Assembly (NCBI GenBank): GCA_023412495.1
Contig: JAEYNP010000090.1
Location: 1-39,833, forward strand
Origin: Pseudomonadota bacterium
GTDB lineage: Bacteria; Desulfobacterota; Desulfobulbia; Desulfobulbales; Desulfocapsaceae
Length of the DNA: 39,833 nucleotides
Reading direction: 5' to 3'
Positions 1-39,833 of this stretch are shown here, in pieces. Made by a program: the position numbers and the translations under genes. The notes under the pieces are model-generated. The model made no database searches. It was not told the origin of the DNA and saw only the letters and a program-made list of their open reading frames with translations. Each line of letters begins with the position of its first letter. Position 1 is the stretch's first letter.

Positions 1-76
1 GCGAGCCCCTGGCTCTGTTGGGGTTTGGCTTGCTGGGCCGATGCACCCGGCGCAGGTCGCGTGTATTCTTCTTCAT
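1..76 (-). CDS. Partial small minus-strand gene, unknown function
   Basis: An ATG at 76 reads leftwards out of the window, giving about 25 residues that are rich in Lys, Arg, Asn and Pro (it begins MKKNTRDLRR). An AAGGAG Shine-Dalgarno sequence lies about five bases upstream of the ATG, which is the main support for a real start. It follows the minus-strand gene ending at 101 with a 24-bp gap, so the two probably form one transcript. I do not recognise the product and most of the gene lies outside the window. Confidence 0.45.
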   Translation of the reverse strand, partial: MKKNTRDLRRVHRPSKPNPNRARGS

Positions 77-100
77 CACTGCTCCTTGTGGTTTGACTGC

Positions 101-427
101 CTACTGGCGCAGTTCGTTGCCGTTCCCTGCGGGTTCGCCAGGCCCTGCGTTAATCCAGGGAATCCACGGCTCGTCGTCGGGGCCGGCCATGGCCGCAACG
201 GATTGCCCATCAGCCGTTTCAATGCGCACAATCTGCCCAACAAGCCCAGCAAGGGTGTAGACCCCAAGCATGTTCATTACGCCTGGTAGGTGTTCAAGCT
301 CAGCCAGGAACATTGCCGTACGCCCTTCCCACCGCTTCCCGGCCATTTCCACGTCCACCACAATCCAGCAGCCCTGATCGTCCCCTTCCACCGTTACGCC
401 TTGAATGTAGCCAAAGCATCGTAGCAT
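101..427 (-). CDS. Small hypothetical protein, 108 aa
   Basis: This is a 108-residue acidic protein of unknown function. The start is well supported: a strong AAAGGAGG ribosome-binding site ends five bases before the ATG on the minus strand. I see no signal peptide, membrane segment or catalytic motif that I recognise. The mixed beta-type sequence (GCWIVVDVEM, then AGLVGQIVRI) suggests a compact domain. It is divergent from galE, which starts at 822, and is probably not part of the glycan locus, so the boundary of the island may lie between the two. Overlapping frames on the other strand have no comparable ribosome-binding site. Confidence 0.65.
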   Translation of the reverse strand: MLRCFGYIQGVTVEGDDQGCWIVVDVEMAGKRWEGRTAMFLAELEHLPGVMNMLGVYTLAGLVGQIVRIETADGQSVAAMAGPDDEPWIPWINAGPGEPAGNGNELRQ

Positions 428-821
428 AAGGCCCTCCTTTCATCTTGGGCAAAGCGTATGCAGTGAGATGCCTAATGTCCACGAGAAGATGTTTAAATTC
501 GAGCTGTTGAGATAAAAACAAGACTAAAGTTCTAGGACTTGCCAGCGCCTGCGTCTGTCCAGTCCTGAGCCGTGGCCTTGGACCAAACGTAGTGCGCAAT
601 CAGTTGCGAGATGGGCAGGCGGCGCTGCTTGGGGACACCGTCGCGTACATGGTGGGTGGTTGGGCGTATCGTGTGTAGTACTGCTCAAGCCAGTTCATCC
701 TTCCAATACCAGCTTAACCCTTGACCGCCCCATGGACCGCCTGTAATTGCTTGCTGCGGTTGTTCCCATTTCATATCTGAACTTGGTCCACTATCCATCG
801 GCAACCCGAAGCGAATAGGGC
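428..821. other. 394-bp divergent intergenic region, possible gene remnant
   Basis: This gap separates the leftward small genes from the rightward galE operon and should hold promoters for both directions. I could not pick a convincing -35/-10 pair by eye. On the minus strand, roughly 690 down to a stop at 532, there is an open stretch of about 50 codons that reads like genuine protein (it contains PKQRRLPISQLIAHYVW). It lacks a plausible start codon, so it may be the tail of a decayed gene. No RNA gene or long repeat was seen. Confidence 0.35.
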
Positions 822-1808
822 ATGTCCAATATTCTTGTCACCGGCGGTGCCGGCTACATCGGCTCACACACCTCACTGGCGTTAACTCAGGCCGGCTATG
901 AGGTGGTGGTCGCCGACAATCTCTCCACCGGAGTGCGCGAGGCGGTCCTACCTCCCGTCCGCCTCGTGGAAGGAGACCTGCGTGACGCCGGGTTTGTGCG
1001 CGACCTCCTGCGCCGGGAGCGCGTGGATGGCATCATCCACTTCGCGGCAAGCATCGTGGTGCCCGAGTCCGTGGAGAAGCCGCTTGCTTATTACAGAAAT
1101 AACGTGGGCTGCACCCTGAACCTCGTAGAGTCGGCCGTTGCCGAAGGCGTGAAGCACTTCATCTTCTCTTCCACGGCGGCAGTCTACGGCATGCCTAAAG
1201 AAAGGCCCATCACTGAAGAGATACAGACCAGCCCAATAAATCCTTACGGCCGCACAAAGCTTGCAGATGAGTGGATCATCCGCGACACCACGGCTGCGCA
1301 CCCAGACCTAAAGCACACAATCCTGCGCTACTTCAATGTGGCCGGAGCCGACCCTCTGGGCCGACTGGGACAGAACACGCCTGACGCGACCCACCTCATC
1401 AAGGTCGCTTGCCAAGCAGCCCTTGGAATGCGCAATGAGCTGACCATTTTCGGCGATGACTACCCTACACCGGACGGGACCTGCGTCCGCGATTACATTC
1501 ATGTATCCGATCTGGCTGATATCCATGTCCAGGCGCTTCGGCGGCTAGAGCAGGGCGGCGAGTCCGGTGTTTTCAACTGCGGGTACGGCCGAGGCTACAG
1601 CGTGGCCGAGGTCATCAAGGTGGTCAAGGAAGTCAGCGGAACTGATTTTGCAGTTCGCATGGGTTCACGGCGCGCTGGAGACCCGGATGATCTGGTGGCT
1701 GACACCGCGCGCATGCGCGCTGAACTTGCCTGGACTCCAGCCTATTGCGACCTCCACGGTATTGTTCGATCATCCCTGGAATGGGAGCGCAGATTGATGC
1801 AGCGATAG
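822..1808 (+). CDS. galE: UDP-glucose 4-epimerase (GalE)
   Basis: This extended short-chain dehydrogenase/reductase interconverts UDP-Glc and UDP-Gal (related enzymes also act on UDP-GlcNAc/GalNAc) in the cytoplasm, using bound NAD. The Rossmann motif VTGGAGYIGSH is at residues 6-16. The catalytic triad is visible as SST at 116-118, Tyr142 in NPYGRTK and Lys146. At 328 aa it has the usual family length. The ATG at 822 gives the canonical N-terminus, although the upstream AATAGGG is only a weak ribosome-binding site. It is the first gene of the plus-strand locus and would supply Gal or GalNAc donors for the GT6 and other transferases downstream. GalNAc-donor use cannot be decided from the sequence alone. 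Confidence 0.92.
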   Translation: MSNILVTGGAGYIGSHTSLALTQAGYEVVVADNLSTGVREAVLPPVRLVEGDLRDAGFVRDLLRRERVDGIIHFAASIVVPESVEKPLAYYRNNVGCTLNLVESAVAEGVKHFIFSSTAAVYGMPKERPITEEIQTSPINPYGRTKLADEWIIRDTTAAHPDLKHTILRYFNVAGADPLGRLGQNTPDATHLIKVACQAALGMRNELTIFGDDYPTPDGTCVRDYIHVSDLADIHVQALRRLEQGGESGVFNCGYGRGYSVAEVIKVVKEVSGTDFAVRMGSRRAGDPDDLVADTARMRAELAWTPAYCDLHGIVRSSLEWERRLMQR

Positions 1809-1870
1809 CCGACCTCGGCACTGCTGGGCTCTATCGTTAGTTGTCCACTAATTGAGGAATTCAAGATCGG

Positions 1871-3289
1871 ATGCTCATACCAGTCATTCTCTCCGGCGGC
1901 TCCGGGACGCGCCTGTGGCCGCTGTCGAGGACGCTCTACCCCAAGCAGTTCCTGCCGCTGGCCGGCAAACTGACCATGTTCCAGCAGACCGTGGCCCGCG
2001 CCATGGCCGTGCCGGGCGCCACGGCTCCGGTCATCCTGTGTAACGAGGAGCACCGCTTCCTGGTGGCCGAGCAGTTACGCCAGATGGGTGTGACCCCTGC
2101 GGCCATCGTGCTTGAGCCCGTGGGCAGGAACACCGCGCCAGCAGCGGCGGTCGCGGCGCTGCACGCAGTTAGTGTCGCGGACGACTCCATGACCATGGTT
2201 CTGCCCGCAGACCACGTCATCTCTGATGAGGTCGCCTTCGCCAGCGCCGTGTCCAAAGGCATTCCGGCCGCCAGGGACGGCCGGCTGATCACCTTTGGCA
2301 TCCTGCCCGCGCACCCCGAGACGGGCTACGGCTACATCCGCATGGGCCAGGCGCTTGGCCTGGACGGCGTGCGCGAAGTCGCGGCCTTCAAGGAAAAGCC
2401 CGACTTAAAGACGGCCAAAATCTACCTGGACTCGGGCGAGTACGTCTGGAACAGCGGCATCTTTCTCTTCCAGGCCAAGAGCTATCTGGACGAGCTTGGC
2501 AAGCACTCGCCGGCCATCGTGAGCTCCTGCCGCGCAGCCCTTGATCTGGCCCGCCGCGACATGGATTTCACCCGTCTGGACAAGGAGGCCTTTAAGGCCT
2601 GCCTGGACGATTCCATCGACTACGCGGTCATGGAGAAGACGGACAAGGCCGCGGTGGTGTCCATGGACGCCGGCTGGAGCGACGTGGGCTCGTGGAAGGC
2701 GCTGTGGGAGATCGGCAGCCGGGACGCAAGCGGCAACGTGCTGGCCGGAGACGCCCTGACGCATGACACCAAGGACACCTACGTGCGCGCCGGGGGCCGC
2801 CTGGTGGCCACGGTGGGTGTTTCCGACCTGGTCATCGTCGAGACCACCGACGCGGTGCTCGTGGCCGCCAAGGACCGCGTGCAGGACGTCAAAAAGATCG
2901 TGGACGCGCTCAAGAAGTCGGGCAGAAGCGAAGCGACAATCCACCGCAAGGTCTATCGGCCTTGGGGCTCCTACGAGGGCATCGACCTTGGCTCGGGCTT
3001 TCAGGTCAAGCGCATAACGGTCAATCCAGGCTCGACATTGTCCCTGCAGATGCACCACCACCGGGCCGAGCACTGGATCGTTGTGCGCGGCACGGCCAAG
3101 ATTACCAGAGGCAGCGAGACGCTCCTGCTCTCCGAGGACCAGTCGACCTACATCCCGCTTGGCACCACGCACCGCCTGAACAATCCGGGCAAGATTCCGC
3201 TCGAACTCATCGAGGTGCAGACCGGCAGCTACCTGGGCGAGGACGACATCGTGCGCATGGAAGACGTCTACGGACGGGACAAGAACTAG
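1871..3289 (+). CDS. manC: Bifunctional mannose-1-P guanylyltransferase / mannose-6-P isomerase
   Basis: This type II PMI/GMP enzyme makes mannose-6-P from fructose-6-P and GDP-mannose from mannose-1-P plus GTP, the entry to GDP-fucose and GDP-perosamine. The N-terminal pyrophosphorylase signature [12 protein letters not shown] lies at residues 9-20, followed by YPKQF at 23-27. The C-terminal cupin isomerase domain starts near residue 364 (PWGSYEGID) and carries a His-rich metal site (MHHHRAEHW) near 395-402. At 472 aa it is full length for the bifunctional form. It lies 62 bp after galE and 7 bp before gmd, so it is clearly co-transcribed with gmd. No phosphomannomutase is present in the window, so that step must be encoded elsewhere. 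Confidence 0.95.
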
Positions 3290-3296
3290 AAACATT

Positions 3297-4451
3297 ATGC
3301 AAAATAGAAAAGCATTCATTACGGGAATAACGGGTCAGGACGGGGCCTACCTGGCCGAGCTGCTGCTCGCCAAGGGCTACGAGGTGCACGGTTTAAAGCG
3401 CCGCTCCTCGCTGTTCAACACGGACCGTATCGACCACCTCTACCAGGACCCGCACGTGGAGAGCCGCCGGCTCATCCTGCACTACGGGGATTTGACCGAC
3501 TCGACGAACCTCATCCGCGTGATGCAGGAGGTCCAGCCGGACGAGCTCTACAACCTGGCGGCCCAGAGCCACGTGAAGGTCTCCTTCGAAAGCCCGGAGT
3601 ACACGGCCAACTCCGACGCGCTCGGCACGCTTCGGCTGCTCGAGGCCATGCGCATCCTGGGCCTCGACAAGCAGACCCGCTTCTACCAGGCCTCCACGTC
3701 CGAGTTGTACGGGCTTGTGCAGGAAACGCCCCAGACCGAGAAGACGCCCTTTTATCCGCGCTCGCCGTATGCCGTGGCCAAGCTGTACGGCTACTGGATC
3801 ACGGTCAACTACCGCGAAGCCTACGGCATGTACGCCTGCAACGGCATCCTGTTCAACCACGAGTCGCCCATGCGCGGCGAGACCTTCGTCACGCGCAAGA
3901 TCACCCGCGCGCTTTCGCGCATCGTGCTTGGGCTGCAGGACAAATTGTTCCTCGGCAACATGAACGCCAAGCGCGACTGGGGCCACGCCAAGGATTACGT
4001 GGAGATGCAGTGGCTCATGCTGCAGCAGGACACGCCCGACGACTATGTCATCGCCACCGGCCGGCAGTTCTCGGTCAGGCAGTTCGTGACCATCGCCGCG
4101 GCCGAGCTTGGCATCGAGCTCGACTGGCGCGGCAAGGGGCTGGAAGAAACCGGCGTGGTGGCCGGCTTCGATGAGGCGCTTCTGCGCGAGAAGCTGAACG
4201 GCTCCTGCCAGGTGCACGCGAATTTTGTGCCCGGCACGGAGCTCGTGGCCGTGGACCCGCGCTACTTCAGGCCCACGGAAGTCGAGTCGCTCTTGGGCGA
4301 CGCGTCCAAGGCAAGGACCAAGCTCGGCTGGACTCCCAAGATCAGCTTCGAGGACATGGTGCGCGAGATGGTCCGCGAGGACCTGGATCTGGCCGCGCGC
4401 GACGAGGTCTGCAAGCGCGAGGGCTTCAAGGTCTACGACTACCACGAGTAG
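3297..4451 (+). CDS. gmd: GDP-mannose 4,6-dehydratase
   Basis: This enzyme converts GDP-D-mannose to GDP-4-keto-6-deoxy-D-mannose, the branch point to GDP-L-fucose and GDP-perosamine. The N-terminal nucleotide-binding motif [11 protein letters not shown] is at residues 9-19. The catalytic YxxxK is YAVAK, with Tyr158 and Lys162. The Gmd-specific segment [15 protein letters not shown], which follows GILF, is present. The length of 384 aa is slightly over the typical 345-375. The gene sits 7 bp after manC and 9 bp before fcl, the standard GDP-fucose operon order. Confidence 0.96.
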
Positions 4452-4460
4452 GGGGCTAAA

Positions 4461-5468
4461 GTGGACAAGGGCAGCAGCATCTATATTGCCGGCCACCGGG
4501 GCCTGGTGGGCTCGGCCATCGCGCGCCGGCTGCACGCCTTGGGTTTTGCCAACATCCTTACGCGCACGCACAAGGAGCTGGACCTCTTGGAGCAGGCGGC
4601 CGTGCGCCGCTTCTTCGAGATTGAAAAGCCCGAGTACGTGTTCCTGGCCGCGGCCAAGGTCGGCGGCATCCACGCCAATGACAGCTACCCGGCCGAGTTC
4701 ATCCGCGACAACCTGCTGATCCAGACCAACGTCATCGACGCAGCCTGGAAAAGCGGAGTCAAGAAGCTGTGTTTCCTGGGCTCCTCGTGCATCTACCCCA
4801 AGCTCGCGCCCCAGCCAATGAAGGAAGAGCACCTGCTGACCGGGCCGCTCGAGCCCACCAACGAGTGGTACGCGATCGCCAAGATCGCGGGCATCAAGAT
4901 GTGCCAGGCCTACCGCCGCCAGTACGGCTTCTCCGCCATCTCGCTCATGCCAACAAACCTCTACGGCCCGGGGGACAACTTCGATCTTGCCAACTCGCAC
5001 GTGTTGCCCGCGCTTTTGCGCAAGTTCCACGAGGCCAAGGAGAGTGGTGCGCCCGAGGTCGTGGTGTGGGGCACGGGCAAGCCCAGGCGCGAATTCCTGC
5101 ACGTGGACGACATGGCCGACGCCTGCGTGCACCTCATGCAGGTCTATGACGGCGAAGAGATCGTCAATGTGGGCGTGGGTCAGGACGTGACGATTGCCGA
5201 GCTGGCCGAGCACGTGCGCCGGGCCGTGGGTTTTGAGGGACGGGTCGTGTTCGACACATCCATGCCCGACGGCACGCCAAGAAAGCTGCTGGACGTGACA
5301 AAGCTCACCGCAACCGGCTGGCAAGCCAAGATCCCTCTGGATGAAGGCATCCGCCAGACCTATTCCTGGTACTTGGAGAATGTGGCCATAGTTTCCGATG
5401 GTTCGCCTGCGGACGTGTTGCTTGCCTACAAAAAGGCCTTACACGAAAGTGGTCGTGAGATATCGTAA
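4461..5468 (+). CDS. fcl: GDP-L-fucose synthase (epimerase/reductase)
   Basis: This bifunctional 3,5-epimerase/4-reductase turns GDP-4-keto-6-deoxymannose into GDP-L-fucose with NADPH. The Rossmann motif [14 protein letters not shown] is near the N-terminus. The catalytic Ser108 lies in SSCIYP, and Tyr137/Lys141 lie in [11 protein letters not shown]. The start is a GTG at 4461, 9 bp after the gmd stop. At 335 aa it is slightly longer than the usual 310-320, mostly from a C-terminal tail after the conserved core. The donor it produces is used by the GT11 enzymes at 27894 and 30457. Confidence 0.95.
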
Positions 5469-5484
5469 TTTGTTACACTAGTGA

Positions 5485-6486
<1,002 letters not shown>

Positions 6487-6496
6487 TGAGGCATGG

Positions 6497-7651
6497 ATGA
6501 GCAACGATACATACCTCCCTTATGGCAGACAGGAGATCTCCGAACAGGATATCTCCGCAGTGTGCGAAGTACTGCGGTCCAGTTGGCTGACCACTGGTCC
6601 AGTTGTGGAGCAATTTGAGGAGGCTGTCTGTAGGGCAACCGGGGCTGAACACGGTATTGCAGTCTGCAATGGCACGGCCGCCTTGCACGCAGCCATGGCA
6701 GCCCTTGAGTTATCGCCTGGAGACGAGGTAATCGTGCCGTCCATGACCTTTGCTGCCACGGCGAACTGCATCCTGTATCAAGGAGGAACACCGGTCTTCG
6801 CCGATGTGGATCCTGATACACTTCTCCTTGATCCCGCCGCATCAGAGGCGGCCATCACTCCGCGCACAAAAGCCATTATTGGTGTGGACTATGCCGGACA
6901 GCCGTGTGACTGGGCTGCGCTACGCGCCATAGCCAATCGCCACGGCCTTGCCCTGGTCGCAGACAGTTGTCATGCAATTGGCGCTGAATACCGAGGAAAG
7001 AAGGTAGGTACGCTAGCCGACATCACGCTATTTAGTTTTCATCCGGTAAAGCACATAACGACCGGAGAGGGCGGCATGGCGGTGACAGATGATGAGGCTA
7101 TGGCACGGCGCATGCGAGTGTTTCGCAATCATGGCATCACAACGGATCATCGTCAGAGGGAAAAGAGTTCTGCTTGGTTCTATGAGATGACCTCTCTTGG
7201 CTATAACTATCGCTTAACGGATATACAGTGTGCTTTGGGCCTCTCTCAACTCAGGTCCTTGCCAGATTGGATACAGCGGCGCAATTCCATAGCTGCCCTC
7301 TACGATGATGCTTTTGTCGGAAAAGGCATTCAGCCTCTGGCCAGACAAGTAGATGTTCTTCACGCTTATCATCTGTATGTTGTGCGCCTGCCCGGGGTCA
7401 TTCGTGATAGAGTTTTTCAGCATATGCGCAATGCGCACATTGGTGTCAACGTACATTATATTCCTGTGCACTTGCACCCGTATTATCGAGAGAGACTGGG
7501 CACGCGCGAAGGGATGTGTCCTAATGCTGAAGCAGCATACCATGACATCCTTAGTCTGCCCATGTTCCCAGCTCTTACCGATGCGGACATTGCTCGTGTG
7601 GCGGGAACACTCTCAGACTATGTATTTGAAACACTTGAGAGGAAATTATGA
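6497..7651 (+). CDS. pseC: UDP-4-amino-4,6-dideoxy-L-AltNAc transaminase, PseC
   Basis: This PLP-dependent DegT/DnrJ/EryC1 aminotransferase adds the 4-amino group (C7 of the final nonulosonate) to the PseB product. The PLP lysine is Lys185 in HPVKHITTGEGG, matching the PseC-specific motif. At 384 aa counted from the ATG at 6497 it is of usual size. I chose 6497 because GAGG lies just upstream and the protein then begins SNDTYLPYGRQ, as PseC proteins do. An in-frame ATG at 6479 would overlap pseB. The gene directly follows pseB and overlaps the next gene by 4 bp. Confidence 0.92.
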   Translation: MSNDTYLPYGRQEISEQDISAVCEVLRSSWLTTGPVVEQFEEAVCRATGAEHGIAVCNGTAALHAAMAALELSPGDEVIVPSMTFAATANCILYQGGTPVFADVDPDTLLLDPAASEAAITPRTKAIIGVDYAGQPCDWAALRAIANRHGLALVADSCHAIGAEYRGKKVGTLADITLFSFHPVKHITTGEGGMAVTDDEAMARRMRVFRNHGITTDHRQREKSSAWFYEMTSLGYNYRLTDIQCALGLSQLRSLPDWIQRRNSIAALYDDAFVGKGIQPLARQVDVLHAYHLYVVRLPGVIRDRVFQHMRNAHIGVNVHYIPVHLHPYYRERLGTREGMCPNAEAAYHDILSLPMFPALTDADIARVAGTLSDYVFETLERKL

Positions 7652-8277
7652 CCTATAAGACCGAGCAGGAATCATTCTGGGCCAGTGAGTTCGGTAGCGA
7701 GTACGTGAACCGTAACCAAGTGACGGAAGCCCTGCATAGCACGGGACTAGCCTTTTGGACAAAGGTGCTTGCACTTACAAACTCTAGACCAGCGTCATTC
7801 CTTGAGCTTGGTGCTAATATCGGACGCAACTTGCGTGCGCTGCATGATATATTCGGTAGCCTTGCCCGACTGGACGCAGTTGAGATAAATCCTGACGCAG
7901 CGGCATGTCTGCGCCAGTGGGGTAAAGCCTCGGTACACGAGACCTCAATGCTCGAGTTCGACTCGCAAGATCAGTGGGATTTCGTTTTCACAAGCGGGGT
8001 ACTCATCCACATCAATCCCGCGTCTTTGCCTGACATATATAGACGCATGCATCGCCTGTCCCGCAGATACATCATGGTCAATGAGTACTACAACCCCACA
8101 CCTGTCGAAGTTCCATACAGGGGACATGCACAGCGTTTATTCAAGCGAGATTTTGCCGGGGAGTTGATGGAGATGTTCCCCGACCTCTCTGTGCGCGGCT
8201 ACGGCTTTTTCTGGCGGCGCGATCCTATTTTTCCTGGGGGCGATGACTGCACTTGGTTTTTGCTTGAAAAACGATAG
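7648..8277 (+). CDS. Pseudaminic acid biosynthesis-associated methylase
   Basis: This 209-aa class I SAM-dependent methyltransferase has motif I FLELGANIGRN at residues 51-61, then DAVEINPDA as motif II. The sequence layout matches the small methylase family repeatedly found inside pse operons (described as pseudaminic acid biosynthesis-associated methylase). Its exact substrate is not established, but modification of a Pse intermediate or the finished sugar is the natural inference. ATG overlaps the pseC stop by 4 bp (translational coupling), and pseF starts 12 bp after its stop. Confidence 0.8.
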   Translation: MTYKTEQESFWASEFGSEYVNRNQVTEALHSTGLAFWTKVLALTNSRPASFLELGANIGRNLRALHDIFGSLARLDAVEINPDAAACLRQWGKASVHETSMLEFDSQDQWDFVFTSGVLIHINPASLPDIYRRMHRLSRRYIMVNEYYNPTPVEVPYRGHAQRLFKRDFAGELMEMFPDLSVRGYGFFWRRDPIFPGGDDCTWFLLEKR

Positions 8278-8289
8278 GGGTTATTCTTC

Positions 8290-8985
8290 ATGCGCCGTGT
8301 TGCGATTATACCGGCCCGTGGCGGCTCCAAGCGTTTGCCGCGCAAGAACATAGTCAACTTCCACGGCAAGCCGATTATTGCCTACACTATAGAGGCAGGT
8401 CTTTCCAGCGGGCTGTTCGAGCAGGTCATCGTTTCGACGGAGGATGAGGAGATTGCCCAGGTGGCAGCGGTTTACGGAGCGGAAGTCGCGATGCGGCCTC
8501 ATCATCTCGCTACTGACACCGTCGGTACTGTAGATGTTTGTCTAGATCTCCTTGGAAGTCTAGAAACTCGCGGCCTTAAGTATGATGTCCTGTGCTGCTT
8601 ATACGCAACTGCCCCGTTGCGTACGGCAGATGACATCGCAGGAACAGTGCGTCTTCTGGACAGTGGCGAGGTCGATTTCGCTTTTGCCGTGACGGATTAC
8701 CCTGTATCGCCTTACCAGGCTTTAATTGCTGGCAAGAGTGGCTACTTGGACCCGGCCTGGCCTCTTTTAGTTCATCTTAAAAGTCAGGAACTTCCGACGC
8801 CTCTTGTCGGCAACGGAAGCACCTATGCGGCGCGCGTGAACGCCTTCCGCAGAGAGCGCAGCTTCTATGGGCCTCATCTCAAAGGCTACATGATGCCGCG
8901 CATGCGATCCGTGGACATAGACACGGCTGAAGACCTGACAATGGCCCTTTGGCTCGCCAAATGGCCGGGCACTTGCAAGGAATAA
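8290..8985 (+). CDS. pseF: Pseudaminic acid cytidylyltransferase, PseF
   Basis: It activates pseudaminic acid with CTP to give CMP-Pse, the glycosyltransferase donor. The NeuA-type nucleotide-binding signature IPARGGSKRLPRKN is at residues 7-20. The protein is 231 aa, short like PseF rather than the longer sialic-acid NeuA proteins. It is the only CMP-sugar synthetase in the window although two NeuB-family synthases are present, so it may serve both products, or the second synthase may have a different role. It lies 12 bp after the methylase and 3 bp before the next gene. Confidence 0.88.
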   Translation: MRRVAIIPARGGSKRLPRKNIVNFHGKPIIAYTIEAGLSSGLFEQVIVSTEDEEIAQVAAVYGAEVAMRPHHLATDTVGTVDVCLDLLGSLETRGLKYDVLCCLYATAPLRTADDIAGTVRLLDSGEVDFAFAVTDYPVSPYQALIAGKSGYLDPAWPLLVHLKSQELPTPLVGNGSTYAARVNAFRRERSFYGPHLKGYMMPRMRSVDIDTAEDLTMALWLAKWPGTCKE

Positions 8986-8988
8986 CCC

Positions 8989-10065
8989 ATGAGCATGGAA
9001 CTTCGTCTTGGCGTCCGCTCAGTAGGCGGGAATAATCCTCTATATGTCGTTTTTGAGGCAGGCCCTACACATAGTGGTCTAGCCACGGCCATTCAGCTCG
9101 TGGATGTCGCCGCCGCTGCCGGTGCTGATGCAGTAAAATTTCAAATTGTCGATGCGGAACGTCTTATTCCCGACCCGAATGTGCTGTTCACCTATGAGGT
9201 GCTTCTTGATCGGGCCACTGGCACGCGGGAGACGGTGCGCGAATCTCTGCAGGCCATACTGAAGAGGCGGGAACTCACGAGGCAAGAATGGCGTGAACTT
9301 GCGGCCTACGCCCACAGCAAAGGGATCGCCTTTTTTGCCACGGCCACAGATGAAGATGCAATGCAACTCCTGGCTGATATTGGTGCCGATACTATCAAGA
9401 TTGCTTCGGGAGATATCAACTACCACCAGTTCCTACAGCGAGCGACGCAGTATCCGTGGACTGTGCAGATCGATAACGGCTCCTCCACTCTCGGTGAAAT
9501 CGAGGAAGCTGTGCGCGTGCTTGAGGAGTCAGGTTGCCGTAAAATCATCATCAACCATTGTCCCTCGGGCTATCCGGCGCACCTGGAAAGCATACACCTG
9601 AGAGTCATAGGAACTCTGCGGCAGATGTTTCCCTATCCTGTGGCTTTTTCCGACCACACACCTGGCGCAGATATGGATATCGCTGCCCTTGCCCTTGGTG
9701 CGGCAATGATCGAAAAAACCATAACCCTTGACCGTACTATACGCAGCCCCGAGCATATCATGTCTTTGGAGCCTCATGAGGCCGCTGGTTTTGTGCAGAC
9801 GCTAAGAGACATGGAGATAGCCCTTGGCAGCCCTCGGCGAAGTATGGGGGATGAGGAACGCAAGAGACGCCTGGTTGCGCGGCGAAGTGTGATTCTTACC
9901 ACGCAGGCTCGTAAGGGGCAAAAGCTCGAAGATCTCGCCGTATCTTTCCAAAGGCCTGGTGACGGCCTTGCACCCGATCTTTTTGCCAAGCTTGGTGCAT
10001 GCAGAGTGCGCGCCGATCTGCCTGCCGGGCACAAGTTGCGTCTAACCGATCTCGATAGCGAGTGA
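8989..10065 (+). CDS. Divergent NeuB-family synthase
   Basis: This 358-aa protein has the NeuB (sialic acid/nonulosonate synthase) TIM-barrel fold plus a C-terminal SAF/antifreeze-like domain (about residues 290-355, including a PAGHKLRLTDL segment). AGADAVKFQ is present. The first metal-site motif SDHT is retained (His223). The second, normally EKHFT, is EKTIT here, with Thr244 in place of the metal-binding His. The usual N-terminal EIGxNHxG is EAGPTHSG. It should therefore not be called a standard NeuB or PseI, and the true PseI is at 14254. It sits between pseF and the hisH-like gene. It may act on a related nonulosonate or a modified precursor. Confidence 0.75.
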   Translation: MSMELRLGVRSVGGNNPLYVVFEAGPTHSGLATAIQLVDVAAAAGADAVKFQIVDAERLIPDPNVLFTYEVLLDRATGTRETVRESLQAILKRRELTRQEWRELAAYAHSKGIAFFATATDEDAMQLLADIGADTIKIASGDINYHQFLQRATQYPWTVQIDNGSSTLGEIEEAVRVLEESGCRKIIINHCPSGYPAHLESIHLRVIGTLRQMFPYPVAFSDHTPGADMDIAALALGAAMIEKTITLDRTIRSPEHIMSLEPHEAAGFVQTLRDMEIALGSPRRSMGDEERKRRLVARRSVILTTQARKGQKLEDLAVSFQRPGDGLAPDLFAKLGACRVRADLPAGHKLRLTDLDSE

Positions 10066-10070
10066 GTGTT

Positions 10071-10691
10071 ATGATCGCGATTATCGACTATGGAGCGGGC
10101 AATCTTCGCTCGCTGGAAAACACCTTTGCAGCCCTTGGCGTTGCGGCGAAGATCTGTAGCAGCCCAAAGGAAATAGCCACGGCTGCAGGCATTGTCATTC
10201 CAGGTGTGGGAAGCTTTTCTACAGGCATGGAAGGGCTAAGGCGCTCAGGCCTGCTAGATGCTTTGCAAGAGGCTGTGCATGTACAAAGGAAACCCTGCCT
10301 CGGAGTATGCCTTGGAATGCAATTACTAGCCGACAGCGGCCATGAGGATGGCGAGTACCGGGGGTTGGGATGGTTTCCCGGCACGGTGAAGTACATTGAG
10401 CCAGCTAAGCCCGAATTCCGAGTGCCTCACATGGGCTGGAATGAAGTGTATGTGCGCCTGCAGTCACCTCTTTTCGAAGGCATGGGCGAGCGCCCCATCT
10501 TCTACTTTGTGCATAGCTACAGCTTTCGCCCAGAGATCGGGAGTGAAGATTGCGTATCCGCCACTTGCGAACACGGTACTGAGATTGTAGCCGCTATCCA
10601 GAGGGACAACATTTTCGGGGTGCAATTCCATCCCGAGAAGAGCCAGGAAGATGGCATCATACTCCTAAAAAACTTCCTGCGTCTTCTGTAG
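10071..10691 (+). CDS. HisH-like glutamine amidotransferase subunit
   Basis: This class I glutamine amidotransferase (glutaminase subunit of imidazole-glycerol-phosphate synthase type) releases ammonia from glutamine. The catalytic triad is visible: Cys80 in GVCLGMQ, plus His187 and Glu189 in FHPEKS. At 206 aa it has HisH length. I take the ATG at 10071 (MIAIIDYGAGN), not the upstream GTG at 10062, because it gives the canonical HisH N-terminus. Its position with the HisF-like and PseA-like genes in a pse operon argues for ammonia supply to sugar amidination, not histidine synthesis. The same trio flanks pse genes in Campylobacter. Confidence 0.85.
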   Translation: MIAIIDYGAGNLRSLENTFAALGVAAKICSSPKEIATAAGIVIPGVGSFSTGMEGLRRSGLLDALQEAVHVQRKPCLGVCLGMQLLADSGHEDGEYRGLGWFPGTVKYIEPAKPEFRVPHMGWNEVYVRLQSPLFEGMGERPIFYFVHSYSFRPEIGSEDCVSATCEHGTEIVAAIQRDNIFGVQFHPEKSQEDGIILLKNFLRLL

Positions 10692-10699
10692 GGGTGACT

Positions 10700-11458
10700 A
10701 TGCTCAAGCATAGGCTTGTTGTTGTGTTGATACTTAGTGATGGGCAAATCGTCCAGAGCGTTCAGTTCAAGTTGACTAACGTTATCCATGCGCATCCTGA
10801 TATCGCAGTCGACTTCTTTAATCTCTGGGCGGTAGATGAGATAGTTCTGCTGGATGTAAGCCGCAGCACGGATAAGCGCAACCGGTTCTACGATGCGCTC
10901 GACAAGCTCTCTCGCAAGTGCATGGTCCCGCTCGCAGTAGGCGGCTGGGTCACCAGCATCGAAGAAATGAAACGCCTCCTCGGCCTTGGGGCCGACAAGA
11001 TCATCCTGAATACGGCTGCAGTGCGAAATCCGAGCCTTATCACGGAAGGGGCTTTGTGTTTTGGACGTCAATGCATGGTCGTATCCATTGACGCCAGACG
11101 ACAGGCTGACTGCACCTACAGGGTGCATATCGACCGCGGCCGCGAACCAACAGAACACGATCCGGTATTGTGGGCGCAGCAGGCACGCGATGTCGGCGCG
11201 GGAGAATTATTCCTTAATTGCATAGATAACGATGGTTTTCGCAAAGGCTATGATCTGACATTACTTAAGGCTATAACCTCCTCCGTTAACATTCCTGTCG
11301 TCGCCATGGGTGGAGTTTTCACTTGGCAGCATCTTGTGGAAGGCATCACCCTGGGTGGAGCCGATGCGGTGGCAGCGGCCAACATATTTCATTATACTGA
11401 GCATAGTACCAAAAAAGCAAAGAAACACATGCGCAACAGCGGCGTCAATGTGCGCTAG
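10700..11458 (+). CDS. HisF-like cyclase-fold partner with altered active site
   Basis: This 252-aa (beta/alpha)8 protein is homologous to HisF. The phosphate-site motifs (AVGGWV, then VAMGGVF) and the Asp of VVSIDARR (equivalent to canonical Asp130) are present. The usual N-terminal catalytic CLDV is replaced by LILS, so the canonical Asp11 is not visible. That suggests it has lost cyclase chemistry and mainly conducts ammonia from the HisH-like subunit. The ATG at 10700 follows a GGGG ribosome-binding site at good spacing, and a GTG six bases earlier is possible. It ends 9 bp before the PseA-like gene. Confidence 0.82.
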   Translation: MLKHRLVVVLILSDGQIVQSVQFKLTNVIHAHPDIAVDFFNLWAVDEIVLLDVSRSTDKRNRFYDALDKLSRKCMVPLAVGGWVTSIEEMKRLLGLGADKIILNTAAVRNPSLITEGALCFGRQCMVVSIDARRQADCTYRVHIDRGREPTEHDPVLWAQQARDVGAGELFLNCIDNDGFRKGYDLTLLKAITSSVNIPVVAMGGVFTWQHLVEGITLGGADAVAAANIFHYTEHSTKKAKKHMRNSGVNVR

Positions 11459-11467
11459 GGAGCCATC

Positions 11468-12775
11468 ATGGAATATTGCAAGCGTTGCCTGTACCCTCGT
11501 AATGCTAGGCCAACGATTATCTTCGATGAAGAAGGCGTGTGCAGTGGATGCCGTTACCACGAGTCGCGGTTGAGAATCGATTGGGACGAAAGAAGAACTT
11601 GGTTTGAAGCTCTTATCACAGAATATAAAAGTGGTGGGTTAAATAAAAACCCTCATTATGATTGCATCATACCAGTCAGCGGAGGCAAGGATAGCCATTT
11701 TCAGGTTTGGACCATGAAAGAGGTCTATGGCCTGAACCCACTGCTTGTTACTTTTAATCATATATACAACACCCAAGAAAGCATCAGGAACCTTAACAAC
11801 ATTGTTACAACATTTGGTTGCGACCTGATTCGCTTCACCATCAGCCCGGAGACGGCCCGCAAAATTTCACGATACATGCTGCGTCGCTGTGGCGATATCA
11901 CATGGCATTATCATGCCGGAATAATGACCTTCCCATTCCAGGTTGCCGTGCAGCACAAAATCCCGCTTATAGTCTGGGGCGAACATGGCTTCGCTGAGCT
12001 GACTGGCATGGTGACCCTGGATGATCTTGTTGAATTCACCAACTGGAAGCGCCGCGAGCACGACATGCGAGGTATCGAGCCGGATTCCTTGGTGGCTGAC
12101 CCAGAGAGCGGCATCAGCCGCAAGGAGCTTGCGCCTTTCTACTATCCTTCCGATGAGGATATCGAGGCGGTTGGAGTGCGAGGCATATACCTCAGCAACT
12201 ATTTCGATTGGGATGCCCTAAAGCACGGTCGCCATATGGTGCGAGAATTCGGGTTCAAGACCCATCCTGGCCCCCGCGAGCGCACCTTCAATCTCTACGC
12301 CAAGATTGAGGACCACGCCAATGCTGTGCACGATTATCAGAAGTACCTCAAATTCGGGTACGGCAGGGCCACTGATGATGCATCCATGGAAATTCGGCAT
12401 GGACGGATGACCCGCGAGGAGGGCATAGAGATGGTCCGTCGCTATGACCCTCGGCGCCCGCCTTCGCTGGATACCTATCTGGACTTTCTCGGCATCTCGG
12501 ATCGAGAGTTTGTGGAATGCACCTGCGGCAACGGCATGCGCGACCACGAGATATGGGAACAGCTGGTTGATGGCACGTGGCGCGCGCGTGACTCCGTTGT
12601 AAATCATGTCAATGATCCGGGCGTGGATGCCGTGCGCGTGCCGCTCGTAGCTGCGGAGGAGCGCACCTTTGGCAGCAACAACCAGGGGCTATATTGGTCG
12701 GGTGAGCCGGCTGATGGCACGGCTGCTCATCATACGAATAGGAGCGCCGCTGATAATAGCTTCATCGTCCTTTAG
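11468..12775 (+). CDS. pseA: N-acetyl sugar amidotransferase (PseA/WbpG-like)
   Basis: This ATP-dependent enzyme is predicted to turn an N-acetyl group into an acetamidino group using ammonia from the HisH/HisF-like pair. The N-terminus has four cysteines, C4, C7, C25 and C28, in a zinc-ribbon arrangement (CKRCLYPRNARP is typical of the family). The PP-loop ATPase motif SGGKDS is at residues 71-76. Its 435 aa exceeds the roughly 380 of most homologues, and the last 40-50 residues look like an unrelated low-conservation tail. In Campylobacter, PseA with hisH/hisF neighbours is linked to the Pse5Ac7Am derivative, so the same modification is inferred here. Acting on the product of the 8989 synthase is an alternative. 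Confidence 0.82.
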   Translation: MEYCKRCLYPRNARPTIIFDEEGVCSGCRYHESRLRIDWDERRTWFEALITEYKSGGLNKNPHYDCIIPVSGGKDSHFQVWTMKEVYGLNPLLVTFNHIYNTQESIRNLNNIVTTFGCDLIRFTISPETARKISRYMLRRCGDITWHYHAGIMTFPFQVAVQHKIPLIVWGEHGFAELTGMVTLDDLVEFTNWKRREHDMRGIEPDSLVADPESGISRKELAPFYYPSDEDIEAVGVRGIYLSNYFDWDALKHGRHMVREFGFKTHPGPRERTFNLYAKIEDHANAVHDYQKYLKFGYGRATDDASMEIRHGRMTREEGIEMVRRYDPRRPPSLDTYLDFLGISDREFVECTCGNGMRDHEIWEQLVDGTWRARDSVVNHVNDPGVDAVRVPLVAAEERTFGSNNQGLYWSGEPADGTAAHHTNRSAADNSFIVL

Positions 12776-12786
12776 ACGAGATACCC

Positions 12787-14241
12787 ATGGCAGGTACATT
12801 AATCATCCGCTCTGACGCCGCCCCACACATTGGGACGGGGCACGTGATGCGCTGTATTGCGTTGGCCTGTGCAGCACGTGAGCAGGGCCTAGATGTGATG
12901 CTATCTGGGCGCATGGGCGTGGACTGGTTGAAAGAGCGACTAAGGGCCACGGGCTTGCCTTTTCGTGAACTGCCGGGGAACGTACCACAGCGAGAGCTTC
13001 CTGCCGACCTGCTGGCTCAACTTAGCGGCTCTGCAAAGGATTGGGTTGTCCTCGATGGTTACCACTTCGGTCCGGACTTCCATAAGGCCATAAGTGAGGC
13101 GGGCTATAAGCTCCTGGTAGTCGACGATTATTGCCATTTACCGGAATATAACTGTGACATCCTCTTTAACCAGAATATAGGCGCCGAAAAATTACAATAC
13201 CAGGGCAATCTTGGGCAAAAGCTGCTAGGACCGCGCTATGCTATGTTGCGGCCGGAGTTCTTGGCATCCCGCAAGAGGGCCACGCAACGGCAGTTTCCAC
13301 CAAAGGCTCGTCATATTCTCCTCTCATTAGGGGGCGGAGATTTTTCAAATGAGTTGGAAGGACTTGCTCCTCTTTTGGTCCAAAAGGAGCTTGCAGGGAC
13401 GACACTCAGGGTCATTGCCGGAGCTATGCCGGAGGCACAAGTCAGGAGCATTTTGGCGGACTGCCCGGCATCCTTAGAAGTGCTGACTCATGTGGACGAC
13501 ATGCCCTCCCTCATGCACTGGGCGGATTTGTGCGTATCCGCTGGCGGCTCTACTTGCTGGGAACTCTGTTGCCTTGGCGTGCCGTTCCTAACTATTGAGA
13601 TTGCCAATAACCAACGTGAAATTGTGAAAGGGTTGGCAACGCTTGGAGTGGCCCCTGTGCTGGAGTTAGAAACTCTACGCTATATGATTACGGACGCTGA
13701 TGCCCGCCGTGTCGCTTCGGCAGCGGGCTTAGCGATCGTTGATGGCAATGGCGCGGCGCGGGTTATAGCAATGATGTGTAAGTCGCCTTGCCTTTTGCGC
13801 GAAGCTGAACCGCGCGACTGTTCTTTTGTTTGGCAAGTTGCGGGAGCTTCCGAGGTGCGGGCTGTATCTGGCTCCACGCTGCCTATTCCTTGGGAAACAC
13901 ATAAAACTTGGTATTCTGCCCGCCTAATGGATGCAGGTACGCACTTTTATATAATTGAGAATCCAACCGCTACGCCTTTAGGCTACATGCGTTTTCAGAA
14001 AGATGGAGATGCAGTCATAGTATCTATCGCCCTTACCGCCAAGGCCAGGAGTCGGGGTGTTGGAACTCACGCTCTGCGAGAAGGCTGCCGCCTCGTACGA
14101 GAGTATTGGCCTAATAACACAGTGCAGGCTTATATTGCGCCGGAGAATGAAGCTTCACGTAAGGCCTTTTCGCGCGCGGGTTTTGCTCCCGGCAGCGAAG
14201 TAAATCTTAACGGGCGCACTATGGTGTGCTTCACATATTGA
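12787..14241 (+). CDS. pseG: PseG-PseH fusion: UDP-sugar hydrolase plus N-acetyltransferase
   Basis: Two consecutive pathway enzymes are fused in one 484-aa protein. Residues 1 to about 335 are PseG, a GT-B-fold hydrolase that removes UDP from UDP-2,4-diacetamido-2,4,6-trideoxy-beta-L-altropyranose. The catalytic His19 is in GTGHVMRC and the nucleotide-site segment SAGGSTCWELCCLG is near residue 250. Residues from about 338 to the end form a GNAT acetyltransferase (PseH), with the acetyl-CoA loop ARSRGVGTHAL near 422-432. PseH acts just before PseG, so the fusion joins successive steps 3 and 4. The gene starts 11 bp after the PseA-like gene and is followed by pseI. Confidence 0.9.
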   Translation: MAGTLIIRSDAAPHIGTGHVMRCIALACAAREQGLDVMLSGRMGVDWLKERLRATGLPFRELPGNVPQRELPADLLAQLSGSAKDWVVLDGYHFGPDFHKAISEAGYKLLVVDDYCHLPEYNCDILFNQNIGAEKLQYQGNLGQKLLGPRYAMLRPEFLASRKRATQRQFPPKARHILLSLGGGDFSNELEGLAPLLVQKELAGTTLRVIAGAMPEAQVRSILADCPASLEVLTHVDDMPSLMHWADLCVSAGGSTCWELCCLGVPFLTIEIANNQREIVKGLATLGVAPVLELETLRYMITDADARRVASAAGLAIVDGNGAARVIAMMCKSPCLLREAEPRDCSFVWQVAGASEVRAVSGSTLPIPWETHKTWYSARLMDAGTHFYIIENPTATPLGYMRFQKDGDAVIVSIALTAKARSRGVGTHALREGCRLVREYWPNNTVQAYIAPENEASRKAFSRAGFAPGSEVNLNGRTMVCFTY

Positions 14242-14253
14242 TATGGGAAATCC

Positions 14254-15315
14254 ATGATAGACGGTTTTTTCCTTTCCGCTGTTCACGGCCCCCGCGAAAT
14301 TGGCCCGGCTTGCTCTTGCTATGTAATCGCGGAAATGAGTGCCAACCACAACCACGATATCGAACGTGCCGAAGCAATTGTTCGCGCTGCCGCTGAAGCT
14401 GGGGCCGACGCAATCAAGCTCCAAACCTATACGGCAGACACGCTCACCATCCCTTGCGACAACGACTACTTTCGTATCAAGGGCACGCTCTGGAATGGCC
14501 GTACCCTGCACGAACTATATCAAGAAGCATACACTCCCTGGGAATGGCAGCCGCGCTTGAAAGCACTGGCCAATGATCTTGGCATGGACTGCTTTTCCAC
14601 GCCTTTTGACGCGACGGCAGTCGATTTTCTCGAAACGATGGGTGTGCCCTGTCATAAGGTCGCCAGCTTTGAGAATGTGGACATTCCACTGCTCAAGAAA
14701 ATCGCCTCCACAGGCAAGCCCGTCATCATGTCCACTGGCATGGCAACGCTGGCAGAGATTGACGAAGCCGTAAAAACACTGCGCGAGTACGGCGCAGGAG
14801 GAATCGTGCTCCTCAAGTGCACCTCTGCATATCCAGCCCCAGCAGAGGAAGCTAACCTGCGTACAATCCCACATATGGCCGAGGCCTTCGGTTGCCCGGC
14901 AGGCCTATCAGACCATACACTGGGTTCAGCCGTAGCAGTTGCTTCCGTCTGCCTGGGAGCTTGCGTACTGGAAAAGCATTTTACCTTGTCGCGAGCCGAC
15001 GGGGGGCCGGACGGTGCTTTCAGCATGGAGCCTGAGGAATTCAAGTCCATGGTGCGCGATATCAGGGTTGTGGAGCAGGCACTAGGACGAGTTTGCTACG
15101 ATATTACTGATAAGCAGAGTAATAGCAGTGTCTTTCGACGTTCGCTCTTCGTTGTTCGCGATGTTAAAGCAGGCCAAATGCTTACTCAGGAGGATATACG
15201 GTCCATCAGGCCTGGTTATGGGTTGCATACCCGCTATTATCCAGAAGTACTTAGGCGGCGTTTTATAAAAGATGTTGCTAAAGGAACGCCTCTTTCATGG
15301 GATTTGCTGTGCTGA
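14254..15315 (+). CDS. pseI: Pseudaminic acid synthase, PseI
   Basis: It condenses 6-deoxy-AltdiNAc with phosphoenolpyruvate to form pseudaminic acid. The NeuB-fold motifs are intact: EMSANHNHD at the N-terminus, AGADAIKLQ, the metal ligands His221 in SDHT and His242 in EKHFT, and a C-terminal SAF domain from about residue 285. At 353 aa it is of family size. It is the last gene of the tightly packed pse operon, and a 55-bp gap and an abrupt drop in GC content follow it. Compare the divergent paralogue at 8989, which lacks the second histidine. Confidence 0.93.
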   Translation: MIDGFFLSAVHGPREIGPACSCYVIAEMSANHNHDIERAEAIVRAAAEAGADAIKLQTYTADTLTIPCDNDYFRIKGTLWNGRTLHELYQEAYTPWEWQPRLKALANDLGMDCFSTPFDATAVDFLETMGVPCHKVASFENVDIPLLKKIASTGKPVIMSTGMATLAEIDEAVKTLREYGAGGIVLLKCTSAYPAPAEEANLRTIPHMAEAFGCPAGLSDHTLGSAVAVASVCLGACVLEKHFTLSRADGGPDGAFSMEPEEFKSMVRDIRVVEQALGRVCYDITDKQSNSSVFRRSLFVVRDVKAGQMLTQEDIRSIRPGYGLHTRYYPEVLRRRFIKDVAKGTPLSWDLLC

Positions 15316-15370
15316 TCTAAATCACCTGATTATGTCTGTGGTATATTTTTAATTATTCAGCAGGGATAAA

Positions 15371-17236
15371 ATGCTAATTTCTTGCCTAAAGCTTCTAATC
15401 AGGAAGCTGAATGTCAAGTTGCTAGATATTTATATTTATTCAATTTGCAGCTTAATTGTAAGTCGTATATCTGCCAAGAAAAGCCTGCTGCTATGCTTTG
15501 GAGAGCAGCTACTTTATATTTCCACGCCATATCGGATATTGAAGTCTAATTCATTGCTCCGTCTTGCTCTGCAAGGTACAAATTTTGTTCCTCTTGATAA
15601 GCAAGCGATCGAGTTTTTAGTTAAATATAAATTGCCGTATACCTTACCTGAATCTTACGTAACTGATGAAGATCTCACTTTCGCCGCTAATCTTGCTAGG
15701 GATATATCAATTTCGTGGTATTTGCCATTCGAAGACAGGTTTAGCTATAGAAACTTTTTTTTGCCTGAATTAGATTTTGAGGGTTTAAGATGGACGTTTA
15801 TGAATGCTACCTACTTACAGTCCGTTATTTTGAGAATGACAAATTGCCCCGGAGTCAAGTTCTTATTTACCGAAGGGCAGACAGTAAGCGTAACTACTAA
15901 AATTGGTATTAACCTATGGCAGCATATTACTAATCAAAGTGAGGATAAGAATTCGGCAAGCATCAAAGCAGTTGCGCAAGATAATAAGTTCCATTTGCCT
16001 AATGGCATACCCAAAAGCAAGAAATGGTTCATCTGTGATGCCTCAGAAGTATTTCGGTATATCGATTTAATTAAGCATATTCATTCTGCACGAAAGACTT
16101 CGATCTCCATGATTATTGTAGGTACCGCAACGGAGAAGGATATGGAGAGTCTGATCAGCCTTGGCATCGATGTTATAACTTGGAAGTCACCGGAATCATT
16201 CATTAATGGTTTCAGTTGCGCCGATGAGAGCACCTTTATTCTAGAAACTCGAGAGATTTTTGATGCCAAAGTACAAGAAATATTAGAGGCCTGTCGACAC
16301 GACATTCTCGAGCGCGAAAATGGCCTCTGGCGCGCCTACAAGAAGTGGATGGATTTATGGATAGATTTTATCGAAATGCACAAGCCCGATTATATTCTCT
16401 CAAGTCCGTGGACATATCTTCCTAATAGTATTCCGCTTGCAGCTGCACAAGCAGCTAAAACAAAGACATTTGTAGTCCCACATGGTAAATATTGGAGACC
16501 TGACATATACCCATTCATGTTCGAGAGCTTTTCAATTCTTACAGATAGCCGCCTTCATGAGACCATGTGTAAGACAGTATATGACGACCTTAAAATTGTA
16601 AAAGTCAACAATCTGTACCTAGAAAGAGAATGGGATTTTCATAATTACAAGCTAGCAAATAAAAATTCCTCACCAAGGAATATACTCGTCCTTACAAATC
16701 CTGTTATGTTATCAGACGTTCGCTTCTTAGGTTTAAATATACAATGCGCCATTGATGCCATCAAATGGTTAAGCGATCTATCAGCCACAGAAGGATATCA
16801 TCTTTTATACAAGGGGCATCCTTATGATGGAAACCTTGAACTGCATGAAATTGCGAGGGTAGATACAGAAAAAAGCGTTCTTCCGCCATCTGCCTCACTG
16901 GACGACGCCTTGAACCTATGCGAAATTGTGGTGTCAATAAATTACCCATTTGCTGCGCCCCTACATGCAATCAAGTCTGGTAAGCCTACAGTTTTTCTGC
17001 ATAATGACGCAACATTCTTAAACTCAGCTCCTCAAAAGCCCACCATGAAAGCGTTAAATGACCTTTTGTTTCCTGTTGCTTACGATTTAAATTCATTGTC
17101 TTTTATCATAAATCAATTTTTTGATGATCTAGATTTCGCAAACTATATCAAAACTGTTCAGAAAAAGTTCAGTGATGAGTGGCTGAACTCCTACTCCGAT
17201 GTAGATATAGCAGACTACTTGATAAGCTCCGCTTGA
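15371..17236 (+). CDS. Putative GT-B-fold surface-glycan transferase, AT-rich
   Basis: This 621-aa cytoplasmic protein has no close family I can name. The C-terminal half resembles capsule/sialyltransferase-like GT-B proteins: VVPHGKYWRP around His371, YKGHPYDG with the KGHP motif at 481-484, then a segment ending in FAAPLHAIKSGKPTVF that looks like a nucleotide-sugar site. The N-terminal 300 residues are unrecognised. An AGGGA ribosome-binding site precedes the ATG. The gene is visibly AT-rich compared with pseI, with many TTT/AAT/ATA codons, which indicates separate acquisition. Because it directly follows the Pse genes, a role in transferring a nonulosonate (as for flagellin Pse transferases) is a reasonable but unproven guess. 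Confidence 0.55.
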   Translation: MLISCLKLLIRKLNVKLLDIYIYSICSLIVSRISAKKSLLLCFGEQLLYISTPYRILKSNSLLRLALQGTNFVPLDKQAIEFLVKYKLPYTLPESYVTDEDLTFAANLARDISISWYLPFEDRFSYRNFFLPELDFEGLRWTFMNATYLQSVILRMTNCPGVKFLFTEGQTVSVTTKIGINLWQHITNQSEDKNSASIKAVAQDNKFHLPNGIPKSKKWFICDASEVFRYIDLIKHIHSARKTSISMIIVGTATEKDMESLISLGIDVITWKSPESFINGFSCADESTFILETREIFDAKVQEILEACRHDILERENGLWRAYKKWMDLWIDFIEMHKPDYILSSPWTYLPNSIPLAAAQAAKTKTFVVPHGKYWRPDIYPFMFESFSILTDSRLHETMCKTVYDDLKIVKVNNLYLEREWDFHNYKLANKNSSPRNILVLTNPVMLSDVRFLGLNIQCAIDAIKWLSDLSATEGYHLLYKGHPYDGNLELHEIARVDTEKSVLPPSASLDDALNLCEIVVSINYPFAAPLHAIKSGKPTVFLHNDATFLNSAPQKPTMKALNDLLFPVAYDLNSLSFIINQFFDDLDFANYIKTVQKKFSDEWLNSYSDVDIADYLISSA

Positions 17237-17339
17237 TGGTTTTAGGCGTAATCAGTACAGGAACCCGATTTGTGTTTTGTGTTTTCCTTTTTCTTGAGCT
17301 TGTTTTTACGCTGGTCTAAAGAAGTATTGAGGCAATAAA
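17237..17339 (+). promoter_or_regulatory. AT-rich gap with weak promoter-like sequence
   Basis: This 103-bp gap precedes the methyltransferase-GT2 fusion. TTGAGC and TAAAGA hexamers 17 bp apart (within about 17294-17322) could form a weak sigma-70 promoter, and TTGAGG just upstream of the ATG at 17340 serves as ribosome-binding site. The hexamers match the consensus poorly, so the call is tentative. Confidence 0.2.
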
Positions 17340-19274
17340 ATGTCTTACAATTATGATAGCGCCTTTTTTGATCTTATCAGTACTGGCTCACTCCATTCTG
17401 CTAGGCGAGTTATTCCTTTTATCTTCAATCATATTAACAGTATTCACCGAGTTGTTGACGTAGGTTGTGGTAATGGGGCGTGGCTATCTGTATGTAAGGA
17501 CTTTGGTCGACAGGTCATTGGCATCGACGGGAATACAATTTCTCACAATAAACGTTTTGTAACAGAAGATGAGTACATCCTACATGATCTTAGAAAGCCC
17601 TTACCCCATCTTGGCAAATTTGATCTATGCATGTCTCTTGAAGTAGCTGAACACCTACCACATTCAGTGGCATCGAGATTCGTCAACGATTTATGTTCAC
17701 TTAGTGATTTAGTTCTATTCAGCGCTGCCATACCTGGCCAAACTGGAGAAGGCCATGTCAATGAACAATGGCCCAACTATTGGATCGATATTTTTGTACA
17801 GAAAGGTTATGCCCCAATAGATATCATTCGTCCGAACTTCTGGATGGATGATTCTATTGAATGGTGGTATGCTCAAAATTGTTTTTTGTTTTGCAATAAA
17901 TCTTATAATAAGTATCAAGATCTACTTTCATTACAAAACAAATTTTTAAGGTCGCCACTTCCATTTGTTCACCCTAAATGCTTTGCATATGTTTGCAGCC
18001 AAGCTTCAACACAAGCAAATTCCGCAACAGGCATCATTAGGCTGACTGCGCGCTCATACAGTAAATCACTTAAGAATTGTTTAGTCGGTTTTATTAAGCG
18101 TCTTGTTTTGGCTATGCCCTTCAAATGGCTGAGCTTACTTCTTGGCTTGTTTTTTTATAGGATATGCAAGTTAAAGATTGCTTCTTATTGCCTTCGACGG
18201 ACCTTGGTTATTGAGACAAAGAATAATTTACCTATGGTGATTTCCTTACCCAAAGCGCCTCCTACTCTCGCTCACGTAAAATCTCCCCTTATTTCTGTTA
18301 TTATACCAACCTTAAACCGGGCCGACTCATTAGGTCGCTGTCTAGAGTCACTCCAAGAACAATCATTTCCACCTGATCAGTTCGAAGTAATTGTGGTAAA
18401 CAATCGAAGTACAGATCACACTATTGATGTTTACAATCGCTACAAGTCGTGTTTTCCTCATATTAAATTGCTTCACGAGCCGATTCCTGGGCTACTGGCT
18501 GCACGTCACGCCGGGTGGCGCAATGCTGAGGCTAATATCCTAACATTTTGTGATGATGATATAGAAGCATTGCCAGATTGGTTGTCTACAATATTTGATT
18601 GCTTTATCGACGATCCAAAATTAGGATTAGTAGGTGGTAACAATTTCGCCAGCTTTGAAATAGACCCCCCTCAATGGGTTATATCACTTTGGCATGACCA
18701 AGGTCGGATACGCTGGAATACCTACCATAGTCTGCTGGAAGGCATTACTGAGCCCCAATATCCACCCTTTGACTGGTTAGTATTCGGATGCAATTTCAGC
18801 ATACGTCGCCAAGCCCTGGAAGCTGCGGGCGGTTTTGGGCCTGACGTTATGGAGAACATGATGTTCCAAGGCCAAGGTGAGACTGGAGTTTGTTTTACTC
18901 TATCAAGCCTAGGTTACAAAGCCTTGCTTCATCCAAGTGCATCGGTCATCCACCATATGCCTGCCAGTCGTCTCACCCCCGAATATATGTACAAGCGTGG
19001 CGTTTACACTGGAGTAGAATCGTCTTACCGTTTCCTGCGCACAGGTCAGGGCGGGCCTCCTTCTGGAAGGGCCCCTAGAGGAACCACAGGCAACCTGGGC
19101 CTGGATGCATTCTATGCTGGAGAAGCTCTTGGAGGTAAGCTGCATACGTTAGCTGCGCTAAAGAGTGCGGCCTTACGCGAATGGATTATGCAGCCCTCTT
19201 ACTTTGGATATGAATCACCGCCACTCGAGGCTCTAGATGCATGCAGAGAGCTTGCTGAAAGATTCGGTTGGTAA
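17340..19274 (+). CDS. Methyltransferase-GT2 glycosyltransferase fusion
   Basis: This is a 644-aa two-domain protein. Residues 1 to about 215 are a class I SAM methyltransferase (VVDVGCGNGAW at 38-48, then QVIGIDGN). A hydrophobic stretch around 255-285 (LAMPFKWLSLLLGLFFYRI) could be a membrane-associated linker. Residues from about 317 are a GT2 GT-A domain: SVIIPTLNRADSL, the metal-binding CDDDIEALPDW near 403, and a C-terminal family-2 QGQGETG region. It probably adds a sugar and methylates it or the acceptor. The first half is AT-rich and the last 200 codons are closer to the GC-rich neighbours, so the gene itself may be a mosaic. Acceptor and donor are unknown. Confidence 0.75.
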   Translation: MSYNYDSAFFDLISTGSLHSARRVIPFIFNHINSIHRVVDVGCGNGAWLSVCKDFGRQVIGIDGNTISHNKRFVTEDEYILHDLRKPLPHLGKFDLCMSLEVAEHLPHSVASRFVNDLCSLSDLVLFSAAIPGQTGEGHVNEQWPNYWIDIFVQKGYAPIDIIRPNFWMDDSIEWWYAQNCFLFCNKSYNKYQDLLSLQNKFLRSPLPFVHPKCFAYVCSQASTQANSATGIIRLTARSYSKSLKNCLVGFIKRLVLAMPFKWLSLLLGLFFYRICKLKIASYCLRRTLVIETKNNLPMVISLPKAPPTLAHVKSPLISVIIPTLNRADSLGRCLESLQEQSFPPDQFEVIVVNNRSTDHTIDVYNRYKSCFPHIKLLHEPIPGLLAARHAGWRNAEANILTFCDDDIEALPDWLSTIFDCFIDDPKLGLVGGNNFASFEIDPPQWVISLWHDQGRIRWNTYHSLLEGITEPQYPPFDWLVFGCNFSIRRQALEAAGGFGPDVMENMMFQGQGETGVCFTLSSLGYKALLHPSASVIHHMPASRLTPEYMYKRGVYTGVESSYRFLRTGQGGPPSGRAPRGTTGNLGLDAFYAGEALGGKLHTLAALKSAALREWIMQPSYFGYESPPLEALDACRELAERFGW

Positions 19275-19357
19275 GCACACAGACATTTCCTTATGATATC
19301 TATACTACTTCGATGATGTGGCTATAGCCTGTTAAGCCCCTTAACTTAGGATTTCAT
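19275..19357 (+). other. Short gap with small inverted repeat
   Basis: The gap contains GTTAAGCCCCTTAAC (about 19331-19345), a perfect 6-bp inverted repeat with a 3-bp centre, just upstream of the cupin gene. It is too short and lacks a T-run for a terminator. It could be an operator or chance. Confidence 0.15.
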
Positions 19358-19801
19358 ATGATAGATGTGATCAAATCTGGCGAGACAACGCTTGCAATCA
19401 TTATAAGGCGCGAATACTCAGCTGAGGGGATACAATTCTTCACTCCAGGCGAGTACTCACAGCAGCTCGGCTACATGAACCGCCCCAAAGGACATGCCAT
19501 ACCGCCGCATGACCATAACTCGGTCTCACGCACCATAGAATGGACACAGGAAGTGCTTTTTATACGTTCCGGCTGTGTCCGTCTTGACCTGTATGCTCCG
19601 GAGACCCGCAACTACATTGAGAGCCATGTCCTGCGGCAGGGTGATGTGGTGCTGCTGGCCCATGGTGGGCACGGGCTTGTGATGCTGGAGCAGTCCGAAA
19701 TTATCGAGGTCAAGCAGGGGCCCTACGCTGGCGAAATGGACAAGACTCGCTTTGCGCAAGTTGCGGACGCAGACGTCGTAGCGCACGACAAACAGTCCTG
19801 A
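19358..19801 (+). CDS. Small cupin-like protein, 147 aa
   Basis: This is a single-domain protein with a cupin-like pattern. IPPHDHNSVSRTIEWTQE, near residues 47-64, supplies the HxH and Glu of cupin motif 1. LRQGDVVLLAHGGHG, around 91-105, resembles motif 2. Such small cupins occur in sugar-nucleotide and glycan loci as isomerases, epimerases or binding proteins, but I cannot assign an activity. GGAT lies upstream of the ATG. GC content is back to the level of the main locus. It lies 83 bp after the AT-rich module and 41 bp before the ABC exporter. Confidence 0.6.
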   Translation: MIDVIKSGETTLAIIIRREYSAEGIQFFTPGEYSQQLGYMNRPKGHAIPPHDHNSVSRTIEWTQEVLFIRSGCVRLDLYAPETRNYIESHVLRQGDVVLLAHGGHGLVMLEQSEIIEVKQGPYAGEMDKTRFAQVADADVVAHDKQS

Positions 19802-19842
19802 CCAGACCGCACGGCCCGCCCCAGACAGGTCCAGAACAGCAC

Positions 19843-21654
19843 ATGACACTTCGCCAAATCGCACAACGCGTCTATGCGCTAGGCTCCCCTGCGCAGCGCC
19901 GTCATTTCTGGCTGCTTTTCGCCCTCAATGCCTTCATGGGTGCTTTTGAGATGGGCGTTGCCGGCGGCATTTCGCTGCTTGGCATTGCCATGGCATCTCC
20001 GGAGTCTCTTGCCGGCCTTCCGTACATGGCAACCATTCTGGCACTCCTGCCTTTTCCTGACTCCGTGCCCCAAGCGCTAAGGGCCTTGATATTGGTTCTG
20101 GGCCTTCTCTGCTGCGCAATCGCGCTCAAAAACGCGCTTTATGCCTATCTCACATGGCGACAAACCATCTTCTCACAGCACCTTTCCTGGGATTTCGGAA
20201 GAAATCTGTTCCAGCGATACATCTGCGCGCCTTACGCATGGTACTCCCAGCAGAATTCGTCAGATCTCTACCTCTATCTCAGCTGGAAGGTTTATGTTGG
20301 TGGCTTTGCATCAAGCATACAGATGCTGCTTACACAGCTCGTCATCGTGCTGGCGCTTGTTGGTGGATCTTTAGTAGTTAATGCCCCACTGACGCTGCTG
20401 CTTTTCTGTTGCACTGGTGTTATCGCCATCGTCATACACCGCTACTCACGCGAAAAGGTGCACCGTGTGGGCTCTGAAATATGCACCTACGAGGCGTATA
20501 ATACCCGCACCTGCATGCAGAGCATGCAGGGAATGCGCGAGATCGCCATCTATGAAAAGCGACAGGCCTTCCTCAACGACTATGGCAGGCATATTCCCGC
20601 ACATGTTGTCGCTACTGGCAAACAGATCCTGTATCCTTCCATGCCTCAGTGGGTCATGGAAACCGTAGGCATGCTCCTGCTGTTGGTCGTGCTTTGCCTA
20701 GCAACCTATTGGGAATTCTCTACTGTCAGGGCCACAGGCATTCTCGTCTTTCTCGCCGCCATATCATGGCGCCTGCTGCCGGCCTCTAACAAGATGCTCT
20801 CCTGCGTCATTAACCTGCGCTCGTACATGCCGGTGCTTGGCAGGCTTTTCAAGGAAACAGCCAATATCGGCCAAGCAACACCTCTTTTTGCTCGCAAGGA
20901 AATAGCCTTCGAGTCCCAGATCACCCTGCAGAAAATTCGCTTTACCTACCCGCAGGGCACCTCACCCGCGCTGGATGATGTCACCATCACTATTCCCAAA
21001 GGCAAGATGGTTGGACTTGTCGGCCTTTCCGGATCCGGCAAGAGCACCATTTCAAGCATTATCACCGGACTGCAGCAAGCCGACGAAGGTTCCATTCTTG
21101 TGGATGGCAAACCGTGGGATGCCTACACTGAGAGGCTCCGTATCGGTTATGTGCCGCAGGCACTTTACATTCTTGATACCACGCTGGCGGAGAATGTCGC
21201 CTTCAGTCGTTGGGGAGAGCCGGTAGACCCGGTGCTACTTGAGCGTTGCTGCGCAATGGCAGCCATGAATTTCATCCGCGACCTTCCTGACGGCATGGAA
21301 ACAGTGCTCGGCGAACGCGGTGTCCGCCTCTCCGGCGGGCAGATACAACGCGTGGGAATTGCCCGCGCCCTCTATGCCGAACCCGATATCCTCATCTTCG
21401 ACGAGGCGACCTCTGCTCTTGACGGTGCAACAGAGAGTGCCATCCAGAGCACTATCAACACGCTCCGTGACAATATTACGCTGGTCCTTATCGCGCATCG
21501 ATTGAGCACCGTTGCCGACTGCGATATCATCTATTGGATTGACAATGGACGCGTACGCACTTCTGGCACACCAGCCGAGGTATTGCCGCAATACGAAACA
21601 ATGATGCGACATATGGGCTTTACCGCCGAGCCCTCGCCGCAGCAAACTTGCTGA
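19843..21654 (+). CDS. Full-size ABC exporter, MsbA/PglK-type flippase
   Basis: This 603-aa half-transporter has transmembrane and ATPase domains in one chain and probably works as a homodimer to flip lipid-linked glycan across the inner membrane. Hydrophobic helices fill residues 15-310 (examples start at LLFALNAFMGAF, LILVLGLLCCAIAL and TVGMLLLLVVL). The nucleotide-binding domain has Walker A GLSGSGKST at about 394-402, signature LSGGQIQRVGIARAL from about 497 and Walker B ILIFDEATSALD near 517-528. As the only exporter in the window it could replace Wzx, as PglK does in Campylobacter N-glycosylation. A general lipid or peptide exporter cannot be excluded. Confidence 0.82.
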   Translation: MTLRQIAQRVYALGSPAQRRHFWLLFALNAFMGAFEMGVAGGISLLGIAMASPESLAGLPYMATILALLPFPDSVPQALRALILVLGLLCCAIALKNALYAYLTWRQTIFSQHLSWDFGRNLFQRYICAPYAWYSQQNSSDLYLYLSWKVYVGGFASSIQMLLTQLVIVLALVGGSLVVNAPLTLLLFCCTGVIAIVIHRYSREKVHRVGSEICTYEAYNTRTCMQSMQGMREIAIYEKRQAFLNDYGRHIPAHVVATGKQILYPSMPQWVMETVGMLLLLVVLCLATYWEFSTVRATGILVFLAAISWRLLPASNKMLSCVINLRSYMPVLGRLFKETANIGQATPLFARKEIAFESQITLQKIRFTYPQGTSPALDDVTITIPKGKMVGLVGLSGSGKSTISSIITGLQQADEGSILVDGKPWDAYTERLRIGYVPQALYILDTTLAENVAFSRWGEPVDPVLLERCCAMAAMNFIRDLPDGMETVLGERGVRLSGGQIQRVGIARALYAEPDILIFDEATSALDGATESAIQSTINTLRDNITLVLIAHRLSTVADCDIIYWIDNGRVRTSGTPAEVLPQYETMMRHMGFTAEPSPQQTC

Positions 21655-21703
21655 TGCCAGCATTTGTCGAATTTGATTCGGATCCATTGCAAGAGGAGTC
21701 CGC

Positions 21704-22822
21704 ATGACTTTCCTGCCTGTCTGTGAGCCGTTGTTAGGTGGCAATGAACTCGAATACGTCACCGATGCTGTTACAACAGGCTGGATTTCATCGTCCGGCA
21801 AATACGTCACTGCGTTTGAACAGGCATTCGCAGCCTATTGCGGTGTTCGGCACGGGATAGCCGTATGTAACGGCACCGTTGCCCTTCACCTGTCACTTGT
21901 GGCACTTGGCATTGGCCCCGGTGACGAGGTCATCATCCCCGACTTTACCATGATGGCTTCTGCGCTGGCAGTATGCTACACTGGCGCACTCCCCGTCTTT
22001 GCAGATGCAGAGCGTGGGACCTGGAATGTCTCGCCTGCTGCTGTTGCAGAAAAGATTACCCCCCGCACCAAAGCTGTCATGGCGGTCCACATCTTCGGCA
22101 ATCCATGCGACATGGATGCCCTACGCTCCCTTTGCGACGCCCGAGGCATCATTCTCATGGAAGATGCCGCAGAGGCGCACGGGGCCACCCTGCACGGCGT
22201 AAAGGCTGGCGCGCTTTCCCGCATCGGAGCCTTCAGCTTCTTCGCCAACAAGAATATCACCACAGGCGAAGGGGGAATGGTTGTCACCGATGATGACGAA
22301 CTCGCCAGCGGCTGCCGCTACTTCAAAAATCTCTGCTTTCCGCTCAATGCGCCAAGAACCTATTTGCATGAAGACATTGGGTTTAATTACCGCATGAGCA
22401 ATCTGCATGCCGCCATAGGTCTTGCACAGACGGAAAAGGCGGACGACTATAAAGCCATGAGGATGACCAACGGCAGCATCTACCGCGCGCGGCTATCCGA
22501 AATTCCCGGTGTACTCCTCCAGCAGGACCAGGCTGGCAGCGAGAATGTGCACTGGATGAACGGTCTGTGCCTGACACCTGAATATGGCCGCACTCGCGAC
22601 GTTCTTATCGACCAACTGCGCGTTCATGGCGTAGACACACGGCTCTTCTTCAACGGCATGCACCGTCAGCCAGCGCTATTGCGGTATGGCTGCGACTGCG
22701 GCGGGGAGTACCCAGTCTCCGACATGCTGGCTGACCACGGCTTCTACCTGCCTAGTGCGAGCAGCTTGCGGCCGGAAGATATCCATCGCGTGTGCGACCT
22801 TATCGCCTCTTTAAGGGCCTAG
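21704..22822 (+). CDS. DegT-family sugar aminotransferase, GDP-perosamine synthase-like
   Basis: This PLP-dependent nucleotide-sugar 4-aminotransferase is 372 aa. The PLP lysine is Lys183 in FFANKNITTGEGG, and FNYRMSNLHAAIGLAQ is the typical dimer/active-site segment. The N-terminal WISSSGKYV and the C-terminal DTRLFFNGMHRQP resemble GDP-perosamine synthases (Per/RfbE) more than PseC. Per uses GDP-4-keto-6-deoxymannose, which gmd at 3297 provides, so the predicted product is GDP-perosamine or a close 4-amino-4,6-dideoxyhexose. GAGG precedes the ATG. The next gene is a methyltransferase 15 bp downstream, possibly acting on the new amino group. Confidence 0.72.
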   Translation: MTFLPVCEPLLGGNELEYVTDAVTTGWISSSGKYVTAFEQAFAAYCGVRHGIAVCNGTVALHLSLVALGIGPGDEVIIPDFTMMASALAVCYTGALPVFADAERGTWNVSPAAVAEKITPRTKAVMAVHIFGNPCDMDALRSLCDARGIILMEDAAEAHGATLHGVKAGALSRIGAFSFFANKNITTGEGGMVVTDDDELASGCRYFKNLCFPLNAPRTYLHEDIGFNYRMSNLHAAIGLAQTEKADDYKAMRMTNGSIYRARLSEIPGVLLQQDQAGSENVHWMNGLCLTPEYGRTRDVLIDQLRVHGVDTRLFFNGMHRQPALLRYGCDCGGEYPVSDMLADHGFYLPSASSLRPEDIHRVCDLIASLRA

Positions 22823-22837
22823 ACGGAGAAGGAACCG

Positions 22838-23611
22838 ATGTCGGTATTTGGCGATTACGCCCGGTATTACAATGTACTCTATCAGGACAAGGATTACGCG
22901 GGGGAAGCTGCGTACATCCTGCAATGCCTCAGGGCGTGTGGGTGCATACCAAGCACGCTCCTTGATCTGGGCTGCGGCACTGGCCGCCATGCGCTTGAAA
23001 TGGCACGCAGGGGCATAGCTGTAACGGGCGTGGACCTCTCCGAGACCATGCTGCAAATTGGCAGGAGATGCATCTCGCAGCACGGGACAACTCATGGTGC
23101 ACCCTTGCCTGAACTGCTCCACGGTGATGCGCGCACCGTCCGGCTAGGCAGACGCTTCGATGCGGTGACAAGCCTCTTTCATGTCATGAGTTACCACAAC
23201 ACCGAGGAGGCTGCGCTCGACGCGCTGCTCACGGCTAAGGCACACCTCGGTCAAGATGGCGTCTTTCTCTTCGATTTCTGGTACGGGCCGGGAGTTATGT
23301 TGGATCCCCCAGCAGAACGAGACAGGCGCATGGAGGATGCACATACCATCGTCGAGCGTCACGCCCGCCCCGTGCATAAGGTTCATGACAACCTGGTAGA
23401 GGTGCACTACAGCATAAGACTTACCGACAAGGCGAGCAGGACGCAGACCAAGCTCGAAGAAATGCACCCCATGCGTTACTGGTTCCTGCCGGAACTCAGG
23501 CATCTTGCCAGATCTGCCGGCATGGCTGTCGTCGCCGAGGGTGCCTGGTTGCAGGAGAGCCTTCCCGCCACCGCCCCATGGAATGCCTGGATGGCCTTGA
23601 GGTGCAAATAG
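22838..23611 (+). CDS. SAM methyltransferase, sugar N-methyltransferase-like
   Basis: This 257-aa class I methyltransferase has motif I LLDLGCGTGRHALEMA near residues 42-57 and acidic motif II GVDLSETML. The N-terminal YNVLYQDKDYAGEA and overall layout recall amino-sugar N-methyltransferases of the TylM1/DesVI type. Coming immediately after a perosamine-synthase-like aminotransferase, it may methylate the 4-amino group of that sugar, which is inference from context. It is separated from the preceding gene by 15 bp and from the following glycosyltransferase by 6 bp. Confidence 0.68.
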   Translation: MSVFGDYARYYNVLYQDKDYAGEAAYILQCLRACGCIPSTLLDLGCGTGRHALEMARRGIAVTGVDLSETMLQIGRRCISQHGTTHGAPLPELLHGDARTVRLGRRFDAVTSLFHVMSYHNTEEAALDALLTAKAHLGQDGVFLFDFWYGPGVMLDPPAERDRRMEDAHTIVERHARPVHKVHDNLVEVHYSIRLTDKASRTQTKLEEMHPMRYWFLPELRHLARSAGMAVVAEGAWLQESLPATAPWNAWMALRCK

Positions 23612-23617
23612 AAGACG

Positions 23618-24826
23618 ATGCGCGTCGCTCTTGTCTGTTTCTCATATCCGGTGGGGACTTCGACAATCCTCATCAATATGCTTACAATGCTTGTCAGAAT
23701 GGGCGCGAAGATTGACGTGTTCAGCGACAGCGCGTCGCTGCAATCCCCACCTTTGCCTAGAATGGACAGGGTGCATCTTCATGATCTTGATAACTGCGGC
23801 CTTTTGAACAAAGTTAGGTTCAAGCTCATCCGAATTTTTCATCGCGCCCTGCGCCCAGGATCCTACGAGGCTGGCCTAGAGGGCTTGCGGCAAGGTTGGT
23901 TTGCCAAGGCCCTTGCCACCAGGGCTCGCATGTCGCTCAATGAGTACGAAGTTGTCTTCTATGCTTCCTACCAAAATCTCTTCGCTCTTCCCCTGCTGCC
24001 CATGCAGAAGAAAAACATTTATATCACCCTTGAGATGTTGGATGATACAGCCCCTTCAGGCCAAGACCCGTATATCAATAAGCAGCTTTGTCGCCATCTG
24101 GAGCATACCGCGCTGACACAAACCGATCATGCGATCGCGCTCAGCCCCCGCCGCAAGACCATCTTTGCCGCTACCGCGAACTTCCCACCTGAGCGGATAT
24201 CGGTACTGCCCATCGTACCCATGGGCAGGCGCCCTGAGGCTTCACGCTATTTCCGAGAAAAGTTTGACATACCAGCCACCACTAAACTCTTCGTCTATTC
24301 GGGCGGCATAGGCGACTGGGCTCAATTGCTGGAAATTGTGGACAGTGTGAGGAACTGGCCTGATGACACATGCCTTGTCATCCACACCTGGAACCCGGCT
24401 ATTCTCGATACGCCATATGCAGAGCGGCTCAAGGAAGCGGCAAAAGGGTTGCCTGTACACTTTTCCGGTGAGGAGTTGTCTCACACGCAACTAATGGAAG
24501 CCCTTGCAGGGGTAGATGCGGGCATAGCCTTTTATGCCCAGTTGGATGATAACTTCAGTGAGATCATGTTTTCATCAAATAAGATTTGCGAATACCTGCG
24601 CGCTGGGCTGCCTGTACTCACATCCAACTCACCGGACCTGTGTGAATTCATGTCAGAGCAGCGCGTGGGGATTGCTGGCCCCGTCGCAGACTTGGCTGAC
24701 AATGTGCATAGACTACTGAGTAATTACAATGATTTTAAAAGCAATATTGCACCATGTCTGCAAAGGGTCTTCGATTTTGAGCGATGCTTTCTCGACTTTG
24801 CCGCGAATAACATGCCGTCTGCATAA
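23618..24826 (+). CDS. GT-B glycosyltransferase, GT4-like
   Basis: This 402-aa protein is predicted to be a cytoplasmic retaining glycosyltransferase. The N-terminus VALVCFSYPVGTSTILINML is the usual Rossmann start of GT4 proteins. The C-terminal half has KLFVYSGGIGDWAQLLEIVD, then SSNKICEYLRAGLPVLTSN, the nucleotide-binding region where the family's E-x7-E motif normally sits. Only part of that motif is visible here, so the assignment is by overall pattern. Sugar and linkage cannot be predicted. It lies 6 bp after the methyltransferase and 8 bp before the next one. Confidence 0.65.
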   Translation: MRVALVCFSYPVGTSTILINMLTMLVRMGAKIDVFSDSASLQSPPLPRMDRVHLHDLDNCGLLNKVRFKLIRIFHRALRPGSYEAGLEGLRQGWFAKALATRARMSLNEYEVVFYASYQNLFALPLLPMQKKNIYITLEMLDDTAPSGQDPYINKQLCRHLEHTALTQTDHAIALSPRRKTIFAATANFPPERISVLPIVPMGRRPEASRYFREKFDIPATTKLFVYSGGIGDWAQLLEIVDSVRNWPDDTCLVIHTWNPAILDTPYAERLKEAAKGLPVHFSGEELSHTQLMEALAGVDAGIAFYAQLDDNFSEIMFSSNKICEYLRAGLPVLTSNSPDLCEFMSEQRVGIAGPVADLADNVHRLLSNYNDFKSNIAPCLQRVFDFERCFLDFAANNMPSA

Positions 24827-24834
24827 GGCCTAAC

Positions 24835-25560
24835 ATGCGTAACCTTGTCAATCAATCATATTGGGACGTGCACTATGCCTTGCTTGAACGCTTCATGGCT
24901 CCAGAGCATGACAGTGTTACTCGCTTTCTGAAAGAACATATCCCTAATGGAAAGGACAAGACTGCTATCGAAATTGGAACCTACCCGGGCCGCTACCTCG
25001 TATGGCTGGGCACAAAAGGATACACTCTCCACGGCATAGACATGACCCCCAAGGTGAATGAGCTGCCACAATGGCTTGCAATGCACGGTTGCAAGACTGG
25101 CACCTTTTATTGCCGGGACTTCATGAGCCACACTTTCGACATCGCATATGACGTTGTTCTTTCCATAGGTTTTATCGAGCACTTCACGGAATTTGATGCA
25201 GTCGTCAGAAGGCACTGCGAGCTTGTAAGCCCCGGCGGCATGTTATGCCTGCTCATTCCGAATTTCCGGGGGGCTATACAGCAGGCACTGCACCGGATGT
25301 TCGACAAGGAGAACCTCAAGCGCCATAATCTCGACGCCATGGACGTGAAGACACTTGAGGGTATTGTCACCGAGGCTGGCCTGCGCATTACCTACAGCGG
25401 CCATTTTGGGGGTTTCGAGTTCTGGGTCGACAGAGAGCAAAGGGGCCGCATCGCCGAATTCTGCTGCAATGTCGCCCTGCGAGCACAAAAGCTTTTCCGG
25501 TGGTTGCCGAACCACGACGCTTGGTCACCATATGCTGCTGTAGTCGCTAGGCGGGAATAA
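24835..25560 (+). CDS. Class I SAM-dependent methyltransferase
   Basis: This 241-aa protein has motif I AIEIGTYPGRYLVWLG (near residues 45-60), followed by LHGIDMTPK as motif II and VVLSIGFIEHFTEFD as motif IV. It resembles the methyltransferases of O-antigen and capsule clusters that make O-methyl sugars. The substrate is unknown. It is linked tightly to the GT4-like gene upstream and overlaps no other gene. The GT6 gene begins 5 bp after its stop. Confidence 0.75.
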   Translation: MRNLVNQSYWDVHYALLERFMAPEHDSVTRFLKEHIPNGKDKTAIEIGTYPGRYLVWLGTKGYTLHGIDMTPKVNELPQWLAMHGCKTGTFYCRDFMSHTFDIAYDVVLSIGFIEHFTEFDAVVRRHCELVSPGGMLCLLIPNFRGAIQQALHRMFDKENLKRHNLDAMDVKTLEGIVTEAGLRITYSGHFGGFEFWVDREQRGRIAEFCCNVALRAQKLFRWLPNHDAWSPYAAVVARRE

Positions 25561-25565
25561 CCGAC

Positions 25566-26285
25566 ATGCGCGTTGCCGTTCTCTACATCTGTACAGGTAA
25601 GTACACCGTCTTCTGGGATGGCTTTTTCCGCTCGAGCGAATTGTTTTTCATGCGCAGTCATGAAAAACATTACTTCGTATTTACCGATGGTCATATCGAC
25701 CACACAAATGATAGCAGGGTTCATAGAATACAGCAAAAAAAGCTGGGCTGGCCCTATGACACCCTGCACCGATTTCACATGTTTTCGTGCATTGAAAGCG
25801 AATTGCAGTCATTTGACTTCATTCTCTATATCAATGCGAACAGCTATTTTGTTACAGAATGCGGTGATGACGTCCTTCCTAAGCATAAGGATCATCTTCT
25901 TCTGACCCTGCATCCGGGATACTGGCATAGCAAATATCGGCTGCTGCGATGGAAGTTGCCTTACGAGCGCGACATCCGCTCTACAGCCTACATTCCCTAC
26001 TGGAAAGGTGGCCGCTATGTATGTGGGGGGCTCAATGGTGGCTGGCGAGATTCCTATCTCAGGCTCATCCGCGAACTTAAGGAAGCAATCGACGTCGATG
26101 GGATTAACGGGATAGTGGCGCGGTGGCATGATGAATCCCACCTCAACCGCTATGCACTTGAACATCCAGCGAAGCTTCTTCACCCCGGGTTCATGTATCC
26201 CAGTTGCTACGACCTACCATTCCCCAAGCGTATAGGCTTGTATCACAAAGAAGATTTCGGGGGACATAAATTTCTGCGCGATTAG
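25566..26285 (+). CDS. GT6 glycosyltransferase (ABO/alpha-1,3-GalT family), stand-alone
   Basis: This is a 239-aa bacterial GT6 enzyme. The family is retaining and transfers Gal or GalNAc alpha-1,3 to a Gal acceptor, usually one carrying alpha-1,2-fucose. Visible motifs are the N-terminal VLYICTGKYTVFW, Asn90-Ala91-Asn92 at the site where animal enzymes have the metal-binding DxD, CGGLNGG at 153-159 and WHDESHLNRY with candidate nucleophile Glu190. The NxN form is known from bacterial GT6 proteins and goes with metal-independent catalysis. There is no membrane anchor, unlike the mammalian Golgi enzymes. It is paralogous to the GT6 half of the fusion at 30457. Gly155, at the position equivalent to ABO residue 268, is as in GTA, but donor choice remains open. 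Confidence 0.85.
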   Translation: MRVAVLYICTGKYTVFWDGFFRSSELFFMRSHEKHYFVFTDGHIDHTNDSRVHRIQQKKLGWPYDTLHRFHMFSCIESELQSFDFILYINANSYFVTECGDDVLPKHKDHLLLTLHPGYWHSKYRLLRWKLPYERDIRSTAYIPYWKGGRYVCGGLNGGWRDSYLRLIRELKEAIDVDGINGIVARWHDESHLNRYALEHPAKLLHPGFMYPSCYDLPFPKRIGLYHKEDFGGHKFLRD

Positions 26286-26352
26286 CTGCCATAACACCTG
26301 CAACCGTAGCGAAGAAACCCAGCAAAGATCTAATAACTGAAACAAATCTTTA

Positions 26353-27204
26353 ATGAAATATTTCCAGAAAACCACGCGCACGGCGATGCTAATACTGCAC
26401 CGGTTCATCAATAGCCGGTTTGCTCGCACCGCATGCAACAGGCTTATGCAATGCCCCAGATGTGAGGTTGCGCTCTATACTATATCCTTCAATAACCCGC
26501 AGGTTGTCGAACTCCAGATCCAATTAATTAAACAATTTCTCAGTGACCAGTTTGTTCACATTGTTTGCGACAACTCCCCGGATACCGAAGCAAGAGCACT
26601 CATAAAGGCTGTCTGCGAGCATTATAGGATTCCACTTATAGCCCTTCCGCCCAATCCATGGTCGGGGATACACCCGTCCATGCCTCATGGATGTGCTCTC
26701 AATTGGGTCGTCCACAACATGCTCCCGTTTTTCCCTGCTGAGGTCACAGGTTTTCTGGACCATGACATCTTCCCTGTCACCAGAACGTCTATAATCCAAA
26801 CAATGCAGCAGCATAGTTTTTACGGGCTGCCACAGCAGAGAAAGGCGCTCACCTACCTATGGCCAGGGTTCTTTTTTGCAAAGCAGGCGCTTCTGAGACA
26901 TAAACGTATTGATTTCAGTCCCAGCTGGTATGGCGACACCGGCGTCAGGCTGCATCAAATACTCGCCAAACCCGGAGTCGAAACGCTACACGCCTCACAG
27001 GATGATATCCTTTTTACGACTGTCATCCCTTCAGCGCCTGCAGACGCCATGTTTTTTATGCACGACAACGCGTGGCTACACGTACGCAACGCGTCCGGGT
27101 GGCAGCAAGCCAAGCCACCTACCGACCGCATCGTTTCCCTGCTGAGAAACAAGAGCCACACCCCAGACCTGAGACTGAGCGTTTCAAAAGCCAGCGCCCA
27201 ATAA
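26353..27204 (+). CDS. Putative GT-A fold glycosyltransferase, unknown specificity
   Basis: This 283-aa protein has a nucleotide-diphospho-sugar transferase look: VALYTISFNNPQVVELQ near residues 35-51, FVHIVCDNSPD, and GFLDHDIFPV with a DxD-like DHD near 136-138. I cannot place it in a named family. The ATG at 26353 has no clear ribosome-binding site, and an internal ATG (at 26386, beginning MLILHRF) is possible. It lies 67 bp after the GT6 gene and 15 bp before the FkbM-type gene. It probably adds one residue of the same glycan. Confidence 0.55.
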   Translation: MKYFQKTTRTAMLILHRFINSRFARTACNRLMQCPRCEVALYTISFNNPQVVELQIQLIKQFLSDQFVHIVCDNSPDTEARALIKAVCEHYRIPLIALPPNPWSGIHPSMPHGCALNWVVHNMLPFFPAEVTGFLDHDIFPVTRTSIIQTMQQHSFYGLPQQRKALTYLWPGFFFAKQALLRHKRIDFSPSWYGDTGVRLHQILAKPGVETLHASQDDILFTTVIPSAPADAMFFMHDNAWLHVRNASGWQQAKPPTDRIVSLLRNKSHTPDLRLSVSKASAQ

Positions 27205-27219
27205 TTACTGCGAGGACAT

Positions 27220-27900
27220 ATGCGCAATTCTCTTTTGAGCAAAATCCGGAGAAAGCTTTTTCCTTCAAAATGTCAGAAAACATATTCTCAGTGTGGCGAG
27301 GACATCATCGCTGCTTTCGCGTTTATGAAACTTGAAATAAGCGACCCTTATTATGTTGATATCGGAGCACATGACCCTTATCTCTTCAGCAACACCGCGC
27401 TCTTTTACGAGCGCGGATGCTCTGGAATTTGTATTGAACCAGACCCTTACTGCTTCAACAAAATCAAGAAAGCTCGCAAACGCGACACCTGCCTTCCATT
27501 CGGTATTTCTGAATCGAATTCGAGCATACCTTTCTACGTCATGTCTGCTCGCACTCTGAACACTTTTTCCAAGAAGGAAGCGGAGCACCTGCAACGCGAC
27601 TATGGCTACGCCATAGAAAATATTCTGGAAATCAAGACATACACCATCAACGATGTCCTAGAAAAATACGCAAAACGTCGACCAAACTTTATTTCTCTCG
27701 ACGCAGAAGGTATTGATGATATCATTCTCAAAACCTTTGACTTCTCCCGATTTGCACCAGAGCTTTTCTGCATTGAAACCATTGAGTTCTCGCATGATAA
27801 GCAGCAAAAAAAGAACACTGCAATAATAGAATATATGGCATCTGAGGGTTACAGCGTTTATGCCGACACATACATCAATACTTTATTCGTACGATGGTAA
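27220..27900 (+). CDS. FkbM-family methyltransferase
   Basis: This 226-aa SAM-dependent methyltransferase follows the FkbM pattern: SQCGEDIIAAFAF near the N-terminus, YYVDIGAHDPYLFSNT as motif I (about residues 44-59), GICIEPDPYCF as motif II and FISLDAEGIDD downstream. Members O-methylate sugars or polyketides, and in glycan loci they usually methylate a hydroxyl of a sugar. GAGGACAT immediately precedes the ATG. The stop overlaps the start of the GT11 gene by 7 bp, which suggests translational coupling to the fucosyltransferase, so a methylated fucose or galactose is possible (inference). Confidence 0.8.
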   Translation: MRNSLLSKIRRKLFPSKCQKTYSQCGEDIIAAFAFMKLEISDPYYVDIGAHDPYLFSNTALFYERGCSGICIEPDPYCFNKIKKARKRDTCLPFGISESNSSIPFYVMSARTLNTFSKKEAEHLQRDYGYAIENILEIKTYTINDVLEKYAKRRPNFISLDAEGIDDIILKTFDFSRFAPELFCIETIEFSHDKQQKKNTAIIEYMASEGYSVYADTYINTLFVRW

Positions 27901-28814
27901 ACCTTACCAGTGATGCAAACGCCATAGCCATCCAATTTTCTGGAGGGCTCGGCAACCAAATGTTCCAGTACGCAGCTGGTCGGGCTCTCTCTTTGCGTCT
28001 TGCCTTACCCTTGCACGCAGACCTATCGTGGTTTTTACAGCGCTTCAGCAAAGCAACGACTCCCCGAGAATACGCACTGGGCGTCTTTACGCTTCCGCTC
28101 AAAGTTTCCACAACCAGCGCTAGTGCCTCCACCCCTCTGCGCTCTTTATTGACTGCACTGCGGAAGCGACTCCATCGATGGCCGCAACTCCCGCTTCATC
28201 TCTTGTCCCATCATATACTTGAGCCGCACTTTCACTACTGGTCGGGATGGGAATCGCTTCAACGCCCCTGCATTTTGAGCGGTTATTGGCAATCATGGCG
28301 CTATTTTCATCAATACGCGGACATAATCCGGCAAGACTTTACTTTCCCGGGTCTAACGCACGCTGCCCTTCCAATCCGAGAAGCAATTGAAAGCGCAACG
28401 AACAGCATATCTTTGCATATACGTCGTGGAGACTACGTGAACAATGCAACGACCGCGTTCCTCCATGGCATAGAGATCATAAATTACTACAAAAAGTCGC
28501 TGCTTCATTTCCGTTCCATAGATGCGCGTGCGACCGTATTCGTCTTTAGCGATGATCCCGACTGGGCAAAGACTAATTTTTGCTCCAAGGGATTACCCTA
28601 TACTGTTGTTAGCAAGGACACAGGGCCTCTTGATGACATGCAGCTTATGAGTCTCTGCACACACCACATCATTGCGAATTCATCCTTTTCGTGGTGGGCT
28701 GCATGGTTAAGCAGTCAGCAGGGTCAAACTCTTGCCCCTGCAAGGTGGTTTACAGACCATGCCATCAACACCCAGGACCTTTGCCCCCCAGCATGGCTAC
28801 GTATTTCGGCATGA
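27894..28814 (+). CDS. GT11 alpha-1,2-fucosyltransferase-like
   Basis: This 306-aa GT11 enzyme transfers L-fucose from GDP-Fuc, normally alpha-1,2 to Gal. Family motifs are GGLGNQMFQYAAGRAL starting at residue 17, the GDP-Fuc-binding HIRRGDY at 175-181, and the C-terminal IIANSSFSWWAAWL. It is a typical length for bacterial GT11. It overlaps the FkbM gene and ends in an ATGA overlap with the next GT2 gene. The GDP-fucose genes at 1871-5468 supply its donor. It is only distantly similar to the GT11 half of the fusion at 30457, so the two probably fucosylate different acceptors or are independent acquisitions. Confidence 0.88.
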   Translation: MVNLTSDANAIAIQFSGGLGNQMFQYAAGRALSLRLALPLHADLSWFLQRFSKATTPREYALGVFTLPLKVSTTSASASTPLRSLLTALRKRLHRWPQLPLHLLSHHILEPHFHYWSGWESLQRPCILSGYWQSWRYFHQYADIIRQDFTFPGLTHAALPIREAIESATNSISLHIRRGDYVNNATTAFLHGIEIINYYKKSLLHFRSIDARATVFVFSDDPDWAKTNFCSKGLPYTVVSKDTGPLDDMQLMSLCTHHIIANSSFSWWAAWLSSQQGQTLAPARWFTDHAINTQDLCPPAWLRISA

Positions 28815-29827
28815 CACCCGCTATTACCGTTCTTCTTCCTGCTTATAATGCCCAGGCCTATGTGGCCGAAGCTGTCTCTTCCATCCTTGGGCAAAGCCTC
28901 CCCGACTTCGAACTGCTCATCATCGATGACGGCTCCACTGATGATACAGGGCTAATATTGCGACAGCTGGCTCGCAAGGACAACCGCATCCGTCTGGTGC
29001 AGCGTGAGAACAGGGGGCTCATCGCTACTCTCAACGAAGGGTTGCACCTCGCAGCAGCCCCGTTAGTGGCTCGCATGGATGCTGATGATCGCGCGTTGCC
29101 TAACCGCCTTACCATACAGAAACGATACATGGACGAGTATCCGAAGCTCGCCGTGTGCGGCAGTGCCGTACGCGTACTGGAAACCGGCCAGGTCTGGTAC
29201 GCCCCGCAAGGTGAGGCCCTTGCGCCACGATCCCTGTTCGCCAACCCTATGTTTCATCCTACGGTAATGGCACGCAGAGATATTCTGCTTGCTGTGGGCG
29301 GCTACCGCACCGACATGCCTTGTGCAGAAGACTACGAGCTTTGGACCCGCTTGCTTAAAGGTGGGCACAGCCTGGACAATCTCACCGACGTCCTGCTGGA
29401 GTACCGGGCACATCCACAGAATTTTCGCCCTGCATACAAGGCGCGCATGCGTCAGACCAGCGAACTGATATACCGCGCCGGATTGGCACGACTGGGCATC
29501 ACCCCATCAGCGGCACAACTGGAGACGCATTTTTTCTGCGCGGCCCCAGCACCAGCCACCAGCTTCGAAATCGCGCGTGCACAGTCCTGGCTGGCCCTCA
29601 TCGAATGCAGGAACAACATACACCATGTGTTCGACAACGCGGCTCTCCGGTTCGTTACCGCATCCATTCAGGCAGAACTTACCTGTTTCCCCTTCCTGAG
29701 ACATCCGCTATGGTGGGTTAAGCGAACAGCCTACCGTACCTTGAAATCCATCTTTTTTCGCCATGCTCACTATATCCCGGCCAACTTTCTAGGAATTGTA
29801 GAGCGCATGCGAAGTAGCCTGCACTAA
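28811..29827 (+). CDS. GT2 family glycosyltransferase
   Basis: This 338-aa inverting GT-A transferase has the N-terminal ITVLLPAYNAQAYVAEA, IIDDGSTDDTG near residues 37-47, MDADDRALPNR (metal-binding DxDD near 90) and a C-terminal EDYELWTRLLKGG acceptor-site motif. It fits GT2 proteins that add beta-linked hexoses. I chose the ATG at 28811 because it overlaps the preceding stop as ATGA. An in-frame ATG at 28793 would add six residues. The frame stays open further upstream, but it would overlap the GT11 gene by over 120 bp there. It is the last intact gene before the transposase wreck. Confidence 0.82.
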   Translation: MTPAITVLLPAYNAQAYVAEAVSSILGQSLPDFELLIIDDGSTDDTGLILRQLARKDNRIRLVQRENRGLIATLNEGLHLAAAPLVARMDADDRALPNRLTIQKRYMDEYPKLAVCGSAVRVLETGQVWYAPQGEALAPRSLFANPMFHPTVMARRDILLAVGGYRTDMPCAEDYELWTRLLKGGHSLDNLTDVLLEYRAHPQNFRPAYKARMRQTSELIYRAGLARLGITPSAAQLETHFFCAAPAPATSFEIARAQSWLALIECRNNIHHVFDNAALRFVTASIQAELTCFPFLRHPLWWVKRTAYRTLKSIFFRHAHYIPANFLGIVERMRSSLH

Positions 29828-29891
29828 ATGACTGTTGAACTATTCTACATTCTGTTCGAAGGTCGCGCCCCAGCAGGAAGCGAGGTGCACC

Positions 29892-30392
29892 ATGGCGCTT
29901 GGACGGCAGAGCGAGGCAAGGAATATGTGGGTCAGCTTCGACGACATCCCTCGGTCCCGCGGACACGCATTCCACGACCACCTGCGGCAGGTGTTCGCGC
30001 CGGGGTTCGACCGTGTTTCGCTGAGAAGCTCTGTACGCCATACCACACGACCACCAGGGGCCGTCCATCCATCCTACCAGGGCGCTCTTTCGCGTGCACC
30101 TGCTTGGCTACTTCGAGGGCATCGACAGCGAGCGAGGAGGGGAGTGGCGCTGCGACGACTCCTTGTCGCTGCGGGAGTTTCTGCTCCTCGATACCAGGGA
30201 ATCTGTCCCGGACCACACCTTGCTCCCAAGGACCCGCTTACGGCTGCCCCTTGATGTCAACGAGCAGGTGTTTGCCTTTGTGCTCAGTGTATTAACCAAG
30301 GCCGGGCTTGTGCTAGGCCGCCGGATTGGCGCGGACACCCGACCATGGAAGCCAATGCGGCCATGAAGAGCATCGTCCGCCGGGACACAAAG
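29892..30392 (+). pseudogene. Decayed IS1182-family transposase, N-terminal part
   Basis: Consecutive pieces in different frames rebuild the start of an IS1182-type transposase: MALGRQSEARNMWVSFDDIP from 29892, then AEKLCTPYHTTTRGRPSILP in a second frame from about 30018, then HLLGYFEGIDSERG and DSLSLREFLLLDTRE in a third from about 30097, and finally MEANAAMKSIVRRDTK just before 30392. At least three frameshifts separate them. Roughly the first 160 residues remain and the catalytic C-terminal portion is gone. I saw no terminal inverted repeats. It sits exactly between the GT2 gene and the GT6-GT11 fusion, a footprint of insertion and module assembly. Confidence 0.78.
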
Positions 30393-30456
30393 GTTATGCC
30401 GCACGCAGTGCTCGGCAGAAGCAAATAGCGGGTTTATCAACGGGCAGTTAACACCT

Positions 30457-32130
30457 ATGCGCATTGGCATCCTCTATATCTGTACCGGGAAATATACTGT
30501 TTTCTGGAATCACTTCTTTACTTCCTGCGAACAGCATTTTCTGCGCGAGCATGAAAAGCACTATTACATCTTTACGGACGGAGAAATTGCTCATCTGGAC
30601 TGCAATCGCGTGCATCGTATCGAACAGCAGCACCTTGGGTGGCCTGACTCAACGCTCAAACGATTCCACATGTTCGAGCGAATAGCTGACACCCTGCGGC
30701 AACTCTCCGATTTTATTGTCTTCTTCAATGCTAATATGGTGTTTCTGCGCGATGTGGGAAAAGAGTTTCTGCCCACCCGCGAACAAGCACTTGTCTTCCA
30801 CCGCCACCCCGGTTTATTCCGCCGCCCGGCTTGGCTGCTCCCCTATGAACGCCGCCCGGAGTCCACTGCCTACATTCCCTATGGATCAGGAAGTATCTAT
30901 GTATGCGGAGGTGTTAATGGGGGCTACACACAACCGTACCTTGATTTCGTTGCAACGTTACGCCGCAATATTGATATCGACGTAGAACGGGGCATTATTG
31001 CACGCTGGCATGATGAGTCGCATATCAACCGCTTTGTGATAGGCAGGCGCTACAAGATAGGCCATCCAGGCTACGTCTACCCGGACAGACTCAACCTGCC
31101 ATTTCCGAGAATCATACGCGTCATCGACAAAGCCTCCGTCGGAGGTCACACGTTTCTTAGGGGGCAAACGCCTGAACCTGCACCTGAAGAGCAAAGCAAG
31201 ACTGTCGCCAAGAAGCTGCGCAGTCAGTTGAAGCGGCCATGTATGCCACGAGCAGCACAGGATGAGCCAATTGTCCTTGCGCGCATGATGGGGGGCCTGG
31301 GTAACCAGATGTTCATCTACGCAGCCGCTCGTGTACTGGCCGAACGGCAGGGCGCGCAACTGCATCTGGATACAGGCAGGCTTTCCGGCGACAGCATACG
31401 CCAGTATGACCTCCCAGCTTTCAGCATCGATGCCCCTCTGTGGCACATCCCCTGCGGGTGTGACCGCATAGTGCAGGCGTGGTTTGCATTGCGCCATGTG
31501 GCGGCGGGTTGCGGTATGCCCAAACCCACCATGCAGGTACTGCGAAGCAGCTTTCATCTAGATCAGCGTTTCTTCAGCATCAGGCACAGCGCCTACCTCA
31601 TCGGCTACTGGCAGTCTCCGCACTACTGGCGCGGCCATGAAGACTGTGTAAGGAGCTCTTTTGACCTTGCCCGGTTCGAGCGTCCACACCTACGCGAGGC
31701 ACTGGCGGCAGTATCGCAACCGAACACGATCTCGGTGCACCTACGTCGCGGCGACTTTCGCGCCCCTAAAAACAGTGACAAGCACCTGCTCATTGATGGC
31801 AGCTATTACGAACGCGCGCGCAAACTACTGCTAGAGATGACCCCCCAGAGCCACTTTTATATCTTTTCGGACGAACCGGAAGAAGCGCAACGGCTCTTTG
31901 CCCACTGGGAGAACACCAGTTTTCAGCCCCGCCGCAGTCAGGAGGAAGACCTGCTGCTCATGAGCCGTTGCTCCGCATCCATTATTGCTAATTCCTCGTT
32001 CAGTTGGTGGGGTGCATGGCTCGGCCGGCCCAAGCAGCATGTGATTGCTCCGCGCATGTGGTTTACGCGAGATGTTCTTATGCACACCTACACGCTCGAC
32101 CTTTTTCCTGAAAAATGGATTCTTCTCTAA
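30457..32130 (+). CDS. GT6-GT11 fusion: candidate blood-group A/B determinant synthase
   Basis: Two glycosyltransferases are joined in one 557-aa cytoplasmic protein. Residues 1 to about 240 are a GT6 (ABO-family) domain with VFFNANMVF containing the NxN motif at 91-93, CGGVNGG at 150-156 and WHDESHINRF at 184-193 with candidate nucleophile Glu187. A charged, Pro-rich linker (about 241-270) leads to a GT11 alpha-1,2-fucosyltransferase-like domain: MGGLGNQMFIYAAARVL from 278, HLRRGDF at 428-434 and IIANSSFSWWGAWL near the C-terminus. GT11 is known to make Fuc(alpha1-2)Gal and GT6 to add alpha-1,3 GalNAc or Gal to that product. The fusion could thus carry out both final steps of A- or B-antigen synthesis. 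The frame is uninterrupted and both domains look intact. Confidence 0.88.
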   Translation: MRIGILYICTGKYTVFWNHFFTSCEQHFLREHEKHYYIFTDGEIAHLDCNRVHRIEQQHLGWPDSTLKRFHMFERIADTLRQLSDFIVFFNANMVFLRDVGKEFLPTREQALVFHRHPGLFRRPAWLLPYERRPESTAYIPYGSGSIYVCGGVNGGYTQPYLDFVATLRRNIDIDVERGIIARWHDESHINRFVIGRRYKIGHPGYVYPDRLNLPFPRIIRVIDKASVGGHTFLRGQTPEPAPEEQSKTVAKKLRSQLKRPCMPRAAQDEPIVLARMMGGLGNQMFIYAAARVLAERQGAQLHLDTGRLSGDSIRQYDLPAFSIDAPLWHIPCGCDRIVQAWFALRHVAAGCGMPKPTMQVLRSSFHLDQRFFSIRHSAYLIGYWQSPHYWRGHEDCVRSSFDLARFERPHLREALAAVSQPNTISVHLRRGDFRAPKNSDKHLLIDGSYYERARKLLLEMTPQSHFYIFSDEPEEAQRLFAHWENTSFQPRRSQEEDLLLMSRCSASIIANSSFSWWGAWLGRPKQHVIAPRMWFTRDVLMHTYTLDLFPEKWILL

Positions 32131-32978
32131 TGGGCGTAGAACTTCATATATGTCTGCTAGTCACCACACGTGGCCGCACCGATGCTTTGGTGAGGTTACT
32201 CAACTCTCTGGTGCTGCAAAACCACAGGCATTTCCATGTCATTCTCGGCGACCAAAATCCGACAGGTTTTCTCGCCCCCCTTCTAGCTAGCTACAGGGAC
32301 ACGTTGCGCATCGAACGCCACCCTATTCCGGAGTCGAGTCTCTCACGTGCCCGCAACCTGCTCATACCCCATGCACACGGCGACATTATCGCTCTAACCG
32401 ATGATGACTGCCACTACGCTCCGGACTGTCTCTCAAGGGTGGCTACAGCTTTTCTGGCTTCGCCAGAAATCGGCATACTCTGTGCAACCCCGTGCGATAC
32501 GCTCCAGCGCGGCACAGTACAACAGGCGCATAATACCACGCGTCCCATCAGCCGATACGGCATTTTCCGTTCATGCCCTTCCTGGGTATTGTTCTTCAGT
32601 GCCGCAGCGTTCAGGTCTGCCGGCACATTCGACGAGAACCTCGGCGTGGGAGCGCCCACTCCCAGCCAGAGCGGAGAAGAGACGGACTTTGCCCTGCGGG
32701 TTATGGCTAGGGGCGCACGAGCCTTTCGTCTAGCGACGGCGCACGTGTTTCATGACAGTGTGGCCATCACGCCAGCCATGATAGAACGAACCCGGCTTTA
32801 TGGTATTGGACGTATGACAGTACTTATTAAACATGGCTTTCCGCTATGGTTTATTCTTGCCAATCTGTTGTTCCCGCTGGCACAATTCACTATCTGTGTC
32901 CTGCGCAGAACCTCTCAACACGCCTTTCTTCACTGGCAGACATTCAGAGGGCGGCTGCAAGGTTTACTTCATCCCTGA
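32115..32978 (+). CDS. GT2 family glycosyltransferase
   Basis: This 287-aa GT-A protein has LLVTTRGRTDALVRLLNSL at the N-terminus, HVILGDQNP, SLSRARNLLIPHAHGDIIAL, and the metal site TDDDCHYAPD near residues 95-104, followed by GEETDFALRV as acceptor motif. The hydrophobic segment beginning WFILANLLFPLAQF near the end suggests membrane association. The start overlaps the fusion gene by 16 bp, and an ATG at 32130, overlapping the stop by one base, is equally possible. Overlap indicates co-transcription and probably a role adding a neighbouring sugar in the same glycan. Confidence 0.78.
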   Translation: MDSSLMGVELHICLLVTTRGRTDALVRLLNSLVLQNHRHFHVILGDQNPTGFLAPLLASYRDTLRIERHPIPESSLSRARNLLIPHAHGDIIALTDDDCHYAPDCLSRVATAFLASPEIGILCATPCDTLQRGTVQQAHNTTRPISRYGIFRSCPSWVLFFSAAAFRSAGTFDENLGVGAPTPSQSGEETDFALRVMARGARAFRLATAHVFHDSVAITPAMIERTRLYGIGRMTVLIKHGFPLWFILANLLFPLAQFTICVLRRTSQHAFLHWQTFRGRLQGLLHP

Positions 32979-33001
32979 GTCATCTTCCTGAAGGATTAAA
33001 G

Positions 33002-33715
33002 ATGTTTTTTCCCGCAAGAGCTAAATCCATCCCAACAAATGCAAAAGTTCTTGAGATAGGCCCCAGCGTGAAGCCCCATAGCCGCGCAACCGCATGGCTG
33101 GACAAGCGTTTCAGGTCAGAGGATGATCAGCGCGCGCAACGTTGTTCTCCTCTGAGACGTGACTCCGGGTTCGAAAACCGCATAACCTACTATGAGGATG
33201 ATCGTTTCCCATTTGAGGACAACGCGTCTGACTACGTCATCTGTTCTCATGTCATAGAGCACATTCCCCGCGCCGCGCTGGCTATTTTCATAAGTGAAAT
33301 GCAACGCGTTGCGCCCCGCGGCTACATAGAAGTCCCGCTTTTCCTCTACGAATTGGTTTTCCCGCAGGAAGTCCATCTGTGGCATATTTCACACCAGAAT
33401 AACACGCTCCTGCTTGCACCCAAGCAAGCTGATCCTGACGAGGCGTGGTCCCTCACCGGCACTCTGGCTAAAGCGCTCGGCGCGCAGTATCTTTTCGATG
33501 TACCTCGCTACCGTCCCCTGTTCTTTCACGGTTTCGAGTGGCAGGGCACCATCAGCTACGAGGTGCTGGACCGTTTACCCTCTCGCTCGGCATACCATGC
33601 GGAGTGTGCAGACTTGCTGCATGTGCTGGGACGGAACCCTTCAGTGACTCTCTGGAAACTGCAGTGTTGTTTCTGGAGGCTGCGCGAAAAACTAGTAAGA
33701 TCCCTGCATAACTGA
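33002..33715 (+). CDS. SAM-dependent methyltransferase
   Basis: This 237-aa class I methyltransferase has motif I VLEIGPSVKPHSR near residues 16-28 and the motif IV region DNASDYVICSHVIEHI around 74-89. AAGGA is located nine bases before the ATG at 33002, and this start is preferred to an upstream in-frame ATG at 32846 that would overlap the GT2 gene. The substrate is unknown. It ends the third block of the locus, immediately before a region of gene fragments. Confidence 0.72.
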   Translation: MFFPARAKSIPTNAKVLEIGPSVKPHSRATAWLDKRFRSEDDQRAQRCSPLRRDSGFENRITYYEDDRFPFEDNASDYVICSHVIEHIPRAALAIFISEMQRVAPRGYIEVPLFLYELVFPQEVHLWHISHQNNTLLLAPKQADPDEAWSLTGTLAKALGAQYLFDVPRYRPLFFHGFEWQGTISYEVLDRLPSRSAYHAECADLLHVLGRNPSVTLWKLQCCFWRLREKLVRSLHN

Positions 33716-33751
33716 GTAGCTAATCTTCAAATTAGTTTTATTAAAATTTTA

Positions 33752-33845
33752 ATGAAAGCCAAACTTCTCCGCAAGCTCCAAGGAATCTGCGCGCATCGGC
33801 ATTGTCGGACTCGGCTACGTGGAACTACCTCTAGCCAAGTTTTAA
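33752..33845 (+). pseudogene. Frameshifted 5' fragment of UDP-GlcNAc 6-dehydrogenase
   Basis: The first 94 bp are closely similar in DNA to the start of the intact dehydrogenase at 37848. It begins ATGAAAGC, reads MKAKLLRKLQ and, after a net 2-bp loss near 33785, continues [15 protein letters not shown] before a TAA. The intact copy reads [10 protein letters not shown] and [15 protein letters not shown]. It is a dead remnant, probably left by duplication or recombination, and it places matching sequence at both edges of the 33.75-37.85 kb segment. Confidence 0.85.
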
Positions 33846-33924
33846 ATAAAGAGAAGCTTCTCGGTCGTACTGCTACGACGACGTAATTAAGGACCCGGCT
33901 GCACCTTATTTCCGCCGCTGACCT

Positions 33925-34065
33925 GTCGAAACAGTGGGGACACCTCTGTGGCGGCGGCACTACAACGAGGTTAGGCCGCACTCTAGCTTTGGCAACATGA
34001 CCCCACAAGCATTTCGGCAACTGGAAACGATGATCCTGAATTATGAGGCCACCCTCAGGATTTGA
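33925..34065 (+). pseudogene. C-terminal remnant of an IS3-type transposase
   Basis: An open stretch ending in TGA encodes PLWRRHYNEVRPHSSFGN followed by MTPQAFRQLETM. This is the hallmark C-terminus of the IS3-family integrase core (the final W-x-x-x-YN-x-x-RPHSSLG-x-x-TP region). Only about 45 codons remain and nothing upstream matches in frame. The region between it and the dehydrogenase fragment (33846-33924), and the AT-rich stretch to 34216, hold no gene that I can support. Confidence 0.75.
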
Positions 34066-34216
34066 GTGTTCCGAAAAAGTCATGCGGGCCAATGGGCCTG
34101 AACGTAGACAACGGCTGCAAACGACTTTCATTTAATAATTTCAGAATATTAAAAACAAGCTAATTATTCGAGATTTAAAGCTTTTGGAATTTATCAACAG
34201 CAATGGAGAGTTATAA

Positions 34217-35383
34217 GTGACTCGGAATGAGCTTTTTAAGCTAGCTGGAAACGTAAGTGACCCGTTGGTAACAGCTGAAATACAATGCTCAAACGATTTT
34301 TATGGCCATGCCTATACGCTAAAAAAGCATTGCCTCGTCGAAAATAATTATCAGATTAAAGCAGTTATTGAACACGGAGCAAGAATCAGTCAGGACATGT
34401 GGGACCATGAAGTCCAAGCTCCCTTGCCAGGATATCTGGTTATGGGAGTTGAGAGAGCAAGACAGGTTTCTAGTATAACTGATAAGCTCGTGACTACTAT
34501 TGGCCCATATATTCATTATGCGCCATCATCACTTGAATCAGAAGCGTTCAAAAATGAGAAGAAAAGATTAGGAAAAACTTTACTTGTTTTTCCAGCGCAT
34601 TCTACACACTGGATTAATGTTGAATTTGATATAAAGTTTTTTTTGGATATTATAAAAAGATACGCAAAAGACTATAATTCTGTGGTCGTTTGCTTGTACT
34701 GGAAAGATATTTTGCTAAATTATGATGAAATATACAGGGCAGAAGGTTTTGATTGTTTTACAGCTGGGCATATGTATGACAATGAGTTCTTATCACGCCT
34801 TCGTTTTATAATTGAACTGTCAGATACAACTATTTCAAATTCTTTTGGAACGCATGTTGGATATTGCGTATACCTGAATAAATCACATTGCCTAGTCGAG
34901 CAAGAGAAACAACATGTTATATCAAGAGCAGATATACCTGGACCTGCAGCTGAGCATCTTAGCAAAGAATACTATTTAGAATTAAAAAAACTTTTTAAGG
35001 ACTTCGGACGTCAAATATCAAGCCAACAGCATAAGGCAATGTGCCTACATTGGGGATTGCAACGAACCAAGAACATAAATGATATCAAAACTTTATTTCA
35101 TATACTTGATGATGCCTATTCGCATTGTTTTCATATGGAGAAAGGAAATATTGGGATTAAGCTTTTAAACAAATATGTGAGAGAAGGAAAGTTTGATTTA
35201 GCCTTGTATACTGTAGATATGGTTCTCGACTTACATCAAAGTAAGCAGTTTTTAAAGGAAAAAGTTGTTATTCTTAATGAACTTGGCCAAACGAAAGAAG
35301 CATTGCGAGAGCTAAAATCTTTTATCAGGAAGTTTCCGGGAGATAGGCTAGCTGCTGAATTGCTTTCTAGCCTGACATTATAA
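34217..35383 (+). CDS. AT-rich glycan-locus protein of unknown function
   Basis: This 388-aa protein starts from GTG at 34217 with GGAGAG upstream. Residues 1 to about 250 suggest a GT-B/polysaccharide-biosynthesis fold (DFYGHAYTLKKHC, then KAVIEHGARISQDMWDHEV, LLVFPAHSTHW, ISNSFGTHVGYCVYL). The last 100 residues look alpha-helical and TPR-like (FDLALYTVDMVLD, then LGQTKEALRELKSFI). No signal peptide is seen. Codon use is very AT-rich relative to both sides, and IS fragments lie just upstream, so it is almost certainly a late acquisition. A glycan-processing or transferase role is inferred from location only. Confidence 0.55.
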   Translation: MTRNELFKLAGNVSDPLVTAEIQCSNDFYGHAYTLKKHCLVENNYQIKAVIEHGARISQDMWDHEVQAPLPGYLVMGVERARQVSSITDKLVTTIGPYIHYAPSSLESEAFKNEKKRLGKTLLVFPAHSTHWINVEFDIKFFLDIIKRYAKDYNSVVVCLYWKDILLNYDEIYRAEGFDCFTAGHMYDNEFLSRLRFIIELSDTTISNSFGTHVGYCVYLNKSHCLVEQEKQHVISRADIPGPAAEHLSKEYYLELKKLFKDFGRQISSQQHKAMCLHWGLQRTKNINDIKTLFHILDDAYSHCFHMEKGNIGIKLLNKYVREGKFDLALYTVDMVLDLHQSKQFLKEKVVILNELGQTKEALRELKSFIRKFPGDRLAAELLSSLTL

Positions 35384-35498
35384 CAGAACGGGTTGTTTTG
35401 CTTAGAATTAAACAAGTCAGGCCCATCGAGACCATTAGCCTCTGCCACAGGCTGGCAATTAAACAAGCATAGTTAGAATTAAAGGAGCAAATACATCC

Positions 35499-37580
35499 GT
35501 GCGAATGCTCAACCTCGGGTGCGGTAAGCGCATCCACCCTGCATGGGTCAACGTGGACTTCCAGGTCTCTGCACCTGATGTTGTAGCTTGCGACCTGACA
35601 AAGGGAATCCCGTTCCCATCTGCATCCTTCGATGTTGTATATCATTCTCACCTGCTTGAGCATTTTTCGAGAAATCAAGCGCCCGCATTTCTGAGCGAGT
35701 GTCATCGCGTGCTCAAGCCAGGTGGGATTCTGCGAAGTATTGTACCGGACCTAGAAGTGATAACTAGACGCTATCTCGAAGAGCTTGAGAAGGCTGCTGC
35801 TTGCGAGAAAGGAGCGCTTGATCGCTTTGAGTGGATGACCATCGAGCTTCTGGACCAACTCGTCCGACATGAGCCGGGCGGGCAGATGCTCAAATATTGG
35901 AAACGGGTGCCCATTCCGGCCGAGGAGTTTGTGATTGAGCGCATGGGCACTGAAGTTCGCGGCGTTCTCGCAGGCTTGCGCCGAACACCTGCGGTGCTCG
36001 ATGACTCGGGCGGCCATCCAGGACCATCGGCCCTGGGCGCTTTCCGCCTCTCGGGTGAGGTACATCAATGGATGTATGACAGGGTTTCACTGACTAGACT
36101 CCTGCAGGATGCAGGATTTGTGGATATTGTCCGTCTGGGCGCAGGTGATTCGGCCATTTCGGGCTTCCAGGCCTATGGCTTGGACCTGGAGCCGGACGGC
36201 TCGGTGCGCAAGCCCGACTCGCTGTTCATGGAGGCTGTTAAGCCCATGCCCGAGCGCAGGAGGGCTCCACAGACACTCCGCTCGAAACCCCTCAAGGTCG
36301 CGCATTTCGCCCTCTGGGGCCATGGCGGGGCAGGTATCGCGGCTGCTCGTCTGCACGAGGGTCTGCGCGCCACAGGCGTCGACAGCCGAATGTATGTCCT
36401 TTCCAAGCAGGGAGATGATCCCAGTATCGAAGTCGTTCCCTCGCGACAGGGCGAACTTCTCCAGAAAAATGGAAAGATCGTCTCCCCCTCTCTCGCGCGA
36501 CACTCCGCGCGCTGGCATGCCATATTGGCGCGGTATCCTGACCGCTCCCAGTATCTGGAAGCCTTCACAGATATCCTTTCGGACACGCGTTTGGCATCCC
36601 TGAAGGGCTTCCAGGAAGCGGACATCATCAACCTTCACTGGGTCGGCGGCATCATCGATTTTGAGCACGAAGTAGAGGCCCTGGCAAGCAAGCCCGTGGT
36701 TTGGACCATGCATGACATGAATCCGCTGACTGGGGGCTGCCATTACAGCGGCGGGTGCGAGAGGTACGCCACGAGTTGCGGAAGCTGCCCGCTTCTGGAC
36801 TCACTGGACAAGAGCGACATTTCCGAACGTATCTGGGCCAAAAAAAAGGCCGCCTACGACCGGCTGGACCTGACCTGCGTAACTCCCAGCAAGTGGCTTG
36901 GCGACTGCGCCGGAAAAAGTTCCTTGTGGCAAGGCAGAGAAAGACATGTCATCCCCTATGGCTTGAACACCGACGTATTCAAGTGCGGCAACCAGGAAGC
37001 CCTGCGCAAGCAACTCGGGATTTCCAGTGACAGCTTCCTGGTCTTTTTCGGCGCTGAGAGCGTGGCCAACCAGCGCAAGGGTTTCATGCACTCATTCAAT
37101 GCCCTGTGCAGCCTCCGGAAACGCCTGGGTGCCGAGGGCATCGCCCTGGCCATTGTTGGCCACTGCCCGAGCGAGCTTGCCGCGGCGTTGCCATTCCAGG
37201 CATACCAGTTCGGCTATGTGAACAGCCCCGAAGACATGGCCAAGGCTTACAGCTTGGCGGATGTGTGCATCCTGCCCTCCTTGGAGGACAACCTGCCGAA
37301 CGTGGGCATTGAGTCACTGGCTTGCGGCACGCCAGTGGTTGGTTTCCGCATTGGTGGAGTTCCTGACATCGTGACGCACATGGAAACCGGCTACCTTGCC
37401 GGGGCAGGCGACGTGGACGGCCTGTGCGACGGCTTGGTCTGGGCTCTTGAGCAGAAGAGAGCCGCGAGCCCCGTGCGTCTGCAATGCAGAAAGCGGGCAC
37501 TCGAGGAGTTCAACCTGCTCAAGCAGGCAAAGGCATATATAGAGTTATACGAGAGCATTCTTGCGGAGAAGAAAAGATAG
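35499..37580 (+). CDS. Methyltransferase-GT4 glycosyltransferase fusion
   Basis: This is a 693-aa two-domain protein. Residues 1 to about 250 are a class I SAM methyltransferase (MLNLGCGKRIHPAWVNVDF, then CHRVLKPGGILRSIVPDLE). From about residue 265 comes a GT4 retaining glycosyltransferase: HFALWGHGGAGIAAARLHE, VVWTMHDMNPLTGGCHYSG with a Cys-rich loop typical of WcaC-like proteins, and the nucleotide-sugar motif EDNLPNVGIE near 596-605. The GTG start at 35499 has AAAGGAG about 11 bases upstream, and an ATG at 35505 is the alternative. GC content returns to locus level here, especially in the GT half. Confidence 0.82.
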   Translation: MRMLNLGCGKRIHPAWVNVDFQVSAPDVVACDLTKGIPFPSASFDVVYHSHLLEHFSRNQAPAFLSECHRVLKPGGILRSIVPDLEVITRRYLEELEKAAACEKGALDRFEWMTIELLDQLVRHEPGGQMLKYWKRVPIPAEEFVIERMGTEVRGVLAGLRRTPAVLDDSGGHPGPSALGAFRLSGEVHQWMYDRVSLTRLLQDAGFVDIVRLGAGDSAISGFQAYGLDLEPDGSVRKPDSLFMEAVKPMPERRRAPQTLRSKPLKVAHFALWGHGGAGIAAARLHEGLRATGVDSRMYVLSKQGDDPSIEVVPSRQGELLQKNGKIVSPSLARHSARWHAILARYPDRSQYLEAFTDILSDTRLASLKGFQEADIINLHWVGGIIDFEHEVEALASKPVVWTMHDMNPLTGGCHYSGGCERYATSCGSCPLLDSLDKSDISERIWAKKKAAYDRLDLTCVTPSKWLGDCAGKSSLWQGRERHVIPYGLNTDVFKCGNQEALRKQLGISSDSFLVFFGAESVANQRKGFMHSFNALCSLRKRLGAEGIALAIVGHCPSELAAALPFQAYQFGYVNSPEDMAKAYSLADVCILPSLEDNLPNVGIESLACGTPVVGFRIGGVPDIVTHMETGYLAGAGDVDGLCDGLVWALEQKRAASPVRLQCRKRALEEFNLLKQAKAYIELYESILAEKKR

Positions 37581-37847
37581 GGAACTTTAAGGACCGGCCT
37601 TATGTAGACCGGGTCATCACCTTGTGGTGAAATCTACGCAGGAGCGCGTACACCTTAGATTGCCTGCCAATACAGAGGACTGCGGATGAAGTCGCCAAAG
37701 GAATTCGTCCGTTCACTGACAAACGTGGGGCTGACCGGTCATACGGGGGCACCCCCCCGCCCATGCATTTATTAAACCATTATAACTTTATGATTTAATT
37801 GAAAATTTTATGCTCCACTTCTTCAATTCAAAAAGCTAGGTCTACCC
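37581..37847 (+). promoter_or_regulatory. Intergenic region before the dehydrogenase, candidate promoter
   Basis: This 267-bp gap changes from GC-rich to AT-rich over its last 80 bases. TTGAAA and TTCAAT hexamers 17 bp apart (about 37799-37827) resemble a sigma-70 promoter for the gene starting at 37848. A small hairpin, TCACC-TTGT-GGTGA, lies near 37616-37629. Neither was tested, and no coding sequence is evident. Confidence 0.3.
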
Positions 37848-39155
37848 ATGAAAGCTCAGCTCCTCAGCAAACTTCAAGACAAATCCGCTTGCATCGGCAT
37901 CGTCGGACTCGGCTATGTAGGCCTGCCCCTGGCAAAGCTATACTTGCAAAATGGCTTCTGGGTATATGGCTTTGATATCGATAAGAGGAAGATCACCGCC
38001 CTCATGGAGGGTCGCTCATACATAGAGCATGTGGATGCCAGCTTGTTCCAGGCGGCCAGCGCTCAGGGGACCTTCGTGCCCACTACAGACTACTCTCGTG
38101 TCTCTGAGGTAGACGCCCTCATCTTTTGCGTGCCCACGCCGCTCAATGAGCATCGGGAACCGGACCTCTCTTTCGTCATCAACTCGCTCCTGTCCGTGCT
38201 TCCCTACCTGAAGGCCGGTCAGGTTTTGTCGCTGGAGAGCACGACCTATCCGGGCACCACTAATGAAGAGCTGCGCCCTAGGATCGAAGAGCGCGGGTTT
38301 ACCATAGGCCAAGACTTTTTCCTCGTATTCTCGCCAGAGCGAGAAGATCCGAACAACCCCAAGTACAGCACGAATACAATCCCAAAAGTCTGTGGCGGCC
38401 AGACCAAAGCCTGCCTTGAGGTTGGTCTGGCGCTCTACCAGGGCGTTATTGAGACTGTCGTGCCCGTCAGCTCGACCCAGGCCGCTGAGATGACCAAGAT
38501 CCTGGAAAACACATTCCGGGCCGTGAATATCGCGCTGGTTAACGAACTGAAGATCGTGGCCGAGCGCATGGGCTTGGATATTTTCGAAGTCATACGCGCC
38601 GCAGCCACCAAGCCGTTCGGCTTCATGCCTTTTTATCCTGGCCCAGGGCTTGGCGGGCACTGCATCCCTATCGACCCGTTTTACCTGACCTGGAAGGCCC
38701 GCGAGTATGGCGTGGCCACCAGATTCATTGAGCTGGCAGGCGAAGTGAATACGGCCATGCCTGACTACGTGGTGGGCAAGATCATGGCTGCCCTCAACGA
38801 GCACCGAAAGGCCGTCAATGGCTCGCGCATCCTCGTGCTTGGGGCGGCCTACAAGAAGAATGTAGACGATACCCGCGAATCGCCAGGCCTGGCGCTCATC
38901 GCCAAGCTGCAGGAGTTTGGGGCCCAGGTGGATTACTCGGACCCGCATGTGCCCGTCATGCCCAAGGTGCGCAAGTACAGCTTCGACATGCGTAGCGTAC
39001 CGCTCACCCCCGAAACGCTTGCGGAATACGATCTTGTGCTTGTGGCCACGGATCACGACAGGTTTGATTGGAAGCTTATCGAGGAGAATGCACGGGTGAT
39101 CGTCGACACCAGGGGAAGATATACCCAGGCGGCAGGCAAGATATACAGGGCATAA
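37848..39155 (+). CDS. UDP-N-acetylglucosamine 6-dehydrogenase, WbpA/TviB-type
   Basis: This NAD-dependent dehydrogenase oxidises C6 of a UDP-N-acetylhexosamine to the uronic acid, giving UDP-GlcNAcA (or the GalNAc analogue), a precursor of O-antigen and capsule sugars. The Rossmann motif [13 protein letters not shown] is at residues 18-30, and the catalytic Cys272 lies in [12 protein letters not shown]. The closing domain contains [17 protein letters not shown], the family's C-terminal signature. At 435 aa it is full length, in the WbpA group rather than UDP-glucose dehydrogenase. A decayed copy of its first 90 bp is at 33752. No downstream WbpB/D/E-type enzymes appear, so further conversion is not supported here. 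Confidence 0.88.
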
Positions 39156-39659
39156 TGCCGTACGCTTTGTAAACCGAAGCCACCAGGTTGCGAGGAGCAC
39201 CTCGCCTGACGCGTATAAGCGCGACTGCTCTTCAGCCCTTCTCTGCCTTGCCTCCCTTAGGGCAAAGTGCTAGGGCAAAATGGTAGCAACTGGGGACTGC
39301 AGGGATGATGGCCAATGTGCATAAATGCAGTTCTACAGCTGAGTTAGCCCTCATTGCCCAAGAAATGGATTCCGAATCTCCCCTTCGGCACCATGAAGTA
39401 AGAGATCTTGGCTAACCAGCCGAGACCCTTTCTTTTTAATCTTCCCGACAGTTCCGGCCCCCGCCTGCCTTGCCTTCTCTTTGAACTGGTACATTGCAGT
39501 GGTACAACACCAGTTTGCCAAATCCATTCGAGGGATGGCACGAAGGCGATCGAGACCCTCGCCGCTCACCTCTTCCAACGCGGCAGCGTCTACTACTCCC
39601 GGCTTACGCTCCCCTGGCCCATGCGCATATTGACGAGCCACGACCTATCCAAAGCTTAA
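39156..39659. other. 504-bp region with no supported gene
   Basis: After the dehydrogenase stop I find no recognisable coding sequence. A short direct repeat (TAGGGCAAA twice, near 39257-39280) is present. A 96-codon minus-strand frame (39641-39351, GTG start) has a weak upstream GGATAGG and an unrecognised, basic product, and the opposite strand holds an equally long unrecognised frame ending at 39659. Neither has convincing support, so I leave both uncalled. Confidence 0.4.
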
Positions 39660-39702
39660 CGCATCCTGGAGCCGCCTTGGGTTTCGGCTTCTCCAGGATG
39701 CG
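39660..39702. terminator. Perfect 12-bp inverted repeat, probable terminator hairpin
   Basis: CGCATCCTGGAG at 39660-39671 pairs perfectly with CTCCAGGATGCG at 39691-39702 around a 19-base loop, and part of the loop (GCC/GGC) could extend the stem. It lacks a clean T-run on either side, so orientation is uncertain. Its position just past a minus-strand stop at 39747 fits a transcription terminator for a leftward gene entering from the right edge, possibly insulating the glycan locus. Confidence 0.5.
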
Positions 39703-39746
39703 GATGCGTGTGTCCAGCGCTGTTCGAGGGTCGAAATCCAGGCTGA

Positions 39747-39833
39747 TCAGTCCGGCCAGAGGCGGGCATGCAGGGCGGCAAGCTCCATGGCGGCCCGCCT
39801 GGGAGATTCCGCCGAGCAGATGGCCGATGACAC
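39747..39833 (-). CDS. C-terminal end of a minus-strand gene, partial
   Basis: On the minus strand the window edge reads 28 residues (ending RRAAMELAALHARLWPD) to a TGA at 39747, followed 45 bases later by the hairpin at 39660-39702. The helical, Ala/Leu/Arg-rich ending looks like genuine protein of a GC-rich genome. The product cannot be identified from so short a piece. Confidence 0.35.
   Translation of the reverse strand: MSSAICSAESPRRAAMELAALHARLWPD

Follow-up and report, generated by a model that had tools for sequence, protein, structure and literature searches.

A recurrent GT6-GT11 glycosyltransferase fusion, a candidate single-chain enzyme for a blood-group-A-like surface glycan

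We found that one open reading frame in a 39,833-nucleotide stretch of DNA from a Desulfobacterota genome (the window) joins a family 6 glycosyltransferase (GT6) to a family 11 glycosyltransferase (GT11), and that this fusion recurs in other proteins. Our favored reading, to which we give a probability of about 0.57, is that the product (P0001) is a bifunctional enzyme that would add an alpha-1,2-linked fucose and then an alpha-1,3-linked GalNAc (less likely Gal) to the same beta-galactose, giving a surface glycan an A-like tip. In this scheme, the C-terminal GT11 domain would transfer L-fucose from GDP-fucose in alpha-1,2 linkage onto a terminal beta-galactose to yield an H-type product, and the N-terminal metal-independent GT6 domain would attach GalNAc (Gal being less likely) to that galactose through an alpha-1,3 bond. 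A lipid-linked O-antigen, or a comparable polysaccharide unit, would thereby acquire a blood-group-A-like tip in the cytoplasm. The flexible linker would keep both active sites on one molecule, giving a 1:1 ratio and a higher local concentration of the H intermediate. We infer the activity of P0001, the order of its two steps, its acceptor, the A-type donor and whatever advantage tethering may bring: what each half does chemically is drawn from its family and nearest characterised relatives, and the coupling of the two steps from the recurrent fusion and the gene neighbourhood.

The fused frame and its two domains

The frame at 30457-32130 runs on the forward strand from ATG to stop with no interruption. 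It has been open since position 30367, and the reverse complement of 30457-32130 contains stops. The sequence-only reading had described one uninterrupted 557-aa frame, with NxN at residues 91-93, WHDESH from 184 and HLRRGDF at 428-434, and had assigned it to GT6 and GT11. The frame and the motifs proved to be as described (NAN 91-93, WHDESH 184-189, HLRRGDF 428-434), and in the profile searches that we ran the assignment rose above the cut-off of three models. PF03414 (Glyco_transf_6) matched residues 3-227 (E 8.4e-33, 113.9 bits, cut-off 25), PF01531 (Glyco_transf_11) matched residues 370-540 (E 4.7e-16, 59.3 bits, cut-off 23.9), and the NCBIfam family 6 model NF041524 scored 267.7 bits (cut-off 250). 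The GT11 half had no NCBIfam match at E 0.001. Because GGLGNQMF sits at residues 279-286, we took the full GT11 half to be wider than the Pfam match, about 272-557.

The AlphaFold2 model of P0001 consists of two folded halves tethered by a linker predicted to be disordered (pTM 0.54), which leaves the earlier idea of channelling between the two sites unsupported. The GT6 half is predicted to adopt a GT-A fold like that of solved GT6 enzymes. Since a VIA run with the whole model gave only GT6 structures among the matches listed, the GT11 half was modelled separately, and its predicted fold is that of the alpha-1,2/1,6/O-fucosyltransferase superfamily. A search by sequence found no solved GT11 structure for this half. 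HIV gp41 was rejected as a structural relative of the GT11 half, these sole matches (best E 0.33) being due to chance.

The nearest PDB sequence match of P0001 was BoGT6a of Bacteroides ovatus (4ayj, residues 1-236, E 1.2e-63), a metal-independent GalNAc transferase of blood-group-A type that acts on 2'-fucosyl-lactose (PMC3961637). This enzyme, with structures 4ayj, 4ayl, 4cjb, 4cjc and 4cj8, is the closest characterised relative of the GT6 half. It was studied as residues 1-246, GT6 alone, whereas P0001 adds a GT11 domain behind GT6. The GT11 half has its family domain and motifs in common with bacterial GT11 enzymes (H. pylori FutC, E. coli WbwK, WbsJ, WbiQ), to which we liken it by family and motifs; unlike them, it is fused behind a GT6. 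Its H-antigen type reaction is predicted by analogy with bacterial GT11, as described in the available part of PMC4202792.

Table 1. Features of the fused gene and of the window (positions in the window)
Feature	Position	Strand	Evidence
Fused GT6-GT11 glycosyltransferase, 557 aa (P0001)	30457..32130	+	Pfam, NCBIfam, PDB match, fused relatives
GT6 domain, residues 1-236; R69, NAN 91-93, CGG 150-152, WHDE 184-187, K225, R235	30457..31164	+	
Linker, residues 237-271 (~35 residues), mostly predicted disordered; 238-262 pLDDT <50	31165..31269	+	AlphaFold2 model
GT11 domain, residues 272-557 (286 aa); GGLGNQMF 279-286, HLRRGDF 428-434, NSSFSWW 512-518	31270..32127	+	
GalE-type UDP-hexose 4-epimerase	822..1808	+	TIGR01179 449.5 bits, cut-off 262.3
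ManC (GDP-mannose supply)	1871..3289	+	TIGR01479 722.9 bits, cut-off 372.95
Gmd, GDP-mannose 4,6-dehydratase	3297..4451	+	TIGR01472 585.5 bits, cut-off 415
Fcl, GDP-L-fucose synthase	4461..5468	+	NF047922 526.9 bits, cut-off 500
Pseudaminic-acid-type genes: PseB, PseC, PseF, NeuB-like, HisH/WbuZ/WbuX-like, PseG, PseI	5500..15315	+	
ABC transporter, MsbA/PglK type, possible glycan flippase	19843..21654	+	below cut-offs of 25 NCBIfam models listed
Separate GT6 gene, 239 aa, also CGG/NAN/WHDE	25566..26285	+	Pfam E 1.6e-29
Separate GT11 gene, 306 aa	27894..28814	+	Pfam E 1.7e-32
GT2 glycosyltransferase upstream of fused gene; start uncertain, listed ORF overlaps preceding GT11 gene	28691..29827	+	
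Remnant of insertion-sequence transposase, just upstream of fused gene	30015..30388	.	blastn
GT2 glycosyltransferase; listed start overlaps fused gene's end by 16 bases	32115..32978	+	
Nucleotide-sugar dehydrogenase, conserved right flank of variable locus	37848..39155	+	TIGR03026; 93% identical in G022

Fused relatives and their place in the trees

We searched about 5.8 billion clustered proteins (clusters at 90% identity) with P0001. Of the 64 proteins listed, 22 carry both Pfam domains (P0002-P0020, P0022, P0024 and P0032), at 32-93% identity and 96-100% query coverage, and GT6 comes first in all 23 fused proteins, P0001 included. A look for fused homologues had been proposed earlier, and GT6 and GT11 had been described as separate enzymes in mammals and in familiar bacterial systems; the fusion is real, but it is recurrent and not unique. 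A profile built from the 22 fused sequences was then used in a second search, whose 105 listed proteins included no further one bearing the two Pfam domains. As scoring in each search was limited to the roughly 8000 candidates with the most shared words, the 22 should be taken as a minimum. Since clusters were formed at 90% identity and P0002 is 93% identical, P0001 may belong to the P0002 cluster. P0008 stands for a cluster of 38 member sequences on 7 contigs. The alignment of the fused proteins (22 rows) has a mean column identity of 48%, and the 339-aa protein P0031 has GT6 followed by about the first 90 residues of GT11.

GT6 domains were also found fused to an FkbM methyltransferase (P0029), to GT2 (P0041, P0042) and to an acyltransferase-like repeat of the hexapeptide type (P0037), and in P0034 to a Methyltransf_23 match below cut-off. 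The varied partners include GT25, and P0057 and P0109 are also in this group of database proteins. The C-terminal part of the P0021 group, some 230 aa long, has no significant Pfam match in the members scanned.

In the 160 genome and viral loci found with the fused query (each search retained the 80 best out of more than 550 confirmed stretches), no fused frame was present. The search patterns fell in the GT11 half, so these loci are biased to GT11 and were excluded from the neighbourhood counts below. L003, a candidate 793-aa fused frame, was rejected, as many stops remain when it is read by table 25, and the query-spanning matches in Prevotella (L195) and Phocaeicola (L196) are two overlapping frames each, not fusions. 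A literature search over titles and abstract starts found no GT6-GT11 fusion, and we make no claim that it is unpublished.

To place the fused proteins, trees were made by a quick method from a chosen subset of 98 GT6 and 83 GT11 domains of at least 120 bits, drawn from 65 proteins (protein search and window), 30 bacterial and 13 viral loci with the window, and 12 GT11-alone loci. Proteins first found by the profile search were left out, as were partial ones (P0031, P0052 and P0063 in the GT6 set, P0031 in the GT11 set). The 23 fused sequences are scattered over several places in both trees. The fused label must change at least 8 times in the GT6 tree and at least 9 times in the GT11 tree, with 5 and 4 changes forced by starred branches; such counts cannot separate fusion from splitting, and quick-tree support with long rows is less trustworthy. 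A single clade of fused rows was rejected in these quick trees of a chosen subset (AU p 7.4e-8 for GT6, 9.4e-7 for GT11). Because the fused rows form no single clade in either tree, fusion or splitting probably happened several times.

In the GT11 tree two other fused groups, P0010/P0016/P0017 and P0011-P0015/P0018, are separate from the P0001-P0009 group, and in the GT6 tree the GT6 halves of all three groups lie within one larger set of 44 rows. Among the 22 aligned fused proteins, the distances in one half agree with those in the other (Mantel r 0.87, a value reached by 0 of 2000 permutations), the pattern to be expected of halves that travel together in each group.

Gene neighbourhood of the separate and fused pairs

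The GT6 model by itself was run against 399 genomes from the Bacteroidota family to which the Prevotella record L018 belongs. GT6 occurs in 8 of them and GT11 in 119 (110 above the family cut-off), and all 8 GT6-bearing genomes also have GT11 (hypergeometric p 5e-5). Without the centre genome G933, which had been reached via a GT11 pattern, the count is 7 of 7 (p 1.8e-4). GT11 lies no more than 1.3 kb from GT6 in all seven, on the same strand in six; in the seventh (L318) the GT11 match is weak (84 bits) and lies on the opposite strand. A phylum-wide Bacteroidota sample, less clean owing to its two-domain query and at most 3 candidates scored per genome (GT6 in 3 of 395, one being the centre), gave two further GT6 genes, each with GT11 within 1.3 kb. 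GT11 was thereby close by in 9 of the 9 unfused Bacteroidota loci examined.

Viral GT6 loci were collected with GT6-only patterns; the 80 best out of more than 550 confirmed stretches were retained, some of them near-copies of one another. GT11 was present within up to 6 kb on each side in 57 of the 80 and within 1.5 kb in 31, coming first in 27 of those 31; none of the 80 has the fusion. The closeness of GT6 and GT11 is weaker in viruses than in Bacteroidota. Cyanophage and other viral contigs (L121, L125, L130; records H1-H15) often have GT11 beside GT6, usually GT11 first in IMG/VR loci. For reference phages, 61 of 103 matching records have a single site that takes in at least 80% of the query, and among the 15 rows listed 14 are annotated, each naming at least two features under the match. 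The Desulfovibrio record L007, which is not part of the 247-genome sample described below, has GT6 and GT11 as separate genes.

The window itself carries genes for nucleotide-sugar supply (Table 1). No phosphomannomutase match was found among the 34 window genes scanned, so this step of GDP-fucose supply would lie elsewhere. In the pseudaminic-acid-type region, the PseB, PseC, PseF, PseG, PseI, HisH and WbuX models were above cut-off, and WbuZ and the first NeuB below it. The region holds a HisH/WbuZ/WbuX-like amidation set and two NeuB-family synthases, and its PseG has a weak acetyltransferase match in the C-terminal part. Transferases elsewhere in the window are of GT2 type (17340, 28691, 32115) and group-1 type (23618, 35499), together with methyltransferases. 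The unfused GT6 and GT11 genes lie 1.6 kb apart, so the window locus has the pair twice; in the GT11 tree, the separate GT11 and the fused half are placed in different parts. By blastn, the transposase remnant is 70.5% identical to a Solidesulfovibrio magneticus plasmid gene annotated as a transposase, and ORF 29828-30295, listed within this stretch, is probably not a gene. A promoter and terminator scan of 25000-38000 yielded nothing usable (15 promoter-like signals against 10.6 expected, 13 terminator-like against 13.4). Genes of low GC (0.36-0.44) occur at 15371-19274, 27220-27900 and 34217-35383, those at 15371-17236 and 34217-35383 having no Pfam match; the other genes measured lie at 0.48-0.65.

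We compared the window with G022, a genome from the family of Candidatus Desulfovibrio intestinavium (L002) that has the same flanks. Protein identities are 96% for Gmd (over 69 residues, at a contig edge), 92% for Fcl and 93% for the nucleotide-sugar dehydrogenase, for which the best match listed in the other 234 of the 235 matching genomes of that family sample is 41% identical. The interior between the flanks is about 20 kb in G022 and about 32 kb in the window (5468-37848), and the two have in common only distant glycosyltransferase relatives at 30-45% identity. One of these relatives is a GT11 standing by itself in the G022 interior, 45% identical to the GT11 half of P0001; GT6 has no match there. 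Because the flanks are 92-96% identical and the interior is almost wholly different, we read this region as a serotype-like exchange locus, a putative serotype-variable surface polysaccharide locus. An 85-bp stretch at 33762-33844 shares 82% identity with the beginning of the G022 nucleotide-sugar dehydrogenase gene, and is perhaps a scar left by recombination where the exchange locus ends on the right. Among 247 genomes of that family, 22 match the fused profile, GT6 occurs only in the centre genome G001, and none has the fusion; the GT6 model found only G001 in 297 genomes of that phylum.

A bolder form of our reading holds that the H-to-A synthase was assembled several times from a metal-independent GT6 and different GT11 lineages, serves as an exchangeable serotype cassette and brings a real kinetic gain. 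One gene would then switch on a blood-group-A-like tip, with the fucosylated intermediate passed between the tethered sites. We hold this form only tentatively, with the odds against it.

It is also conceivable that both domains are active on different acceptors or repeat-unit sites, the fusion being a by-product of operon packing with no H-to-A sequence. The window locus has a second GT6 and a second GT11, and GT6 is fused to unrelated partners as well; both observations fit this account and call for caution about an H-to-A reading. In loci of this kind, glycosyltransferase genes lie end to end or overlap, as in Selenomonas ruminantium GACV-9 (L001, 9935-11635), where GT6 and GT11 share one frame with a single stop between them and a GTG directly after. 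We nevertheless regard independent acceptors as unlikely, given that GT11 recurs as the partner at separate tree positions, that it was a close neighbour of GT6 in every unfused Bacteroidota locus examined, and that the 2'-fucosyl-lactose used by BoGT6a is the product type of GT11. The sequential H-to-A chemistry, already put forward from the sequence, remains plausible in view of the GDP-fucose genes and GalE in the window and of the GT11 near unfused Bacteroidota GT6.

Donor type, catalytic residues and known systems

At the position of ABO residues 266-268, P0001 has the donor tripeptide CGG (Cys-Gly-Gly), compared with AGG in BoGT6a. The 23 fused proteins have CGG (15), AGG (5), SGC, ASG and QGG (1 each). 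According to the available part of PMC6351642, LGG and AGG mark A-type enzymes and MGA marks B-type. The donor motif of P0001 makes A-type (GalNAc) likelier than B-type; as the tripeptides tested in that part of the paper do not include CGG, this is a prediction only. The earlier suggestion was of an A or B determinant, of which the A form would be the likelier. An enzyme acting as proposed but using Gal in place of GalNAc, or relaxed for both donors, seems to us improbable. GalE could indeed supply UDP-Gal for it, and Cys-Gly-Gly is missing from that tripeptide series, but position 268 is Gly in A-type enzymes (LGG, AGG) and Ala in B-type (MGA) in the same source, and the closest characterised relative, BoGT6a (YYAGGLSGG), is a GalNAc transferase.

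P0001 retains all the residues known as donor-binding or catalytic in BoGT6a, in the naming of PMC3961637. It also has the signature of bacterial metal-independent GT6 enzymes, NAN at 91-93 (NXN instead of DXD) with K225 and R235; the role of NXN and of the C-terminal Lys/Arg (diphosphate) is described in PMC3961637. All 23 fused proteins have R69, K225 and NxN (NAN in 20, NSN in 2, NGN in 1), and 20 have WHDE, with single WHDD, WLDE and NHDE variants. Arg at 235 is likewise kept in 20. HxRRGD of the GT11 half, which we take to be the GDP-Fuc motif, is present in 22 of the 23. P0001 has the GT11 motifs GGLGNQMF, HLRRGDF, FSD and NSSFSWW, shared with most of 60 unfused GT11 rows; motifs I-IV of GT11 are described in PMC8439653, the available part of which does not give their letters.

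With the examined catalytic residues retained in both halves, it is very unlikely that only one half is active and the protein carries out a single reaction, the other half having lost catalysis and acting as a tether or binding the acceptor. Genes in such loci can decay, and a transposase remnant lies just upstream; yet P0002 matches P0001 at 92% identity in one half and 93% in the other, so neither half of P0001 is evolving faster. Nothing was found to favor loss of a stop codon through faulty sequencing or assembly, although the 160 fetched loci (best 80 of more than 550 per search) had no fused frame; such an error is ruled out for practical purposes by the 22 other fused proteins, including the 93% relative and the P0008 cluster.

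Bifunctional glycosyltransferases are already known, and so are GT6 and GT11 acting in sequence as separately named enzymes. In the blood-group-B O-antigen of E. coli O86, according to the available part of PMC4202792, the same two-step chemistry occurs on a bacterial surface polysaccharide through WbwK (GT11) and WbnI (GT6), two separately named enzymes with a B-type end product, whereas P0001 is one chain. The closest system in principle that we found is Dictyostelium PgtA, also one polypeptide with two glycosyltransferase activities, which makes part of a blood-group-like chain and performs alpha-1,2-fucosylation (available parts of PMC8439653 and PMC3655985). P0001 likewise has two complete catalytic domains in one chain. 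PgtA differs in its other partner activity and in its host, and makes the Fuc-Gal (H-type) disaccharide, whereas P0001 is predicted to proceed from H to A.

If the reading of P0001 as an H-to-A enzyme is true, a single gene would offer a compact means of producing A-antigen oligosaccharides. The recurrent fusions would provide a natural series for measuring the value of tethering sequential glycosyltransferases, because the GT6/GT11 pair exists in fused, in abutting and in separate form. Among the fused relatives, the 974-aa P0022, on a 2.06-Mb contig, is a triple GT2-GT6-GT11 fusion with GT2 in front, and perhaps performs three successive glycosyltransferase steps in one chain.
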